Part shown: piece by piece, positions 1 through 64,000 of the stretch | Position numbering within the stretch: position 1 is the stretch's first letter | Layout: each line of letters begins with the position of its first letter | Origin: an uncultured Eubacteriales bacterium | GTDB taxonomy: Bacteria > Bacillota > Clostridia > Lachnospirales > Lachnospiraceae | Assembly: GCA_949294665.1 (NCBI GenBank) | Contig: CASFID010000025.1 | Coordinates: 111,771 to 175,770, forward strand | Direction: 5' to 3' | Length of the DNA: 64,000 bases | Notes under the pieces: model-generated | What the model was told of the DNA's origin: nothing | Databases searched by the model: none | The model's input: only the letters and a program-made list of their open reading frames with translations | Program-made: the position numbers and the translations under genes

Positions 1-638
1 CAGAGCTGGAAGGCCAGGTCCGCAGGGCAGTGACGGCAAAGCGCGGGGAGGAGATCAAGAAATGTTATTACCGGCTGTATGATCTTCTCCGCAGGAAACC
101 ATACAGACCGGCTGATATGAAGGAATGCCTGATCCGGTTCGATATGGCTGTGCTGAATACGTTTAAAATGCAGCGGGAAATCGAATCGGAGGTGGACGTG
201 CAGCGCTGTATGCAGGAGATCGCATCCGCTATGAGCTGGATGGAAATACGGAATGCCACGGACAGTTTTTTTCAGGTCCTGAATTTTGATGCGTTTGAGG
301 AAAAAAGCGATGAGGGATTAAGTCCTCTTGTACGGAAAGCCGTGCAGCTGGTCAGAAAGTATTATGACCAGGGGATCACACTGGATGAGATCGCCGAGAG
401 ACTGTTTGTCTCGGAGGAATATCTGAGTACACAGTTTAAGAAGGAGACAGGCGCCGGATTCAAGGAGACGGTCAGAAAATACCGCATGGACCGCATCAAA
501 GGGCTTCTTATAGGGACAAGGCTGAAGCTGAATCAGATCGCGGAACTGACCGGCTATGCGGATGCAAAATATATGAGCAGGGTCTTCAAGGAGGAGACCG
601 GGATGCTCCCGACAGAATACCGCAAGTCAGCTCATTAA
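1..638 (+). CDS. AraC-type DNA-binding regulator, 5' end outside window
   Basis: The frame is open from base 3 to the stop at 638, so the protein starts to the left of the window and only its last 211 or so residues are seen. The final ~100 residues form an AraC/XylS DNA-binding domain with two helix-turn-helix units, around IAERLFVSEEYLSTQFKK and IAELTGYADAKYMSRVFK. The ~100 residues before it are helical and charged, as in the linker of YesN-type response regulators, which suggests that the missing N-terminus is a receiver domain. A GTG at 30 could serve as a start but has no good ribosome binding site. The family binds DNA to control, often, sugar uptake genes; the target is unknown. Confidence 0.85.
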   Translation, partial: ELEGQVRRAVTAKRGEEIKKCYYRLYDLLRRKPYRPADMKECLIRFDMAVLNTFKMQREIESEVDVQRCMQEIASAMSWMEIRNATDSFFQVLNFDAFEEKSDEGLSPLVRKAVQLVRKYYDQGITLDEIAERLFVSEEYLSTQFKKETGAGFKETVRKYRMDRIKGLLIGTRLKLNQIAELTGYADAKYMSRVFKEETGMLPTEYRKSAH

Positions 639-763
639 AAAATTCTACCTTTTTTAGAAATTTCTCCCTTTTCATATTGGAGAATTATGGTATGCTTACG
701 ATAACCTGCAGGATGCGCAGGTCAATCTGAAACATATCTGTGTAAAGAGAGGTGAGATGAATA

Positions 764-991
764 ATGAGCGAAATGAAGATCACATTTAAACATCCGGAAG
801 AGATCCGTGATTTTGTGAACACTGTCTCCAAATATGAGTTCGATATGGATATGAGAAAAGGACGTGTTGTGGTAGATGCGAAATCTTTGCTTGGAATTAT
901 GCATCTTGGACTTAACAGTGTCATGGAACTTAAAATGTATTCGGATGACTGCGAAGAACTTCAGAAACAAATTGCAAAGTATGCTGCTTAG
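764..991 (+). CDS. HPr-family phosphocarrier-like protein without active-site His
   Basis: This 75-residue protein has the size and layout of HPr, including the VDAKSLLGIMHLGL stretch that matches the region around the regulatory Ser46 of HPr. The N-terminal half reads KITFKHPEEIRDFVN and lacks the G-x-H-A-R-P motif that carries the phosphorylated histidine of true HPr. It is therefore unlikely to relay phosphate from EI to sugar permeases; a Crh-like regulatory role is possible but is inference. The ATG follows GAGGTGAGATGAATA. A strong hairpin follows the gene, so it appears to be transcribed alone. Confidence 0.7.
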   Translation: MSEMKITFKHPEEIRDFVNTVSKYEFDMDMRKGRVVVDAKSLLGIMHLGLNSVMELKMYSDDCEELQKQIAKYAA

Positions 992-1012
992 ACAGGCAGG
1001 ATGAAAATAGGA

Positions 1013-1044
1013 AAATTCCCGGCGCGCTGCGTGCCCGGGAATTT
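1013..1044 (+). terminator. Hairpin after the HPr-like gene
   Basis: AAATTCCCGG (1013-1022) pairs with CCGGGAATTT (1035-1044). The tract that follows, AGTTGTTG, is only weakly U-rich, so termination may be incomplete. Confidence 0.55.
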
Positions 1045-1049
1045 AGTTG

Positions 1050-1078
1050 TTGTAAAACGTGTGCGGCTCATCTATAAT
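1050..1078 (+). promoter_or_regulatory. Sigma-A-type promoter of guaA
   Basis: A -35 TTGTAA at 1050-1055 and a -10 TATAAT at 1073-1078 are 17 bp apart. Transcription would start near 1085, giving a leader of about 50 nt before guaA. No purine riboswitch fold is evident in that short leader. Confidence 0.65.
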
Positions 1079-1133
1079 AGAAGAAATATAAAAATAAGCG
1101 GTCCGCGCGGCCGTGTTTCACAGGAGGATAACC

Positions 1134-2681
1134 TTGAAGAACGAATTAGTGATCGTCCTTGACTTCGGCGGACAGTACAATCAGCTTGTCGCAAGACGGG
1201 TCAGGGAATGTAATGTTTACTGTGAGATCTATTCTTACAAGACGGAGATTGAGAAGATTAAGGAAATGAACCCGAAGGGAATTATCCTGACGGGCGGACC
1301 GAACAGCTGCTATCTGCCGGATTCGCCGACTTACACGGACGAGCTGTTCAAGCTGGGAATCCCGGTGCTGGGTCTGTGCTACGGTGCACAGCTTATGATG
1401 CATGTGCTCGGCGGCGAGGTGAAAAAGGCCGACGTCAGAGAGTATGGCAAGACAGAAGTCCTGATCGATAAGACTTCATCCAAGGTATTCGAAAACGTGT
1501 CTACGCCGACGATCTGCTGGATGAGCCATTTTGACTATATCGCACAGGTGGCTCCCGGATTCGAGATCACCGCGCACACGGCAGACTGTCCGGTGGCTGC
1601 GGCGGAAAACGAGGCAGACAAGCTGTATGCGATCCAGTTCCATCCGGAGGTGCTCCATACTGCTGAAGGCACAAAGATGATCAATAATTTCGTCAAAAAT
1701 GTGTGCGGATGCGCCGGCGACTGGAGAATGGATGCATTCGTGGAAAACTCGATCAAGGCAATCCGCGAGAAAGTGGGAGACGGCAAAGTGCTGCTTGCAT
1801 TATCCGGCGGTGTGGATTCCTCTGTGGCAGCAGGCCTGCTTTCCAGAGCGATCGGAAACCAGCTGACCTGTGTGTTTGTCGATCATGGTCTTCTCCGTAA
1901 AGACGAGGGCGACGAGGTGGAAGCTGTCTTCGGACCAAAGGGAAATTTCGACCTGAACTTTGTCCGCGTGAACGCGCAGGAGAGATATTATAAAAAACTT
2001 GCCGGAGTGTCAGATCCGGAGACAAAACGTAAGATTATCGGCGAGGAATTCATCCGTGTGTTCGAGGAAGAGGCGAAGAAGATCGGAACCGTAGACTTCC
2101 TGGCACAGGGAACTATCTATCCGGATGTTGTAGAGAGTGGTCTGGGCGGAGAGTCCGCTGTGATCAAGTCTCACCACAATGTCGGAGGACTTCCGGAGAA
2201 CGTGGATTTCAAGGATATCATCGAGCCGCTGCGTGACCTCTTCAAAGACGAGGTGCGCAAGGCCGGACTGGAGCTGGGAATCCCCAAAGAGCTGGTATTC
2301 CGTCAGCCGTTCCCGGGACCGGGACTCGGAATCCGCATCATCGGCGAGGTGACTGCTGAGAAAGTGAAGATCGTACAGGAAGCGGACGCGATCTACCGTG
2401 AAGAGATCGCGAATGCGGGGCTGGATCAGGATATCAACCAGTATTTCGCAGCACTGACAAATATGCGTTCCGTCGGAGTTATGGGAGATGAAAGAACTTA
2501 TGACTACGCGGTAGCGCTGAGAGCCGTGAAGACGGTTGACTTCATGACAGCCGAGGCGGCGGAGATCCCGTATGAGGTGCTCAATAAGGTGATGAGCAGG
2601 ATCATAAATGAAGTCCGGGGGGTTAACAGGGTATTCTATGACCTGACGAGTAAGCCGCCGGGGACGATAGAGTTCGAGTGA
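1134..2681 (+). CDS. guaA: GMP synthase (glutamine-hydrolysing)
   Basis: GuaA makes GMP from XMP, ATP and glutamine in purine synthesis. The class I glutamine amidotransferase domain comes first, with the nucleophile Cys82 in GLCYGAQ and the His/Glu pair in QFHPEV. The ATP pyrophosphatase domain follows with the PP-loop [12 protein letters not shown], then the dimerisation domain ([13 protein letters not shown]) ending TIEFE. The TTG at 1134 is chosen as start because AGGAGG lies at 1122-1127 with proper spacing; it gives 515 residues, the usual length. An upstream in-frame GTG at 1113 lacks a binding site. The last codons overlap the attachment site of the element that follows, so the present 3' end was supplied by the element. 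Confidence 0.98.
2670..2677 (+). repeat. attL core at guaA end
   Basis: GAGTTCGA here encodes the last residues of GuaA (Glu-Phe-Glu, then TGA). The same eight bases recur at 12518-12525, again in a frame that reads Glu-Phe-Glu-stop. This is the expected signature of integration at the 3' end of a gene whose coding sense is restored by the element. Confidence 0.8.
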
Positions 2682-2741
2682 TGAAATGAGTCTGGAGAAG
2701 CCTGCATTTATGCGGGACGCAAACATATTTGTTTAGTGCCT

Positions 2742-2758
2742 GGCAACAAATTGGCAAC
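2742..2758 (+). repeat. Left pair of integrase arm-type sites
   Basis: GGCAAC occurs at 2742-2747 and 2753-2758, one helical turn (11 bp) apart and in the same orientation. The same pair with the same 11-bp period is found near the right end at 12398-12414. Such pairs are bound by the N-terminal domain of phage-type integrases; the assignment is by position and pattern. Confidence 0.6.
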
Positions 2759-2802
2759 ATTTCAAGTATCACTCACTGAGTAAAAGAATACTTCAATAAC
2801 AT

Positions 2803-2852
2803 AAAACCTTACTGATTTTCAGAAATGAAGCTGAAAGTCGGTAAGGTTTTTT
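2803..2852 (+). terminator. Intrinsic terminator inside the left end
   Basis: AAAACCTTAC at 2803-2812 pairs with GTAAGGTTTT at 2840-2849, extended by TTTCAG/CTGAAA, and is followed by a run of T. It would stop transcription coming out of guaA before it enters the convergent repressor gene. Confidence 0.75.
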
Positions 2853-2877
2853 TCGTCTATAAAGAGCCGTATAGATC

Positions 2878-3405
2878 TTATTCGGATTCTTCTTTTAGAG
2901 AGGCTGTGATCAGATCGCTCAGTTCCTGCGAGGGGGTAACCTTCTTCTGTGGTCCGGAAGTATCCAGTTCCGGGTATTTGTACCGCCACTGATCGTATTC
3001 TTCCTTGGTTATCTCTCCGCTCTCTAATCTGGCAGCATGCTCCTGCCATGCGTGGAACATATCAAACATGGAAGAATAGGTTGTTCCGGCAGACTTGTCC
3101 AGACGCAGGCAGAGTTCTCCATCAATCTCTCCGATTTTCAACCCGTACATATCCTCCAGTGCAAAGAGGGTATGCATCAGTCCGATGTAGCTGTCGATAT
3201 TCGGCACGTTGATCGCGCGGGGGCTGACATCAAAGATCTGAGCCATTTCTTTTACAAGGTCGCTTTTTGGTGTTCTGGATTCAGATTCATACTGCGCTAT
3301 ACGGACGTCGGAAGTTCTTCCGAGAAAGCCGAGCATTTCACCGAGCTGTTTCTGTGTCATGCCTTTTCGATTGCGGAAAAAGCGGATGCGTTTGCCGATT
3401 GCCAT
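2878..3405 (-). CDS. XRE-family repressor of the element
   Basis: The 175-residue protein has an N-terminal Cro/C1-type helix-turn-helix (MAIGKRIRFFRNRKGMTQKQ, then LGEMLGF and VRIAQYESESRTP) and a C-terminal ~110-residue region of unknown fold found with such regulators in Clostridia elements. The ATG at 3405 is preferred to the one at 3465 because GGAGG lies just upstream and the helix-turn-helix begins there. It is divergent from the excisionase-integrase genes, and its own promoter overlaps a 29-bp palindrome, so it probably represses itself and controls excision and transfer genes. Confidence 0.85.
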   Translation of the reverse strand: MAIGKRIRFFRNRKGMTQKQLGEMLGFLGRTSDVRIAQYESESRTPKSDLVKEMAQIFDVSPRAINVPNIDSYIGLMHTLFALEDMYGLKIGEIDGELCLRLDKSAGTTYSSMFDMFHAWQEHAARLESGEITKEEYDQWRYKYPELDTSGPQKKVTPSQELSDLITASLKEESE

Positions 3406-3488
3406 AATAAAACCTCCGTTGTAGTCATTCTCAGTACAAGCCATATCTGTTTGACTCCGCTGCACTGCGTTTCATCAGTTATATATGG

Positions 3489-3517
3489 CTTGACTTAAAC
3501 AATTTTGTTGAGTCAAG
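3489..3517. promoter_or_regulatory. 29-bp palindromic operator
   Basis: The site runs CTTGACTTAAACAA-TT-TTGTTGAGTCAAG, a near-perfect dyad. Its right edge overlaps the -10 of the repressor promoter. Related half-sites occur at 3587-3600, 3623-3644 and 12478-12498. It is the likely binding site of the adjacent XRE protein. Confidence 0.65.
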
Positions 3518-3544
3518 TATAGCATGGAGCAATAGGAATAGCAA
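3516..3544 (-). promoter_or_regulatory. Promoter of the repressor gene
   Basis: Read on the minus strand, a -35 TTGCTA (3539-3544) and a -10 TATACT (3516-3521) are 17 bp apart, and the -10 is extended by TGC. The palindromic operator starts at the -10 edge, which fits autorepression. Confidence 0.65.
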
Positions 3545-3587
3545 GAAAAACTTAAATAAAAAAAGTTAAGATTTTTGCGTAAGCCAC

Positions 3588-3644
3588 TTGACTTAACGGA
3601 ATTTGTTTGCTATATTATAATTAACTTAAACAAATAGAGTTAAG
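3588..3644 (+). promoter_or_regulatory. Divergent promoter and second operator for xis/int genes
   Basis: A -35 TTGACT (3588-3593) and a -10 TATATT (3611-3616) are 17 bp apart. The operator-like dyad AACTTAAACAAATAGAGTTA begins at 3623, next to the -10, and CTTGACTTAA overlaps the -35. The repressor could therefore shut this promoter by binding both flanks. Confidence 0.6.
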
Positions 3645-3851
3645 AAAATTGAATGACCGTCCAAACTGAACAAACCGCGAAGACCTCGTCGAAAGAAAGT
3701 GAGTTTTTCAAGAAGTTTTTAGCTTTTCGATGAATTAGACGAGAGAGCGCCTCCCATGAGGGAGGATGGCACAGCGCCGCAAAGGGTTGCCTGCCAGAAC
3801 AGGGAGGATAGAACGGCAAAGAGAGTATAGCAGGAAAGGGGCGATAGTTGA
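3645..3851 (+). other. Untranslated leader before the excisionase-like gene
   Basis: About 200 bases without a convincing gene. It contains a small perfect hairpin (CCTCCC ATGA GGGAGG near 3751-3766) and a longer, looser pairing between CGTCGAAA (about 3688) and TTTTCG...GACG (about 3724-3742). This could be a structured leader or a site for element proteins; no known riboswitch is recognised. Confidence 0.35.
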
Positions 3852-4031
3852 GTGACAGAGAAATCATTTATGACTGTGGAGGAAGTAGCGGAAGAACTTC
3901 GGGTTTCAAAATCGAAAGCCTATGAGATTGTGCGTCAGTTGAATGCGGAATTGAAGCAGAAAGGATATCTTACCGTAGCGGGTAGGGTGAACACCCGGTT
4001 TTTCCAGAAAAAGACTTGTTACAGTGAATAA
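3852..4031 (+). CDS. Excisionase-like small HTH protein
   Basis: A GTG-started frame encodes 59 residues beginning VTEKSFMTVEEVAEELRVSK, a winged-helix MerR/excisionase-like domain (helix-turn-helix EEVAEELRVSKSKAYEIVRQ), and ending in a basic tail. It stands directly upstream of the integrase with 11 bases between them, the usual place for Xis. A start at the internal ATG (3870) is possible. Excisionases bend DNA at the element ends to favour excision; that role here is inferred from position and size. Confidence 0.75.
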   Translation: MTEKSFMTVEEVAEELRVSKSKAYEIVRQLNAELKQKGYLTVAGRVNTRFFQKKTCYSE

Positions 4032-4042
4032 GAAAGGAGTCG

Positions 4043-5149
4043 ATGCAGTTGGCAGTTTATAAAGACAATACCACCGGAACATGGCGCGTGATCTATCGTT
4101 TTACGAATTGGAAAGGGGAACGGAAGCAGACGCAGAAGCGCGGGTTTGCCACAAAGCGGGAAGCGTTGGCATGGGAGCATGAAATCATGCTGAAACAGGG
4201 AGCAAAACTCGATATGACTTTTGCCAGTTTCTTTGAAATCTACGAGGCGGATAAGAAGCAGCGGGTTAAGGAAAGCACATGGGAGTCAAAAAGCCATGTG
4301 ATCCGGACGAAGATTCTGCCGTATTTCGGCAACAGGAAGATTTCAGAGATCGAAGCGAAGGATGTGATCGCGTGGCAGAATGAACTGATGGCGTATCGTG
4401 ATGAACGAGGAAAGCCATATTCGGCAGATTATCTGAAAACCATACACGCGCAGCTTACGGCGATATTCAATCATGCCGTGAACTTTTACAATCTGCCATA
4501 CAATCCGGCGAGACGGGCGGGAACAATGGGAAATGAGATCCCGAAAGAAATGGACTTCTGGACAAAAGAAGAATATCTGAAATTTTCAGAAGCCATGATG
4601 GATAAGCCACGTTCCTACTATGCATTTGAAATTCTTTACTGGTGCGGTATCCGTTCCGGCGAATTACTGGCGCTCACTCCTTCCGACTTTGATTTTGAGA
4701 ATCAGACGGTCACGATCAGTAAGACTTATCACCGCTCAAAAGGGCGGGATATTATCACAAGCCCTAAGACTGCAAAGAGTAACCGGGTTATAAAGATGCC
4801 GAAATTTCTCTGTGAAGAAATGCAGGAGTATATTCATATGTTCTATGACATTAAATCGGATGAACGGTTGTTTACAGTCACAAAATCCTATCTCAATCAT
4901 GAGATGGAGAGGGGAGCAAAACAGGCAGGAGTAAAGAAAATCCGAGTTCATGATATCCGTCACAGCCATGTTTCGCTCTTGATTAATATGGGATTTTCAG
5001 TATTGGCAATCGGACAGCGGGTAGGTCATGAGGCAGAGAAAATCACTTACCGCTATGCGCATCTGTTTCCGACGGTGCAGACGGAGATGGCGGAGAAGTT
5101 AGAAATGGAACGAATGGGAAAGGAGGACGCAGATGGAAAAGAAGCTTGA
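4043..5149 (+). CDS. Tyrosine recombinase (site-specific integrase)
   Basis: The 368-residue protein carries an N-terminal AP2-like arm-binding domain (residues ~1-55), a SAM-like core-binding domain (~60-155) and a C-terminal catalytic domain. The catalytic set is visible as Arg204 (CGIRSGE), His303 and Arg306 (VHDIRHSH), His329 (VGHE) and the nucleophile Tyr338 (TYRYAH). It catalyses integration and excision between attP and the guaA 3' end. AAAGGAG precedes the ATG by about five bases. The 3' end overlaps the next gene by 17 bases, so integration and mobilization genes share a transcript. Confidence 0.95.
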   Translation: MQLAVYKDNTTGTWRVIYRFTNWKGERKQTQKRGFATKREALAWEHEIMLKQGAKLDMTFASFFEIYEADKKQRVKESTWESKSHVIRTKILPYFGNRKISEIEAKDVIAWQNELMAYRDERGKPYSADYLKTIHAQLTAIFNHAVNFYNLPYNPARRAGTMGNEIPKEMDFWTKEEYLKFSEAMMDKPRSYYAFEILYWCGIRSGELLALTPSDFDFENQTVTISKTYHRSKGRDIITSPKTAKSNRVIKMPKFLCEEMQEYIHMFYDIKSDERLFTVTKSYLNHEMERGAKQAGVKKIRVHDIRHSHVSLLINMGFSVLAIGQRVGHEAEKITYRYAHLFPTVQTEMAEKLEMERMGKEDADGKEA

Positions 5150-5456
5150 TCACAATGGAAGATGGCGCAATCGAATTGTAGCCTTTCGTGTATCCGATGA
5201 AGAGGCAAAGCTGCTCAATGATCTGGTGGCATTATCCGGACTGACGAAACAGGATTATATTATGAGACGGCTTTTGTGCCGGGATGTTATAGTTCAGGGA
5301 AATCCGAGAGTGTATAAGGCGCTGAAAAATCAGATGGCAGCGATTTATGAAGAACTGAAACGACTGGAGAGTATAGATTCCGACAATGATGAACTGCTTT
5401 ACACTCTGCAGGTTATCGCAATCACATTAGACGGTCTGAAAGGAGAAGATGAATGA
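5133..5456 (+). CDS. MobC-like relaxosome accessory protein
   Basis: The 107-residue protein starts with a ribbon-helix-helix-like segment (RIVAFRVSDEEAKLLNDLVA, then LSGLTKQDYIMRRLL), as in plasmid mobilization MobC and relaxosome proteins, followed by a helical region. It would bind near oriT and help the relaxase. It overlaps the integrase by 17 bases and the next gene by 4, indicating translational coupling. Confidence 0.72.
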   Translation: MEKKLDHNGRWRNRIVAFRVSDEEAKLLNDLVALSGLTKQDYIMRRLLCRDVIVQGNPRVYKALKNQMAAIYEELKRLESIDSDNDELLYTLQVIAITLDGLKGEDE

Positions 5457-6634
5457 CAGAGACAATAAAAACGACTGCTCCCGTATCATCTGTTGGCGCA
5501 GATGGGGCGCAGCCGTATGTAAAAAAATCCAATGAAATTATAGCAAATCCGCAAAGACAAATCAATCTGCAAGCCGCTGAAAAATCCACTGCCGGACATT
5601 CCTCCGGCTGTGCGGCAGCGCAAAGCCCGGGGGAATCCGGGCGGAGCGGCAGCCTTCATATAGTGTCCATGACAGAGCTGTATGACACGGTTTATCCGCC
5701 GAGAGAGCCTGTGGTGGATGGCTTTCTGTACAATGGCATTTACCTCTTTGTAGGTGCTCCGAAGGTAGGAAAATCATTCTTCATGGCGCAGCTTGCCTAT
5801 CATGTGGCAATGGGGATCCCTCTGTGGGAGTATCCGGTACACAGGGGAACAGTCCTGTATCTGGCACTGGAAGATGATTATGCGAGGCTGCAGCGGAGAC
5901 TGTCTGTTATGTTCGGCGTAGAGAGCGCGGACAATCTGTTTTTTGCAACACAGGCAAAGACATTGAATGAGGGCCTGGATCAGCAGTTAGAAGAATTTCT
6001 GAAGGCACACACGGATGCAAGGCTGATTATTATTGATACGCTTCAGAAAGTGAGAGAGGTCGGCGGAGACAGGTACAGCTATGCCAGTGACTATGAGATT
6101 GTGACAAGGTTAAAAGCGTTCAGCGATAAATACGGCATCTGCCTTTTGGTAGTCCATCACACACGAAAATTAGAATCAGACGACAGCTTTGATATGATTT
6201 CGGGAACAAATGGTCTGCTCGGTGCGGCTGACGGAGCGTTTATCATGCAGAAGAAGAAACGTACGGATAATACAGCGGTTATGGATATTGTGGGGCGTGA
6301 TCAGCCAGATCAGGAGCTGACGATAGAGTTTGACCGGGAACATTGTGTGTGGAAATTTCAGAAAGCAGAGACAGAACTGTGGAAAGCGCCGTCAGATCCG
6401 GCACTGGAAGCGGTTGCAGGTCTGCTTTCGCCGGAAATACCGGAGTGGAGCGGCACTTCCTCTGAACTGCTTGAAAGACTTCCAGAGTTAGGGCTACGTC
6501 CGAATACCTTATCAAGAAAACTGAATTTCAGTAAAGAGCGTCTGAGGAATGAATACGGTATTGAATATGAGCCACAGCCGCGAACCAGTGATAAGAGAGT
6601 ACTTGTGCTAAAGCTGATTCGGGAGAGTGAGTGA
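5453..6634 (+). CDS. RepA-type AAA ATPase/helicase of the element
   Basis: The 393-residue protein has a disordered N-terminus (~70 residues) and then a RecA-like ATPase of the RepA/AAA_25 type: Walker A GAPKVGKS at 101-108, Walker B LIIIDTLQKV, and a motif-3-like VVHHTRK. The C-terminal ~80 residues look like a winged-helix tail (ELPELGLRPNTLSRKLNF). RepA hexameric helicases unwind plasmid origins; here it could support replication of the excised circle. The stop codon TGA is the first three bases of an iteron array, which favours an origin role. Confidence 0.82.
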   Translation: MTETIKTTAPVSSVGADGAQPYVKKSNEIIANPQRQINLQAAEKSTAGHSSGCAAAQSPGESGRSGSLHIVSMTELYDTVYPPREPVVDGFLYNGIYLFVGAPKVGKSFFMAQLAYHVAMGIPLWEYPVHRGTVLYLALEDDYARLQRRLSVMFGVESADNLFFATQAKTLNEGLDQQLEEFLKAHTDARLIIIDTLQKVREVGGDRYSYASDYEIVTRLKAFSDKYGICLLVVHHTRKLESDDSFDMISGTNGLLGAADGAFIMQKKKRTDNTAVMDIVGRDQPDQELTIEFDREHCVWKFQKAETELWKAPSDPALEAVAGLLSPEIPEWSGTSSELLERLPELGLRPNTLSRKLNFSKERLRNEYGIEYEPQPRTSDKRVLVLKLIRESE

Positions 6635-6710
6635 CGATTATGACGGTAATGACGATAAATTTGCGTGCAGTACAGTATAAAAAATATCGTCATAATCGTC
6701 ATTACCGTCA
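6632..6710. repeat. Two inverted sets of three 9-bp iterons (candidate origin)
   Basis: Three contiguous direct repeats of TGACGRTWA lie at 6632-6640, 6641-6649 and 6650-6658. Three more lie in the opposite orientation at 6684-6692, 6693-6701 and 6702-6710, with a 25-bp AT-rich spacer between the sets. Within this, TGACGGTAATGACGAT (6641-6656) and its exact complement (6695-6710) form a 16-bp inverted repeat. The array touches the stop of the RepA-like gene. It may be a replication origin or a site of autoregulation. Confidence 0.72.
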
Positions 6711-6760
6711 TTTTGAATACAGCACAGCGGATTTTGCGTATCCGTTTTACAGGAGGTATT

Positions 6761-6994
6761 ATGGGGAATATTATGATTCCGCAGGAGTTGTTTCAACAGT
6801 TGATCAGGTATCATCTGTTGGAAGATAATAGCTGCATGGAAGAAATACAGCGGGGATTAGAACGTAAATTAGATTCTTTGGTGCTTCGTGAATTATATGG
6901 GAAATACAAGACGGCGCCTACTCAGGAAGAACGTGAAAAAGCCAGACAGGACTATTTGGACAGGAAAGGTGTGCCGGATGGATTCCGATGGTAA
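6761..6994 (+). CDS. Small conserved element protein, function unknown
   Basis: The start at 6761 is set by AGGAGG at 6751-6756, giving 77 residues. The sequence has IPQELFQQLIRYHLL, a central helical part, and KYKTAPTQEEREKARQDYLD ending GFRW. Short proteins of this type, sometimes mislabelled complexin, recur beside mobilization genes in Clostridia elements. It is soluble and highly charged. A role in relaxosome or replication control is conceivable but unsupported. Confidence 0.7.
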   Translation: MGNIMIPQELFQQLIRYHLLEDNSCMEEIQRGLERKLDSLVLRELYGKYKTAPTQEEREKARQDYLDRKGVPDGFRW

Positions 6995-7017
6995 TTCTTC
7001 GTTGACAGATATAGACG

Positions 7018-7138
7018 GGAGCGTGACACGCTCCTGTAGAGAAGCAGACAAGGAAAGCCCTCGGCAGGGCGCAAAGGCACTTTTGATGGACGAAATCGGC
7101 TGTCAAAAGTGCTTTTGCGTTACTTTCGGGAAAGTAAC
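7018..7138. other. Hairpin cluster upstream of relaxase (candidate oriT)
   Basis: Four inverted repeats lie in 120 bases: GGAGCGTG/CACGCTCC (7018-7034), GCCC/GGGC (7057-7070), GCAAAGGCACTTTTGA/TCAAAAGTGCTTTTGC (7071-7086 with 7103-7118, one mismatch) and GTTACTTTC/GAAAGTAAC (7119-7138, perfect). MOBV relaxases act on hairpin-containing oriT sequences placed just before their gene, which is where this is. The nick site cannot be fixed from sequence alone. Confidence 0.6.
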
Positions 7139-7197
7139 AAAGCTTATGCGCCGTATCCGGCGCTGATTATCCAAAAACAGGGAGAAAGGACAGCTTA

Positions 7198-8508
7198 TTG
7201 AAGAGAACGATCAGTGTTATGGTAGGAAAAGGTTCTGTAAATCACAACAGCAGAAAATTTCATGCAAAGAATACAGATCCGGAGCGCAGTCATTTGAACG
7301 TGGAATACTGCAATGAGGATATTAGAGACGTGTATCATGAACTGTTTGAAGAAGCGCGTATCCGTTATAACGCAAAACAAAGAAAAGACCGGCAGGTAAA
7401 AGATTATTATGAAAAGATTGCATCCGGCAAACAGGAAAAGCCATTTCACGAAATCATTTTACAGATCGGAAATAAAGATGATATGGGAGCAAAGACAGAG
7501 GATGGACAGCTTGCGGCGAAGGTACTGGATGATTATATGAAAGATTTTCAGCAGAGAAACCCGACACTCCGGGTGTTCTCGGCTCATCTTCATATGGACG
7601 AAGCAACGCCGCATCTTCATATTGATTTTATTCCGTTTATAACAGAAAGTAAAAGAGCAATGGATACAAGAGTATCTCTGAAGCAGGCGTTAGCGAGGCT
7701 GGGTTTTAAAGGCGGAACGAGATCAAAAACAGAATGGAATCAGTGGGTTGCCTCTGAGAAAGAGCATCTTGCGGCGGTGATGGAACGGTATGGAATCGAG
7801 TGGGAACAGAAAGGCACTCATGAGAAACATCTGTCTGTTTTGGACTTTCAGAAACAGGAACGGGCAAAAGAAGTAGCGGATCTGGAAGAGAGAAAGGCAG
7901 AATTGTTGGAAGAAAATAGTGCTTTTGAGGCGATTAACGGAGCACTTTGTAATCAGTTGGCTCAGGTCAATGAAGAATTGGATTCGTCAGAGGAAGAGCT
8001 GTCACAGTCCCGGCAGGAAGCGGATAAAGCGAAAAAACAGGCAGACAAGTACCAGAAGCGAATCGATGAACTTGCTCCTAAGGTAAAGAATATGGAACGT
8101 CTGGCAGCGGAATTTTCTGCTAATCCGGAAGAGCTTCTTCCTGAGGCTGTAATCGTGGAGACGGGAAAAGCATATCGGGAGAAAAAGGCGAAGCCGCTTG
8201 TGGAAAAGATTGTAAAAGTACTGCGCTCTGTATACTCAGCATTTCTCGATCTTTCCAATCGTTTTGAGCGACTGCAGGAATCATACAGCCGGGAACGCAG
8301 CAGAAATGAGCATCTAAAGGGCAGACTGCAGGAAATGATAGACGAAAATCGGGAACTGCGTGAAACGGAAGAAGATATGGAGTGTGTTAAAGCGGTATTC
8401 GGCTTACAGAAAGTAGATGAAGCAATCAGTCAAGCGAAGCGGAAGGAAAAAATAGAAAGAGAGCGGAAACAGACAATGAAGAAAAAGCATGACCGTGAAG
8501 CGATTTAG
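7198..8508 (+). CDS. MOBV-type relaxase (Mob/Pre family)
   Basis: The 436-residue protein nicks oriT to start conjugative mobilization. Residues ~1-200 form the relaxase domain with the metal-binding motif HLHMDEATPHLH at 130-141 and the upstream HNSRKFHAKN and RYNAKQRKDRQVKDYY stretches typical of MOBV. The C-terminal half (~215-430) is a long coiled coil rich in Glu, Lys and Gln. The TTG at 7198 is preceded by GAGAAAGGA with good spacing; an ATG exists at 7219. It has no fused primase. It needs the conjugation machine of another element. Confidence 0.92.
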   Translation: MKRTISVMVGKGSVNHNSRKFHAKNTDPERSHLNVEYCNEDIRDVYHELFEEARIRYNAKQRKDRQVKDYYEKIASGKQEKPFHEIILQIGNKDDMGAKTEDGQLAAKVLDDYMKDFQQRNPTLRVFSAHLHMDEATPHLHIDFIPFITESKRAMDTRVSLKQALARLGFKGGTRSKTEWNQWVASEKEHLAAVMERYGIEWEQKGTHEKHLSVLDFQKQERAKEVADLEERKAELLEENSAFEAINGALCNQLAQVNEELDSSEEELSQSRQEADKAKKQADKYQKRIDELAPKVKNMERLAAEFSANPEELLPEAVIVETGKAYREKKAKPLVEKIVKVLRSVYSAFLDLSNRFERLQESYSRERSRNEHLKGRLQEMIDENRELRETEEDMECVKAVFGLQKVDEAISQAKRKEKIERERKQTMKKKHDREAI

Positions 8509-8565
8509 CAGGAAGTGGACTGTGTTTACAGCTCTTGTGCATTTACAGTAATACGGTAGAGAAAA

Positions 8566-8630
8566 GCTCCATCATTCAGTTAGAGAGACAGTTTTTAGTG
8601 GTATCTCTAATTGACTGATGGAGCGATTTT
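8566..8630 (+). terminator. Large hairpin after the relaxase gene
   Basis: GCTCCATCATTCAGTTAGAGA (8566-8586, cited only by its ends GCTCCATCA and TTAGAGA) pairs with TCTCTAATTGACTGATGGAG at 8604-8623. It is followed by GATTTTAGTT. It separates the transfer module from the AT-rich cargo. Confidence 0.6.
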
Positions 8631-8700
8631 AGTTAAATACATTGCTGTTTAGTGTTTTCAGCAGTTGTTCTGATCTGTCGGGGAAAATCGACTGAACAGA

Positions 8701-8943
8701 TTACAACAGTCCGTCAAAGAACTCAGATATATTGGCATTGAAGATTTTACTAAGTGCTACGAGTTCGCTGACTTTGATATTCATTCTGTTTGTTTCAAGT
8801 TTTGCATAGGTGCTTTTGGAAATCTCAATTCCCATAAGCTGTAAATGAGCAACAACCTGATCTTGTGTCATATTCGCATTGCGTCTTAGACGTTGGATAT
8901 TATGACCGATATCCATGTCTGGTCTGATTTTCTGCATATTCAT
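8701..8943 (-). CDS. Small XRE-family regulator of the cargo
   Basis: An 80-residue protein made almost only of a Cro/C1 helix-turn-helix (IGHNIQRLRRNANMTQDQVV, then ISKSTYAKLETNRMNIKVSE). It is divergent from the gene at 9051. Between them is a promoter framed by two TTCGTAATA repeats, the likely operators, so it probably controls the cargo operon and perhaps itself. Confidence 0.85.
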   Translation of the reverse strand: MNMQKIRPDMDIGHNIQRLRRNANMTQDQVVAHLQLMGIEISKSTYAKLETNRMNIKVSELVALSKIFNANISEFFDGLL

Positions 8944-8957
8944 ACTACTCCCGATAA

Positions 8958-9018
8958 TTCGTAATAAAGAAATATATCTTGATTGTATGTAGTATCCAGA
9001 TTATAATGTTTCGTAATA
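8958..9018 (+). promoter_or_regulatory. Cargo promoter framed by TTCGTAATA operators
   Basis: A -35 TTGATT (8979-8984) and a -10 TATAAT (9002-9007) are 17 bp apart. TTCGTAATA occurs at 8958-8966 and 9010-9018, a 52-bp (five-turn) interval, placing one copy upstream of the -35 and one at the transcription start. This layout suits repression by the divergent XRE protein. Confidence 0.65.
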
Positions 9019-9050
9019 GCGACATGTTTCGCGATAAGGAAAGGATGGGC

Positions 9051-9380
9051 ATGAAGATGTACATTGATAAGATATTTGAAAGAGCTACGATAAAAGGGAT
9101 TGCAGATTATTTGTTGTTTGGAATTGGACCGGATGAAGATAATCGGAGCTATGAGGAAAGACTGGAAGAGCCGTTCAGGAGATTTGAAAAGGCGGTTGCA
9201 AAATATGATAAGAGTCCGACATCGGAGTTGCTCGATCTGTCAAATGAAGTTACAAGCGAAGTGGCGAGTGTGTATATGGAGATCGGGATGCAGGTGGGGG
9301 TGAAGTTGATGATGGAAATGATGGGGAATATGGAGAAGAAAGTGGAAGTAATAGAGAAAAGTGAAGATGCTATGCTGTAG
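9051..9380 (+). CDS. Hypothetical helical protein, DUF6809-like
   Basis: The 109-residue protein starts at 9051 (MKMYIDKIFERAT), after AAAGGA; 9045 is an alternative. It reads PDEDNRSYEERLEEPFRRFE, then a spacer and an amphipathic C-terminal helix pair ending in VYMEIGMQVGVKLMMEMMG. The arrangement resembles DUF6809 proteins of Firmicutes mobile elements; the function is unknown. It is the first gene after the cargo promoter. Confidence 0.6.
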   Translation: MKMYIDKIFERATIKGIADYLLFGIGPDEDNRSYEERLEEPFRRFEKAVAKYDKSPTSELLDLSNEVTSEVASVYMEIGMQVGVKLMMEMMGNMEKKVEVIEKSEDAML

Positions 9381-9464
9381 ATGCTGAAGGAATTAAGTGA
9401 CTTTATAAAAGTAGGGTGATACAATAGAATAAAAGTTACGTAGATAGGGATTGAGGTGGTAAGT

Positions 9465-9662
9465 GTGAAACATTATAAGATAATATCTAGGATTATGTTG
9501 TTAATCTGTTTATGTGGAATGATAGCAGCAATTGTAAATGCCTTTACGGGTGTTATTAACTCAAACATTTCAATTTTGGGTACTGTAGTATGCATTGTGG
9601 GATTTAGTATTGCAATAATTGCGATTGTAATGTTAGAGAAACAAAGAATGGAAAAAGAGTAG
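9465..9662 (+). CDS. Small two-helix membrane protein
   Basis: GTG at 9465 follows TGAGG by about ten bases and gives 65 residues; a GTG at 9456 is also possible. Two hydrophobic segments (IMLLICLCGMIAAIVNAF and ILGTVVCIVGFSIAIIAIVM) are joined by a short loop and end with a charged tail. The family is not recognised. It lies 20 bases before the lipoprotein gene and is probably co-transcribed with it. Confidence 0.6.
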   Translation: MKHYKIISRIMLLICLCGMIAAIVNAFTGVINSNISILGTVVCIVGFSIAIIAIVMLEKQRMEKE

Positions 9663-9682
9663 AGAGGGGAAAGTGCAACAAA

Positions 9683-10558
9683 ATGAAAAGAAAATTTATA
9701 GCACTTATAGTCTTTATGGCGGGGATAGGCTTAACAGCTTGTCAAAGTGAACAAAGTGAGACAGAGCAAGTGGCGGAACCGGAAGTTGAGAAGTATACTG
9801 TACAAGTTGAAATAGAGTGTGAAGAAAATATATTGTTTAGTCGATATGATGTAAAGATATTGATAGATGATGAAGAACTTGGTACTCTTGAGCATGGCGC
9901 TACAGATACGTATACTGCGGAATTAGTTGAGGGAGAACATACTCTAAAGGCAGAAAAAGAAGATGAGAGCGATGTAGATGGGACGGTAAAGTTTACTGTC
10001 TCGGAAAATACTAACCTTGATTATAAGATCTCTTTATCAAGTGATCAAATTGAAATAGAGGAAATAGAACTAGAGCAAGACACAACACAAAATGAAGATA
10101 AAGTGGATGAGGAAACAGATGTTTCGGAAGATGTAGAAGAAGTAGAGGAAAACCCAGAAGAACCTGAGGAAGAATTATTAAGTGTAAATAATTGTGAGGA
10201 ACTTGCAACATTGCTTGGTTTAAAAGATGAATTTGATCCCAGTATAGCGGAATTTGCTTCAAAATATCAAGGTAGAACTATAGAATTTGATGGAAATGTT
10301 GCTTATGTAAGCCCTCACGAAGGATATAGTACTCGTTTTGACTATTTAATTTATGCCGGAGATTATAGTGAAACAACTGTTTTAGGTCCAAGTTTTCAGT
10401 TTGAGGACGTTAATTATTATGATTTACATCTGGAAGGAGATAATGTCCCTGACACATTTGGAGTAGGGTTAAATATTCATGTTATTGCTGAAATCGAAGA
10501 ATATGATTCGGTATCCGGACTTTTTAAATTAATTCCAGTTGCAATTACAATGAGGTAA
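9683..10558 (+). CDS. Surface lipoprotein with DUF4839-like C-terminus
   Basis: The 291-residue protein begins with a lipoprotein signal (FIALIVFMAGIGLTAC, lipobox LTAC, Cys20), so the mature protein is anchored outside the membrane. A PEGA-like beta domain follows (~35-115, with DVKILIDDEELGTLEHGA), then a very acidic linker (~120-160) and a C-terminal domain (~165-291) containing ASKYQGRTIEFDGNVAY and FDYLIYAGDYSETT, which matches DUF4839. The ligand is unknown. It stands just before the receiver/kinase pair and could be its extracellular partner, although no transmembrane link is present. Confidence 0.78.
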   Translation: MKRKFIALIVFMAGIGLTACQSEQSETEQVAEPEVEKYTVQVEIECEENILFSRYDVKILIDDEELGTLEHGATDTYTAELVEGEHTLKAEKEDESDVDGTVKFTVSENTNLDYKISLSSDQIEIEEIELEQDTTQNEDKVDEETDVSEDVEEVEENPEEPEEELLSVNNCEELATLLGLKDEFDPSIAEFASKYQGRTIEFDGNVAYVSPHEGYSTRFDYLIYAGDYSETTVLGPSFQFEDVNYYDLHLEGDNVPDTFGVGLNIHVIAEIEEYDSVSGLFKLIPVAITMR

Positions 10559-10634
10559 TAAGTTTAAACAATGAATGTAACAACAAAAATTCTGAAAGAA
10601 AAGAGTGCAATTATATTTTGAACGAGGAGAAAAA

Positions 10635-11339
10635 ATGTTTATATTAAAAAAGAATGCAGAAAAATATGTTTATACAAATTTAAAAACAATAGCATCGATA
10701 GAAGAACAGAGAATAGATTTGAAAATAAAAATACCAAGAGAAACAATAAAGATTTGTGTTATCGATGATGAAGGCTTTGATATTAATATGCTGTATGATC
10801 TGGGGTATAAAAATATTCGGAAAAAAATACAATTTGAAAGTATGGATGAATACCAAGATTATGATATAATATTATGTGATGTAGAAGGAATTGGTATTAA
10901 TGTAGATAAAGAAAAGCAAGGTTTGGCAGTGGCAGAACAGATAAAAAATGTCTATCCAGAAAAAATTGTCTTGCTGTATTCGGGGAAAAATATTGAAAGT
11001 TTTGGGGAAATGCCCAAGATTATAGACGGATATTTAAGAAAACAAGCTTCAATGAGCGATTTGGCTAAAAGTTTAGATGAATATTATAAAAAATCAATTA
11101 ATCCAATTAATGTTTGGAAAAAAACTAGAGATGAGATGTTAAATAATAATATCTCCACAAAAACAATTGCATTTCTTGAAGATAGATATTGCAGATCGCT
11201 GCTTGAAAGGAAAGAGTATTTATACAATAATGAAGATTTAAATGATACTGATATATTTTCAACAGAGAATATTTGTAAGTATATTGAAATCTTAGCAAAA
11301 GTAGTAGAAGTTGTGGGGAGATTATCTTCAGATGTTTAA
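10635..11339 (+). CDS. Receiver-domain protein without DNA-binding output
   Basis: The ATG at 10635 follows GAGGAG and gives 234 residues. A receiver domain spans ~38-150 with the acidic pair Asp44-Asp45 (CVIDDEG), acceptor Asp82 (ILCDVEG), Ser116 (LLYSGK) and Lys136 (GYLRK), so the phosphorylation site looks intact. The last ~80 residues are helical and contain no recognisable helix-turn-helix or enzymatic motif. The stop overlaps the start of the kinase gene by 8 bases, so the two are translationally coupled. It may signal by protein contact rather than by binding DNA. Confidence 0.8.
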   Translation: MFILKKNAEKYVYTNLKTIASIEEQRIDLKIKIPRETIKICVIDDEGFDINMLYDLGYKNIRKKIQFESMDEYQDYDIILCDVEGIGINVDKEKQGLAVAEQIKNVYPEKIVLLYSGKNIESFGEMPKIIDGYLRKQASMSDLAKSLDEYYKKSINPINVWKKTRDEMLNNNISTKTIAFLEDRYCRSLLERKEYLYNNEDLNDTDIFSTENICKYIEILAKVVEVVGRLSSDV

Positions 11340-12369
11340 TCAATATTCAATAGAAAAAAAAGAGCTGATAGTATCAACGGAAATACCATATTTTTGTGAA
11401 AAATACTATTACGATAATAATAAAAAATGTAGAAAATACTATGAGGAACTTAGTAAAGAGGAGCATTCAGATGGTCTATATCAATGTCCATATGGATTCA
11501 GTTGTTATAAGTGTAATGGGAAAATATATAGTTGTTTAATTGTACTAGGACATTCTGATTTTTCAAAAGTAAATATACATTTGAAAACTTATAAACAAAC
11601 TTTAAAAGATTTTACAAATTATACGATAAGTCAATTGCGGACAATAATAGGACATACTGAAGTATTAGAACATAAACAAAAAATATTACGTTTAACAATA
11701 CATGATTTGAAAAATGCTACAAAACATTTTATGGATTTGGCGGAAAATGTAAAAGAGAATGCGGATTTGGCAAAAAAGCTTGAAGAAGATGATGAATTGT
11801 TTTCTGCAATTGAAGGATACAGTTTAATACAATATCGGTTGGAGTATCATGACCAATTGTTAAATAATAACGCTGTTTATGGAAATGAAAAACGACATAT
11901 AAATTTTCATAAAATGATAATGAAATTATCAAAATTATTGCAATATAGAGGGATGAAGAAGGACGTTTCTATTGAATTTCATGGATATACTAATAATTAT
12001 TTTTGGTGTAGTCGTGATATGTATTTAGCTAGTTTTATTTTTATTGAGAATGCAATAAAGTATGCAGAACAATTTACAAAAATTGATATTTTTTTTGATG
12101 ATAAGGATCGCAATACAACAGAAGTTAGAATAGCAAATATTTGTAAAAATATTTCAGAAGATGAAATGAAAAAAATATATAAGGACGGTTTTCGCGGAGA
12201 ACAAGCTCAGACTACTTCAAAGGGGAGCGGACTAGGTCTTGGATTGGCAAAAAAAATATGTGATAGATCGGGGGTGCAACTGACAACAACATTTCAAGAA
12301 AAAGATTTTAAAGTGGGAGAATTTGTTGTAGAGTTGAAGATTCAGAGAGATATAGTTGAAAAAATATAG
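11332..12369 (+). CDS. Cytosolic Cys-rich histidine kinase
   Basis: The 345-residue protein has no transmembrane segment. The N-terminus holds six cysteines (22, 33, 52, 58, 61, 68) around QCPYGFSCYKCNGKIYSC, suggesting a bound metal or redox sensor. A dimerisation helix carries the likely phospho-acceptor His124 (TIHDLKN). A GHKL ATPase domain follows with the N box FIENAIKYAE and the G boxes GSGLGLGLAKKIC. It is coupled to the receiver gene. A start at 11332 rather than GTG 11311 is preferred. The combination of Cys-rich sensor and intact kinase is not one I can name. Confidence 0.85.
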   Translation: MFNQYSIEKKELIVSTEIPYFCEKYYYDNNKKCRKYYEELSKEEHSDGLYQCPYGFSCYKCNGKIYSCLIVLGHSDFSKVNIHLKTYKQTLKDFTNYTISQLRTIIGHTEVLEHKQKILRLTIHDLKNATKHFMDLAENVKENADLAKKLEEDDELFSAIEGYSLIQYRLEYHDQLLNNNAVYGNEKRHINFHKMIMKLSKLLQYRGMKKDVSIEFHGYTNNYFWCSRDMYLASFIFIENAIKYAEQFTKIDIFFDDKDRNTTEVRIANICKNISEDEMKKIYKDGFRGEQAQTTSKGSGLGLGLAKKICDRSGVQLTTTFQEKDFKVGEFVVELKIQRDIVEKI

Positions 12370-12397
12370 TTGTGTATTTTGTAATAAGAAGTTCATT

Positions 12398-12414
12398 GGC
12401 AACATTTTGGCAAC
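12398..12414 (+). repeat. Right pair of integrase arm-type sites
   Basis: GGCAAC at 12398-12403 and 12409-12414, with the same 11-bp period and orientation as the left pair. Just inside lies AGAAAATCAGTAA, which matches the complement of TTACTGATTTTC at 2809-2820 in the left end. Confidence 0.6.
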
Positions 12415-12477
12415 AGAAAATCAGTAAAGCAAAATAACTGATGTAATTGAAGCAAATACCGGCATGAATTCGCACAA

Positions 12478-12498
12478 AACTTAAACAAATATAGTTAA
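12478..12498. promoter_or_regulatory. Third operator-like copy at the right end
   Basis: The 21 bases starting AACTTAAACAAATATAG match 3623-3643 at 20 positions. The copy lies 20 bases from attR and far from any gene start, so it may bind the repressor or excisionase during recombination rather than control transcription. Confidence 0.5.
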
Positions 12499-12517
12499 TA
12501 ACATCAAAGGACACGCC

Positions 12518-12529
12518 GAGTTCGAATAG
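12518..12529 (+). repeat. attR with displaced guaA tail
   Basis: GAGTTCGAATAG reads Glu-Phe-Glu-stop, the original guaA ending, and shares GAGTTCGA with 2670-2677. It is followed after about 70 bases by an intrinsic terminator that would have served guaA before insertion. Confidence 0.78.
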
Positions 12530-12600
12530 TGCCCGCTACTTCACGCAAATACTGACCATTCTCCAAGATAAAATGGGCATTTCAAATATAATTTATATGG

Positions 12601-12645
12601 GTCTTAGAATTTTGGCAATACGCCTGAATTCTAAGACTTTTTTCT
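12601..12645 (+). terminator. Intrinsic terminator, probably the original guaA terminator
   Basis: GTCTTAGAATT (12601-12611) pairs with AATTCTAAGAC (12627-12637), followed by TTTTTTC. It lies just past the displaced guaA tail. Confidence 0.8.
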
Positions 12646-12769
12646 TTCCTCAAACCATACTCTTATTCTCCTATTTACTATCTTAATAAGTTTTATTATG
12701 ATGAGTATAGCAGGAGGGGGAAGCAGCAGGGCAGTTAATACGGAAATTCATCTCAGGGAGGATAAGTGC

Positions 12770-13240
12770 ATGAAGTTATTATTCAAACAAAGATTTTTTT
12801 CATGGCTGGACAGCTATGATATTTATGACGAATATGAAAATACGGTTTATGAGGTAAAAGGTCAGCTGGCATGGGGACATTGCCTCAAGATATTCGATTC
12901 CCTTGGACGTGAACTGGGAATGGTGAAGGAATGTGTGCTTACATTTCTTCCGAAGTTTGAGGTGTATGAAGGCAGTCAGATGATCGGATCTATCAGCAAG
13001 GAGCTTACTTTTCTGAAGCCACGTTATAATATCGATTTTAACGGATGGCATATCGAAGGGGATTGGACAGAGTGGAATTATTCTATTATGGATGGCGCAG
13101 GGAGAACCGTTGCAGTCGTATCGAAAGAGCTATTCCATATGACAGATACTTATGTTTTGAATATTGCGAATCCGAAAGACGCGCTGCATGTGTTGATGTT
13201 TACGCTGGCGGTCGACGCGGAAAAATGCTCCAGGCAGTAA
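12770..13240 (+). CDS. LURP-one-related (DUF567) protein
   Basis: The ATG at 12770 is chosen because AGGGAGG precedes it, giving 156 residues. The sequence has the repeated beta pattern of Tubby-like/LURP-one proteins: MKLLFKQRFFSWLDSYDIYD, VYEVKGQLAWGHCLKIFDSL, IGSISKELTFLKPRYNIDFN and a matching third unit. The family is widespread in Firmicutes and its biochemical role is not settled; phospholipid or membrane binding has been proposed from the fold. It is a stand-alone cytosolic protein. Confidence 0.82.
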   Translation: MKLLFKQRFFSWLDSYDIYDEYENTVYEVKGQLAWGHCLKIFDSLGRELGMVKECVLTFLPKFEVYEGSQMIGSISKELTFLKPRYNIDFNGWHIEGDWTEWNYSIMDGAGRTVAVVSKELFHMTDTYVLNIANPKDALHVLMFTLAVDAEKCSRQ

Positions 13241-13287
13241 GAAAGAAGAGAATATGACTGCCGGATCTGGCGAAAAGGAGAATTGGA

Positions 13288-13842
13288 ATGATCGAAGTAG
13301 AAGTAAAGCTGCCGGTTGCAGATCTTAATTTAATCAAGGGAAAGCTTCTGCAGGCAGGATTTAAAGAAACTTCATTTATTGAAGAACGCGATACATATTT
13401 TGACAATCAGCGGGGAGATATAAGAGCGAATGGCGAGGCCCTGCGGGTGCGTGAAACAAAAGATCATCTGACGGGAAAGAGCTGGGCGCAGATTAATTTC
13501 AAAGGGAAGAAGCTGGATGCCCGGACGATGACCCGGGAGGAACTGGAAACCGGTGTGGAGAACGGGGCGGTCTGCAGAAAGATTCTGCAGGCGATCGGGT
13601 ATATGCCGGCAGAACCAGAAGTGATCAAGGACAGGACGATGCTTCAGAAAGAGTCCGTAACCGCCTGTCTGGACAAGGTACACGGCCTGGGAGGATTTCT
13701 GGAACTGGAGATCCTGGCTGACAGCGAAGAAAAGAAAGATGCCGCGCTTGGAAAGATAGAAGACATTCTGAACAGTCTCGGATATCAGATTTCAAATACT
13801 GTGAGAATGTCTTATCTGTCCATGCTGCAAGACAGAAAATAG
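13288..13842 (+). CDS. CYTH-domain protein (class IV adenylate cyclase-like)
   Basis: The 184-residue protein opens with MIEVEVKLPV, the E-x-E-x-K signature of the CYTH tunnel fold. Further charged strands lie at RDTYFDN, EALRVRETKD, INFKGKK and ACLDKVHGLGGFLELEILAD. Members hydrolyse triphosphates (thiamine triphosphate, inorganic triphosphate) or cyclise ATP. The FLELE ending and the length fit the CyaB-like group, but a phosphatase role is equally possible. It begins 47 bases after the LURP-one-like gene with AAAGGAG before the ATG. Confidence 0.85.
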   Translation: MIEVEVKLPVADLNLIKGKLLQAGFKETSFIEERDTYFDNQRGDIRANGEALRVRETKDHLTGKSWAQINFKGKKLDARTMTREELETGVENGAVCRKILQAIGYMPAEPEVIKDRTMLQKESVTACLDKVHGLGGFLELEILADSEEKKDAALGKIEDILNSLGYQISNTVRMSYLSMLQDRK

Positions 13843-13901
13843 GCGAGGCTTACGATCATTAAGATTGATAAACTAAAAGAAAGACAGGAGGAAAATATAA
13901 A

Positions 13902-14240
13902 ATGCAGGAAATGATGAAAGAGAAGGAAGAGAGACATAAGATGAAAGTATACGGATCTAAGATTTGTGTGGACTGCAGAAATTATCTGGCGATCCAGAAG
14001 GCGAGGGGATTTGACTGTGATTTCATCGAGATCACAGAGGACACCGGCAAACTCAAGGAATTTCTGCGTTTAAGAGATACAGATCCTGTTTTTGATCCGG
14101 TAAAAGAGCATAGCGGGATTGGAATCCCTTGTTTTGTAAATGAAGATGGGCGCAGGACGTTTGATATCAATGAGGCATTATCCTGGATCGGACAGGAGCC
14201 GGTGAAGGACAGCGAAATGAAACTGCTGGAACAGGATTAA
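13902..14240 (+). CDS. Glutaredoxin-related protein
   Basis: The 112-residue protein contains MKVYGSKICVDCRNYLAIQK, a thioredoxin-fold start with the C-x-x-C pair CVDC, and a cis-Pro region GIGIPCFVNEDG. It should act as a small thiol-disulphide protein. AGGAGG at 13887-13892 supports the ATG at 13902; a start at 13941 would remove the charged N-terminal extension and match most relatives better. The gene is monocistronic as far as can be seen. Confidence 0.78.
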   Translation: MQEMMKEKEERHKMKVYGSKICVDCRNYLAIQKARGFDCDFIEITEDTGKLKEFLRLRDTDPVFDPVKEHSGIGIPCFVNEDGRRTFDINEALSWIGQEPVKDSEMKLLEQD

Positions 14241-14429
14241 GTATTTTGGAAAGATCTGTCGAGGAATTTAGTATTTGACTTGGATCCGGGCGAAAATGAA
14301 ATTGACCGGATCGATAATGACGGATATCGTAAATCCTGCCGGTTTGTGCTAGAATAGAAGAAAATGTAACAGCTTATCCCTGCGCGGCTGAACTGTTGCT
14401 GAGAAATTACAGGAAGGAAGGTATTATCA

Positions 14430-14792
14430 ATGAAAAAAGAAGTAATGGATTATGTAGTAGGGAAAACACATGAGCTGATGGCGGCTCCGTCCTGCAGCAA
14501 AGAAGCGAAGGATGCGGCTCAGGCATGGCTTGATGCTGTCGGAACAGAGAGAGAAGCGGAAGAGACGAAGAAATATATCGAAGAGCTGGAAGCTGATATC
14601 ATGCCGGTGGACAACCTGATCGCATTTGCAGAATCAGAGATGGGTGCGAAGGTATTCGGCGGAGCTGAAGCTGCGAAAGGTGTTGCGGAGCACGGGAAAG
14701 CGATCAAGGCAGCAGGGGCAAAATACTGCGACTGCCCGGCGTGCGCGGCTGTAGAAGCGATCCTGGAGAAAAAAGATGAGATGATGGAATAG
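14430..14792 (+). CDS. Small Cys-containing protein often labelled Hsp90-like
   Basis: The 120-residue helical protein has a C-terminal cysteine motif, KYCDCPACAAVEAILEKK, and one further Cys near residue 22. Similar small proteins in Clostridia are annotated as heat-shock protein Hsp90, yet no GHKL ATPase or other Hsp90 domain is present, so the name should not be trusted. The C-x-C-x-x-C cluster suggests metal binding. GGAAGG precedes the ATG. A GC-rich inverted repeat (AGCGGCGG... with ACCGCCGCT, about 14838-14893) follows the gene. Confidence 0.75.
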   Translation: MKKEVMDYVVGKTHELMAAPSCSKEAKDAAQAWLDAVGTEREAEETKKYIEELEADIMPVDNLIAFAESEMGAKVFGGAEAAKGVAEHGKAIKAAGAKYCDCPACAAVEAILEKKDEMME

Positions 14793-14907
14793 CGCGGGCA
14801 TTCCAGGGAAAAGAGACAGTCTTTACAGCAAAGATAAAGCGGCGGCGGTTCAGAATGTGCTGAAACGGCAGAGATACATAGTATGACCGCCGCTGACGGG
14901 AAAGGAG

Positions 14908-16365
14908 ATGATTAAGTTCTTCTTCTTTTTTTACCATGGATTAGAAGATGAGCCTGTGATCAGAGAGGCATTCCGGCAGATCTGTGCAGAGAAGCTCTTT
15001 TCGGATCTGTATTGTGATATGGATGAGTATTTTTCAGCGCGGATTATAAAAAAAGAGATGCTCAGAACGCTGGAAGAAGAGGGATCTGTTTTCGCAGATT
15101 TATATAAGAACCCGTATCCGACGGAAGATCAGGCATATGCTAAATGGAATGATATAAGAAGGAAGTACGAAGAAGCGCAGTGTGCAGAGCGGGAAAAACG
15201 CAGAAAAGCAGCTGAGGCTGATGCGGAACTCTATAAGGGCGATGCCTTGATGAATAAGCGGGCAGAAGATAAGCGGGTGAAAGATAAGCTGATGGAAGAT
15301 AAGCTGGTGTCAGATAATCAGTGGACATATAAGCGGCAGCCGGAAGTTCCACAGCTCAAAGAGATTGAAGCAAAGGCGATCGTGAACTGGATCTACAGGA
15401 TTTATCCGGGAAAGGAAGCCCGCCAGGAAGAGACCTGCAGGATTATGGAAACGCTTTCCGCAGTGTACGGGATACCGGAGCTTGCTTTTGAGGATACGAT
15501 CATATATGTGAAATCAAAGGTGAAGATCAATATGATAACCTCTTTTACCCAGTTCTGCAATAAGATGCTCGGGATTGAGAACAAAAAGCGGGCCTTCTAT
15601 TATCGAGGTCATTCAGATTCGGCATTTCTTCTCCAGCCGTCTGTCATGAGGAAGGAATCCTGGATTTCGCATGAGCGGGATATGTATAATGAGATTAAGA
15701 TCGAATGCCCGCAGGAATTCAGTCGCTGCAAGTCGCATCTGGATTTTCTGGTGCATATGCAGCATTACGGACTGCCCACCAGGCTGCTGGACGTGACGAA
15801 AAATCCTCTCGTAGCCCTGTATTTCGCCTGCGAGACAAATCCTGGAAAATCAGGTGAGATTATTGTATTTGAAGTCGACCGCGAAGAACTGAAATATCCG
15901 GGCAGTGATACGGTATCTATCTTGGCAAGTCTTCCGTTGTTCACCAGTGCAGAAAAGGACGAAATCTACAGGTGGGCTTCGGACAGAAAGCTGTCACAGG
16001 AGGATTTCAATAAAAAAGCGGTACGTCTTCTGCATGAGATCAAACTGGAGAAACCGGCGTTCAGAGATGAACTGAGAAAGGAAGATCTGACAGATGTATT
16101 TTTCGTCCTGTCTGAGAAGAAGAATCCCAGGATCATGAAGCAGGACGGAGCATTCATTATCTGCGGATTGTTTGAAAGGAAAAAGAATCCGATCAACCGG
16201 TATCGACTGAAGAGAGAAAATAAGATTCAGATATTTATTGTGAAGAGCCGGGCCAAGAAAGGAATCATGAGGCAGCTGAATAAGCTGTCGATCAATAAGG
16301 CGGGACTGTTTCCGGAGATAGAGGATGTGGCAGAGTACATAAAGAATAAGTTTGCGGAAGATTGA
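14908..16365 (+). CDS. FRG-domain protein
   Basis: The 485-residue protein has an N-terminal helical region (~1-160), a charged low-complexity stretch, and an FRG domain (~230-345) with the motif FYYRGHSDSAFLLQPSVMR, then HYGLPTRLLDVTKNPLVALY. FRG proteins are common in variable and defence-related loci of bacteria; the biochemical activity is not established. The start is odd: AAAGGAG abuts the ATG at 14908 directly and the protein begins MIKFFFFFYHG, so translation may begin at a non-standard codon just downstream. A terminator follows. Confidence 0.85.
   Translation: MIKFFFFFYHGLEDEPVIREAFRQICAEKLFSDLYCDMDEYFSARIIKKEMLRTLEEEGSVFADLYKNPYPTEDQAYAKWNDIRRKYEEAQCAEREKRRKAAEADAELYKGDALMNKRAEDKRVKDKLMEDKLVSDNQWTYKRQPEVPQLKEIEAKAIVNWIYRIYPGKEARQEETCRIMETLSAVYGIPELAFEDTIIYVKSKVKINMITSFTQFCNKMLGIENKKRAFYYRGHSDSAFLLQPSVMRKESWISHERDMYNEIKIECPQEFSRCKSHLDFLVHMQHYGLPTRLLDVTKNPLVALYFACETNPGKSGEIIVFEVDREELKYPGSDTVSILASLPLFTSAEKDEIYRWASDRKLSQEDFNKKAVRLLHEIKLEKPAFRDELRKEDLTDVFFVLSEKKNPRIMKQDGAFIICGLFERKKNPINRYRLKRENKIQIFIVKSRAKKGIMRQLNKLSINKAGLFPEIEDVAEYIKNKFAED
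15250..15324 (+). repeat. 15-bp tandem repeat inside the FRG-protein gene
   Basis: Five units of 15 bp, the middle three nearly identical (GAAGATAAGCGGGTG, AAAGATAAGCTGATG, GAAGATAAGCTGGTG). They encode repeats of Asp-Lys-Arg/Leu-Val/Met-Glu/Lys. The unit keeps the reading frame, so copy number could vary without loss of the protein. Confidence 0.75.
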
Positions 16366-16405
16366 GGGTAATGTACGGCTGAATACATCCGCGGAACAGA
16401 TGAAA

Positions 16406-16455
16406 AGCAGACCATGTATGCAGAAAGAGTGTGCATATATGGCCTGCTTTTTATT
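16406..16455 (+). terminator. Intrinsic terminator after the FRG gene
   Basis: AGCAGACCATGTATGCA (16406-16422) pairs with TGCATATATGGCCTGCT (16432-16448), followed by TTTTATTG. Confidence 0.75.
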
Positions 16456-16550
16456 GTCTGACCAAAAAGCAATGGAAACAGCCGGAAATCCGGTGCCCAT
16501 GTGAGTGGTAAGTGTGAACAGTTATCTTAATTGATCTACAGGGATTTTAT

Positions 16551-17414
16551 TTACTGCAGCTTCTCCCCTGTCAGCATCTCATAGCTCTGCAGATATTTAT
16601 CGATCGTCTTCTGAACGATATCATCCGGCAGTGTCCAGTCGTTGTCCGGGTTCGCTTTCAGCCAGTCGCGTGCGAACTGCTTGTCAAAGGACGGCTGTCC
16701 GTGTCCCGGCTCGTATCCGTCTGCCGGCCAGAAGCGGGAGCTGTCCGGTGTGAGCATCTCGTCGCCGAGAACGATATTTCCGTCTTCATCGAGACCAAAC
16801 TCGAACTTTGTATCTGCGATGATGATGCCGCGGCTCAGCGCATAGTCCGCACATTTTTTGTACAGGGCGATGGTGTAGTCGCGGAGCTTGGAAGCGTATT
16901 CTTCGCCTTTGCCCGGGAAATATTTCTCCAGGTGGGCAACGCTCTGCTCGTAGGAAATGTTCTCGTCATGATCGCCGATCTCAGCCTTTGTGGACGGAGT
17001 GTAGATCGGTTCCGGGAGCTTGTCGGATTCTCTCAGGCCCTCCGGGAGCTTGATGCCACATACAGTGCCGTCTTTCTGATAGCTTGCCCAGCCGCTTCCC
17101 GTTATGTAACCGCGCACGATGCACTCGATCGGGAGCATGTTCAGCTTGCGGCACATCATGCTGTTTCCGTCAAACTGCGGCTGCTGGAAAAATTCCGGCA
17201 TGTCCTTTACGTCTGTGGAGATCATATGGTTCGGAAGAATGTCCTCTGTCATGTTGAACCAGAATTTGGACATCTGGGTCAGCACAGTTCCTTTCTTAGT
17301 AACGTTATTTTTCAGGATAACATCAAAGCAGCTGATCCTGTCGGTAGCTACCATGATCAGATTGTCGCCGTTGTCATAAATCTCGCGGACTTTTCCTTCT
17401 TTAATCGGTTTCAT
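16551..17414 (-). CDS. purC: SAICAR synthase
   Basis: PurC joins aspartate to CAIR with ATP in de novo purine synthesis. The 287-residue protein shows GKVREIYDNGDNLIMVATDR and ISCFDVIL at the N-terminus, the central PIECIVRGYITGSGWASYQK, and FEFGLDEDGNIVLGDEMLTP with DSSRFWPADGY, all family hallmarks. The length matches the longer (~290-residue) form rather than the ~240-residue Bacillus form. The ATG is preceded by GAGG. It is alone on the minus strand, so it is not part of a pur operon here. Confidence 0.97.
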   Translation of the reverse strand: MKPIKEGKVREIYDNGDNLIMVATDRISCFDVILKNNVTKKGTVLTQMSKFWFNMTEDILPNHMISTDVKDMPEFFQQPQFDGNSMMCRKLNMLPIECIVRGYITGSGWASYQKDGTVCGIKLPEGLRESDKLPEPIYTPSTKAEIGDHDENISYEQSVAHLEKYFPGKGEEYASKLRDYTIALYKKCADYALSRGIIIADTKFEFGLDEDGNIVLGDEMLTPDSSRFWPADGYEPGHGQPSFDKQFARDWLKANPDNDWTLPDDIVQKTIDKYLQSYEMLTGEKLQ

Positions 17415-17699
17415 CTCATATACCTCACTTTATTTAATGGATTGTTACTATAATAGAATAAACAAGTTGACGAGAATTAACAATAGTATTTTTGAAAAAA
17501 AGTAAAACAAACAGTCCGGAATATAATTTCTGGGGGGATTGCTGCGGCCTCCGACAGCAAAGCGGTGTGAAAAATGCGATGGAAAAGTGTTTGGAGAATT
17601 ACTGGTCTTATAGAATAAATAAGCGGGGAAAACACACAATAATGTTTTGAAAGATACTTCTCAGATCCGGCTGACGACAAAAGCGGTGAAAGATAATTT
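17415..17699. other. AT-rich divergent intergenic region
   Basis: About 285 bases between purC (minus) and the regulator (plus). A weak minus-strand promoter can be read as TTGTTA and TATTCT 17 bp apart, around 17455-17485. No RNA gene or riboswitch is recognised. Confidence 0.35.
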
Positions 17700-20114
17700 G
17701 TGCGAAGGGAGGGGACGGCGATCATAAGAGAGAAAAATGTGAGACTCAGAAAGGTGATGATCGATAAAACTGCCTGTATAGAATCCATGCTGGAGGAACA
17801 TCTTGCCGTCTGCCTGAGCAGTATGCCGGGAACGGGAAAGAAAACAGCAGTGAGGATCCTTCGCGAAAAACATCCCGAAGTGAATGCGGTCTACTGTTCT
17901 GCGGAAGAGATCGAGGATGGCAGCGCCATGGACAGGAGAAAGAAGGGCAGCGCCAACTGGTATCTGATCCGAAAGCCGCAGGGAGACCGGTATCCGGAGT
18001 CTTCCCGGGGATTCTGGGAATTTGTCAGAAACATGCCAAAGGAGGATCGGATCCTGCTGGCAGTGGATGGAAGGATGCCAGAGGGATTCCTGGAATTTAT
18101 CTGGAACGGGATCATGGCGGTGGTCATGCCGGAAAACTTCTGGTTCACAGAGGCAGAGACATACCGGTATCTAAAAGCGTGCCGGAGCCGCCTGAAATAC
18201 AGGGAAGTATACTACCTGACAGGAGGCTGGGCGGGGTGCATTGCCATGCTGGTCCGGCTTGAGAGGCAGCTGGGAGAGCACTGGAGCGCATGGGAGCTCT
18301 GCAGTCTATATGAGATCCGTGCGTATATCCGCGGCGAGATCTTGAATGTGCTGCCGGCGGATGAATTGAAGATGTTGAGTGAACGGGCGGCATATCCGTA
18401 TTTAAATGAGGAGCTGTGTTCTGTTCTCTGGGAAAACACGGACAGAAAGACGGAGGAAAACCTTTTTATCCGCGGAGCCATGGTCTATCTTCCGGGGAAA
18501 GAGGCATGGCATGTGCAGCCCGCGCTCCGTATGACAGTGAAGCAGGCAGCGCCGCCGGAGCTCTGCAGGAAAGCAATGGCGTGGTATGAAGCTCACGGCA
18601 GGATACAGGACGCGCTGATGTGCTGCTGGTATCTGCAGGATAGAGAGGCGTATGAAGAGTGCCTGATCAGGAATTATGACAAGATTCCTTTCCTGAATTA
18701 TGAGAAACCGCGGTGGAGTACGGAAAATCACAGGATGCCGGAATTGTTCTATATTGAGTGGATGGAGGCTTTTCTGCGCCGGGATGCTGCGGCGATGAAA
18801 CAGATGAGAGGGCGGCTGTCAAAGCTGCGGGAGGAGGCAGAACGGGAGAATAAAGGGAGAAAGATTACGGAGATCTTTCTGAACATTGCCTATACAGATC
18901 CGGAGATTTCGGCGAAAGAATGGATGGAGCTACTCCGGGAGGAGTCTGATCCGGGATGCCCGATCCGGCTGTATTTTATCCTGGGAGAATCCGTGTCCTA
19001 TCTGAGCGGGCTGAGAGATCTGTCGGATCTTTTCGCGTGTGGAAAAAAGGAAAGGAAGATGTGGCAGGAGCTGTGGGAAGAGCGTCTGGCGCCGGAAAAT
19101 CAGATCCCGTACCGGCTGGCGCGGATGGAGTATGATTTCCAGACGGACGCGGCTTCCGCACGCAGTGGAGGAGAACTTGCGGATATTCCGGAAGCGGAGC
19201 TGGAGACTCCATGGCAGATCCGCCTGGGGACGATGTATCTTGCCTATCTCTATGCGGACAGCAGGGAGTCCGGGGAACATGTGCGGAAATATATCCGGGA
19301 TCTGGCGGAGTCGCTGGACAGAGAGGAATCGCAGGTCTGCCGCTGGAATGCGCGGGCGCTTCTGTATCTTGCAGAGGCGAGATGGGGAGAGCGAGACGAT
19401 CTGATGCAATGGATCCGTGAGACGGGCGGGGATATTGAGAACGATGCCGGAAAGACTCGGTTCTATATGGCTGCCGAGGTGAAGGTGAACCTGTATCTGG
19501 GAAACTACGGATATGCGGAGAGCATACTGAAGGTGCTGATCCCGTATTTTACGAGAAACAGAAACCATCGATGGCTGGCAGAATCGCTCTTCCAGCGCGC
19601 GGTCATCCAGTGGGAAAGCGGCGAAAAGCTGCGCGCGATGGAAACAGCGGCGGAATCTCTGGAAGCTGCCGAGCCGTACCGGTATGTAAGAATCTATACC
19701 GGGTACGGAGCAAGGGGAGCAGAAGTCCTGGAAGAGTATAGAAACTGGCTGGAAAACACCCGCCCGCCGGATCTCCGGCGAAAGAAGCAGTATAAATACG
19801 GCAGTGTCCTGAATATGTCTTCGGAGGAATGGCTGGATTATATCATCAGAAGGGCGGCGAGACAGAAGAAGCATTACCCGAATCTTACAGAAGACCTGCA
19901 GAATATTTACCGGACAGAAAGGCTGACGGCGACAGAAGTGATCGTGCTGCGGTATCTGGAAGAGGGGTACAGCAACGCTGTGATCTGCGAGAAGATGAAT
20001 ATCAGACTGTCTACTGTCAAGAGCCATATCTATAACATTTTCAGAAAGCTGGGCGTGACGACACGTCTCCAGGCGGTGCAGAAAGCAAGGGAAACCGACA
20101 TTCTTCAGGGATGA
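17700..20114 (+). CDS. MalT/LuxR-type large transcriptional regulator
   Basis: The ~800-residue protein has a degenerate P-loop near its N-terminus (SMPGTGKKTAVRIL), a long helical TPR-like middle, and a C-terminal LuxR helix-turn-helix (LTATEVIVLRYLEEGYSNAV, then STVKSHIYNIFRKLGV). This is the plan of MalT-like STAND regulators. The start is uncertain: GTG 17700 gives the longest form, but GTG 17739 or ATG 17757 are equally plausible. It stands directly before the peptide-modification cluster on the same strand, separated by a terminator, and may regulate it; that link is inference. Confidence 0.82.
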   Translation: MRREGTAIIREKNVRLRKVMIDKTACIESMLEEHLAVCLSSMPGTGKKTAVRILREKHPEVNAVYCSAEEIEDGSAMDRRKKGSANWYLIRKPQGDRYPESSRGFWEFVRNMPKEDRILLAVDGRMPEGFLEFIWNGIMAVVMPENFWFTEAETYRYLKACRSRLKYREVYYLTGGWAGCIAMLVRLERQLGEHWSAWELCSLYEIRAYIRGEILNVLPADELKMLSERAAYPYLNEELCSVLWENTDRKTEENLFIRGAMVYLPGKEAWHVQPALRMTVKQAAPPELCRKAMAWYEAHGRIQDALMCCWYLQDREAYEECLIRNYDKIPFLNYEKPRWSTENHRMPELFYIEWMEAFLRRDAAAMKQMRGRLSKLREEAERENKGRKITEIFLNIAYTDPEISAKEWMELLREESDPGCPIRLYFILGESVSYLSGLRDLSDLFACGKKERKMWQELWEERLAPENQIPYRLARMEYDFQTDAASARSGGELADIPEAELETPWQIRLGTMYLAYLYADSRESGEHVRKYIRDLAESLDREESQVCRWNARALLYLAEARWGERDDLMQWIRETGGDIENDAGKTRFYMAAEVKVNLYLGNYGYAESILKVLIPYFTRNRNHRWLAESLFQRAVIQWESGEKLRAMETAAESLEAAEPYRYVRIYTGYGARGAEVLEEYRNWLENTRPPDLRRKKQYKYGSVLNMSSEEWLDYIIRRAARQKKHYPNLTEDLQNIYRTERLTATEVIVLRYLEEGYSNAVICEKMNIRLSTVKSHIYNIFRKLGVTTRLQAVQKARETDILQG

Positions 20115-20133
20115 GGAGAAGAGCGGAAAAACG

Positions 20134-20176
20134 GAAGGTTCTCTCATACTCAGGTATGAGGCGCCTTCTTTTTTTT
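20134..20176 (+). terminator. Intrinsic terminator after the LuxR-type gene
   Basis: GAAGG...CTCATAC (20134-20149) pairs with GTATGAG...CCTTC (20154-20168), followed by eight T. Confidence 0.88.
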
Positions 20177-20402
20177 CATGTTAACATGATCTTACTTCGA
20201 AGAACGGAAGAAAAAGACGGTTCCGCTGACCGTGGACCGGTAAAAAGCGGCAATTTCAGCCGGAATGGGATTTTCTGGAAGAAAAGACTGGAAATATATA
20301 ACAATACTAGTATAAAATACCATTGAGGGCAGCGATGCTCGAACTCATGCATGAAAAATATTATCAAGAGAAATAAAGAAACAGGAAAAGAGAAGGGTAC
20401 AT

Positions 20403-21656
20403 ATGGAAAAGCGTGCAATAAGTGAGAAGCTGCTGGAAGCGCTCCGCTGCTTCCTGAATGGTGAAAAAGTAATGTGGGAGGATGGGATTTCCGCCGAAGA
20501 CTGGCAGATGCTGTTCCGGCTCTGCCAGCATCATCAGATCCTGCCCATGATCTATGAGACGGTCTATGCCTGCCCGGCGTTTCAGACATGTCCGCAGGAC
20601 ACAGCGCAGATGGTCAAGACACAGGTCATCCGACAGGTTATGGTACAGAGCAGGAAGACAGAAGAATTCCTTCAATTATACAAGAAGCTTCTGGAACAGG
20701 ACTTAACTCCGCTCGTAGTAAAAGGGCTGGTCTGCAGAGAGCTGTACCGGGAGCCGGATTACCGCTGCTCCGGAGATGAGGACGTCCTTATCCCGGTGGA
20801 GCAGTTTAAAAAGTGCAGCGAGGTATTTTTCGCTGACGGAATGGATATGCTGGAACCGGATCAGAATCCGGACGAGGAGGGCGAAGTTCCATTCTATAAG
20901 GTGGGCGGACTGTTACATATTGAGCTTCACAAAGAGCTTTTCTCCTCCGAGTCGGAGGCTTACGGAGATCTGAACCGTCTGTTTGAGGGCGTCTTTGACA
21001 GGAAGATACAGGAGACGATACACGGTGTTCCGGTATATACGATGTGCCATACGGATCATCTGCTCTATCTGATCCTCCATGCATTCAAACATTTCCTTCA
21101 CAGCGGATTTGGTATCCGCCAGGTGTGCGATATTGTGATCTACGCCGAGGCGTTCGGAGGAGAGATCGACTGGGATGATCTGATGGAAAAATGTAAAGGG
21201 ATCCATGCGGATGTATTTGCCGCGTCTCTGTTCGATATCGGAAAAAAGGAGCTTACATTTGACCCGGTGAAGGCATGCTATCCGGAGGCATGGAGCTCTG
21301 TTGAAGTGGATGGAAGCGATCTGCTGGAAGATCTGCTGGACGGAGGCGTGTTCGGAGATTCAAGCATGAGCCGGAAGCACAGCAGCAACATCACGCTCCA
21401 GGCTGTGAGCGAGGACAAGAAGGGAAAGAAAGCAGGAGCTTCTCTCGCTCAGACATTGTTCCCTGACAGGAAATATATGGAGAGGACTTATACATATCTG
21501 AAAAAATATCCTTTCCTCCTTCCTGCCGCATGGGCGTCGAGGATCCTGAATTATCTGAAAGAATCGAAAAGCATGGGTGGGAACGACGCCATGGAAAGCA
21601 TCGAGATCGGGAATCACAGGGTAGATCTGATGAAGAAATATAAGATCATTCAGTAG
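20403..21656 (+). CDS. Nucleotidyltransferase-family protein (NTP_transf_5-like)
   Basis: The 417-residue protein shows the nucleotidyltransferase core VVKGLVCRELYREPDYRCSG followed by Asp125-Glu126-Asp127 (DEDVLIP), with metal-binding acids and a C-terminal helical half. Proteins of this family occur in lasso-peptide and other modified-peptide clusters, where they are thought to modify the peptide or a cofactor. AGAAGGG precedes the ATG. A weak promoter (TATAAA at 20311-20316) lies upstream. It heads a set of eight genes on one strand ending at 27996. Confidence 0.8.
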   Translation: MEKRAISEKLLEALRCFLNGEKVMWEDGISAEDWQMLFRLCQHHQILPMIYETVYACPAFQTCPQDTAQMVKTQVIRQVMVQSRKTEEFLQLYKKLLEQDLTPLVVKGLVCRELYREPDYRCSGDEDVLIPVEQFKKCSEVFFADGMDMLEPDQNPDEEGEVPFYKVGGLLHIELHKELFSSESEAYGDLNRLFEGVFDRKIQETIHGVPVYTMCHTDHLLYLILHAFKHFLHSGFGIRQVCDIVIYAEAFGGEIDWDDLMEKCKGIHADVFAASLFDIGKKELTFDPVKACYPEAWSSVEVDGSDLLEDLLDGGVFGDSSMSRKHSSNITLQAVSEDKKGKKAGASLAQTLFPDRKYMERTYTYLKKYPFLLPAAWASRILNYLKESKSMGGNDAMESIEIGNHRVDLMKKYKIIQ

Positions 21657-21750
21657 CAGGTCGCTTTTGGTCGAAAAAAGTCGAAAAATATAATTGTGAG
21701 AAAAATAGCGGGATAAGTGTGAAAAATAAGTTAAAATAAGTGGGGATTGC

Positions 21751-21881
21751 TTGATTTTCAAAAAACAAAGGGGTAAAATAACATAATAAAATATTTAATG
21801 CCTTTTGATTCTGTACATAAACAGTTGTTAAACGCCATTATATGAGATTCCAGGTCATTTAGTGCTTATCTTGAAAATCAA
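21751..21881. repeat. Inverted repeat upstream of precursor 1
   Basis: TTGATTTTCAA (21751-21761) and TTGAAAATCAA (21871-21881) are the ends of an AT-rich 131-bp stretch in the 292-base gap before the precursor gene. The second arm can also pair with CCTTTTGATT near 21801. It may be a regulatory structure or the trace of a small inserted element. Confidence 0.45.
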
Positions 21882-21948
21882 AGGCGATATATGATGTTTG
21901 GTCAAAATATTATTCAATAAGGCATAGGGAATGGAGGTATGCAGTATT

Positions 21949-22392
21949 ATGAAGAAGGAATGGGAAGCACCTAAATCAATTATTCAGAGATTTGATCCAA
22001 ATGAATATATTGCGGCATGCTATACGCTGGTTTGTGCAATTCCGGGACGTTCAGCAACAGAGATTGGTGACGGGACAGGAACAAGATATTTCGATGGTGC
22101 CGTCTGGTCACCTTGGGGAAGTTATACATTCTGGGATGGTAATCGCGTTTATGCAGACGGTCTTGCTCATGGTAACTGCGGTAATGAGTCCACATCTTAC
22201 GATGTTGATAATGGTATCGGATATGAACACAATAATGATGGTACAGTCAAGAATGCAGTAATAAGCAATGTGGATATCGGAAGCCATTTTTCAGGTAATA
22301 CTTACTATGCAACATGGCAGTCAAATAATGGTACGCTTTATACGCATTATGGCTTTGCAATCATGGACGCAAACAAACCGAATCATTCGTAA
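21949..22392 (+). CDS. Candidate RiPP-like precursor 1
   Basis: The start is ATG 21949, 11 bases after TGGAGG and giving the same leader layout as precursor 2; ATG 21931 is an alternative. The 147-residue product opens MKKEWEAPKSIIQRFDPNEY followed by IAAC, a short leader with the W-x-x-P...Q-x-F-x-x-NEY-x-AAC pattern. The rest (~123 residues) is rich in Gly, Asn, Thr, Tyr and Trp with only two more Cys (LVC, GNCG) and has no signal peptide. It is followed by a terminator. Its place among modification and export genes makes it the likely substrate; no modification can be predicted with confidence. Confidence 0.7.
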   Translation: MKKEWEAPKSIIQRFDPNEYIAACYTLVCAIPGRSATEIGDGTGTRYFDGAVWSPWGSYTFWDGNRVYADGLAHGNCGNESTSYDVDNGIGYEHNNDGTVKNAVISNVDIGSHFSGNTYYATWQSNNGTLYTHYGFAIMDANKPNHS

Positions 22393-22426
22393 CCCTGAGC
22401 TGAAAGTAAAATGCATAAAAATTCAG

Positions 22427-22462
22427 GCGGACTGAAAGACTTATTTTCAGTCTGCTTTTGTG
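22427..22462 (+). terminator. Terminator after precursor 1
   Basis: GCGGACTGAAA (22427-22437) pairs with TTTCAGTCTGC (22445-22455), then TTTTGTGTG. A partly leaky terminator after a precursor gene would give more precursor than enzyme message. Confidence 0.72.
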
Positions 22463-22623
22463 TGTAAGTCCTTTAGGGGCATATATTTCTGAGCAGACTA
22501 GCTAGGGATGGCTGTTAAGCTTTAGTGTTATGAAAAGTGTTAAAACGAGGTTAAATGATGGACGAATTTTCCATACTATACAAAAAATGTACATATTTCA
22601 TGAAAAAACTATGAGTTTAAGCA

Positions 22624-22651
22624 TTGACATTATAGTACATTGTGATATCAT
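22624..22651 (+). promoter_or_regulatory. Promoter of the PqqD-like gene
   Basis: TTGACA (22624-22629) and TATCAT (22646-22651) are 16 bp apart, and the -10 is extended by TGA. The enzymes therefore have a promoter of their own downstream of the precursor terminator. Confidence 0.62.
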
Positions 22652-22695
22652 AGTGGAGTGTATAAAGTGTATTAGAAAGATAACAGGGGAGGAAT

Positions 22696-23061
22696 ATGTT
22701 GGAGAGAAATGATCAGTCATCCGAAACGCTCTCCGGTTCCGAATCTCAGGAGCGTCTTCCGAAGGGAACAAAAGAGGAAAGCGTCAGGGTGTTTAGAGCG
22801 AACCCGGATTTCCTTCTGCGGGAAGTGGCTGGCGAAGCCGTGCTGGTGCCTGTAGGCGAAGCGGGTATATTTGAAAACAGCGTGATATCGCTGAATGAAA
22901 CCTGTAGTTTTCTGTGGAAACTGTTCCAGCAGCCGAGGACAGAGGAAGAGGTGATTGCTGAGGCGAGAAAAGAGTATTCTGATCCTGATTGCGAGATGGA
23001 ACAGGGAATCAAGGATTTCATAAGAGAATATTTGGAGTATGGTTTATTAAAGGAGGAGTAA
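22696..23061 (+). CDS. PqqD-like peptide carrier (RRE)
   Basis: The 121-residue protein contains the PqqD pattern: RANPDFLLREVAGEAVLVPV, then ENSVISLNETCSFLWKLFQQ, PRTEEEVIAE and a C-terminal helix ending LEYGLLKEE. PqqD domains bind precursor leaders and hand them to radical SAM or other enzymes. GGGGAGG precedes the ATG with a short gap. The stop lies in the ribosome binding site of precursor 2, coupling the two. Confidence 0.85.
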   Translation: MLERNDQSSETLSGSESQERLPKGTKEESVRVFRANPDFLLREVAGEAVLVPVGEAGIFENSVISLNETCSFLWKLFQQPRTEEEVIAEARKEYSDPDCEMEQGIKDFIREYLEYGLLKEE

Positions 23062-23067
23062 AGTAAG

Positions 23068-23481
23068 ATGGAAAGAAAAGTTTGGAGAAGACCGCTGACT
23101 AAGGTGCAGAAATTTGAGGCGAATGAGTATGTTGCGGCTTGTGGAGATAGTGGTACAACATATCTGTTTAATTGTAATGCGGGCGGTGGAGCACTTGCCG
23201 ATATATATCTTAATGATGGAACGAATTTGACGGATGGGAGCTGGCATTATTTTCACGCATGCCAGGAAAAACATGAGGCATCGTCTATGGACGATTTTCA
23301 GAAGGGATATATGTTGCTAAATGGAGGAAACGATGAGACAGGACACTGGGTTAGAAATGGTTTCTTGGACTGGGAGTATGTTCCTTATGAAAAAATACCT
23401 GTAATTATTTGGCAGGGAGATGGCGATATACATGCGACTACAACTTTAGACCAGAATGATTGGGAAACAGCAAAATCATAA
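23068..23481 (+). CDS. Candidate RiPP-like precursor 2
   Basis: The 137-residue product starts MERKVWRRPLTKVQKFEANE followed by YVAAC, the same leader as precursor 1 (25 against 24 residues to the Cys). The following ~112 residues differ entirely in sequence: Gly/Asn/Asp-rich with Trp and His and two further Cys (FNC, HAC). A conserved leader with unrelated cores is the mark of one maturation pathway acting on several substrates. AAAGGAGG from the end of the PqqD gene sets the start. Confidence 0.7.
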   Translation: MERKVWRRPLTKVQKFEANEYVAACGDSGTTYLFNCNAGGGALADIYLNDGTNLTDGSWHYFHACQEKHEASSMDDFQKGYMLLNGGNDETGHWVRNGFLDWEYVPYEKIPVIIWQGDGDIHATTTLDQNDWETAKS

Positions 23482-23502
23482 TAATTAATTACATAATCAG
23501 GC

Positions 23503-23527
23503 AAGACCGGAACAACCTTCCGGTCTA
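23503..23527 (+). terminator. Weak terminator after precursor 2
   Basis: AGACCGGAA and TTCCGGTCT form a 9-bp stem with a short loop, followed by ATTTTAATTT. Read-through into the radical SAM gene, 30 bases on, is likely. Confidence 0.65.
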
Positions 23528-23556
23528 TTTTAATTTCACCCGAAAGGAGACCACCT

Positions 23557-24693
23557 ATGGAACCATTACAAGACGCAACCACCGTCGAGCGCATGCTCCT
23601 CGCCCAGGCGAAGCAAACCCGCACCCCGGCAAACGGCAGTATCGAACTGCTTCCCCTCTGCAATATGAACTGCGACATGTGCTACGTGCGCTTAAGCAGG
23701 GAGGAGATGGAGCGGCAGGGGAGACTGCGCACCGCGGACGAGTGGCTGGAGATCGGACGGCAGATGAAGGATGCGGGAATCTTATTCTTGCTGTTGACAG
23801 GCGGGGAGCCGTTCCTGTATCCTGGTTTCAAGAGACTTTACCTCGGATTAAGGCAGATGGGGATGATCCTTACGATCAATACCAACGGGACGCTGATCGA
23901 CGAGGACCTGGCGGAGTTTTTCGGGAAATACAAGCCGAGACGGGTCAATATCACGCTTTATGGTACGGATGAGGAGACTTATGCAGAGCTCTGCCATTAT
24001 CCCGGCGGCTATGAGCGGACCCTTCGGGGGATCCGGCTGCTCCGTGAGCGGGGAGTGGATGTGAAGGTGGGCGGAAGCCTGACCCGGGCGAATAAGGGCG
24101 ATCTTGACAGACTGCTGGATGTTGAGAAAGAGCTGGGGATCCCGGTCAGGGTGGATACCTACATGATGCCTGCCACAAGGGAACGGGAGCTGCCCTATAA
24201 CATGCAGTCCCGTCTTGGCCCGGAGGAGGCGGCACGGGCAAGGATCCATGCCCTGAAGCGGGAGATGGGACCGGAGCTTTTCCCTCAGTATGTGCATCAG
24301 TCGGTGTACATGGCAGATCATCCGGAACCGGCTGAAAGCAAGCCGGGACATATGGCGTGCATGGCGGGACAGTGCTCCTTTACCATTAACTGGCAGGGGG
24401 AGATGCGCCCCTGCGTGATGCTGAGCGAGCCTGCGGTATCTGTGTTTGAAGCCGGCTTCGAGGATGCGTGGAAATACATCGTGGAGGAGACAGGGAAGCT
24501 CCTGTTGAATGCCAAGTGCAGTACGTGCCATCTGCGCCATCTCTGCCGCACCTGCGCGGCGAGCGCCCTTCTGGAGGCGGGAAGCTATGACGCCGTGCCG
24601 GAGTATATGTGCAGATATGCTGAGGAGTCTCTGAGATTATTGAGAGAAGAATGGGAGAAACTGCAGAATGGACAGGATATTTCAGATAGGTGA
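23557..24693 (+). CDS. Radical SAM/SPASM peptide-modifying enzyme
   Basis: The 378-residue protein has the radical SAM cluster motif C-x3-C-x2-C at Cys35, 39 and 42 (PLCNMNCDMCYVR), followed by LLTGGEPFLYPG. Its C-terminal SPASM region has cysteines in MACMAGQCSFTINWQG, MRPCVM, and CSTCHLRHLCRTCAAS, ending PEYMCRYAEE, enough for two auxiliary Fe-S clusters. Such enzymes form thioether, C-C or epimerised links in peptides. AAAGGAG precedes the ATG. It overlaps the next gene by 26 bases. Confidence 0.92.
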   Translation: MEPLQDATTVERMLLAQAKQTRTPANGSIELLPLCNMNCDMCYVRLSREEMERQGRLRTADEWLEIGRQMKDAGILFLLLTGGEPFLYPGFKRLYLGLRQMGMILTINTNGTLIDEDLAEFFGKYKPRRVNITLYGTDEETYAELCHYPGGYERTLRGIRLLRERGVDVKVGGSLTRANKGDLDRLLDVEKELGIPVRVDTYMMPATRERELPYNMQSRLGPEEAARARIHALKREMGPELFPQYVHQSVYMADHPEPAESKPGHMACMAGQCSFTINWQGEMRPCVMLSEPAVSVFEAGFEDAWKYIVEETGKLLLNAKCSTCHLRHLCRTCAASALLEAGSYDAVPEYMCRYAEESLRLLREEWEKLQNGQDISDR

Positions 24694-25585
24694 TTTCAGG
24701 TTCCGCATTTCTTATCCGGAGGAGGTCGCGCCCCCGGACAATTTCATGAAGTTTGAGTGCGGGGACTGCGCCGGGGCGGACAACGGACAGGGAGACTGCG
24801 GCAGCGTGGAATATGTTTACAATATTGAAGTCGCGGACAGCCTTCCGGTGCCGGAAGGAAAGGTCATCGCGCGGCGCCCGGATCTCGTTGTATTTCAGAA
24901 CGGGACAGATCAGAGCGCGGATGGCGGCGGACTGGGGCTGGAGAGCCGTCTCATCGGCGTGAAGGGAAATCCGAATTTTTATGCCTGCTACCGCGAGACG
25001 TCGGCAGACTCCGCAGAGATCACGCTTGCCGGCGACCGGATCAGGGAGCTGAACATTGATCCGATGTTCACTTCGCTTCTTGCGCTTGAGCGCCGTTTTG
25101 TGAAGCGGGATCAGATGATCCTGCACTGTGCGTATGTGGAATATCAGGGGGAAGCTATCCTCTTTTCCGCACCTTCAGAGACGGGGAAGACGACCCAGGC
25201 GAATCTGTGGGAGAAGTACAGAGGCAGCAGGACGGTCAACGGAGACCGCTCCCTTCTCGGGAAGGCCGGCGGGAGGTGGACGGCGCAGGGATGGCCGGTA
25301 TGCGGGACGTCAGAGGTGTGCAATAATGAGTCGGTCCCGATCGGAGCGGTCGTTATGCTGAGCCAGGAGCCGGAGAACCGGGCGGAGAGGCTGACGCCGG
25401 GACACGCTTTCCCGCTGCTGTACAGCCAGATCACTGTGAACAAGTGGAATATGCAGGATCATCTTCATACGATAGATCTGATCGAAGAGTTCCTTGGAAG
25501 CGTTCCGGTGCTCCATCTGGGATGTACGATCTCCGAGGAGGCGGTACGGTGCCTGGAGAAAGCCTTGCAGAATCTGGATGCTTGA
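24668..25585 (+). CDS. HPr-kinase-like P-loop protein of the peptide cluster
   Basis: The 305-residue protein has a P-loop APSETGKTT at 168-176 and further conserved parts VNGDRSLL and GWPVCGTSEVC, as in the HprK/PEP-carboxykinase-like kinases found in lasso-peptide and related clusters. There some phosphorylate the peptide C-terminus; here the substrate is unknown. It overlaps the radical SAM gene. The N-terminal ~150 residues are beta-rich and unassigned, with a Cys pair at FECGDCAG. Confidence 0.8.
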   Translation: MDRIFQIGDFRFRISYPEEVAPPDNFMKFECGDCAGADNGQGDCGSVEYVYNIEVADSLPVPEGKVIARRPDLVVFQNGTDQSADGGGLGLESRLIGVKGNPNFYACYRETSADSAEITLAGDRIRELNIDPMFTSLLALERRFVKRDQMILHCAYVEYQGEAILFSAPSETGKTTQANLWEKYRGSRTVNGDRSLLGKAGGRWTAQGWPVCGTSEVCNNESVPIGAVVMLSQEPENRAERLTPGHAFPLLYSQITVNKWNMQDHLHTIDLIEEFLGSVPVLHLGCTISEEAVRCLEKALQNLDA

Positions 25586-25707
25586 CGCTTCAGAAGGTTG
25601 CGGGTATACTGTTTTGAGAGCAAAAACGCCGGGCGAGAACAGCAGCGCTAATGGAAAAAGCAGCGTGAAACCAAGGGAACAGGTACTGTACGGACAGGAG
25701 TGATCAT

Positions 25708-27495
25708 ATGGAAGAAAATCAGAATGAAAATAAGAATCCCGCCTTTGAATCTTTGGATATTCTTATAGCCAGATGGAAGGACGGGACGTTCGGAGAGATC
25801 ATAGACGATTGGAAGTGGATCTTCAGCTACAGTGCGAGATACAAAGGCGCGATCGCCTTTTATGTGATACTCGGGATCTTCAGCACTTCAATGGGGCTTG
25901 TCAGCAGCGTGGCGAGTAAATATATGATCGATATCATCACAGGATATGAGACGAGCAAGCTGTGGGTCATGATCGCGGTCATGGTGGGGAGCACGGTGTT
26001 CAGCCTTGCGTTCAGCAGCATCATCAGCCGGATCACGGCGAAGCTGAGCATTGATATCAACAACGACATCCAGGCGGATATCTTCGACAAGATCGTGGAT
26101 GCGGACTGGCTGTCTCTGAACAAGTATTCAAACGGCGATATCCTGAACCGGTTTAACGGCGATATCGGGACCGTGAGCGGGAATGCGATCAGCTGGCTCC
26201 CGACGATCATCATTGCGATCTATAATTTTATCGCGACCTTCTTCGTGATCCTGCACTATGACTGGGTGATGGCGGTGATCGCGCTTGCCAGCGCGCCGTT
26301 CCTTCTCCTCATGTCGCGGTTCATGATCAAGAAGCAGAGAGACTACAGCAAGAAGGTCCGCGAGATGAGTTCGGACCTGATGACCTTCGAGGTGGAGGCA
26401 ATCTATAATTTCGATACGATCAAATCCTTCGGGGTAGCGCCGCACTACAGCAAAAAGATGCGCTGGTGGCAGGGAAAGTTCCGCGATATCAGCCTGAAAT
26501 ACAACCTGTTTTCCATTAAGACAAGCATTCTCATGACGATCCTGGGAACGCTGGTGCAGTTCGCCGCGTTCGGCTACTGCCTGTTCCGTCTGTGGACGGG
26601 GGATATTACATACGGGACCATGACGCTGTTCCTGCAGCAGAGGAGCAATCTCTCCTCCGCGTTCAGCAATGTCGTTTCCATTATCCCGTCCTTCCTGAAC
26701 AGTTCAGTGTCCGCGCACCGTATCCGCGAGCTGGTCCAGCTTCCGAGAGAGGTGCATATCCCTGAGAGCGGCGAGATGGATAAGTATGCCGATCAGGGCT
26801 TCGAGGTCAGGATGGAGGGCGTGAACTTTTCTTATGTGGAGGGAAACCGGGTGATCACAGATTCTTCCTTTGAGGCGAACCCAGGCGAGATCGTCGCTCT
26901 GGTAGGACCGTCCGGAGAGGGCAAGACGACGATGATCCGTCTCATCCTCGGGCTGGTGCGCCCGGAGAACGGCGAAGTTATGCTGCGGGCCGCCGGAGGA
27001 CAAGAGATCGTGATGAATGCGGAGACAAGGCATCTGTTCGCCTATGTTCCCCAGGGAAATACGATCCTGTCCGGAACGATCGCTGAAAATATGCGCATGG
27101 TAAAGGAAGACGCCACGGATGAGGAGATCATAGAGGCGCTGAAGATATCCTGTGCCTGGGATTTTGTAGAGAAGCTGCCGGAGACGATCAACAGTAATGT
27201 CGGCGAGCGGGGCAGGGGACTGTCGGAAGGCCAGGCGCAGCGTATCGCCATTGCAAGGGCGGTCTTAAGAGATTCTCCGATCCTTCTTCTGGACGAGGCG
27301 ACCTCGGCGCTGGATGTGACGACGGAGCGCACCGTGCTGCGCAACATCGTGCAGCAGCATCCGAACAAGACATGCATCGTGACCACTCACAGGCCGAGCG
27401 TGCTGAACCTCTGCCAGAGGGTATACCGCGTTATGGAGACCAAGGTGACAGAGCTCAGCGAGGAAGAATCCAGCCGCATGGCGATGGATTTCTGA
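25708..27495 (+). CDS. ABC exporter (fused membrane and ATPase domains)
   Basis: The 595-residue protein has about six transmembrane helices (~50-320) and a C-terminal ATPase with Walker A GPSGEGKTT, signature LSEGQAQRIAIARAV and Walker B ILLLDEATSALD. The N-terminus has no C39 peptidase domain, so leader removal must be done by another protein, probably the S26-type peptidase next to it. AGGAG precedes the ATG. It is the likely exporter of the modified peptides. Confidence 0.93.
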   Translation: MEENQNENKNPAFESLDILIARWKDGTFGEIIDDWKWIFSYSARYKGAIAFYVILGIFSTSMGLVSSVASKYMIDIITGYETSKLWVMIAVMVGSTVFSLAFSSIISRITAKLSIDINNDIQADIFDKIVDADWLSLNKYSNGDILNRFNGDIGTVSGNAISWLPTIIIAIYNFIATFFVILHYDWVMAVIALASAPFLLLMSRFMIKKQRDYSKKVREMSSDLMTFEVEAIYNFDTIKSFGVAPHYSKKMRWWQGKFRDISLKYNLFSIKTSILMTILGTLVQFAAFGYCLFRLWTGDITYGTMTLFLQQRSNLSSAFSNVVSIIPSFLNSSVSAHRIRELVQLPREVHIPESGEMDKYADQGFEVRMEGVNFSYVEGNRVITDSSFEANPGEIVALVGPSGEGKTTMIRLILGLVRPENGEVMLRAAGGQEIVMNAETRHLFAYVPQGNTILSGTIAENMRMVKEDATDEEIIEALKISCAWDFVEKLPETINSNVGERGRGLSEGQAQRIAIARAVLRDSPILLLDEATSALDVTTERTVLRNIVQQHPNKTCIVTTHRPSVLNLCQRVYRVMETKVTELSEEESSRMAMDF

Positions 27496-27531
27496 TCAGG
27501 CGTCCGGGACGGACAGTAAAGGAGACGTCGC

Positions 27532-27996
27532 ATGATAGAAAGAGTCGTTGATACAAGAGAATATGTATCTGTACTCCGGGAGATCGCGGAGGAGGGAAAG
27601 GTCGTATCTATGCTGATCGCAGGGAGCAGCATGGCGCCTTTCCTCTGCCATAACCGGGATTACATCTATTTTACAAAACCGGACCGCGAACTGAGGCGGG
27701 GCGATATGGTGTTCTACCGGCGGGATTCCGGCCAGTATGTGATGCACCGCATATACAGGAAGAAGCAGGACGGCTACTACATGGCCGGGGATGCGCAGAC
27801 AGAGATCGAGGGACCGCTGCGGCGGGATCAGATCTTTGCACTTGTCGTTAAGGTGAAGCGGAAGGGGAAGATCATCTGTCCCGGAGATTTCTGGTGGGAA
27901 TTCTTTGAGCATATATGGATCCGGATCATCCGTCTAAGACCGGTCATTTTAAAGATATATACGGTTTTTACAGGAATGACCGGCCGTGAAAGCTGA
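27532..27996 (+). CDS. S26-type peptidase with Ser/His dyad
   Basis: The 154-residue protein has the signal-peptidase box with Ser33 (IAGSSMAPFL), then LRRGDMVFYRR and His72 in YVMHRIY, where bacterial type I peptidases carry Lys; this Ser/His pair is that of SipW/SEC11-type enzymes. AGDAQTEIEG matches the conserved GD box. There is no N-terminal membrane anchor, but the C-terminus is hydrophobic (IRIIRLRPVILKIY). It closes the peptide cluster, with AAAGGAG before the ATG. It may cleave the shared leader near Ala-Ala-Cys. Confidence 0.82.
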   Translation: MIERVVDTREYVSVLREIAEEGKVVSMLIAGSSMAPFLCHNRDYIYFTKPDRELRRGDMVFYRRDSGQYVMHRIYRKKQDGYYMAGDAQTEIEGPLRRDQIFALVVKVKRKGKIICPGDFWWEFFEHIWIRIIRLRPVILKIYTVFTGMTGRES

Positions 27997-28040
27997 GAAC
28001 TGGTCAAGTTGTGAAAAATGGGGGAATCTTGCGGCAGGTG

Positions 28041-28069
28041 TTCCCAGCGATCTTGAAATGTGCTATAAT
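28041..28069 (+). promoter_or_regulatory. Promoter of the capsule regulatory genes
   Basis: TATAAT at 28064-28069 is extended by TGC, with TTCCCA at 28041-28046 at 17-bp spacing. It lies 43 bases before the CpsB-type gene. Confidence 0.6.
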
Positions 28070-28111
28070 AACAGGCTGTAGTTTGGGATTACATGATTTT
28101 GGGAAAGAGAT

Positions 28112-28888
28112 ATGATAGATATACATACACATATACTTCCGGGGCTGGACGACGGGGCGGCAGATATCTATGACAGTATAGAGATGGCGGCTCTGGCACA
28201 TGAGTACGGAACAAAGGCGATCGTGGCTACTCCGCACTGCAACATCCCGGGAATATATGGAAATTATTTCGGCAAAGAGTACTGCAGAGTTTTTAAGGAA
28301 ACGAAAGAGATCATACAGAGAGAGCAGCCGGGACTCCTTCTTCTGGCGGGTATGGAGGTCTATACTACAGAGGATGTGCCCGAGCTTCTTACAGATGGAA
28401 AGATATTTCCGATCAACAGGACGAGATATGTGCTGATGGAGTTTGATTTCGCTGAAGATCCGGATTTTGCAGACAGGATGCTCCGTCGGGTGCGGGAGGT
28501 GCGGGCGATACCGGTCGTCGCGCACGCCGAGCGGTATGAGTTTGTGCAGGATGCTCCGGAGATCGTATGGAACTGGAAGAAGATAGGGTGCGAGATACAG
28601 GTTAATAAGGGAAGCTTTCTGGGGCGGTTTGGAACAAGAGCGAGGAAGACGGCGTTTGAGCTTCTGAACCACAATCTTGTGACCGCGGTCGCAAGCGACG
28701 CCCACAGCCCGGTTCAGCGGACTACCTGTATGGCGGACGCATATGAGCATCTCCGGAAAGAATATTCCAGGGAGTATCTGGACGCATTGTTTCATGTAAA
28801 TCCGAGGAATATATGCAACGGCAGAAAACCGGTGCAGTTCAGGAAAATTCCGTTTGAAGAAGAATATGGCTGGAAGGAGCGGATATAA
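28112..28888 (+). CDS. CpsB/CapC-type tyrosine phosphatase
   Basis: The 258-residue PHP-fold protein starts MIDIHTHILPGLDDGAADIY and has ATPHCN, GMEVYTTED, VVAHAERY and ASDAHSP, the metal-binding set of CpsB/YwqE manganese-dependent phosphatases. It removes phosphate from the tyrosine-rich tails of the CpsD-type kinases, two of which follow in the same operon. It is cytosolic. Three bases separate it from the next gene. Confidence 0.95.
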   Translation: MIDIHTHILPGLDDGAADIYDSIEMAALAHEYGTKAIVATPHCNIPGIYGNYFGKEYCRVFKETKEIIQREQPGLLLLAGMEVYTTEDVPELLTDGKIFPINRTRYVLMEFDFAEDPDFADRMLRRVREVRAIPVVAHAERYEFVQDAPEIVWNWKKIGCEIQVNKGSFLGRFGTRARKTAFELLNHNLVTAVASDAHSPVQRTTCMADAYEHLRKEYSREYLDALFHVNPRNICNGRKPVQFRKIPFEEEYGWKERI

Positions 28889-28891
28889 ATA

Positions 28892-29755
28892 ATGAGAAGA
28901 ATCAGGCTTGCGGTCGTGGGGATATTTGTCCTGTCGCTGATCGCATTTATCGTGTTCAACATTGTCAACAGGGTCACGACGGACAGCACTCCGCCGGTGA
29001 TCACAAGCGAATCGGATACTGTTACTGTCAGTGTGGCGGCAGAGGAATCTGAGCTTCTTGCAGGGCTGACTGCGACAGATGACGAGGACGGAGATCTGAC
29101 CGGTGAGATCATGATCTCTTCCATGTCCAATTTTACTGAGCCGGGGAAACGCACGGTCAGCTACGTTGTGTTTGATGCTTCCAACAATGCATCGACCCTG
29201 ACGAGAAACCTGGAGTACACAGACTATACTGCTCCTCAGATCAAACTGACTCAGCCGCTTCGGTACGGCTTAAATGAGATGGAGGACGCCAGCCTTACAG
29301 AGAATATGAGTGTCCAGGACTGTCTGGACGGAGATATCACGCAGCAGATCCGGGCGACGTTCAATGACGGCGCCTATATTGCGATGGCAGGAGAATACGG
29401 CATAACGGTGCAGGTGAGCAACAGCGCGGGAGATACCTGTTCTGTCCCGCTCACAGTCACAGTTACGGATCCGGCAGAGGAAAGCGGGAAATACTATCCG
29501 ATGTTATCGGATTACATCGTCTATGCCCCTGTCGGCGGATATGTGGATCTGACGTCGCTCCTGATCGGGCTGGAGAACAGCTCGACACAGTATCTCTTCG
29601 CCGATGCCAATCCTTCTGCGCCCGGCGGGATTGAGAGCGTGGCGATCGGAGGCGCGGTCGACTATAACACACCGGGAACTTATACGGTGGATTATCAGTT
29701 TACCTCGGCGAGCGGTGTGACAGGGACGACAAAACTGGCAGTGGTAGTGGGGTAG
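28892..29755 (+). CDS. Membrane-anchored Ig-like (DUF5011) protein of the capsule locus
   Basis: The 287-residue protein has one N-terminal transmembrane anchor (VVGIFVLSLIAFIVFNIV) and then Ig-like repeats with TPPVITSESDTVTV, ATDDEDGDLTGEI and SYVVFDASNNAS, followed by a related unit from DYTAPQIKLT. DUF5011-type domains are extracellular modules. It lies between the phosphatase and kinase genes of the locus with 3- and 6-base gaps, so it probably works on the outside with the export machinery; its exact role is unknown. Confidence 0.8.
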   Translation: MRRIRLAVVGIFVLSLIAFIVFNIVNRVTTDSTPPVITSESDTVTVSVAAEESELLAGLTATDDEDGDLTGEIMISSMSNFTEPGKRTVSYVVFDASNNASTLTRNLEYTDYTAPQIKLTQPLRYGLNEMEDASLTENMSVQDCLDGDITQQIRATFNDGAYIAMAGEYGITVQVSNSAGDTCSVPLTVTVTDPAEESGKYYPMLSDYIVYAPVGGYVDLTSLLIGLENSSTQYLFADANPSAPGGIESVAIGGAVDYNTPGTYTVDYQFTSASGVTGTTKLAVVVG

Positions 29756-29761
29756 TGTAAA

Positions 29762-31204
29762 ATGGAAAAGACGACAGATCAGATGTTAGAGAATTATAAG
29801 ATAGAACCATTCACACTGGTGCACGACATCCTCGTGAACTGGTGGGTGATCCTGCTGGCTGCGGTCTCCGCGGCTATGATCGCTTTTGTCGGGGTAAGCG
29901 TGAGATGGGTCCCGCAGTATACGACGTCGACTACTTTTGTCGTACAGTCAAGAAATACTTCGGCGTCATACTCCTCTCTCAGCTCGGCAAATACGATGGC
30001 GACTACATTTCAGAAGATTGTTGAGAGCTCTGCGATGCAGGACATCCTGTGTACAAAGCTGGGAGTAGACCGGATCGATGCGGATATCCAGGCGAGTGTG
30101 GCAGAAGGAACAAACCTTCTGAATCTGAGTGTGACGGCGTCCACTCCGAAGGAAGCATTCGACGTCATGCAGGGGATCCTGGACAACTATTCCAGCATCA
30201 CGCTCTATACAGTGGGCGATATCGTGCTGACGGTCCTGCAGAGCCCGTCGGTGCCGTTCTCGCCGGATAACCCGCTCAATACGCGCGATGTGATGGAAAA
30301 AGCATTTCTCCTGGCAGCGGCGGCGATGATCCTGCTGTTCGGCTTCCTGTCCGTGCTCAAGGATACACTGAAGACAGAAGACGATGTGAAGGATAAGCTG
30401 GACGCACGGAGCCTGGGAGCGCTTTCCTATGAGTTCAAATACAAGACAGTCAGGGAACTTCTCCGGCATAGAAAGAAACCTCTTCTGATCAGCGATCCGC
30501 TGGCGGGATTCGGATTTGTAGAAAGCTACAGAAAATTCTCTGCCAGAGCAGAATACAGGATGGAGAAGGAAGGCTGGAAGACGGCTGCGGTCACAAGTGT
30601 TTCCGAGAATGAAGGAAAATCAACGGTGGCGGCCAATCTTGCCATCAGCCTGGCACAGAAGGATTACAAAGTCGTGCTGATCGACGGGGACCTGAGACGT
30701 CCTTCGCAGTTCCTTATTTTCGGGCTGCATCCGACAGAGGATAACGAACTCGGCGAATTCCTTAAAGCGGAGAAGGGAGAGTTCTCGCTGCTCATGGACA
30801 CCGAGATCCCGAACCTTTGTGTAATAGGAGGAAGAAACTGCTATTCTTCTTCAACGGATATCGTACAGAAGGAATTCACACGCGAATTCCTCAAAAAGTG
30901 CAGGGAATCGGCAGATTTTATCATAATCGACACACCGCCGACCGGCGTCCTGGGAGACGCCGAGATCTGGGGACAGTATGCGGATGCGGTACTGTTTGTG
31001 GAAAAGCAGAATTTTGTCCTGGCTGAGGATATCAATACAATGCTGGATAAGTTCCGCGCCCAGGGATCAAGGATCCTCGGGGTCGTCATGAACAGCGTTC
31101 AGTCGTTCGGCGGCATTGCGGGAGCGACCGTGGGAAGATATTCCGGACGGTACGGCGACTACGGTAACTATGGTAAGAGACAGAAGGAAAGCAAAGATGA
31201 GTGA
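29762..31204 (+). CDS. Fused CpsC-CpsD tyrosine kinase/chain-length regulator 1
   Basis: The 480-residue protein has a Wzz-type domain between transmembrane helices at ~28-48 and ~181-199, then a BY-kinase domain with Walker A SVSENEGKST (Lys286), Walker A' VVLIDGDLRRPS and Walker B IIIDTPPTG. The tail has tyrosines in GRYSGRYGDYGNYGK. It autophosphorylates there and sets polysaccharide length with the phosphatase. In most Firmicutes CpsC and CpsD are separate; here they are fused. The 3' end overlaps the next gene by 8 bases. Confidence 0.93.
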   Translation: MEKTTDQMLENYKIEPFTLVHDILVNWWVILLAAVSAAMIAFVGVSVRWVPQYTTSTTFVVQSRNTSASYSSLSSANTMATTFQKIVESSAMQDILCTKLGVDRIDADIQASVAEGTNLLNLSVTASTPKEAFDVMQGILDNYSSITLYTVGDIVLTVLQSPSVPFSPDNPLNTRDVMEKAFLLAAAAMILLFGFLSVLKDTLKTEDDVKDKLDARSLGALSYEFKYKTVRELLRHRKKPLLISDPLAGFGFVESYRKFSARAEYRMEKEGWKTAAVTSVSENEGKSTVAANLAISLAQKDYKVVLIDGDLRRPSQFLIFGLHPTEDNELGEFLKAEKGEFSLLMDTEIPNLCVIGGRNCYSSSTDIVQKEFTREFLKKCRESADFIIIDTPPTGVLGDAEIWGQYADAVLFVEKQNFVLAEDINTMLDKFRAQGSRILGVVMNSVQSFGGIAGATVGRYSGRYGDYGNYGKRQKESKDE

Positions 31205-32705
31205 GAACAGAGAAGCATCAGAAAACATAAAGATTGACGAAACGGAAAAAATAGATATCATGGGTCTTGTGTCAGCCTTCCTGAACGGATTGAGAAGGCT
31301 GTGGGTCCTGCTGCTGGTGATCGTGATCGTGTGTACACTCCGGTCGTATTTTTCAACCAGCTTTTCCTATACGCCGCAGTATGTAGCGTCAGCTACGGTA
31401 TCAGTCACTACGCCCGGGGAGTCCTATACAAATATCCAGTCTGCCCAGGAGATGGCAGAGATGTTCCCATATGTCCTGACAAGCGGTGTGCTCCGCGAAG
31501 TGATCCAGAATGATATGGGGCTCGATTATCTGCCGGGACAGATCAGCGTGGATGCGGAAGAAGGAATGAATATGCTGACGATATCGGTATCCTCCGACGA
31601 TCCTCAGATGGCTTATAATATCCTTCAGTCTGTGATCAAGAATTACCCGGAGGTAGCGGAGTATATCTTCGGAGAGACACAGCTCCAGATCCTTGACGAG
31701 ACCGGAATACCGTCGGATACACAGGAAGAGATCGTGATACGGGGCTCCTACAGGAGGGGCGCCCTGCAGGGACTCATCGTAAGCGCTGTGATCCTCTGCC
31801 TGTATGTATTCCTGAAGCGGACGGTCCGTACAAAAGAGCAGTTGAAGAAGCGGATCAATATCAGGGATCTGGGGAGTCTGCCCTATGTAAGACAGAAGAA
31901 AAGAAAAAATGCCGAGAATAATAATATCAATATCCTGAACGAGCGGATCGTGCCGGTCTATGAGGAGGCAATACGCCGCCTCAGGATACGGATCATGCGG
32001 GAAGCAGAAATGAAGAACGCGAAAGTGATCATGGTGACCAGCTCCGTGCCCGGAGAGGGAAAGACGACCGTGGCTGTGAACCTTGCGGTCGCGATCGCAA
32101 AACAGAAGAAATCCGTGATCCTTGTCGACTGCGATATGAGAAATCCTTCTGTGGCGCAGATGATGCACCATGACGAGACGCATCCGGGACTGGCCTCAGT
32201 CCTCAAGGACGAGACTACGCTGCAGAACGCACTCACGGACGCAGGGATCCCGGATGCGGAAATGCGCATCATGTACGGAGGGGCGGCGGATTCAGAGGAT
32301 ACAGCGCTCCTCGGCTCAAGAAAGATGGGAGAGGTCATCGAAGAACTTAAGGGAAAGGCAGACTATGTGATCCTCGATACAGCTCCGGCGGAGCTTCTGG
32401 TAGACGCCTCCCTTCTTGCAAAATATGTAGACGCCGCACTGTATGTGATCCGATGCGACTATACGAAGATGAATAAGATCAGGGGCGGGATCGAGACGCT
32501 TGCTTCGCGCAGGCTGGATATCCTGGGATTCGTTTTCAACGGGGATCTTAATAAGAAAGAAAGCCGATACGGCTACGGATATGGCTACGGCTACGGTTAC
32601 GGACGGTACGGCGGCTATGGCCGGTACAGCCGCTATTCGAGATATGGCAGGCTGAAAGATACCGGAAAGCGGGAGGATGAATCAGGACGCGTGATCAAAG
32701 AGTAG
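31197..32705 (+). CDS. Fused CpsC-CpsD tyrosine kinase/chain-length regulator 2
   Basis: The ATG at 31197 follows AAGGAAAG and gives 502 residues; earlier in-frame codons lie inside the preceding gene. It has the same plan: transmembrane helix WVLLLVIVIVCTL, Wzz domain, second helix, BY-kinase with SSVPGEGKTTVAVN, VILVDCDMRNPS and VILDTAPAELL. The tail is a run of Gly-Tyr repeats (YGYGYGYGYGYGRYGGYG) with about a dozen tyrosines. It overlaps kinase 1, so they are made together and may form mixed rings. Confidence 0.93.
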   Translation: MSENREASENIKIDETEKIDIMGLVSAFLNGLRRLWVLLLVIVIVCTLRSYFSTSFSYTPQYVASATVSVTTPGESYTNIQSAQEMAEMFPYVLTSGVLREVIQNDMGLDYLPGQISVDAEEGMNMLTISVSSDDPQMAYNILQSVIKNYPEVAEYIFGETQLQILDETGIPSDTQEEIVIRGSYRRGALQGLIVSAVILCLYVFLKRTVRTKEQLKKRINIRDLGSLPYVRQKKRKNAENNNINILNERIVPVYEEAIRRLRIRIMREAEMKNAKVIMVTSSVPGEGKTTVAVNLAVAIAKQKKSVILVDCDMRNPSVAQMMHHDETHPGLASVLKDETTLQNALTDAGIPDAEMRIMYGGAADSEDTALLGSRKMGEVIEELKGKADYVILDTAPAELLVDASLLAKYVDAALYVIRCDYTKMNKIRGGIETLASRRLDILGFVFNGDLNKKESRYGYGYGYGYGYGRYGGYGRYSRYSRYGRLKDTGKREDESGRVIKE

Positions 32706-32717
32706 GAGGCGTGCAGT

Positions 32718-33710
32718 ATGAGCAAGGACAAGGAAAATAAAAAAACAAAATCCCGTAAGAAGAAGGGACTGCTGAAATGGATAAAAAAGCATAAGGTCGC
32801 GACGGCAGTGATCAGTATCATACTGATCTGCGTGCTCATAATAGCCGGAACCGTCGGTTCGGTGTTCTGGGGACTTTATAAGGACAGTGTGAATATTGTG
32901 GATCCGGACGACGTGGATCCCACCGCGGACCAGGTCCAGATCGCCCAGGAGGAGCAGAAGGACGACGATGTGATCAATGTTCTCCTCGTCGGAACGGATT
33001 CCCGCGATCCCGATTCTGACATGGGAAGATCTGACAGTATGATGCTCGTGTCCTTCAACCGGACCAAGCAGAAGGCGACTGTCATCTCCTTCCTCCGCGA
33101 TTCTTTGGTAGAGATCGACGGATACGGCAAGAGCCGTCTGGGCCATACGCTTGCATACGGCGGCGTGGGACTTACGATCAACACGCTGAACAAGCAGTTC
33201 GACCTTGATATTCAGAACTATATCACGGTCAGCTTTGACAGCCTTGTCCATGTGATCGATGAGCTGGGAGGCATTGAGGTCAATCTGACCGAGGAAGAGG
33301 CGGCGTACTACCGCGAGACCGGCATGCCCGACATCCAGTCCGGGCCGGTCACGCTGACCGGCTCTCAGGCTCTTGCCCATGCGAGAAACCGAAGCCTGGA
33401 CAATGACTTCGGACGCACCCAGCGCCAGCGGAGCGTACTGTACGGCATCTATAATAAACTGATGCAGCAGAGAGATCCTTCCGCGCTGCTCTCCCTGGTC
33501 AACTACTGCATGACACAGGTGACCACCAACATGGGCGTGACGGAGATATACAATCTCGCCACGGAGGTGCTCGCTATCGATCACCTCACGACGCAGCAGG
33601 CGGCTGTGCCGGCAGACGGGACATATCAGTTCATCACGTATGAGGGAATGTCCGTGATCGACTTTGACCTGGAGGCGAATAAGGAGTATATACAGGGACT
33701 GCTGTATTAG
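32718..33710 (+). CDS. LytR-CpsA-Psr (LCP) family protein
   Basis: The 330-residue protein has a basic N-terminus, one transmembrane helix (ATAVISIILICVLIIAGTVG) and the extracellular LCP domain with VLLVGTDSRDPDSDMGRSDS, VISFLRDSLVEI and LAHARNRSLDNDFGRTQRQR. LCP enzymes transfer glycopolymers from undecaprenyl carriers to peptidoglycan. It ends the first transcription unit of the capsule locus and is followed by a strong terminator. Confidence 0.95.
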   Translation: MSKDKENKKTKSRKKKGLLKWIKKHKVATAVISIILICVLIIAGTVGSVFWGLYKDSVNIVDPDDVDPTADQVQIAQEEQKDDDVINVLLVGTDSRDPDSDMGRSDSMMLVSFNRTKQKATVISFLRDSLVEIDGYGKSRLGHTLAYGGVGLTINTLNKQFDLDIQNYITVSFDSLVHVIDELGGIEVNLTEEEAAYYRETGMPDIQSGPVTLTGSQALAHARNRSLDNDFGRTQRQRSVLYGIYNKLMQQRDPSALLSLVNYCMTQVTTNMGVTEIYNLATEVLAIDHLTTQQAAVPADGTYQFITYEGMSVIDFDLEANKEYIQGLLY

Positions 33711-33749
33711 GCAGGAACAATAACCTGGTGTGAAATAGAGTAGAGAAGG

Positions 33750-33790
33750 GGATGCGCCCGGGACCGGAGGTCCCGGGCGCATCCTTTATA
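33750..33790 (+). terminator. Strong terminator after the LCP gene
   Basis: GGATGCGCCCGGGACC (33750-33765) pairs perfectly with GGTCCCGGGCGCATCC (33769-33784), then TTTATAAA. It divides the regulatory front from the defence island. Confidence 0.9.
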
Positions 33791-33800
33791 AAGCATGATT

Positions 33801-34613
33801 TTAGGTCTGAATCTCGTTGTCAGAATATAAAGATTTTGTTTGAGTAAATATTTCATCCCAAAATTCTTTTTTAAAGTATTCGAGCAGAAATAGTGGAAAA
33901 CTATTTACGACAGCAATTTTCCCATCTGTAATGTATTTATCCTTCTGCTCTTGGTACAGACGATTCTGTCCCATATTTTCGATAAAGTCTTTTCTTTTTG
34001 GAATTCCATACACATTATTTATTATACAGTTCGTTTTACATACCGCATTAATACATAAGTCATTCCAGCACCTTCGGTCTAGTTTCCTAAAGTCTTGATA
34101 AATATGTATGTCAGTAACTGTACGTTTATAATTTTTAATCTCATCTAACCTGACAGTGCATCTACGGTAACAGTTTTCTTCAGAAGGCGGCTTATTATCG
34201 CGTAGAGATTCAACAATGGGATAATTAATATACAGTTTGCCTGATTCTGTTTCTTCAGAAAATGTATCCAGCATTTCATCCAGCACATCAAGACAGTTAC
34301 TCTCTAAGCATCCCAGATTATTCTGATGTCCGTCATAATCAAAAAATAAGTAGATTTCCATAAAGTCATTCCGATGAAATCCATGTAAAGCTTTTTCGGC
34401 ATCAGAATTGTACTCTCGGATAACTTCAATCAGATCAGTCTCGAATTCGTCTTCTTTTAGTTGTTTCCATAGCATGTATATATTTTCGCCTGCCGGAAAC
34501 ATGATGGGAATCAGTTCGGATAAATCTTTAAAGAAAACTTTATTGAGATTATCGACCAATTGGCGTTCTGTCTTTTCACCTTCATAAATAATTGCTATGT
34601 ATTTTTTAGTCAT
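33801..34613 (-). CDS. TOPRIM/RloB-like partner of a defence ATPase
   Basis: The ATG at 34613 is chosen because AGGAG lies seven bases upstream; it gives 270 residues. The N-terminus KKYIAIIYEGEKTERQLVDN and the later YLFFDYDGHQNN have the Glu...Asp-x-Asp pattern of TOPRIM-type nuclease domains as in RloB/AbiLii and PARIS AriB. Eight bases overlap the ATPase gene before it. ATPase plus TOPRIM pairs are known abortive-infection systems; the exact family cannot be settled by eye. Confidence 0.72.
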   Translation of the reverse strand: MTKKYIAIIYEGEKTERQLVDNLNKVFFKDLSELIPIMFPAGENIYMLWKQLKEDEFETDLIEVIREYNSDAEKALHGFHRNDFMEIYLFFDYDGHQNNLGCLESNCLDVLDEMLDTFSEETESGKLYINYPIVESLRDNKPPSEENCYRRCTVRLDEIKNYKRTVTDIHIYQDFRKLDRRCWNDLCINAVCKTNCIINNVYGIPKRKDFIENMGQNRLYQEQKDKYITDGKIAVVNSFPLFLLEYFKKEFWDEIFTQTKSLYSDNEIQT

Positions 34614-35706
34614 CAAACGCTCCTGCATTGTACATCTTTTGTAAATTATGAGCTTTTCTCAGTTCCTTTGGTGTTGCCTCGCTGAATGATTTGATTTTAC
34701 CATTTTGAATGCGCAGATAACAGTCGGGACGAAGCAGATCATTTGTCATGATATCTGTATTATGGGTAGTCAGAATGCTCTGCGTATTTGGCAGCTTCAG
34801 CAGTTCTTCAACAACTGCAAGAGCAAGATTATCATGATAAAAAGCATCAAATTCATCGATAAAGACAAGTGATACATTTTCCAGTTGTATCAGCCAGTAA
34901 TAAAAAAGGATTAGTGAGCAGGTTCCCCTTGAGGCAACACTGTAGAAATTTACCTCTTTATTACCAAAACGACAATAGAGCTGCTTCTGACCTTCTACCT
35001 CTTTGGGAATCAGCTCATAATAAATTCCTAGTTTCCGCAGAAATTCCTGGAACTGCTCTACACGCCCCTGCTCAATAATTCCCTTAGCCAGACTTTCATC
35101 ACCGTTAAAATATCCTTGATAAGCATTTCTTTCTAAAGAACTGAACCATAACATATTGTCGACAAAGTTTATGAATTTTGTGAATATGGTATTTGTTTCA
35201 TTTTTAGATAGAACTGTATTATTAAAAACATATTTTACAAAAGAAATATTCTTTTCTGTAAGGTCAGTATTCAGCGTCTGGGCGCCTTCCAATAAGACTT
35301 CTCCCTTATGCTGCTCAAAATCATACCAAAGACAAAGTTTGTCATTAATCCATATTTTTTCTTCCAGAAGTTCCTGTGCTGAACATTTTTTGTATCTATA
35401 TTTCAGAGTCCCCTCTTCAAACTGAAATTCATAATAAAATTCTGTGGGTCTGTCATTTTCAAGGTGCCCATATAATCGATAAAAATTTAAGTTTTTTTCT
35501 TTATCTGTAAGATGCAGAATTATATCAAATAGACCATATCCCAGATTGCTCTTTCCACTTGCGTTTTCACCATATATCAATGCTGTTTTTACAATCTTAT
35601 TACGAATTGCCATGTTACTGAATTCATAGTTATTCACTTTGGACAGATCGAGAACTAAATCATCCTTAAAATTTTTGAAATTATTTACTGAGAATTTTTT
35701 CAGCAT
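34606..35706 (-). CDS. SMC/ABC-like AAA ATPase of the defence pair
   Basis: AGAGGAGG before the ATG at 35706 fixes the start and gives 366 residues. It has LKKFSVNNFKNFKDDLVLDL, Walker A YGENASGKSN, a long middle region, the signature-like SRGTCSLILFYYWL, Walker B VSLVFIDEFDAFYHD and the H-loop ILTTHNTDIM: an AAA_15/AAA_21 overcoming-lysogenization type ATPase. It acts as sensor in two-gene defence systems with a TOPRIM partner, as found here. Confidence 0.85.
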   Translation of the reverse strand: MLKKFSVNNFKNFKDDLVLDLSKVNNYEFSNMAIRNKIVKTALIYGENASGKSNLGYGLFDIILHLTDKEKNLNFYRLYGHLENDRPTEFYYEFQFEEGTLKYRYKKCSAQELLEEKIWINDKLCLWYDFEQHKGEVLLEGAQTLNTDLTEKNISFVKYVFNNTVLSKNETNTIFTKFINFVDNMLWFSSLERNAYQGYFNGDESLAKGIIEQGRVEQFQEFLRKLGIYYELIPKEVEGQKQLYCRFGNKEVNFYSVASRGTCSLILFYYWLIQLENVSLVFIDEFDAFYHDNLALAVVEELLKLPNTQSILTTHNTDIMTNDLLRPDCYLRIQNGKIKSFSEATPKELRKAHNLQKMYNAGAFDD

Positions 35707-35748
35707 ACTCTGACCTCCTCTCAATGTATGTTGTGTTTTCATCTTACA

Positions 35749-35807
35749 ATAAAAAAAAGAGTTTACAACAAATGCCGTAAAAAAATTACGGTATTTGCCA
35801 TAAACTC
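35749..35807 (-). terminator. Intrinsic terminator between the two ATPase genes
   Basis: AGAGTTTACAACAAATGCCG (from 35758) pairs with CGGTATTTGCCATAAACTCT (to 35807) with an A/T loop. On the minus strand it is followed by eight T, so it ends the upstream ATPase gene and separates it from the defence pair. Confidence 0.82.
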
Positions 35808-35810
35808 TGA

Positions 35811-36602
35811 TTAGAAATCAAATAGCCCTTTTATGAAGAGATTTTTTAGCTGTTCTGTAGATCTGATATCCTTTTGCACATAGTCCTGAAACTGTTGGAT
35901 GTTTCCATTCTTTATAAAGAAATAGTGAGCCGGATCCCCATACTTTTCATCAAACCAGTCACTTCGCCTAACAGTTAGAATTGCCTGATTACGGTGGGAT
36001 AAAATAGAATCTGCCAATTGCGCTGGCGATAGTATGCCATTATATTCGAAATCATCAATAATCAGAAGTGATCTCTCAGTTCCTGAAGGCGGATTCTTTA
36101 ACAAATATGTATTACTCGCTCCTTTTTTTAGACTACAGTCAGAGGAACAGGTTCGAATCTCTGACTCATATTCTGGTATGAACAATATGAAATTATTAAG
36201 CAGATAGCGTCTGAACATACAGAATATATTATGGACACCGGCTTCTGCTGTGAATGTGCGGCATGCGGTAAAAATATCCAGTGGATGACGCAGTGGGGAG
36301 GTGTATTTATATGTAAAGTTGAACTGCGGTATCTGTACAGCGGCTGTTTTAACTATTCCGCTGCTGTCGGTTAAGTATTTGTAGATAAAATCGTATTCCG
36401 ATATATAAAAATGGTAAAAGAATGTCGATTCCTTTTTTGTTATGGGATCAGGAATGGGATCCAGGATATTTACTAGTGCTTTGCAAAAATTCGTTTTACC
36501 TGAACTGCATGTCCCATAAATATAAGAAATGCCGTCAGGCAGGATGAGCGGTTTGTCCATATTTAAGTTGCGGTAATTTTTTACTCCGAAAGCGTACAGC
36601 AT
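35811..36602 (-). CDS. Compact P-loop ATPase, function unknown
   Basis: The 263-residue protein begins MLYAFGVKNYRNLNMDKPLI, like RecF/SMC-type ATPases, and has Walker A YGTCSSGKTNF and Walker B SLLIIDDFEYNG, but the region between them is short and lacks a clear ABC signature. An Asp-Asp replaces the usual Asp-Glu of Walker B. Several cysteines (RTCSSDCSLKKG) stand in the middle. TAGGAG precedes the ATG. It may be a third defence gene or a degenerate relative of the downstream ATPase. Confidence 0.7.
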   Translation of the reverse strand: MLYAFGVKNYRNLNMDKPLILPDGISYIYGTCSSGKTNFCKALVNILDPIPDPITKKESTFFYHFYISEYDFIYKYLTDSSGIVKTAAVQIPQFNFTYKYTSPLRHPLDIFTACRTFTAEAGVHNIFCMFRRYLLNNFILFIPEYESEIRTCSSDCSLKKGASNTYLLKNPPSGTERSLLIIDDFEYNGILSPAQLADSILSHRNQAILTVRRSDWFDEKYGDPAHYFFIKNGNIQQFQDYVQKDIRSTEQLKNLFIKGLFDF

Positions 36603-36947
36603 GGTATACTCCTAATGATTATATAAGTAATTATATGCGGGAGGAAGCTAAAAGATGCTAAAAAGATTTTATATAATATAAGACAAACTCTTGAGAAAAC
36701 AGCAATTATGCGCTAAAATGTGAAGCGCGATATAAGGTGTTGGGACACAGAAGCAAAAGATGATCAGAAGAGACATCAACACGACGGATGCGGGCGGCAA
36801 AACCCCGTCGCTTATGTTAGAATTCACCAAAATTGTGTCGGAATATATCTTTTTACATCCTATTAACACAAAATATGCTATAATAATTCCGTGCGAGAAA
36901 ATCAGTCATAATTTAATAATTTTGAGAGCTGAAGAGGGATTATTATT
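36603..36947 (+). other. Upstream region of the sugar-assembly operon
   Basis: About 345 AT-rich bases between the divergent ATPase and the long operon. It contains the promoter at 36876-36884, a small stem CGACGG/CCGTCG (36782-36810), and a leader of about 55 bases. No convincing gene or RNA was seen in it. Confidence 0.45.
36876..36884 (+). promoter_or_regulatory. Extended -10 promoter of the sugar-assembly operon
   Basis: TGCTATAAT is a full extended -10. A TTTACA at 36852-36857 is 21 bp away, too far for a normal -35, so the promoter may rely on the extended -10. Confidence 0.6.
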
Positions 36948-38825
36948 ATGAAGATCAATATACATAGATTTTACAAGAACAGGGAAGCCGTCATCAAGGG
37001 AGCGGCTCTTTTTTTGCTTGATATTATTCTGACGATTGCGTGTATGGTGGGCGCGCTATGGATGAGGTATGACTTCAGTTTCAGCCGGATTGATCCTGTA
37101 TTTTGGGAATCGGTCCGCAGTTATATGTGGATAAATGTGGTTTGTACTGTACTGATCAATGCGGTATGCAAGCTTTATACAAGTTTATGGCGTTTTGCCA
37201 GTATTGAGGAGCTTAAGAACGCTATCGTGGCCATTGTTTTGTCATCTTTCATGCAGTTCTTTGGAATGAAGCTTTTGGGGTATCCGGTGCCGAGAAGCTA
37301 TATTTTTATCTATATTATGCTTCTCGCTGTATGCATTATTGTTCCAAGGTTTTCTTACCGTTTTCTGCGGATCGCATATCACAACCATGAGAACGCAGGA
37401 CAGGCAAAGCCTGTGGTCACAATGGTGGTGGGAGCAGGTGCGGCCGGCTACATGCTTGTCCGTGAGATGAAGAACAGCAAGCACTTGAACAGAAAAGTTC
37501 CGTGCATTATAGACGATGATCCGTACAAGATCGGAACCTATTTGCAGGGGATCCCAGTTGTGGGAGGAAAAGAAGATATTCCGGAGATGGCGAAACGCTA
37601 CCACATAGAAGAGATCATCATTGCGATCCCGACTCTGGGAGATCAGGAAAGGAGAAAACTGCTGGATATCTGTCAGCAGACAGCATGCAAGATCAAGATG
37701 CTTCCGGGGATCTACCAGATGGTTAATCAGGAGATCGACGTCTCCATGCTGAGGGAGGTAAGTATTGAGGATCTTCTGGGAAGAGAGCCGGTGGATCTTC
37801 ATATGGAAACAATAGGAAACTATATCAGCGGCAAGGTCATCCTTGTAACCGGAGGCGGAGGTTCTATCGGAAGTGAGATCTGCCGCCAGGTGGCGCTGCA
37901 TGAGCCGAAGCAGCTTATTATAGTAGACATCTATGAAAACAATGCTTATAATATACAGTTAGAGCTGAAGAAAAATTATCCAGAGCTGGATCTGGAGACA
38001 CTGATCGCATCTGTGCGTGACAAGAAGCGTATCGAGGATATTTTCGAGACTTATCATCCGGATATTGTATATCATGCAGCAGCGCACAAGCACGTGCCGC
38101 TCATGGAGGACAGCCCGGACGAGGCAATCAAGAACAATGTAGTCGGTACATATAATGTGGCGAGCGCTGCAAATAAGTTCCATGTAAAGAAGATGGTCCT
38201 TATCTCTACAGACAAAGCGGTGCGCCCGACCAATGTGATGGGCGCGTCCAAGCGGATCTGTGAGATCATTATGGAAGTGTTCTCTCAGATCTCTCAGACA
38301 GAGTATGCGGCGGTACGTTTCGGAAACGTGCTTGGTAGCAACGGCAGCGTGATCCCGCTGTTCCGCCAGCAGATCAAGGAAGGCGGCCCGGTGACCGTGA
38401 CCCATCCAGATATCATCCGCTACTTCATGACGATCCCGGAGGCGGTGAACCTGGTCCTTCAGTGCGGCGCCTATGCAAAGGGCGGCGAGATTTTTATTCT
38501 GGACATGGGAGAGCCGGTGAAGATCCTGGATCTGGCAAAGAAGATGATCCGGCTGTCCGGACATGTACCGGGGGAGGATATCAAGATCGTGTTCACCGGA
38601 TTAAGACCGGGAGAGAAACTGTATGAAGAGCTGCTGATCGATGAGAAGAATCTGGTGCAGACAGAGAACGACAGGATCTTTGTCGCGCAGATGGGGAAGA
38701 TCAATACGGTTAAGATCTGTAAGAAAATGAGTGTGCTGATCGGGCATGCATATGATGAGAGTAAGGATATACGGAAGGATATCAAGGAGATCGTGCCGGA
38801 ATATAAAATGAAGGGTGAAGATTGA
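36948..38825 (+). CDS. PglF/CapD-type nucleotide-sugar 4,6-dehydratase
   Basis: The 625-residue membrane enzyme has four N-terminal transmembrane helices (~15-140), a first Rossmann-like domain (VVGAGAAGYMLVREM) and a C-terminal short-chain dehydratase domain with VTGGGGSIGSEICRQ, HAAAHKHVPLME and ISTDKAVRPTNVMGASKR. It converts UDP-GlcNAc to the 4-keto-6-deoxy sugar, the first step to bacillosamine-like or other amino sugars. It overlaps the next gene by 4 bases. An aminotransferase and a PglC-like transferase follow, as in pgl loci. Confidence 0.93.
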   Translation: MKINIHRFYKNREAVIKGAALFLLDIILTIACMVGALWMRYDFSFSRIDPVFWESVRSYMWINVVCTVLINAVCKLYTSLWRFASIEELKNAIVAIVLSSFMQFFGMKLLGYPVPRSYIFIYIMLLAVCIIVPRFSYRFLRIAYHNHENAGQAKPVVTMVVGAGAAGYMLVREMKNSKHLNRKVPCIIDDDPYKIGTYLQGIPVVGGKEDIPEMAKRYHIEEIIIAIPTLGDQERRKLLDICQQTACKIKMLPGIYQMVNQEIDVSMLREVSIEDLLGREPVDLHMETIGNYISGKVILVTGGGGSIGSEICRQVALHEPKQLIIVDIYENNAYNIQLELKKNYPELDLETLIASVRDKKRIEDIFETYHPDIVYHAAAHKHVPLMEDSPDEAIKNNVVGTYNVASAANKFHVKKMVLISTDKAVRPTNVMGASKRICEIIMEVFSQISQTEYAAVRFGNVLGSNGSVIPLFRQQIKEGGPVTVTHPDIIRYFMTIPEAVNLVLQCGAYAKGGEIFILDMGEPVKILDLAKKMIRLSGHVPGEDIKIVFTGLRPGEKLYEELLIDEKNLVQTENDRIFVAQMGKINTVKICKKMSVLIGHAYDESKDIRKDIKEIVPEYKMKGED

Positions 38826-40078
38826 TGAAAATAGAGCCATTTAAAACGAAAGTATGGCTTTCTTCTCCGACAATGCATGGAGAGGAAATGAAATATATAG
38901 CGGAAGCATATGAGACAAATTGGATGTCTACAGTAGGAATGAATATTGATGCAATTGAGCAGAGTGTCTGCCAGAAACTAGGATGTAAGTATGCAGTTGC
39001 GCTTTCGGCAGGAACAGCTTCTCTGCATATGGCAGTTAAGCTTGCCGGTGTTAAGGATGGAGAAAAAGTTTTTTGCTCGGATATGACATTTGCGGCTACA
39101 GTGAACCCTATTGTATATGAGGGCGGTATCCCGGTATTTGTGGATTCAGAATATGATACCTGGAATATGGATCCTTCGGCGTTGGAAAAGGCGTTTGAAC
39201 TATATCCGCAGGTTAAGACTGTTGTCATAGCGCATCTGTATGGAACTCCAGGAAAGATAGAGCAGATACGAAATATCTGTCGGGAACACGGTGCGGTGCT
39301 TATTGAGGATGCGGCGGAATCTCTTGGTGCATCTTATAAGGGAATACAGACAGGTACATTTGGTGCTTATAACGCAATTTCCTTTAATGGAAATAAGATA
39401 ATCACTGGCTCTTCGGGCGGAATGTTCCTGACAGATAGTAAAGAAGCGGCTGAAAAGGTGAGAAAGTGGTCTACTCAGGCAAGAGAGGATGCACCATGGT
39501 ATCAGCATGAGGAAACCGGTTACAATTACAGGATGAGTAATGTAATCGCCGGAGTTGTGCGGGGACAGCTGCCGTATCTGGAGGAACATATCAGGCAGAA
39601 GAAAGCAATTTATGAGAGGTATAAAGAAGGATTCAAGGATTTGCCTGTAGAAATGAATCCATATGATGCTGTGAACAGTGAGCCCAACTTCTGGCTGAGC
39701 TGTCTTCTTATAAAGCCGGGGGCTATGTGCAGACAAGTGAGGGGGGAGCAGGAGGCATTGTATATCAGCGAATCTGGAAAGAGCTGCCCTACAGAAATTT
39801 TGGAAAAGCTGGCTGACTATAATGCAGAAGGGAGACCAATCTGGAAACCGATGCATATGCAGCCGATTTATAGGATGAATGGCTTTGTTAACCGGGAAGG
39901 AAACGGACGGGCTAAGACAAATGCATATTCAGAGAGCGGAGCAATTGGGAGAGACGGGAGACCGTTAGATGTGGGGATGGATATTTTCCAAAGAGGATTA
40001 TGCCTACCGAGTGATAATAAGATGACGGAGAAAGAGCAGAGAAGAGTAATTGAGATTGTGAAGGGATGTTTCTCTTAA
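38822..40078 (+). CDS. DegT/DnrJ/EryC1-type sugar aminotransferase (PglE-like)
   Basis: The 418-residue PLP enzyme has ALSAGTASLHMAVKLAGV, the acid DAAESLGASYKG and the PLP-lysine motif ISFNGNKIITGSSGG. It should aminate the 4-keto sugar made by the preceding enzyme. The ATG overlaps the stop of that gene (ATGA-type, 4 bases). It is the last gene of moderate GC; base composition drops sharply after it. Confidence 0.93.
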   Translation: MMKIEPFKTKVWLSSPTMHGEEMKYIAEAYETNWMSTVGMNIDAIEQSVCQKLGCKYAVALSAGTASLHMAVKLAGVKDGEKVFCSDMTFAATVNPIVYEGGIPVFVDSEYDTWNMDPSALEKAFELYPQVKTVVIAHLYGTPGKIEQIRNICREHGAVLIEDAAESLGASYKGIQTGTFGAYNAISFNGNKIITGSSGGMFLTDSKEAAEKVRKWSTQAREDAPWYQHEETGYNYRMSNVIAGVVRGQLPYLEEHIRQKKAIYERYKEGFKDLPVEMNPYDAVNSEPNFWLSCLLIKPGAMCRQVRGEQEALYISESGKSCPTEILEKLADYNAEGRPIWKPMHMQPIYRMNGFVNREGNGRAKTNAYSESGAIGRDGRPLDVGMDIFQRGLCLPSDNKMTEKEQRRVIEIVKGCFS

Positions 40079-40090
40079 AGGGCAGTGATA

Positions 40091-40717
40091 ATGTATAGAA
40101 AATATTTAAAGAGATTTTTGGATTTTATTCTTAGTTTAAGTGCGTTATTAGTGTTAAGTCCAATCTTTGTAATTCTTATTATTGTAGGAATAGTAGAAAT
40201 GAAGGGGAATCCTTTTTTTATACAGGAAAGGCCAGGAAAAGATGAAAAGCTTTTTAAGCTGATTAAGTTTCGAACAATGTCAAACGCAAAGGATTCCACA
40301 GGCAAATTATTACCAGATAATGTGAGATTGAATAAGTATGGACAATTTTTACGTTCTACTTCATTGGATGAACTTCCCGAATTACTCAATATTCTTATAG
40401 GAGATATGAGTATTATAGGACCACGGCCATTAATGACGCGGTACCTATTCTATTATAAGCCAGAAGAAAGAGCGAGACATACCGTAAGACCAGGTCTAAC
40501 GGGATTCGCACAGGTACATGGAAGAAATGCCTTAACTTGGGATGAACGATTTAAATTAGATGTTCAATATGTACATAATATAACTTTTATTAATGACATA
40601 AAAATATTTTTGGCTACAATTGTTATTGTGCTAAAAAGAGAAGGCATAGAATTACAGGACTTAGGCAATCTGGATGACTATAGAGAAAAGATGTCAGACG
40701 CAGAAAATACAAAATAG
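40091..40717 (+). CDS. Initiating sugar-1-phosphate transferase (PglC/WcaJ-type)
   Basis: The ATG at 40091 follows AAAGGG with 8 bases; an in-frame GTG lies at 40085. The ~208-residue protein has one re-entrant helix (ILSLSALLVLSPIFVILIIV), then GNPFFIQERPGK, LIKFRTM, STSLDELPELLNIL and GPRPLM, all marks of the bacterial sugar transferase family. It loads the first sugar onto undecaprenyl phosphate at the inner membrane face. The short length without extra helices fits PglC. Confidence 0.93.
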   Translation: MYRKYLKRFLDFILSLSALLVLSPIFVILIIVGIVEMKGNPFFIQERPGKDEKLFKLIKFRTMSNAKDSTGKLLPDNVRLNKYGQFLRSTSLDELPELLNILIGDMSIIGPRPLMTRYLFYYKPEERARHTVRPGLTGFAQVHGRNALTWDERFKLDVQYVHNITFINDIKIFLATIVIVLKREGIELQDLGNLDDYREKMSDAENTK

Positions 40718-40754
40718 ATGAGTAAATTATTTTGAGGTAAGAGGATTAAAAGCT

Positions 40755-41927
40755 ATGCGAGAACTGCAAACCCCATGTTTTGTAATTAGAACACAGCAAC
40801 TAGATTCATTAGTAGAATTTTGCAAAAGAGAATTTTATAAAATATGGCCGGAAGGTATAGTAGGGTATTCATTTAAGACGAACAATCTCCCATGGGTTAT
40901 TAAATATTTGAAAGAAAAAGGTTTATGGGCTGAAGTGGTGTCTTCAGATGAATATCAATTGGCAAAAGCAATGGGATATAAAGCAGATAATATTATTTTT
41001 AATGGTCCTGTTAAAGGAAAAAATGAATTTATTGAAGCTGTAGAAGAAGGCGCTATTGTAAATATAGATTCTCAAAGGGAGTTAGAGTGGTTATTAGAAT
41101 GTAATATTGATAAAATCAGCAAAAGCAAAATTGGATTAAGAGTAAATTTTTGCTTGGAAGATTTTTGCCCTGGGGAGTCCCAGGAAGGTGAGGAAGATGG
41201 AAGATTTGGATTTTCATATGAAAAGCATGAATTAAAAAAGGCAATAGAATTTTTGGCATACCATAATATTCCACTTTCTGGAATTCATTTACACTGCAGT
41301 TCGAAAACAAGAAGTCTAAATGTCTATAAAGCCATTGCATCTATTGCGGATCAGATTGTTAGAGATTACAAATTGAGTTTAAGCTATATAGATATTGGTG
41401 GAGGATTTTTTGGCGGTGTTGCAGGGAAACCAACGTTTAAAGAGTATTTTAATGAAGTAAATAACATCTTTTTATCGAATCCTTTATTAAAAAATATTAA
41501 TGTAGTTATCGAGCCTGGTATGTCGCTTATTGGAGCAAGCGTGGATTATTTAACGACTGTAGTAGATACTAAAATTACAAAAAATAATTTCTTTGTTTTA
41601 TTGGATGGCAGCAGGGTACATATTGATCCATTAATGCGGAAAAAATGTTACACATTTCATATAGAAAGGGAAAAATCTTTTGTTGGAACAAAAAATGTTC
41701 ATCAGATATTATGCGGTTTTACGTGTATGGAAGGAGATCGCTTCTTTGAATTGAATGAACAGGCATTGGAAGTGGGGGACAGAGTGATTTTCGAGAAGGT
41801 CGGGGCCTATACTATGGGATTGTCTCCACAATTTATTGAATTTTATCCCCCTGTTTATGCAGAAAAGAATGGCCAGATAATACTAGCGAGAAAAAAAAAT
41901 ACTGCTGACAAATTTATTGGAGAATGA
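40755..41927 (+). CDS. Fold-type III PLP decarboxylase (LysA-like)
   Basis: The 390-residue protein has the PLP lysine in GYSFKTNN, GIHLHCSSKTR, DIGGGFFGG, EPGMSLIG and a C-terminal active-site part CGFTCMEGDRFF with KVGAYTMG, as in diaminopimelate and ornithine decarboxylases. The substrate is unknown. It is followed at 12 bases by an ATP-grasp ligase and then an epimerase, so it probably provides an amine, or acts on an amino-acid-decorated sugar, for the polysaccharide; it is not in a lysine operon. Confidence 0.85.
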   Translation: MRELQTPCFVIRTQQLDSLVEFCKREFYKIWPEGIVGYSFKTNNLPWVIKYLKEKGLWAEVVSSDEYQLAKAMGYKADNIIFNGPVKGKNEFIEAVEEGAIVNIDSQRELEWLLECNIDKISKSKIGLRVNFCLEDFCPGESQEGEEDGRFGFSYEKHELKKAIEFLAYHNIPLSGIHLHCSSKTRSLNVYKAIASIADQIVRDYKLSLSYIDIGGGFFGGVAGKPTFKEYFNEVNNIFLSNPLLKNINVVIEPGMSLIGASVDYLTTVVDTKITKNNFFVLLDGSRVHIDPLMRKKCYTFHIEREKSFVGTKNVHQILCGFTCMEGDRFFELNEQALEVGDRVIFEKVGAYTMGLSPQFIEFYPPVYAEKNGQIILARKKNTADKFIGE

Positions 41928-41939
41928 AAGGAATCATGT

Positions 41940-42890
41940 ATGAATGTATTAATTTTAAGCTGTGGGACAAGAAATAAAATTGTTCAATATTTTAAAAAAG
42001 CAGTAGGAAATAATGGGACAGTTGTAGCAACAGATATGCAGAAAACGGCGCCGGCGTTATATGAAGCGGATAAACAGTATATTGTTCCAAGAATGACAGC
42101 AGAGGGCTATATAGACATCATTTTAGATATTTGTAAGAAAGAAAAAATTAATGGTATTTTAAGTCTCATAGATCCAGAGTTAAGTCTGTTGGCAAAAAAT
42201 AAAGAGGAATTTAATAAATCTGGAGTAATGGTGATAGGATCATCATATGAGTTATGTGAATTAAGCCTTGATAAATATGCCATGTATAAATGGCTTTTAG
42301 CACATAATTATAATTGTGCTAAATCATTCGTGAATTTTGAAGAATTTAAACAATCAGATATCGGATATCCTGTTTTTGTAAAGCCTGTAAAAGGAAGTGC
42401 AAGTATAGCTATTGCTAAAGCAAATGATGAAAAAACAGCCCGGTTTTTGTTTGAACAGGACGGAAACATGTTGGTACAGGAATTCCTTAAAGGTCAGGAA
42501 ATTGGTGTAGATGTATATATAGACATGATTTCAGGAGAAGTTGTATCAATTTTTGCAAAGAAAAAAATATTAATGAGAGCAGGGGAAACGGACAAGGCTG
42601 TAAGTTTTAAAGATGAAAAATTATTTAGTTTAATTGAAAAATTTGTTTCGGAGGCGGGATTCAGAGGACAGATAGATATTGATATATTTGATATTGACGG
42701 AAAATATTACATATCCGAAGTGAATCCAAGATTTGGGGGTGGCTATCCGCATGCATATGAAGCGGGAGTTAATCATATGAATCTTATCCTGAAAAACATA
42801 GAAGGTCGTATAAATAAAAAGTGTATAGGTAACTATGATGAAGGCCTGTATATGATGAAATATAACGAGATTATGATTAGAAGGCTGTAA
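41940..42890 (+). CDS. ATP-grasp ligase
   Basis: The 316-residue protein has a preATP-grasp domain (~1-95) and an ATP-grasp core with YPVFVKPVKGSASIAI, DGNMLVQEFLKGQEIGVDVY, GQIDIDIFDIDG and the metal site EVNPRFGGGYP. It is CarB/PylC-like. Such ligases join an amine or amino acid to a carboxylate with ATP. Placed after a decarboxylase, it may couple the product to an acidic sugar. It is cytosolic, and part of the operon (12 bases upstream, 34 downstream). Confidence 0.85.
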   Translation: MNVLILSCGTRNKIVQYFKKAVGNNGTVVATDMQKTAPALYEADKQYIVPRMTAEGYIDIILDICKKEKINGILSLIDPELSLLAKNKEEFNKSGVMVIGSSYELCELSLDKYAMYKWLLAHNYNCAKSFVNFEEFKQSDIGYPVFVKPVKGSASIAIAKANDEKTARFLFEQDGNMLVQEFLKGQEIGVDVYIDMISGEVVSIFAKKKILMRAGETDKAVSFKDEKLFSLIEKFVSEAGFRGQIDIDIFDIDGKYYISEVNPRFGGGYPHAYEAGVNHMNLILKNIEGRINKKCIGNYDEGLYMMKYNEIMIRRL

Positions 42891-42924
42891 ATCAATTTTT
42901 ATCAGAGAAGAAAGGAATTCAGTC

Positions 42925-43938
42925 ATGAAGAGAGCTCTTGTTTTTGGTGCAACAGGACAATTGGGTTGTTATAGTGCATTAGCACTTAAAGATAGCGGAT
43001 ATTCAGTTATCGCAGTAGGAAGAAGAAAATCGGACGGGGGTTTTTTTGCTGCCAAAGGAATTGAGTATATAGGAAATATAACATTAGAGAATAAAGATTC
43101 ATTTCAGCATCTTCCCCAATCAGGTATAGACGTTGTAGTTAATATGGCAGGAACGATGCCAGCGCATGCTGATATGAATATGATGCCATATGTACAAAGT
43201 ATTGTAGTTGGCACAGTTAATGTATGTGAGTGGATGAAAACAGCAGGGTGCAAAAGGATTATATTCAATACAACACCAAGCGATGTAGTAGACTATTGGG
43301 GAACTACCGATCCGATTGATGATGATGCAATCAGATCGTTTCCTAAAAATGGAAATGATCATGCAGTATATGCAATATGTAAGCGAGCTGCAACAGATAT
43401 TTTGGAACATATGAAAATAGCAGAAGGATTTGAACCATGTGTTTTTAGACACTTTATGGTTTATGGCTGGCATCCGGATGCATATTACTATTTAAATGGT
43501 GAAAAAAGAATGCTTCCATGGCGTTATATGATCAGACGATGCATCAACGGTTATGATCTTGAAGTATACGGAGATTCATCCAGAAAGAAAGAATTACTCT
43601 ATATTAAGGATTTTACAAGTGCTGTAGTACGAGCAGCAGATACTCATGTTTGCGGAATATTTAATTTGCCCGGATATAAGCCATATTCCCTGGATGAAAT
43701 GGTTGATGGGATTATGCATGCATTTGCAGCACCTGATGCTAAAAAAATTGCCCGTCCTGATATGCCAGACACACCGCAGATTCTGTTATCTCATAAAAAG
43801 AGTGAGCAGATTTTAGGGTGGAAGCCTGTATGGACATGGGAAGATGCGTGCAAAGATATGAAAAAAGAATGTATAGAGAATCCAATAGAGTTAATGTGGG
43901 GGGCAGTTGATCCAGAGGATGTGATACATGAACAGTAA
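42925..43938 (+). CDS. NAD-dependent epimerase/dehydratase 1
   Basis: The 337-residue short-chain dehydrogenase has the nucleotide motif FGATGQLGCYSALAL, VVVNMAGTMPAH, and AVYAICKRAATD with the Tyr-x3-Lys pair. It ends with sugar-enzyme features such as LLYIKDFTSAVVRAAD. It should act on a nucleotide-activated sugar; the reaction cannot be named. GAAAGGA precedes the ATG. Confidence 0.88.
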   Translation: MKRALVFGATGQLGCYSALALKDSGYSVIAVGRRKSDGGFFAAKGIEYIGNITLENKDSFQHLPQSGIDVVVNMAGTMPAHADMNMMPYVQSIVVGTVNVCEWMKTAGCKRIIFNTTPSDVVDYWGTTDPIDDDAIRSFPKNGNDHAVYAICKRAATDILEHMKIAEGFEPCVFRHFMVYGWHPDAYYYLNGEKRMLPWRYMIRRCINGYDLEVYGDSSRKKELLYIKDFTSAVVRAADTHVCGIFNLPGYKPYSLDEMVDGIMHAFAAPDAKKIARPDMPDTPQILLSHKKSEQILGWKPVWTWEDACKDMKKECIENPIELMWGAVDPEDVIHEQ

Positions 43939-43977
43939 GCATTATCTTCTATTTCAACGATAAATGAGGAAATATAC

Positions 43978-45060
43978 GTGAAAATACTGATATTAGCTAA
44001 CAATGATGAAGGTTTATATAAATTTCGTAAAGATTTAATTAAGGCGTTATTAGTAAAGAATAATTATGTATTTGCTTCAATCCCAGATGGTAAATGGATA
44101 CAATCTATCGAACATCTTGGGGTTAAAGTAATTATAACTAAAATAAACCGCAGAGGGATTAATCCAATTGAAGATATGGCTTTACTTGTCAAATATTTGC
44201 ACATTGTGTTAACAATCAAGCCGGATTTAGTTGTCACATATACGATTAAACCTAATATTTATGGTGGAATGATATGCCGCCTCTTACAAGTTCCCTATGC
44301 TGAGAATATTACAGGTTTGGGTTCTGCCTTTCAAAAGGATAAATTTATTAAGAAAATAATCTGCTTCCTGTACAAAATTGCATGCAAGAAAGCAAAAGTA
44401 GTTTTTTTTGAAAACGAGGAAAACAAACAGTTTTTTCTTAATCATTATCTGATTAGGAAAGAACAGGCCTGTAAACTGAATGGGGCGGGAGTGAATCTGG
44501 AAGAGTATCCTTATACAGAGTATCCGGATGAAAATGAACCGATCCGCTTTCTGTTTATAGGACGGGTAATGAAAGAAAAAGGTATTGATGAATTATTCGA
44601 AGCAGGACAAAGAATCAAAAAAGAATATTCGAATGTTTTTTTTGATATAATTGGACCTATGGAGGATGAGTATGGTTCTGTGATCAAGAAGTTAGAGAAA
44701 GACGGGATCATTACATATTATGGATATCAAAAGGATGTGAGACCATTTATCACGAGATGTCACTGTTTTGTGCTACCGTCTTGGCATGAGGGGATGGCTA
44801 ATACGTTGCTTGAAGCGGGAGCGATGGGAAGACCGCTGATCACAAGCCAAATACATGGATGTATGGAGGCAGTGGAGAATGGTGTCAATGGATATCTATG
44901 TCAAAGGAAGAATGCGGACAGTTTATACCAACTAATCAAGAAATTTATTTTACTGCCCTATGAAGAGAAGCGAGTTATGGGTAAAAATGCGCGAAAATGG
45001 ATGGAGAAAATGTTCGATAAGCAGAAAGTTGTGAAGAATACAATTTCTAAAATTCAGTAG
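43978..45060 (+). CDS. GT4 glycosyltransferase (PglA-like)
   Basis: The GTG at 43978 follows GAGGA. The 360-residue protein begins MKILILANNDEGLYKFRKDL and has PDLVVTYTIKPNIYGG, AENITGLGSAF, RFLFIGRVMKEKGIDEL and the donor-binding PSWHEGMANTLLEAGAMGRP. It resembles PglA and its kin, which add the second sugar to diNAcBac on the lipid carrier, consistent with the PglF/E/C-like genes upstream. Confidence 0.9.
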   Translation: MKILILANNDEGLYKFRKDLIKALLVKNNYVFASIPDGKWIQSIEHLGVKVIITKINRRGINPIEDMALLVKYLHIVLTIKPDLVVTYTIKPNIYGGMICRLLQVPYAENITGLGSAFQKDKFIKKIICFLYKIACKKAKVVFFENEENKQFFLNHYLIRKEQACKLNGAGVNLEEYPYTEYPDENEPIRFLFIGRVMKEKGIDELFEAGQRIKKEYSNVFFDIIGPMEDEYGSVIKKLEKDGIITYYGYQKDVRPFITRCHCFVLPSWHEGMANTLLEAGAMGRPLITSQIHGCMEAVENGVNGYLCQRKNADSLYQLIKKFILLPYEEKRVMGKNARKWMEKMFDKQKVVKNTISKIQ

Positions 45061-45081
45061 GAAAAAGGAATTAAATATTAC

Positions 45082-46221
45082 ATGTATAAATTACTTCCAA
45101 TTTTTATTTTCAGTATTTTAATGGCTTATATGTCAGATCGATATTCTAGTTATGAATTTGATGCCGGCAGAGTGAAGCACTATATTCAAAAAGAGAAACT
45201 GTTTTATGTGATCATGAGTATAGCAATGGCAGTTTTTGTCGGACTTCGTACTTCAGGAAATGATACGGCAACATACATATCTATGTATGAGGATATACCG
45301 AATAATATAACTGCTTTTACCTCTATTGACTGGAAAGATATTGCGGCAGCTCCAGGACATCAATTTGTATGTGCATTACTTAAAAATATGGGAGCGTCAA
45401 CGCAGGATTACTTAATGGTCTTTGCTGTAGTCAGTGTAACATTGTATCTTTGGTTTATTAGGAAATATACGAATAATATTACATTGTCAATATATTATTT
45501 TATAACAATGGGCGTATATACCTTTGCTATGGCGGCAATAAAGCAAACAATAGCAGTCGCAATACTATTGGTTGCAACTGACCGTGCAATAGAAAAGAAA
45601 TATCTGGCATTCATATTTTATGTGATTTTAGCAGAATTATTTCATCCATATGCTTTTGTTTACCTTATTGTACCGTTTATGTCTTTTATACCATGGACAT
45701 GGAAAACATACGTGCTTCTGTCGGGAACAGCGGTGGTGTCTATGGGGCTTTCCAGATTTATGGGCGGGATACTGGCAATAACAGATGCATTGGGAGGAGA
45801 CTATGGAGCAACAGAATTCTCGGGGGCAGGTGTGAATATTTTTCGTGTTCTCGTTGTATGGGTTCCGGTAGGGCTTTCCTTTTTAGCCAGGAAGTATATT
45901 AGGGTTAACAGCGACAGGATTTCGAACTATATTATCAATCTTACGATGGTTAATGCAATGGTTATGTTTGTCGGACTGTTTGGAACGGCAAATTATTTTG
46001 CGAGATTGGCAAATTACTTTTTGATTTTTCAGACGCTGTCTTTACCTTTGATCTTTAATTATTTTACAAAGCAAAGTAAAAAGTTGCTCATTGTTGCAGC
46101 TGTTTTATGTTATTTTGTATTCTTTTATTATGAACACGTGATTGCAAACGGAAGATTTGATGATGGGTATTATTTTATAACGTTTTTTGACTATATCAGA
46201 CAATTATTAGGGGGAGCATAA
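45082..46221 (+). CDS. EpsG-family polysaccharide polymerase
   Basis: The 379-residue membrane protein has about ten hydrophobic segments, with the EpsG/Wzy-like motif FVGLRTSGNDTATYISMYED after the second and GVYTFAMAAIKQTIAVAIL in the middle. It should polymerise repeat units outside the membrane, and it is the only polymerase candidate in the locus. The stop overlaps the next start by one base (TAATG). Confidence 0.88.
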   Translation: MYKLLPIFIFSILMAYMSDRYSSYEFDAGRVKHYIQKEKLFYVIMSIAMAVFVGLRTSGNDTATYISMYEDIPNNITAFTSIDWKDIAAAPGHQFVCALLKNMGASTQDYLMVFAVVSVTLYLWFIRKYTNNITLSIYYFITMGVYTFAMAAIKQTIAVAILLVATDRAIEKKYLAFIFYVILAELFHPYAFVYLIVPFMSFIPWTWKTYVLLSGTAVVSMGLSRFMGGILAITDALGGDYGATEFSGAGVNIFRVLVVWVPVGLSFLARKYIRVNSDRISNYIINLTMVNAMVMFVGLFGTANYFARLANYFLIFQTLSLPLIFNYFTKQSKKLLIVAAVLCYFVFFYYEHVIANGRFDDGYYFITFFDYIRQLLGGA

Positions 46222-47351
46222 TGCTGAGAGTTTTACAAGTGGTAACTCATATGAACCGTGGCGGTCTGGAAACAATGCTTATGAATTATTATCGAAATAT
46301 TGATCGTACGCAGGTACAGTTTGATTTTCTAACGCATAGACCATACGACGGAGATTATGGAGAAGAAATACAGCAAATGGGAGGAACTATTTATCATCTT
46401 CCCGTGTTAAATCCATTTAGCTTTAGTTATAAGAAAAAATTGGGTGATTTTTTTGATAATCATCCAGAATATCAAATCATTCATGTGCATCAGGATTGCT
46501 TGAGCTCAGTGATTTTAAAGATTGCTAAACAACATGGAATAGAAGTTCGGATTGCGCATAGTCATAACGCAAGTCAAGATAAAGATTTAAAATATCCGAT
46601 TAAAATGTTTTATCGTCGGTATATTTCAAAATATGCTACAGAATTAATGGCGTGTAGTCAGAGCGCAGGAAATTGGATGTTTTGCGGTGCTTCTTTTCGG
46701 ATATTAAACAATGCGATTTGTACAGTAGATTACAGGTATGATTATGAAAAACGACAGCGGATACGTAAAGACCTTAATTTAGAAAAGAACGAATTGATTG
46801 TTGGTCATGTTGGACGTTTTTCTCCCCAAAAAAATCATGGATTTTTAATTGACATTTTCTATCAAGTAAAGTTACAGTATCCAAATTCTAAGTTATTATT
46901 GATTGGCGATGATAGGGGAGAACTGGCGGATAAAATGAAAGATAAAGTTACAGACTTGGGATTAACAAATTCGATTATGTTTACTGGACTAAGAGAAGAT
47001 GTTGCAGATTTAATGCAGGCTATGGATGTGTTTGTGTTTCCGTCGCTTTATGAGGGATTCCCAGTTACAATGATTGAAGCACAGGCCTCTGGATTACCCT
47101 GCGTGATTTCAGATGAGGTTCCAATTGAATGTAAAAAAACAGATTTAATTCAGCAGTGGAAATTAAATTCTCCAGCTACAGAGTGGGCCAGAATTATCAT
47201 TAAGATGGGGAAAGAAACTATTCGGCGAGATACTAGCGAATTAATAAAAAAAGCCGGATATGATATTGCAGAGAATGCAAAATGGTTACAGCAGTATTAT
47301 TTGTCCAAAGCAGATACCATAATGAGAAAAAAGAATAATGAAAGTGTATGA
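46221..47351 (+). CDS. GT4 glycosyltransferase (EpsF-like)
   Basis: The 376-residue protein starts [20 protein letters not shown] and has [35 protein letters not shown] and the donor site [20 protein letters not shown]. It is a retaining glycosyltransferase of the GT-B fold acting in the cytosol. The sugar donor and acceptor are not known. It overlaps the acetyltransferase gene by 14 bases. Confidence 0.9.
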
Positions 47352-47889
47352 AAAATTTAAAACATTGGTAAAAATGATTTCAGGGGAGATTCCTACATCT
47401 GTTCTTGTTTCCAGAGGCATGAAAGTAGGTAAAGATTTTAATCGTCAACAAGGATCCTACATTGATCCAACACACTGTTTTTTAATTGAGATAGGTAAAA
47501 ATGTAACATTTTCTATACGGGTTACAGTATTGGCACATGATGCTAGCACGAAGAAGTGTTTGGGCTATACAAAGATCGGAAGGGTTGTGATTGGAGATAA
47601 TGTATTTGTTGGGGCGAATGCAACCATTCTTCCTAATGTAGTTATAGGGGATAATTCAGTGATTGGTGCAAACAGTGTTGTATCGAAGGATGTCCCGGAG
47701 AACAGTGTTGTTGCAGGTAATCCGGCTAGAATAATATGTACTTTAGATGAATTTAAGGGGAAAAATATTAACTTAATGAAAAAGACCAGATTATTTGGAA
47801 AAGAATATCGTTTTTCCAGAAGGATGACAGAAAGAAAAAAAGAGGAGATAAGAAAAGCAACTCAAAATGGGATTGCTTTTCTTGATTAG
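47338..47889 (+). CDS. Hexapeptide-repeat acyltransferase
   Basis: The 183-residue protein has a left-handed beta-helix part ([20 protein letters not shown] and [20 protein letters not shown], ending [10 protein letters not shown]) with His in LAHDAST. It would O- or N-acetylate a sugar of the repeat unit. The sequence fits the general sugar O-acetyltransferase group more than PglD. It overlaps the gene before it and lies 2 bases from the next. Confidence 0.88.
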
Positions 47890-47891
47890 TT

Positions 47892-48776
47892 ATGTGTAAA
47901 AAAATTACAGTTTTTACGCCTACATATAATCGAGCGCACCTACTTCACCGGTTATATGAGAGCCTTTTGAGGCAAGAAAGTCAAGATTTTAAGTGGCTGA
48001 TTATAGACGATGGGTCAACAGATAATACAAAAGAAGTTGTTGGTGCTTTTATAAAAGAAAATAAGATAGAAATAAAATATTTTTATAAAAATAACGGTGG
48101 ACTGCACACTGGATATAATGCTGCAATTGAGCGTTTAGACACGGAATTGGCGGTTTGTATTGATTCAGATGATTGGATGCCGGATGATGCTCTTGAAAGG
48201 ATTATTACAGTTTGGAATGAGAATAAAGCTGATGATATTGCAGGACTTATTGGTTTGGATTATACTGCAGAAGGGAAAATCATTGGCGATCATTTACAAG
48301 ACGGAAAGGAGATCAATCCAATAGATTTGCTGGCTTCAAAAAACAATCGTGGGGACAAAAAATATGTGGTGCGGACAGATTTATATAAGCAAGTGGCGCC
48401 AATGCCAGTTTTTGCAGGAGAAAAAAATTTTAATCCTCATTATATGATCCTAAAGTTAAGCACGAAATATAGGTTTATAGCGGTTGATGCTCCACTCTGT
48501 ATTGTGGATTATCAATCTGATGGTATGACTGCTAATCAGTTTAAACAATATATTGACAGTCCGAATAGTTATGCAGAACTTCGACGGGTAATTATGCGCT
48601 TACCGGATGTCCCAAAAAAATATATGGTCAAAACGGTAATTCATTATTGCTCTAGCAGTCAGATTTCAAAGAATAGGCATTATATTAAAGAGTCTCCTAA
48701 AAAGTTTCTTACAGTATTATGTACACCGATAGGTTGGTTGTTAACAATGTATATTAGAAGGAGAGCAAAGAAATAA
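47892..48776 (+). CDS. GT2 glycosyltransferase
   Basis: The 294-residue GT-A protein has ITVFTPTYNRAHLLHRLYES, the acid LIIDDGSTDNT and the metal motif CIDSDDWMPDDALE. A short hydrophobic C-terminus (FLTVLCTPIGWLLTMYI) may attach it to the membrane. It is an inverting glycosyltransferase of unknown donor. A 130-base AT-rich gap without a gene follows. Confidence 0.9.
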   Translation: MCKKITVFTPTYNRAHLLHRLYESLLRQESQDFKWLIIDDGSTDNTKEVVGAFIKENKIEIKYFYKNNGGLHTGYNAAIERLDTELAVCIDSDDWMPDDALERIITVWNENKADDIAGLIGLDYTAEGKIIGDHLQDGKEINPIDLLASKNNRGDKKYVVRTDLYKQVAPMPVFAGEKNFNPHYMILKLSTKYRFIAVDAPLCIVDYQSDGMTANQFKQYIDSPNSYAELRRVIMRLPDVPKKYMVKTVIHYCSSSQISKNRHYIKESPKKFLTVLCTPIGWLLTMYIRRRAKK

Positions 48777-48906
48777 AGCAATGGCATTATAAGTCGCCAC
48801 ATACTTTTGTGAGATGTAATCTTTGCTTTACATTATGGTAGTCACAATATTTACAGTATATGCAGTATTTATAATTAAAGAGCATTAATAGCAGGAGATT
48901 GAACTA

Positions 48907-49620
48907 ATGATTCCAAAGAAGATTCACTATTGCTGGTTTGGCAGGGCGGCCAAACCAAGGCTTGCAGAAAAATGTATTAAAAGCTGGAAAAAGTATTGTC
49001 CGCATTATGAGATTATTGAGTGGAACGAAGATAACTTTGATGTAAATTTAAATCCGTATACAAAAATGTGTTATACACAGAAGAAATATGCATTTTTATC
49101 GGATTATATTCGACTGCTGATCGTATATCGTTATGGGGGGATATATCTTGACACCGATGTGGAAATTATTAAACCTTTTGATGATCTGCTGGACCGTGGA
49201 GCTTTTTTGGGATTTGAAAATGATCAATATGTGAATACAGGTGTAGGGTTTGGCGCAGAAGCAGGCCATATACTAGTAAAAAAAATGCTTGAGGAATATA
49301 ATCCATATCTCTCAGGTGATAATGGAACTGCTGGATGTCCTATATTAAATACTTCTGCTCTTCTAAGAGAAGGTCTGAAACAGGATGGAACTTTACAACA
49401 AATAAATGGTGCAGTCATTTATCCGAAAGAATATTTTAATCCACTTGAAAGTACAACTGGAAAGCTTTTGAAGACGGAAAATACATATTCCATTCATTGG
49501 TATTCAATGTCGTGGTTACCACTTGGACAGCGTCTCAAAAGCAAAGTAACAAAAGTTTTTCATCGACTATTTGGAACAGAATGCTTTCGATTTTTAATAA
49601 ATGAGGACAAGGATAAATGA
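48907..49620 (+). CDS. GT32-type glycosyltransferase
   Basis: The 237-residue protein starts MIPKKIHYCWFGRAAKPRLA, typical of the GT32/capsular polysaccharide synthesis family. It has AFLSDYIRLLIVYRYGGIYL followed by the metal motif DTDVE, and GFGAEAGH. It is a retaining, metal-dependent transferase. The stop overlaps the next start by 4 bases (ATGA). Confidence 0.92.
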   Translation: MIPKKIHYCWFGRAAKPRLAEKCIKSWKKYCPHYEIIEWNEDNFDVNLNPYTKMCYTQKKYAFLSDYIRLLIVYRYGGIYLDTDVEIIKPFDDLLDRGAFLGFENDQYVNTGVGFGAEAGHILVKKMLEEYNPYLSGDNGTAGCPILNTSALLREGLKQDGTLQQINGAVIYPKEYFNPLESTTGKLLKTENTYSIHWYSMSWLPLGQRLKSKVTKVFHRLFGTECFRFLINEDKDK

Positions 49621-50822
49621 AAAAAATTCTTATATTTTCGCACGCTATGGAAATTGGCGGAGCTGAAAAATCCTTATTAGGACTTTTGGAAACAATTGAT
49701 ACTACTAAATATTCAGTAGATCTTTTTCTTATGCGTCATACAGGAGAATTAATGAAGTATATTCCCAATGAGATTAATTTGCTCCCGGAAATACCACAGT
49801 ATTCAGCGCTGGCCATTCCTATTATTGAAGTATTAAAAAAAGGACAGTTTTCTGTAGCTTTTGGAAGATGTATAGGAAAAGAAAAAGCAAAACAAGCAGT
49901 GAAAAGATTGAACCTTTCTAAGGACAATCAAGTGGGTTTGGAATACAGCCACAAATACACTTTGAAGTATATGCCCAGCATTAATGCCAAAGAATACGAT
50001 CTTGCAATTAGTTTTTTAACACCGCATTATTTTGTAGCAGAAAGGGTGCGGGCAAAGAAAAAAATTGCATGGATTCATACAGATTATTCTTGCATAGATA
50101 TTGACATCTCATCTGAGCGAAAAATGTGGTCAAAATACGATCATATTATATCTATATCGGAGGATGTTACAAATAGTTTTCTGGAGAAATTTCCGGAATT
50201 AAAGGATAAGATATTAGTGATTGAGAATATTCTGCCGGAAAATTATATTAACAGTCTGACAGATGCTTTTTCAGCAGAGGAGGAAATGCCGGATAACGGT
50301 ACGATCAAGTTATTATCTATTGGGAGATTTTCTTTCCCAAAAAGATTTGATGATGTACCTGCTATCTGTAGTATAATTAAAGATAGTGGAGTAAATATTA
50401 CATGGTATCTGATTGGATATGGTGGGGATGAGCAGTTGATACAGAAAAGAATCCAAGAACAGAATGTGGAAAAAGAAGTAATTATTCTTGGGAAAAAAGA
50501 AAATCCATATCCATATATTAAAATGTGTGATTTTTATGTGCAGCCCAGTAGATATGAGGGAAAATCAATAGCAGTCAGGGAAGCGCAATTGTTAGGAAAG
50601 CCGGTGATCATTACAGATTACAGTACAGCACATAGTCAAATAAGAGATGAATATGATGGTATGATTGTGCCGATGAATCTTAAAGATTGTGCTATGGGAA
50701 TTAGAACGAGTATTTGTAATAAAGATATATGGCCTAAAATAAGAAATAATTTAAAGAAAAATGATATTGCAAATAAGAGTGAAATAATGAAATTATATAA
50801 AATACTAGCTGAAAATGATTGA
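49617..50822 (+). CDS. GT4 glycosyltransferase
   Basis: The 401-residue protein starts MKKILIFSHAMEIGGAEKSL and has AWIHTDYSCIDIDISSERKM, LLSIGRFSFPKRFDDVPAIC and the donor site PSRYEGKSIAVREAQLLGKP. It is a GT-B transferase of the locus. Downstream, 60 bases on, lie remnants of two further glycosyltransferases. Confidence 0.9.
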   Translation: MKKILIFSHAMEIGGAEKSLLGLLETIDTTKYSVDLFLMRHTGELMKYIPNEINLLPEIPQYSALAIPIIEVLKKGQFSVAFGRCIGKEKAKQAVKRLNLSKDNQVGLEYSHKYTLKYMPSINAKEYDLAISFLTPHYFVAERVRAKKKIAWIHTDYSCIDIDISSERKMWSKYDHIISISEDVTNSFLEKFPELKDKILVIENILPENYINSLTDAFSAEEEMPDNGTIKLLSIGRFSFPKRFDDVPAICSIIKDSGVNITWYLIGYGGDEQLIQKRIQEQNVEKEVIILGKKENPYPYIKMCDFYVQPSRYEGKSIAVREAQLLGKPVIITDYSTAHSQIRDEYDGMIVPMNLKDCAMGIRTSICNKDIWPKIRNNLKKNDIANKSEIMKLYKILAEND

Positions 50823-50879
50823 GACCTAAAATTTTGATCTGATATGCGGAAGCGTTGGTGAACAGTAGGGATAGTCATA

Positions 50880-51162
50880 ATGAAAAATATTACTTTTTTG
50901 GAAAGTCCTTTTGGCTGCGGAGCCGAGAAAGTTTTATCGGATCTAGTGTACTGTATCAAAGATATTTATATTCGATGTGTTTTTTTCAGAACTGATGAAT
51001 TTAGATATGTACTGTCCAAAGTTTCTTAAACAAATAGAAATATTATTATTAGATGATGGATCTAGCGATTCCAGTTCAGAAATATGTGATTACTATGTAA
51101 ATTTCTATCATTTTATAAAAATGAAAGAATTTTCTATGATGAAGATACAGAATTTGATATAA
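50880..51162 (+). pseudogene. Decayed GT4 and GT2 glycosyltransferase fragments
   Basis: 50880-51029 encodes only 49 residues starting MKNITFLESPFGCGAEKVLS, matching the N-terminus of GT4 genes such as the one at 51215, then stops. A second frame from about 50977 to 51162 contains KQIEILLLDDGSSDSSSEIC, the start of a GT2 catalytic domain, without the rest. The two pieces overlap and appear fused by deletion. They are remnants of genes lost from the locus. Confidence 0.75.
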
Positions 51163-51214
51163 AAGCAATGTTTATAGCTAATTTACGATGGCTATTACTA
51201 TTGGAGAAGCAAAT

Positions 51215-52345
51215 ATGAAAAAGGTACTATTTTTTTTAGAGAGTTTATCTGGTGGAGGCGCAGAGAAAGTTCTGACGGATATCGTATGTAATGTTGATAA
51301 AAAGAAATATGATATTACTGTATGCACAGTAACAGATGGCGATGTCTACCAGGACAAAGTGAGTCAGGCGGTTAACTACGTATCTTTGTTAAAAAAGGCA
51401 GATTATAATGCTGGTGGAATAAAAAAAATATTATTTTGGTTCAAATTAAAATTAATATATAATCTTCCTACGCAATGGATTTATAAATATTATATAAAAG
51501 ATATATATGACGTAGAAGTCGCATTTATTGAAGGATTTGCTACAAAATTTATAGGGGCTTCGAGTAATATGTCCAGCCGAAAAATGGCTTGGGTTCATAT
51601 TGATATGATAAAGAATAATTATGCGGATAATTCTTACCGTTCAATTGAAGAGCATAAAGTAACTTATCATCGATATGATACAATCGTATGTGTGGCCCAG
51701 AGTGTCAAAGAAGCTTTTGAAAAAAAATTTTTTTATTCGGATAAGATTTGTGTACAATATAATCCTGTTGACAATAAAGAAATTAAGAGAAAATCTTTAG
51801 AAAAGGTGGATATAAAAAGAAAAGAATCTATATTACTTGGTACTGTTGGCAGGCTTGAAAATCAAAAAGGGTATTTAAGACTCCTGAAGAGCCTAAAAAC
51901 CTTACAAAATGAGGGATATAAATTTGAAGTATGGATTATTGGTGCGGGTTCTCAATATAATGCACTGAATGATTTCATATTGGCAAATCAGATGAGTGAT
52001 TACGTTATCCTCTTAGGCTTTCAAAAGAACCCATACAAATACATAAATTTATGCGATGCATTTATTTGTTCATCTTATGCCGAAGGATTTAGTACGGCAG
52101 CAACGGAAAGTTTGATCCTTGGAAAACCTATTTTTACTGTGGATTGTTCTGGAATGTCAGAACTATTTGGAAATATGCCCTGCGGAGTAATAGTAGCAAA
52201 TGATGATCAATCGCTATTAGAGTTGCTTCGGGATATAGTTTCATACAGGATTAAAATTGATGATTATAAAACAGCGGTCAAAATAAGAGCGGCAGATTTT
52301 GAAATAGATAAAAGAATTAAAGAAATTGAGAGACTTTTAGAATAA
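51215..52345 (+). CDS. GT4 glycosyltransferase
   Basis: The ATG at 51215 follows TTGGAGAAG; 51188 is a longer alternative. The ~376-residue protein has KVLFFLESLSGGGAEKVLTD, DVEVAFIEGFATKFIGASS, MAWVHIDM, LLGTVGRLENQKGYLRLLKS and the donor site SSYAEGFSTAATESLILGKP. It is clearly related to the gene at 56169 along its length, suggesting duplication or joint acquisition. Confidence 0.9.
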   Translation: MKKVLFFLESLSGGGAEKVLTDIVCNVDKKKYDITVCTVTDGDVYQDKVSQAVNYVSLLKKADYNAGGIKKILFWFKLKLIYNLPTQWIYKYYIKDIYDVEVAFIEGFATKFIGASSNMSSRKMAWVHIDMIKNNYADNSYRSIEEHKVTYHRYDTIVCVAQSVKEAFEKKFFYSDKICVQYNPVDNKEIKRKSLEKVDIKRKESILLGTVGRLENQKGYLRLLKSLKTLQNEGYKFEVWIIGAGSQYNALNDFILANQMSDYVILLGFQKNPYKYINLCDAFICSSYAEGFSTAATESLILGKPIFTVDCSGMSELFGNMPCGVIVANDDQSLLELLRDIVSYRIKIDDYKTAVKIRAADFEIDKRIKEIERLLE

Positions 52346-52358
52346 GAAAGGTAAACGA

Positions 52359-53405
52359 ATGAGTGCATTAATAAGTGTTATTATACCTGTATATAATAAT
52401 GAAAAATACATTGAGAGGTGTATTTCTTCTATCTGTACTAATACATATGAAGAACTTGATATTATTATTATTAATGATGGATCGACGGATGGAAGTAAAA
52501 ATATGTGCGACAAGATGGCAACGAGTGATTCAAGAATCAGGGTGTTCCACCGTGAAAATTCAGGGGTATCATATAGCCGGAACTTTGGCATGTCGGTAGC
52601 TCTTGGAGAATACATTACATTTATTGATAGCGATGATTATGTTGACAGGGATTATTTTTATGAGTTGCTAACAATAATAAAAAATGGAAATAGTGATTTA
52701 TCACTTGGGTCAATTGCCCATATATATGGAGAGACAATTGACAGAAAAGAGTTAGATGATTGTTCAATTAATTTGGATCAACCGGACGATATAGCTTGCA
52801 AAAATTTTTTAGAGTTAAATAAGGCTTTTTTTCTATATGGTCCAGTTAATAAATTATATAAGAAGCAGATAATACAGGAAAATCACATTGCTTTTCCGGA
52901 AGATACTTCATATGGTGAGGATTTACTCTTTAACTTTGAGTATCTGAAGTATTGTAAAAAAATAGAATTTAGAAATCTACCAGTATATTATTATGACCAT
53001 AGTAATGACAGCTCCTTAAGCCATAGGTATAGGGGAGATTTATTTGAAAATGGACTACGACTAAATAAAACTATAATTGATTTTTCAAAATCACATCAGT
53101 TGTATACTAAGGCTTTGGAAAGCTATTGCGCACATAGAATTTATGACGATGCGTATAATGCGTTATTTACTTTGTGGAAAGAACAATGTCCACTTACAGT
53201 AAAAGAAAAATATGCAAAGATACAATTTATTATGAAACATCCGTATGTTCAGCGCGCAGCACAAATAGGAGAATATCCTGACTATCCTCACTATTATAAT
53301 AAAATGCTCAAAGGGGGGCATGTATTACTGTTTTTTACAATGCGTTATGTTTTGCATTATCTAAGTTTTATAAATAAGAAAAGAGAAGAAATTCAAAAGA
53401 AATAA
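52359..53405 (+). CDS. GT2 glycosyltransferase
   Basis: The 348-residue protein has SVIIPVYNNEKYIERCISSI, IIINDGSTDGS and the metal motif FIDSDDYVDRDYFYEL. It is an inverting GT-A transferase. The C-terminal ~130 residues are helical and specific to this type. AAAGGTAAACG precedes the ATG. Confidence 0.91.
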   Translation: MSALISVIIPVYNNEKYIERCISSICTNTYEELDIIIINDGSTDGSKNMCDKMATSDSRIRVFHRENSGVSYSRNFGMSVALGEYITFIDSDDYVDRDYFYELLTIIKNGNSDLSLGSIAHIYGETIDRKELDDCSINLDQPDDIACKNFLELNKAFFLYGPVNKLYKKQIIQENHIAFPEDTSYGEDLLFNFEYLKYCKKIEFRNLPVYYYDHSNDSSLSHRYRGDLFENGLRLNKTIIDFSKSHQLYTKALESYCAHRIYDDAYNALFTLWKEQCPLTVKEKYAKIQFIMKHPYVQRAAQIGEYPDYPHYYNKMLKGGHVLLFFTMRYVLHYLSFINKKREEIQKK

Positions 53406-53434
53406 TTTGCTCGTGTTTATAAAAAGGGGTATAT

Positions 53435-54550
53435 ATGAAGATATATTTAATTGAGGGGTTAATAATTGCAATATTATTAATTCCTTTATTGGTCGATGCA
53501 TATGTTAATACTTTGAAGTGGATATCACGTATAAAAATAGGCCGGTGGGAAGACATAAACCTATGGGGAAACAACATTGGAAAGATATGCAGAAAGTGGT
53601 CAGGCAAAACACCGACTGTTAAAATCACTGATAATAATAGAGGGATTTTATGGGATATTGTTAAAGGAAAATACAGAAGCCAGAATATACAGAGCTGGCA
53701 AAAAGGACAGCTTTTATTAGCTACACAAGACAAGAGGAAAATCAAAAGCCTTATTGATGAAAAAACAGGTAATTGGATTGAAAAACCAAAAGAAATAGAT
53801 TCTGCCTTTTTGGCCTATGCTATCTTGAGCATAAGTGAAAATCAAGATAATATCAAACCGGCTATGGATACTATACGAACTCTTATTTTTGACAGAATAC
53901 AGGATAATGACGGCTGTATTTCTTACAGGGAAAAAGACCATTTTATCCGTTATGTAGATACAGTAGGGTTGGCGTGCCCCTTTTTGGCTTTATATGGAAC
54001 TATTTACCATGATGATGAATCTGTAGTATTAGCGGAACATCAGCTGGAGGAATATTATAGATATGGAATATGGAAGGAATCAGGACTATTTGCACATGCA
54101 GTTAATATTAAATCAGGTTTACCACTAGGTAATATTGGATGGGGGAGAGGCTGCGGCTGGTATTTGCTAGGCTTAATAGAGACGGCTATAATTTTGAATG
54201 AAAATAATTTATGGAAAAAAGCTTACTACCTGGCTGAAAAATACAAAGTTTATCAAAACACAGACGGCAGCTACTGCTCTAATCTTGCTTTTGGAGGAAG
54301 TAAAGATAGTTCAATAACGGCCATTATGGCCTATTACTATATTATTTGCGCAAAATATTTTTCGAAAGAAGATTATAAGGATACTGCTGAAAAATCTGTA
54401 TATTATCTTATGAGTGTGACGCGGAGAAATGGCATTATCGACTTTTCCCAGGGGGATACAAAAGGAATAGGAAACTATTCAACTTGTTACGATCAAATGC
54501 CATTTACTCAGGGAATTGCATATAGAGCATATAAACTTTTAAAGGAGTAA
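53435..54550 (+). CDS. GH88/GH105-like (alpha/alpha)6 hydrolase, membrane-anchored
   Basis: The 371-residue protein starts with a hydrophobic anchor (IYLIEGLIIAILLIPLLVDA) and then a helical-barrel domain with KEIDSAFLAYAI, GLFAHAVNIKSGLPLGNIGW and the motif GRGCGWYLLGLIET, recalling the WGRGNGW motif of unsaturated glucuronyl hydrolases (GH88/GH105, YteR-like). Such enzymes degrade uronic-acid chains. Here the gene sits among biosynthetic genes, so it may trim or edit the polymer. Confidence 0.75.
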   Translation: MKIYLIEGLIIAILLIPLLVDAYVNTLKWISRIKIGRWEDINLWGNNIGKICRKWSGKTPTVKITDNNRGILWDIVKGKYRSQNIQSWQKGQLLLATQDKRKIKSLIDEKTGNWIEKPKEIDSAFLAYAILSISENQDNIKPAMDTIRTLIFDRIQDNDGCISYREKDHFIRYVDTVGLACPFLALYGTIYHDDESVVLAEHQLEEYYRYGIWKESGLFAHAVNIKSGLPLGNIGWGRGCGWYLLGLIETAIILNENNLWKKAYYLAEKYKVYQNTDGSYCSNLAFGGSKDSSITAIMAYYYIICAKYFSKEDYKDTAEKSVYYLMSVTRRNGIIDFSQGDTKGIGNYSTCYDQMPFTQGIAYRAYKLLKE

Positions 54551-54555
54551 AAGTT

Positions 54556-56103
54556 GTGAATAAATCTACAAGAACAGAAAATGCTTTACGAAATATTTTG
54601 ACGGGTGTAACGGGACAAGCTGTTTTGCTTTTATTTAGCTTCCTCTGCAGAATGGTTTTTGTTAGATGCTTATCGGAAGAATATTTAGGTGTCAGTGCTT
54701 TATTTACTAATATTTTGTCGATGCTTTCATTGGCTGATTTAGGTATAGGAACTGCAATTGTTTATGAGTTATATAAACCTCTTGCGGAAAGAGATGAGGA
54801 TGAGCTGGCTTCCCTTATGAAAGTATATGCAACTGCGTATAAAATCATTGGTACTGTAGTTGCTATAGTGGGAGTATGCTTAATTCCTTTTTTGCAGTTT
54901 CTGATTGCAGAGCCGCCTAATATAAAAGAAAATATTTATGTATTGTATCTTCTGTTCTTGTTTAATACAGCAAGTTCATATTTTTTTTCATACAAAAGTT
55001 CTATTTTAACAGCAGACCAGAAGAACTATATTGTTTTACTTGTAAATTATGGTATTACCGTCGGACAGAATGTCCTTCAGATAGTATTGCTTTTGTTTAC
55101 CCAGGATTATCTTTTGTACTTAATTTGCCAGATAGTTTGTACTCTTATATTTAATTTTACAATTTCTGCTATTGCAGGAAAAGAGTATTCTTTTATTAAA
55201 AGAAAAAATGTAAAGAAGCTTAGCAAAGAAAAAGTAAAACGAATGGTGACTAATATTAAAGCATTGGTTATCGTCAAAATAAGCGGGGTTTTAGTAAACA
55301 GTAGTGACAATATTATAATTTCAGCAATAGAAGGATTGGCTTCAACAGGGGTAACATCAAATTATACGTTACTATCAAGTACTTTGAATACTTTACTTAC
55401 TCAAGTTTTCTCTGGAATGTCAGCAGGTATAGGAAATGTAAATGCTGTAGAAAGCAAAGAAAAGAAAAAGTTTATGTTTGACGTTGTTAATTTGCTGGAC
55501 TTTTGGCTGTTTGGCTGGTGTGCAGTGGCTTTTATGATTCTATCTAGTGATATTGTACGAATTTGTTTCGGAAATTCCTATGTAATGGAGTTGCGTGTCG
55601 TATATATAATGGCGGTTAATTTCTATACAGTGGGAATGCAGAATGTTGTCTGGTTGTATAAAAGTACATTGGGGTTATTTAATTATGGAAAGTATCTTAC
55701 CCTCATTACTGGAGGAATAAATATTATTTTGTCTATTATTTTGGGGCTCAAATTAGGAGTATTTGGCATTCTGCTGGCAACTTTTATTTCACGACTGTTA
55801 ACTAATATTTGGTATGATCCGTTAGCGGTATTTAAATACGGCTTTCAAGATAGTTTTAGTGAATATGCTAAAAAATATTTGTTTTTTGCGGCAGTTTTGT
55901 TTGGAACTTTTGGCTGTTGCTATGCGTTAAGCAGTATTTTACCATTTTCATATTACGCTAATTCGGGGATAAAATTTTTGATTTGCATTATTATCCCTAA
56001 TGTGATTTTTTATCTGATATTTCGAAATACAAATGAGTTTAAACATTTATTTATAATGATACAGAACATAGTAAAAAAAATCTTGAATAGAATTAGGCAT
56101 TAA
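54556..56103 (+). CDS. Wzx-type polysaccharide flippase
   Basis: The 515-residue membrane protein has about 12-14 transmembrane segments and the MATE/Wzx start GVTGQAVLLLFSFLCRMVFV, followed by LSEEYLGVSALFTNILSML. It moves lipid-linked repeat units across the membrane for the EpsG-like polymerase. The GTG at 54556 follows GGAGTAAAA. It is the only flippase in the locus. Confidence 0.92.
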   Translation: MNKSTRTENALRNILTGVTGQAVLLLFSFLCRMVFVRCLSEEYLGVSALFTNILSMLSLADLGIGTAIVYELYKPLAERDEDELASLMKVYATAYKIIGTVVAIVGVCLIPFLQFLIAEPPNIKENIYVLYLLFLFNTASSYFFSYKSSILTADQKNYIVLLVNYGITVGQNVLQIVLLLFTQDYLLYLICQIVCTLIFNFTISAIAGKEYSFIKRKNVKKLSKEKVKRMVTNIKALVIVKISGVLVNSSDNIIISAIEGLASTGVTSNYTLLSSTLNTLLTQVFSGMSAGIGNVNAVESKEKKKFMFDVVNLLDFWLFGWCAVAFMILSSDIVRICFGNSYVMELRVVYIMAVNFYTVGMQNVVWLYKSTLGLFNYGKYLTLITGGINIILSIILGLKLGVFGILLATFISRLLTNIWYDPLAVFKYGFQDSFSEYAKKYLFFAAVLFGTFGCCYALSSILPFSYYANSGIKFLICIIIPNVIFYLIFRNTNEFKHLFIMIQNIVKKILNRIRH

Positions 56104-56168
56104 TAAGTATATAAATAAGAAATTTAGTATTAATTTTGTTATATGGAAAAGGAGTAAGGTATTAAGTA

Positions 56169-57314
56169 ATGCAGAAAATATTATTTATGGCTAATTCGCT
56201 CTATTCCGGAGGGGCAGAACGTGTTTTACAGACAGTGCTAAATTATTTGGATAGAGATAAGTACGAAATAACCCTTTATTCTTTACATAGAGAAAATATT
56301 GATCGGGATATATATATCAAACCATTTAATTATAGAGTGGTATTTGATAAGTATAGCGGAAAGAATGTTTTATTTAAAATATTATCGGAAATTTATTTAA
56401 AGATTAAAGGTGTAATTTTTAATTATTGTCCGATAGAAGTTTTTAATTTTCTTTTTATCCGCGGAAGGTATGATGTTGAAATTGCATTTATCGAGGGAGA
56501 AAGTACAAAAATAGTTTCTGGTTCAGGTAATAAAAATTCTAAGAAACTGGCCTGGGTTCATATTGATTTGGAAAAAAATCCTTGGACATCATTTTTATAT
56601 AAAAATGATTTAGATGAAAGAAATCATTATAATAAATTTGATCAAATTATCTGTGTATCTGAAGCAACGAGACAAGCTTTTCTAAGAAAATATCACATAG
56701 ATGAAGAGAAAGTAATCGTCCATTACAATCCTATTGATACGCAATTCATTTTAGATAAGTCTAGCGAATTGTCTATATGTTTAAAACATGATATTATACA
56801 TATTATGGCTGTTGGACGTCTTGTGGAACAAAAAGGATTCGATCGTTTATTAGAAGCAGTGGAAAAGCTGAAGCAAAAGAATATAATTTTTCAGCTTCAT
56901 ATTCTCGGAGAGGGAAAACAGAAAGAAGATTTGCAATCGTATGTGACAGAGCATGGCCTTGAAAAGTATGTAAAACTGTACGGATATGTAAAAAATCCTT
57001 ATACTATTATGAGGTCTGGAGATATTTTAGTATGTTCTTCCAGGGCGGAAGGATATAGTTTAGTGATAGCAGAAGCAATGGTTCTAGGGCTAGCTATTAT
57101 AACGACGAACTGTTCTGGACCGTATGAGCTTATTGATGGCGGAAAATATGGAATATTGACAGATAATTCTACAGAAGGAATTTATAAGGCGCTAGAACAT
57201 GTGTTAAAAAATAAAAAAATGTTAGAGAGATATAAAGCGTTAGCACTTGAAAGAAGTAAAATGTTTAATGTTCAACATAATATACAAGCAATTGAGCAAA
57301 TAATCGATAAATGA
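56169..57314 (+). CDS. GT4 glycosyltransferase
   Basis: The 381-residue protein has QKILFMANSLYSGGAERVLQ, DVEIAFIEGESTKIVSGSG, LAWVHIDLEKNPW, IMAVGRLVEQKGFDRLLEAV and the donor site SSRAEGYSLVIAEAMVLGLA. It matches the product of 51215 in order and spacing of motifs. The donor is unknown. Confidence 0.91.
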   Translation: MQKILFMANSLYSGGAERVLQTVLNYLDRDKYEITLYSLHRENIDRDIYIKPFNYRVVFDKYSGKNVLFKILSEIYLKIKGVIFNYCPIEVFNFLFIRGRYDVEIAFIEGESTKIVSGSGNKNSKKLAWVHIDLEKNPWTSFLYKNDLDERNHYNKFDQIICVSEATRQAFLRKYHIDEEKVIVHYNPIDTQFILDKSSELSICLKHDIIHIMAVGRLVEQKGFDRLLEAVEKLKQKNIIFQLHILGEGKQKEDLQSYVTEHGLEKYVKLYGYVKNPYTIMRSGDILVCSSRAEGYSLVIAEAMVLGLAIITTNCSGPYELIDGGKYGILTDNSTEGIYKALEHVLKNKKMLERYKALALERSKMFNVQHNIQAIEQIIDK

Positions 57315-57332
57315 AATTGGGAAAGATGAGTT

Positions 57333-58319
57333 ATGTATTACATTTCAATAATAATACCAGTATATAATACTGAAAAGTATATAGAGAGATGTTTGCGGTC
57401 CATATTAGCACAGACATATCAGCAGTTTGAAATAATAATTGTAGACGATGGATCTACAGATGGAAGTATTGAAATATGTAAAAAGTATGCTTTGAAGACC
57501 TCCAAAATTAAAATAGTACAAATTAAAAACAGTGGTCAGTCAGTTGCACGTAATGTAGGAATAAAGAATGCATCAGGAGACTATATATGTTTTGTCGATT
57601 CGGATGACTGGATTGATCGTCTTTTACTTGAAAAGGCAGTTTCATGTTTTCATTCATATAGCTGTGATATAGTTAAATTTACATCGATTATAACTTCATT
57701 GGAGCAGTCCAAATTAGAGAGCAAAGATTATGATATCGAAGTATATAATGCGTCAGGAGCACTTCACGAATATTTTTTTGGTGATGAAAAAAAATTAAGA
57801 GTTCAGGTGTGGTCAGGGATATATAAAAAGACTTTGTTTCATAATCTAGAATTCCCGAGGGGAAAAGTATTTGAGGATAGCTATGTTACCCCTCAATTGT
57901 TGGCAAAAGCGCAGAAAACAGTATACGTAGGGTACCCTGGATATTTTTATTTTATGAGACCGGAGTCCACGATGCATATAGGTATCACCGAAAGTAAAAT
58001 TGCTGCATATGATATCTACAAAGTTTTGTTTGGAAAGATATGTAAAAAATTTCCTGAATATGAAAATTATTTATGCGAAAAATGGATATATCAATACATT
58101 TATACATATGTCAGTTTGTTAACTGCGGAAGGGAAGATATGTCCAAATAACATTAAGTGGAAAAAAAGGATTTATACAGAATTAAAAAGCGACCGAAAAT
58201 TTCTTTTCTCAAAAAAACTTAGTCCATCATGTCGCAAACAATTGAAACTGTTTTTGTTATCGCCAAGAATTTTTAATATATGTATAAATATTGCTAATGT
58301 GAAATCAAAAAGGAAGTAA
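57333..58319 (+). CDS. GT2 glycosyltransferase
   Basis: The 328-residue protein has SIIIPVYNTEKYIERCLRSI, IIVDDGSTDGS and FVDSDDWIDRLLL. It is of the same type as the 52359 product. It lies 4 bases before the first pyruvyl transferase gene and 18 bases after the GT4 gene. Confidence 0.92.
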   Translation: MYYISIIIPVYNTEKYIERCLRSILAQTYQQFEIIIVDDGSTDGSIEICKKYALKTSKIKIVQIKNSGQSVARNVGIKNASGDYICFVDSDDWIDRLLLEKAVSCFHSYSCDIVKFTSIITSLEQSKLESKDYDIEVYNASGALHEYFFGDEKKLRVQVWSGIYKKTLFHNLEFPRGKVFEDSYVTPQLLAKAQKTVYVGYPGYFYFMRPESTMHIGITESKIAAYDIYKVLFGKICKKFPEYENYLCEKWIYQYIYTYVSLLTAEGKICPNNIKWKKRIYTELKSDRKFLFSKKLSPSCRKQLKLFLLSPRIFNICINIANVKSKRK

Positions 58320-58323
58320 ATAT

Positions 58324-59493
58324 ATGTGCAGAAAATATATAATGTATCCACATGGTGGAAGCGGAAATCATGGATGTGAAGCTATTGTACGTACAACAAT
58401 TAGTTTGTTGGGAGAAGATAACAATTTTTTACTTTTTTCGGATGGTATTGAAGAAGATAGGAGTTATATTGAAAATCGAAAATTTTCTCTTGAATCACCG
58501 CAAAAAGATATTAGACGGATGTCACCAGAATATTTAAAAGCTTTTATTCAATACCATGTACAAAAACAGAAAGACGCTTATGATGTATTACACTTTTCAC
58601 CTATTATAAAAAAATGTGAGCAGGGGAGTATTTTGCTGTCTATAGGAGGCGATAACTATTGCTATGGCGATAATGGGCATATTTATTTAGTGAATCGTTA
58701 CGCAAGAAGGCAAGGGTGTAAAACAGTATTATGGGGCTGTTCAGTAGAACCAGATGATATTACGCCGGCTATGTTAGAAGATTTAAAAGAATATGATTTA
58801 ATCGTAGCCAGAGAATCTTTAACCTATGAGGCATTAAAAGGAATAAATAAAAAAACTGTGCTATTTCCTGACCCGGCATTTTCATTGCCAATTGGTAAGG
58901 GAAGCTGGCCAAATGGTTTAATGGGAAAACCGTATATAGGAATTAATTTAAGCCCGATGGTTGAAAGTAAAGAGCAAAAGTCGGGAATTACCTTGGAAAA
59001 TTATAAGTATCTTATTCAAAAAATCCTTGAAGAGACGGAATACAACATAGCATTAATACCACACGTTGTAAAACGCGGAAATGATGATAGGGTAGTTCTT
59101 CAAAGATTGTATAATGAAACTGATAAGAAAACGCGGTTATTTATCATTGAGGATCAAAATTGTTTACAGCTTAAAGACATTATTTCAAAATGTGTTTGTT
59201 TCATCGGTGCAAGAACTCATGCAACTATTGCAGCCTATTCAACGGGAGTTCCGACTTTGGTAATAGGATATTCGATAAAGGCAAGAGGAATTGCAAAGGA
59301 TTTGTTTGGAACATCAGAAAATTATGTGCTTCCCGTACAGAGGCTTGTTGATAAAACGGATTTGTACATGGCATATAGGGGGATTATGAAACATCAAAAT
59401 GAGATAAAAAATAGGCTGAAAACATATATGCCGGAATATAAAAAAAAGTTGTGTGATGTACGTAAAGTAATAGAAAAAGAAATAACATTTTAG
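58324..59493 (+). CDS. Polysaccharide pyruvyl transferase 1
   Basis: The 389-residue protein has MYPHGGSGNHGCEAIVRTTI near its start, SILLSIGGDNYCYGD, VLWGCSVEPDD, YDLIVARESLTYEALKGI and ISKCVCFIGARTHATIAAYS, the motif set of the polysaccharide pyruvyl transferase family (CsaB/WcaK/AmsJ). It would add a pyruvate ketal from phosphoenolpyruvate to a sugar, giving a negative charge. Confidence 0.92.
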   Translation: MCRKYIMYPHGGSGNHGCEAIVRTTISLLGEDNNFLLFSDGIEEDRSYIENRKFSLESPQKDIRRMSPEYLKAFIQYHVQKQKDAYDVLHFSPIIKKCEQGSILLSIGGDNYCYGDNGHIYLVNRYARRQGCKTVLWGCSVEPDDITPAMLEDLKEYDLIVARESLTYEALKGINKKTVLFPDPAFSLPIGKGSWPNGLMGKPYIGINLSPMVESKEQKSGITLENYKYLIQKILEETEYNIALIPHVVKRGNDDRVVLQRLYNETDKKTRLFIIEDQNCLQLKDIISKCVCFIGARTHATIAAYSTGVPTLVIGYSIKARGIAKDLFGTSENYVLPVQRLVDKTDLYMAYRGIMKHQNEIKNRLKTYMPEYKKKLCDVRKVIEKEITF

Positions 59494-59548
59494 GTTTTTT
59501 AAATATTACACATAAAAGTTATTTTTATTGCTATAAGAGGAATTAATT

Positions 59549-60637
59549 ATGAAGGTAGGTATAGTTACAATAACAGATAATTCAAATTACGGAAATCGTC
59601 TACAAAATTATGCTATGTTTTATATTATGAAAAGAAAGCTTGGGTATAAAACGGTATCTTTGGTGTCTTATAGCGATAATCCACTTTTGAAGAGACGTTA
59701 TGGAAATTATTTGAAGACACGGGTAATTAGATTGCTGAGCTCCGTATGTCCACGGTATGCAGGAGCTCGTTTTGGCGTTGAAACATTAAGATGGAATAAT
59801 TTTTGCAAATGGAATAGAAATATACCTACAAAGAATTATTATGGGTGTAAAAAACTTCCGACAACTCTTAATAGAAAGTTTGATTACTTTATAGCAGGCA
59901 GTGATCAAATTTGGAATTACCAGTTTGCATTTGAAAAGTTTGATGATTATTTTCTGAAATTTGCAGAAAGCAAAAAGAAAATAGCTATTTCTGCCAGCTT
60001 TGGCGTGGAAAATATTCCTGATAAATATAAGAAGATTTATAGAGAAGGACTGATGGATTTTTCATGTATTTCAGTACGGGAAAAACAAGGACAGCTTATC
60101 ATTAAGAATTTAATCAACAGAGAGGTACCTGTTTTAATAGATCCTGTTATGGTGTTGAATAAAAGTGAATGGATAAAGATATCTAGGAAGCCGAAAGTTG
60201 ATCTTTCGAAGCCATATATTTTAAAATATTATTTGGGAAAATCACCAGAAAACGGTAAAATTGATAATTGGGCAGAAAATAATGGATATAGAGTATATGA
60301 ACTTTTAAATAAACAAATTCCTGAATTATATGAAGCCGGCCCTGGAGAATTTATATCGTTAATAAACAATGCTTCGTTAATTTGTTCGGATTCATTTCAC
60401 TGCATTGCATTTTCGATAATTTTTTCAAAACCTTTTATTGTATATTCAAGGCAAGGTTATGGTATTAGTATGGTATCTCGTCTAAAAACTTTATTAAAAA
60501 AGTTTGGATTCGAGGAGCGATGGGAAACTTTAGTTTCGGAAGAGGAGTTCCTTTCCTGTGACTATACAAAAATTCCAGGTATTTTAGAAGAGGAAAAGAA
60601 AAAGTTTATGGATTATGTAATAAATAGTTTAAGGTAG
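59549..60637 (+). CDS. Polysaccharide pyruvyl transferase 2
   Basis: The 362-residue protein starts MKVGIVTITDNSNYGNRLQN and has FDYFIAGSDQIWNYQFA, AISASFGVENIPDKY, ISVREKQGQ, VLIDPVMVL and SDSFHCIAFSIIFSKP. It belongs to the same family as the preceding gene but to a different branch (the GSDQIWN type common in Firmicutes capsule loci). Two such enzymes suggest two charged sites per repeat or two different keto-acid donors. Confidence 0.9.
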   Translation: MKVGIVTITDNSNYGNRLQNYAMFYIMKRKLGYKTVSLVSYSDNPLLKRRYGNYLKTRVIRLLSSVCPRYAGARFGVETLRWNNFCKWNRNIPTKNYYGCKKLPTTLNRKFDYFIAGSDQIWNYQFAFEKFDDYFLKFAESKKKIAISASFGVENIPDKYKKIYREGLMDFSCISVREKQGQLIIKNLINREVPVLIDPVMVLNKSEWIKISRKPKVDLSKPYILKYYLGKSPENGKIDNWAENNGYRVYELLNKQIPELYEAGPGEFISLINNASLICSDSFHCIAFSIIFSKPFIVYSRQGYGISMVSRLKTLLKKFGFEERWETLVSEEEFLSCDYTKIPGILEEEKKKFMDYVINSLR

Positions 60638-60691
60638 AAAAGCTAGAAAATATTTTGAATAATTTGTCATAACTATGAAGGAGATATTTAT

Positions 60692-62434
60692 ATGGGTACA
60701 GCTTATACAACAGAAAAGAATACACAAATTCTGATATCGTTAATGAAAAAGCATGGGGTAAAAAAAATAGTCGTTAGTCCTGGAGCTACCAATATATGTT
60801 TTGTAGCTAGTGTTCAATATGATCCTTTTTTTGAGTTATATTCAGCAGTAGATGAAAGATCTGCGGCATATATTGCGTGTGGTCTTGCAGAAGAAAGCGG
60901 AGAACCAGTTGCACTTAGTTGCACTGGGGCAACTGCGTCTAGGAACTATATACCCGGGCTGACAGAGGCGTATTATAGAAAATTACCTGTCCTTGCAATA
61001 ACTTCTACACAACTAACTGGAAGAATAGGACATAACATTCCACAGGTTATTGATAGATCTGTATCTATGAACGATATTAAACGGTTAAGTATTGAATTGC
61101 CAGAAGTGTATAATGCTGAGACGGAATGGTCATGCTGCGTAAAGGTTAACGAAGCATTATTGGAATTACATCACCAAGGCGGTGGACCAGTACATATTAA
61201 TTTAATAACTACTTATAGTGGAGATTTTTCGTGCTTGGAATTACCTGATGTTAGACTGATTAATAGAATAGAGTCATATCAAGAAATGCCAGCAATAGAA
61301 GGTAAGAAAATTGCGATTTTCGTAGGTTCACACAGGAAATGGAGCGAGAATCTGATTTATCAGGTGGATAGATTTTGTGAAAAATATAATGCGGTAGTAA
61401 TAGTAGATCATACGAGCAATTATGAGGGGCAATATGGTGTATTAGCTAATTTAGTCTCTAATCAGGAATGTTATATAGCTGATTGTCGAAAAATGGATTT
61501 GCTTATCCACATAGGAAATATGTCAGGAGCTTATATTAATATATACCCCAAAAGAGTTTGGCGAGTCTGTCCGGATGGAAAAATATGTGATACTTTTAAA
61601 AAGTTGGAATATGTTTTTGAAATGGAAGAAGAATCTTTTTTTGAACAATATAATAATAGAGAAGCGCATATCGAACAGGAGATGAATTATGCAGAAGAAT
61701 GGAAGAATGAACGTAAAGAATTATTAAAAAAAATACCTGAACTGCCTTTTTCAAATTTATGGATTGCGCAGAAACTTTCAGAACATATTCCTGACCACAG
61801 TGTTGTTCATTTTGGAATTTTAAATTCACTTAGATCCTGGAATATATTTGATTTACCTAAAACTGTGAGATGTTATTCTAATACTGGTGGATTTGGTATT
61901 GATGGATGTGTATCCAGTTTGTTAGGTGCATCTTTACATAACAGGGATAAATTATATTTTGGCTTTGTTGGGGATTTGGCTTTTTTTTATGATATGAATT
62001 CCATTGGAAACAGAGCTTTGGGGGCAAATTTGAGATTATTAATAGTTAATAACGGAAAAGGAGCTGAATTTAGAAATTACAATCATTTTGGATCAAGGTT
62101 TGGGCAGCAGGCAGATTTGTTTATAGCTGCTGCGGGACATTATGGAAATAAATCTCATATGCTAATCAAACATTATGCGGAAGATTTGGGTTTTTTATAC
62201 TTAACTGCATCAACGAAAGAAGAGTTTTTTAAGAGTATGGAATGTTTTGCATCAAATAATGGACAAGAAAAACCAATTATTTTTGAAGTGTTTACATCAT
62301 CTGAAGATGAAAGCGAAGCATTAAGACTAGTAAGTAGAATTGGAGAAGTTGATAAGAGCAGCGTTGCTAAAAAGGTGGTGAAGGGAATTTTAGGAGATAG
62401 AGGTGTGGAAATTGTAAAAAAAATAATTAGATAA
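60692..62434 (+). CDS. MenD-like thiamine diphosphate enzyme
   Basis: The 580-residue protein has an N-terminal pyrimidine-binding domain with the catalytic Glu in YSAVDERSAAYIACGLAEES, then LSCTGATASRNYIPGLTEAY, and a C-terminal diphosphate-binding domain with VGDLAFFYDMNSIGNRALGA...LLIVNN (the GD...NN motif). It is like MenD and acetolactate synthases, which join keto acids. In a capsule locus it probably makes a branched or keto-acid building block; no menaquinone genes are near. AAGGAGATATT precedes the ATG. Confidence 0.88.
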   Translation: MGTAYTTEKNTQILISLMKKHGVKKIVVSPGATNICFVASVQYDPFFELYSAVDERSAAYIACGLAEESGEPVALSCTGATASRNYIPGLTEAYYRKLPVLAITSTQLTGRIGHNIPQVIDRSVSMNDIKRLSIELPEVYNAETEWSCCVKVNEALLELHHQGGGPVHINLITTYSGDFSCLELPDVRLINRIESYQEMPAIEGKKIAIFVGSHRKWSENLIYQVDRFCEKYNAVVIVDHTSNYEGQYGVLANLVSNQECYIADCRKMDLLIHIGNMSGAYINIYPKRVWRVCPDGKICDTFKKLEYVFEMEEESFFEQYNNREAHIEQEMNYAEEWKNERKELLKKIPELPFSNLWIAQKLSEHIPDHSVVHFGILNSLRSWNIFDLPKTVRCYSNTGGFGIDGCVSSLLGASLHNRDKLYFGFVGDLAFFYDMNSIGNRALGANLRLLIVNNGKGAEFRNYNHFGSRFGQQADLFIAAAGHYGNKSHMLIKHYAEDLGFLYLTASTKEEFFKSMECFASNNGQEKPIIFEVFTSSEDESEALRLVSRIGEVDKSSVAKKVVKGILGDRGVEIVKKIIR

Positions 62435-62503
62435 TTGCAAGGAAGTATTTTTGTAAAGCATTTTTGATGATATTAATGGTGAATTTTTATAAAGGATGAA
62501 TAT

Positions 62504-63559
62504 ATGGAAATATTGATACTTGGTGGAACAGGTGCCATGGGCATCCCTTTAGTTAATTTGTTAAAAAAGAGTGGGCATGGATTGTATGTAACAAGTAGGA
62601 AAAAAATACCTTCATCACATGAGATGCACTATATTCAAGGAAATGCGAAAGATGATGTTTTTTTTGAATTGCTTATGAGAAAAAATTATGATGTGATTAT
62701 CGATTTTATGATTTATACACCAGATGAATTGAAAAAGAGATTAGATAAAATTCTGTCGCATACAAAACAGTACTTCTTTTTTAGTTCTAGCCGCGTTTAT
62801 GCACCGGCAGAAGAGAATGTGACAGAGGAATCGCCGCGTTTGCTGGACGTATGTTCGGATCAAATTTATTTACAAACAGATGAATATGCTCTGGTGAAAG
62901 CAAGAGAAGAAGATCTTTTAAAAAATCATAAGCAACAGAATTGGACTATAATTCGGCCCTATATAACATATAACAATCAACGCCTTCAGTTAGGAGTATA
63001 TGAAAAAGAGAATTGGCTGTATAGGGCGCTTAAGGGACGAACGATAGTATTTCCTAAAGATATTGCAAAGAGTAAAACATCTTTGACATACGGACCCGAT
63101 GTGGCAGCGACAATCATCAATCTTATCGGAAATAAAAATGCACTAGGACAGATATTTCAAATTGTAAACAATGAAGTTGCTACTTGGGAAAACATTCTAG
63201 AGATATATTTAGATATTATCGAGAAAAAAATGAATAAACGACCTAAAGTAAAGATGATTGATAATTCAGATGGCTTACAAAAAGTATGGAGCCCATGGCA
63301 AATTAAATATGATCGGCTTTTTGATCGTATTTTCGATAATAATAAAATAGAGAACATATGTGGGAAATATAGCTACAAAAGTATGGAGTCCGGTTTACAC
63401 GAATGCCTAAGTAGCTTTCTTGATAATCCGCAATGGTCGAATTTTAATTGGAGATATGAAGCATGGGCGGATAAGCAAGCTGAAGAATATACTCCGCTTA
63501 ATGAAATTGAGGGGATGAGGACTAAAGCAAAATATGTTAAATGGAGATATCTTTCATGA
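62504..63559 (+). CDS. NAD-dependent epimerase/dehydratase 2
   Basis: The 351-residue protein has the Rossmann motif ILGGTGAMGIPLVNLLKKSG, YFFFSSSRVYAPAEENVTEE, Tyr-x3-Lys in DEYALVKAREEDLL, and WTIIRPYITYN, as in extended short-chain dehydrogenases acting on nucleotide sugars. It ends the operon. It may act with the TPP enzyme before it on an unusual sugar. Confidence 0.88.
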   Translation: MEILILGGTGAMGIPLVNLLKKSGHGLYVTSRKKIPSSHEMHYIQGNAKDDVFFELLMRKNYDVIIDFMIYTPDELKKRLDKILSHTKQYFFFSSSRVYAPAEENVTEESPRLLDVCSDQIYLQTDEYALVKAREEDLLKNHKQQNWTIIRPYITYNNQRLQLGVYEKENWLYRALKGRTIVFPKDIAKSKTSLTYGPDVAATIINLIGNKNALGQIFQIVNNEVATWENILEIYLDIIEKKMNKRPKVKMIDNSDGLQKVWSPWQIKYDRLFDRIFDNNKIENICGKYSYKSMESGLHECLSSFLDNPQWSNFNWRYEAWADKQAEEYTPLNEIEGMRTKAKYVKWRYLS

Positions 63560-63584
63560 TTTTGGACAAGAGGAGTGGTACTAT

Positions 63585-63740
63585 GTGAAGAAAAAGTACA
63601 AAAGGTGTATGTTACGCATGAATTGCCCATTACTCACGGATATGTATATTACGGTAAAAATGTACCCCTGTTCCGGAGGAACGGATACCGGAAGTCCGGA
63701 GCTATGATACCGTGAGTCCGGAACAGGGATACCGCACTTA
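63585..63740. repeat. Palindromic GC-rich repeat after the operon
   Basis: CCTGTTCCGGA (63667-63677) pairs with TCCGGAACAGG (63717-63727), and GATACCG recurs three times (63685, 63707 and 63729) inside and beside the arms. A 40-residue frame starting at GTG 63585 and ending at 63707 crosses it (MYITVKMYPCSGGTDTG within it), but the repeat structure makes a true gene doubtful. It may end the operon transcript or belong to a mobile repeat family. Confidence 0.5.
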
Positions 63741-63873
63741 ATTAATTGTTACCTGCGAGTTTACTCGCTTAATGCTGGATCCAACCCGTACACTTCCCGC
63801 ATGGATCTGTAATTCGCAGGATCTGTCGGGATGATGTTGATCTTATATTCTGAACTTTTTGTATATTACGCGT

Positions 63874-63937
63874 GAATAGATCATCGTTCACGGATAAATA
63901 GATCACTTGTCACGGAGATTTAGATCAGTGATCACGG
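63874..63937. repeat. Three 20-bp direct repeats at 22-bp period (possible IS end)
   Basis: The units at 63874-63893, 63896-63915 and 63918-63937 share (A/T)TAGATCA-n3/4-TCACGG. Exact 22-bp spacing of end repeats is typical of transposase binding sites, for example in IS21-like elements. No transposase frame is visible before the window ends, so it would lie beyond 64000. Confidence 0.5.
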
Positions 63938-64000
63938 GAACGGGACCGCTGATTCCCACTTCCGTGTTTGCCCTATTATGTTAAAGAGCAGCAAATCAAA

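Follow-up and report, generated by a model that had tools for sequence, protein, structure and literature searches.

The locus at positions 20403-27996 of the window, the whole 64,000-nt stretch of Lachnospiraceae DNA analysed, is a widespread radical SAM variant of a system like that of the linear polyphosphorylated peptides (LPP; Popov et al. 2026, May 2026, PMC13381572), and apparently forms a large-protein branch of this peptide family first described in 2026. We estimate at about two in three the probability that its products undergo RiPP-type maturation as in the LPP and phosphorylated-lasso systems, with radical SAM enzymes and protein-sized cores in addition. Such loci are present in many Clostridia of the gut and in some Erysipelotrichaceae, and join radical SAM peptide chemistry to likely C-terminal phosphorylation and to capsule loci. 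All eight open reading frames are intact and lie on the plus strand (Table 1), and the modified-peptide system proposed in a sequence-only reading of this DNA, comprising two large precursors together with a PqqD carrier and a radical SAM/SPASM enzyme, is well supported.

Table 1. Features of the locus and of its downstream flank (window coordinates).
Feature	Position	Strand	Remarks
NTP_transf_5 nucleotidyltransferase (LppN/PsmN-like)	20403..21656	+	PF14907 2.4e-50
Precursor 1	21949..22392	+	147 aa from ATG 21949; ORF opens at 21931
Precursor 1 leader	to about 22017	+	alignment A4
Precursor 1 conserved Cys codon	22018-22020	+	
Precursor 1 C-terminal Ser codon	22387-22389	+	
Terminator-like hairpin 3′ of precursor 1	22425..22457	+	14 pairs, T-rich tail; consensus match only
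Promoter-like site 5′ of PqqD	22624..22651	+	TTGACA-16-TATCAT, extended -10; 11/12; consensus match only
PqqD-type discrete RRE / leader-binding carrier	22696..23061	+	PF05402 6.5e-12
Precursor 2	23068..23481	+	137 aa; leader = residues 1-24
Precursor 2 Cys25 codon	23140-23142	+	
Precursor 2 C-terminal Ser137 codon	23476-23478	+	
Precursor 2 beta-rich core	residues 31-125		predicted (AlphaFold2)
Terminator-like hairpin, precursor 2/radical SAM gap	23504..23526	+	consensus match only
Radical SAM/SPASM maturase	23557..24693	+	CxxxCxxC at C35/C39/C42
Further Cys of the maturase	C268, C286, C321, C324, C330, C333, C352		
HprK-like kinase	24668..25585	+	H153, P-loop K174, D193; start overlaps radical SAM end
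MsbA-like ABC exporter, no C39 domain	25708..27495	+	PF00664, PF00005
SipW/archaeal-type S26 leader peptidase	27532..27996	+	S33, H72, D87
CpsB/CapC phosphatase, EPS/capsule locus start	28112..28888	+	PF19567 2.9e-56
Membrane Ig-like protein and two Wzz/BY-kinase-like proteins	28892..32705	+	PF16403 3.5e-19; Wzz, AAA_31

The leader common to both precursors, suggested earlier, is real: 37 N-terminal columns were aligned with a probability of 99.1%, and the resemblance exceeds chance, since a leader profile finds a precursor in the fetched stretch at 69 of 75 related radical SAM loci. Judged from the GGAGG ahead of it, the ATG at 21949 is the most likely start of precursor 1, rather than 21931; the alignments took this protein from 21946, i.e., one residue too long. 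Before the conserved Cys, V, I or C occupies position -3 in 97 of the 99 distinct precursors, and A, V, G, S or T occupies position -1 in 98. Core lengths are 113-124 residues in the window, with a median of 114 among the relatives, and 82 of the 99 cores contain 3-4 Cys. The two main core families (alignments A3 and A4) can be aligned only at the N-terminus, over the leader and the first residues after the Cys, and the window precursors matched nothing in Pfam, NCBIfam or PADLOC. Leader-like matches outside the clusters examined (G003:C14:2741-2821 and G127:C6:41936-42010) may be orphan precursors. For terminator-like sites such as those in Table 1, shuffled sequences yield 7.9 in the region.

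AlphaFold2 modeling of precursor 2 (mean pLDDT 82.6, 74 residues at 90 or above, residues 1-30 averaging below 60) predicts a confident beta-rich domain for the core, and we make no fold claim past that. The model of precursor 1 was poor (pLDDT 65.4). Foldseek searches against the PDB gave nothing significant for either model, the best E values being 0.72 for precursor 2, with CnaB/SpyCatcher-like chains on top, and 1.0 for precursor 1. PqqD/radical SAM clusters often make short RiPPs, and the presence of several core types per genome resembles diversification, so further cleavage of the large core might yield a short antimicrobial peptide, as in an ordinary small bacteriocin. We consider this unlikely: the core invariants of A3 and A4 are distributed over the full length, the last residue included, the core of precursor 2 is a confident predicted domain, and the loci are linked to EPS genes.

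The maturase matched the Pfam family Radical_SAM (PF04055, 2.8e-27) and, below the cut-off, SPASM (0.0058); all its Cys residues listed in Table 1 are invariant in the 15 sequences of alignment A1 (window included). The precursor family does not occur mostly without PqqD and radical SAM genes, the finding that would have spoken against the earlier proposal: 16 of 17 precursor genomes fall within the 20 of 295 genomes that have a radical SAM protein at E<=1e-80, a co-occurrence to be read with the caveat that the precursor profiles were derived from radical SAM-selected loci. In the 17th genome (G017), a more distant radical SAM gene adjoins the precursor. On the radical SAM tree, core type required 10 changes vs. 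a shuffled mean of 30.7, and none of 200 shuffles was as low. Radical SAM lineages thus tend to follow core type, which makes the chemistry open to direct test. The NHS group was weakly clustered on the same tree (5 changes, with 9 of 500 shuffles as low). One radical SAM enzyme per core is not a general arrangement, because in 11 of the 24 loci that encode at least two precursors, these outnumber the radical SAM genes of the fetched stretch; both the window and L048 have a single such gene for two precursors. A tblastn search with 214 proteins detected no remnant of a second radical SAM or PqqD gene in the 308-bp gap between precursor 1 and PqqD (best E 0.086).

The relatives, picked by the leader HMM alone, end in Ser in 96 of 99 distinct precursors, vs. 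9 of 384 other complete cluster proteins (a control that was not deduplicated), and two of the three exceptions look frame-broken. No sequence in A3 or A4 lacks this Ser, and the residues preceding it vary widely. Different core types thereby have the leader and the C-terminal Ser in common, a simple sequence rule that would predict the phosphorylation site where cores do not align. Nine loci with two core types and two radical SAM genes carry a single HprK-like gene in the stretch; L074, with a second, more distant HprK-like gene, was left out of this count.

We assign the window protein as HprK-like because the P-loop, His and Asp motifs are present. Residues H153, K174 and D193 are invariant in 54 sequences (window included), and all 54 have Gly in place of the first Asp in the canonical DD pair. 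Pfam gave no match at E<=1, and the only NCBIfam matches, ScmC and HprK_rel_A, were far below cut-off. Comparison with the housekeeping HprK profile reached E=0.001 at 21.6% probability once, when a wider set and more permissive settings were used, and a narrower set produced no meaningful alignment; a PDB sequence search returned nothing useful (1ko7, an HPr kinase, at E=0.29). The kinship to HprK is weak. By analogy with the paeninodin-type lasso peptides, the C-terminal Ser is, we infer, the residue that the kinase phosphorylates.

The connection to lasso clusters through the nucleotidyltransferase and HprK genes, drawn in the sequence-only reading, was correct. PadeK, ThcoK and PsmK are kinases of a C-terminal Ser, and PsmN attaches hexoses (PMC9266682). 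Paeninodin-type systems and the window have in common the C-terminal Ser with an HprK-like kinase, a homologous nucleotidyltransferase and a WxxP leader to which a discrete RRE binds. The profile of the window nucleotidyltransferase family matches the corresponding enzymes in 3 of 5 lasso clusters (E 6.5e-17 to 2.8e-23). In five lasso clusters above the model cut-off, all six recognised precursors end in Ser; they were selected without requiring Ser, one each from L164, L165, L166 and L168 and two from L179 (a wider stretch of L167), after three further ORFs, one in L167 and two in L168, had been dropped by eye as showing no lasso-like sequence. At the same time, whole lasso precursors here measure 41-46 aa, much shorter than the window cores, and the window has an S26 peptidase and a radical SAM enzyme in place of the cyclase and B2 protein; neither a macrolactam cyclase nor a B2 cysteine peptidase was detected by Pfam in the ten genes at 17700-28888. 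Of the His-Lys-Asp-Asp set of the lasso-type kinase, the His, the Lys and one Asp are present here, and the other Asp is Gly.

The terminal Ser could instead be an unmodified export or docking signal for the ABC transporter or the peptidase, as a single ABC and a single S26 gene serve multiple core types in several loci. This is quite unlikely, given that a terminal Ser in similar gene company is a known phospho-acceptor in paeninodin-type clusters (PMC9266682). The five lasso clusters found here, moreover, follow the terminal-Ser rule. SPASM enzymes can target Ser/Cys, and anaerobic sulfatase maturases perform oxidation of this kind. With this precedent and a terminal Ser invariant in both alignments, the radical SAM/SPASM enzyme might act on the Ser itself (e.g., by oxidation) and the HprK-like protein elsewhere. 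Such a role seems very unlikely, as radical SAM lineages tend to follow core type, the Ser is common to types sharing one kinase, and action of the kinase on a C-terminal Ser has direct published precedent (PMC9266682).

In the LPP system, LppK, LppS and LppB act on the precursors, and LppN had no activity in the published heterologous system (PMC13381572). Both LPP and the window have a SipW-like S26 peptidase, a discrete RRE, an HprK-like kinase, an NTP transferase, an MsbA-like exporter, a [W/Y]xxP leader and a capsular polysaccharide locus, and the window precursors fall inside the LPP range (35-200 aa, with variable C-termini). The earlier statement that the system matches no named RiPP family holds in part: the gene set minus the radical SAM gene is the LPP core set, but the leader motif and the Ser3 position differ. 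The window differs in its radical SAM/SPASM enzyme, on which the main text of the LPP paper is silent, its near-invariant C-terminal Ser and its cores of >100 aa with a predicted fold. The leader reads WxxP...NEYVAAC vs. YxxPxVLxHQxIxFETxxS in LPP; by eye, the correspondence is limited to [W/Y]xxP and an E located two residues ahead of the LPP cleavage site, and the pattern [YW]xxP-9-[FY]E[TS]xxS has no match in the window. Neither A3 nor A4 has a conserved Ser at the place equivalent to the LPP acceptor Ser3. At 16 of the 75 related loci, the fetched stretch contains the complete set of five LPP core genes together with a precursor. That the locus is a plain LPP member with an incidental radical SAM gene, as the identical core gene set and capsule setting could suggest, is highly improbable in view of these leader and Ser3 differences, the kinase signature (NGDR here, SDE in the clusters of LPP type at L175, L176 and L177), the tie of radical SAM to precursor in co-occurrence and tree, and the radical SAM-type module that adjoins a separate FETxxS module in L175 and L176.

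The S26 peptidase matched Peptidase_S24 (PF00717, 3.1e-05) and, below cut-off, TIGR02228, and its S33, H72 and D87 are invariant in 34 sequences (window included); a PDB sequence search with it gave nothing useful. Its Ser-His spacing of 39 equals that of LppS (S29-H68); D87 lies 15 residues after the His vs. 25 for D93 of LppS, so that the Asp correspondence is uncertain. In the exporter, Pfam found ABC_membrane and ABC_tran and no C39 domain, as had been read from the sequence, and its best NCBIfam models, MsbA_rel and MsbA_lipidA, were below cut-off. The nucleotidyltransferase is present in 28 and the S26 peptidase in 33 of the 75 related loci, many of which are on short contigs.

CpsB, Wzz/BY-kinase, sugar transferase and EpsG genes lie downstream of the locus. 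EPS markers adjoin 36 of the 75 related loci (CpsB in 30, the Ig-like family in 33, the Wzz/BY-kinase-like family in 32) and are absent in 16 of the 39 loci with full flanks. The near-invariant C-terminal Ser, the EPS/capsule linkage and the predicted folded core go beyond what the sequence-only reading had noted. The LPP authors raise a surface or capsule role as a possibility (PMC13381572), and the present locus too points to a role of this kind.

Taken as chemistry, maturation would begin with binding of the [W/Y]xxP leader by the PqqD-type RRE and modification of the core by the radical SAM/SPASM enzyme, after which the HprK-like kinase would phosphorylate the C-terminal Ser and the NTP_transf_5 protein probably decorate the phosphate with a hexose or nucleotide, as reported for PsmN. 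The SipW-like S26 peptidase would then cut the leader off near NEY/VAA-C and the MsbA-like exporter release a product of ~113-124 aa, at least one predicted to fold, whose probable site of action is the cell surface or the exopolysaccharide layer encoded next door. It is conceivable, though doubtful, that the product is a protein-exopolysaccharide conjugate, i.e., a radical SAM-modified folded domain whose terminal phospho-Ser is joined by the nucleotidyltransferase to a sugar or polymer. If so, exported domains would be tethered to the capsule, a general way of displaying interchangeable domains on polysaccharide.

Among other families, SynChlorMet (Scm) and HPr-rel-A cassettes gave sub-threshold matches for PqqD, the HprK-like protein and radical SAM, far below curated cut-offs, and differ in that the window precursors match no NCBIfam model; for sactipeptides and ranthipeptides, whose mark is radical SAM thioether bonds on Cys, the observation that bears on the comparison is the 3-4 Cys of 82 of the 99 cores. 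A PQQ/mycofactocin cofactor pathway was rejected (PqqE scored 51 bits against a required 381, mycofactocin 60 against 265), as was antiphage defence, with weak, partial PADLOC matches on the radical SAM (viperin) and ABC proteins and none on precursors and kinase. Our literature search, outside of which lie preprints and most subscription journals, found no paper uniting an HprK-like kinase, radical SAM and RiPP precursors; the LPP supplements may list such loci. A 2014 mining paper contains all three terms and mentions an HPr kinase in lasso clusters (PMC4289311).

Among more distant HprK/radical SAM loci, the terminal residue is Ser in 8 of 11 plausible precursors and T, L or W in the other three. 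These 11 precursors come from 11 of 20 regions chosen among the matches listed; 14 ORFs had passed, three of which (the second ORF of L190, that of L193 and the second of L194) were discarded on visual inspection because they lacked leader features. Loci L180 and L191 of this distant set are nearly copies of each other. Of two Bacillota precursors of 57 aa, one has a terminal Thr.

All eight genes proposed by the sequence-only reading were found intact by ORF reading and Pfam assignments: an NTP_transf_5 nucleotidyltransferase (NTase), precursor 1, a PqqD/RRE protein, precursor 2, a radical SAM/SPASM enzyme (rSAM), an HprK-like kinase, an MsbA-like ABC exporter and an S26 peptidase. The presence of precursor 1 was borne out, and its start is more likely at 21949 than at 21931, to judge by a GGAGG sequence. 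The HprK-like kinase gave no Pfam match and was barely detected by NCBIfam. Neither precursor matched a family in Pfam, NCBIfam or PADLOC; a Pfam scan of 39 members of the precursor 1 family (alignment A4) returned stray single-member matches only, and an NCBIfam scan of 39 members of the precursor 2 family (A3) returned none.

Features of the window and of related loci
Feature	Sequence	Positions	Strand	Remark
Eight-gene cluster	window	20403-27996	+	
LuxR/MalT-type regulator	window	17700-20114		upstream of the cluster; 11 of 75 related loci have a homologue upstream of their NTase gene
Tyrosine integrase, AAA_25 protein, Mob_Pre recombinase	window	4043-8508		about 12 kb upstream; suggest a mobilisable element
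CpsB, Ig-like membrane protein, Wzz/BY-kinase genes	window			directly after the cluster
Polysacc_synt_2, DegT, Bac_transf, EpsG genes	window			after the Wzz/BY-kinase genes
Matches to PADLOC defence candidate PDC-M12	window	33801-36602	-	A 4.7e-145, B 7.3e-75
Paralogous cluster	L025 (own genome, contig C23)	7474-10137		82-aa precursor ending SFS, PqqD, HprK-like protein, distant rSAM
Leader and partial core fused in frame to second half of rSAM	L035	6576-7435		looks like cluster decay through deletion
rSAM-type module adjoining FETxxS LPP-type precursors	L175	2872-11902		also a lasso cluster; three related systems within about 9 kb
rSAM-type module adjoining FETxxS LPP-type precursors	L176	6221-13219		

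The system is real and widespread, a variation on a kind that was first described in 2026. The genome of the window carries two more clusters, on contig C23, and precursors similar in size to that of L025 occur in distant loci, several with a CYH motif. Scanning named genome contigs with a profile of 15 rSAMs (A1) yielded 118 relatives; the best 80 of the 118, which correspond to 75 loci (L039-L113), belong by their record titles to Lachnospiraceae genera, Oscillospiraceae, Erysipelotrichaceae and many unplaced Clostridia. With a profile built from leader stretches alone, a precursor was found within the fetched stretch in 69 of the 75 loci. In L063 and L092, where none was found, the rSAM sits at a contig edge; L056, L065, L072 and L079 had no recognisable precursor in the fetched stretch. 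Counted per genome among 295 related genomes, including the window's own, the rSAM was present in 20 (E<=1e-80), an A3 or A4 precursor match in 17 and both in 16; A3 and A4 derive from rSAM-selected loci, and therefore precursors distant from any rSAM could be under-seen in these counts. In the 17th precursor genome (G017) a more distant rSAM adjoins the precursor. Four rSAM genomes had no precursor match (G022, G028, G102, G204); regions that were fetched later revealed a shorter ORF resembling a precursor in three of them. Two leader-like matches may be orphan precursors. Precursor 2 as a lone query matched 10 of 99 genomes at E<=0.01; one G017 match, in a 1108-aa frame and ranking above the true precursor, looks spurious.

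Serine was the last residue in 96 of 99 distinct precursors picked by the leader profile, a selection in which the terminal Ser played no part; these precursors are related and do not represent 99 independent events. Two exceptions (L103, L111) are apparently frame-broken, and the third, of a distant type (L054), ends in SSI. As a control, 9 of 384 other complete cluster proteins from the same loci had a terminal Ser. The precursor endings are diverse (AKS, NRS, NHS, NAS, DKS, TRS, QLS, TPS, AWS, NFS and others), and A3 and A4 (39 rows each) can be aligned over 37 N-terminal columns only, with the last Ser invariant in both. The rule was weaker in distant loci picked by HprK similarity (8 of 11 plausible precursors), and two 57-aa precursors from Bacillota are split, one with a final Ser and one with a final Thr.

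In lasso clusters, PadeK, ThcoK and PsmK are described as phosphorylating the C-terminal Ser, and PsmN as placing hexoses on it (PMC9266682). Among 299 genomes of the phylum that we searched, five lasso clusters scored above the cut-off of the model; the window-type NTase profile detected clear NTases in three and a truncated NTase in a fourth, and all six recognised lasso precursors, across the five clusters, end in Ser. Linear polyphosphorylated peptides (LPPs) were described by Popov et al. in May 2026 from capsular loci with a SipW-like LppS, an RRE protein LppB, a kinase LppK, a transferase LppN and an exporter LppD; LppK phosphorylates core Ser3, LppS together with LppB removes the leader, and no activity of LppN was seen in the test host (PMC13381572). 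The terms "radical SAM", "rSAM" and "SPASM" are absent from its main text. The core genes and capsule setting of the LPPs recur in the window, but neither the FETxxS motif nor Ser3 does. The kinases differ in signature: the five lasso clusters carry SDD or TDD, and three LPP-type clusters carry SDE; the window has GD that is not followed by another acidic residue, as do two further modules of the rSAM type. In Bacillota loci L175 and L176, an rSAM-type module adjoins a distinct FETxxS-type module that carries a PqqD, a kinase and a peptidase of its own. The locus is therefore filed as working like the LPPs and the phosphorylated lasso peptides but as a member of neither, because defining features of each were looked for and not found.

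Counted back from a conserved Cys, 97 of 99 precursors have V, I or C at position -3, and 98 of 99 have A, V, G, S or T at position -1. Residues of this type at -3 and -1 are favoured by signal peptidases, and one candidate leader cut lies directly before the Cys. An alternative cut would fall after NEY, where the LPP site lies when counted by eye from [W/Y]xxP. Ser, His and Asp of the S26 peptidase were invariant in 34 sequences. With the cut before the Cys, predicted products have a median of 114 residues, and those of the window 113 (precursor 2) and 124 (precursor 1). The precursor 2 model reaches pLDDT >=90 at 74 of its 137 residues. It is beta-rich, contains a single short helix, has low confidence in the leader, and gave no significant match to PDB folds. 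Invariant core residues of A3 and A4 include Cys, His and Trp.

Nine loci (L039, L040, L043, L044, L046, L059, L067, L070, L099) combine two core types and a pair of rSAM genes with a single HprK-like gene per fetched stretch; L044 has an additional one just outside its stretch (L089). When core type, as labelled by the C-terminal residues, was mapped on a tree of 71 rSAMs, 10 changes were required; shuffled labels required 30.7 on average, and none of 200 shuffles came out as low. Near-copies contribute to this association, and the NHS group clusters only weakly. Because of these shared-kinase loci and the tree association, we infer a tendency of the rSAMs to recognise the cores, with the kinase, peptidase and exporter recognising what all precursors have in common (leader and terminal Ser). 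Against strict pairing, 11 of the 24 loci having at least two precursors hold fewer rSAM genes than precursors. The window and L048 have a single rSAM for two precursors, and no remnant of a second rSAM was found in the 308-bp gap behind precursor 1.

At least one of the CpsB, Ig-like and Wzz/BY-kinase families was present in 36 of the 75 loci, and in 23 when the count is confined to the 39 loci with full flanks; the gene order varied. A functional link between the cluster and the capsule is likely. The PDC-M12-like genes run opposite to the EPS locus that encloses them, with the Wzz/BY-kinase genes on one side and the first sugar genes on the other, and are accompanied by a third, partly similar gene.
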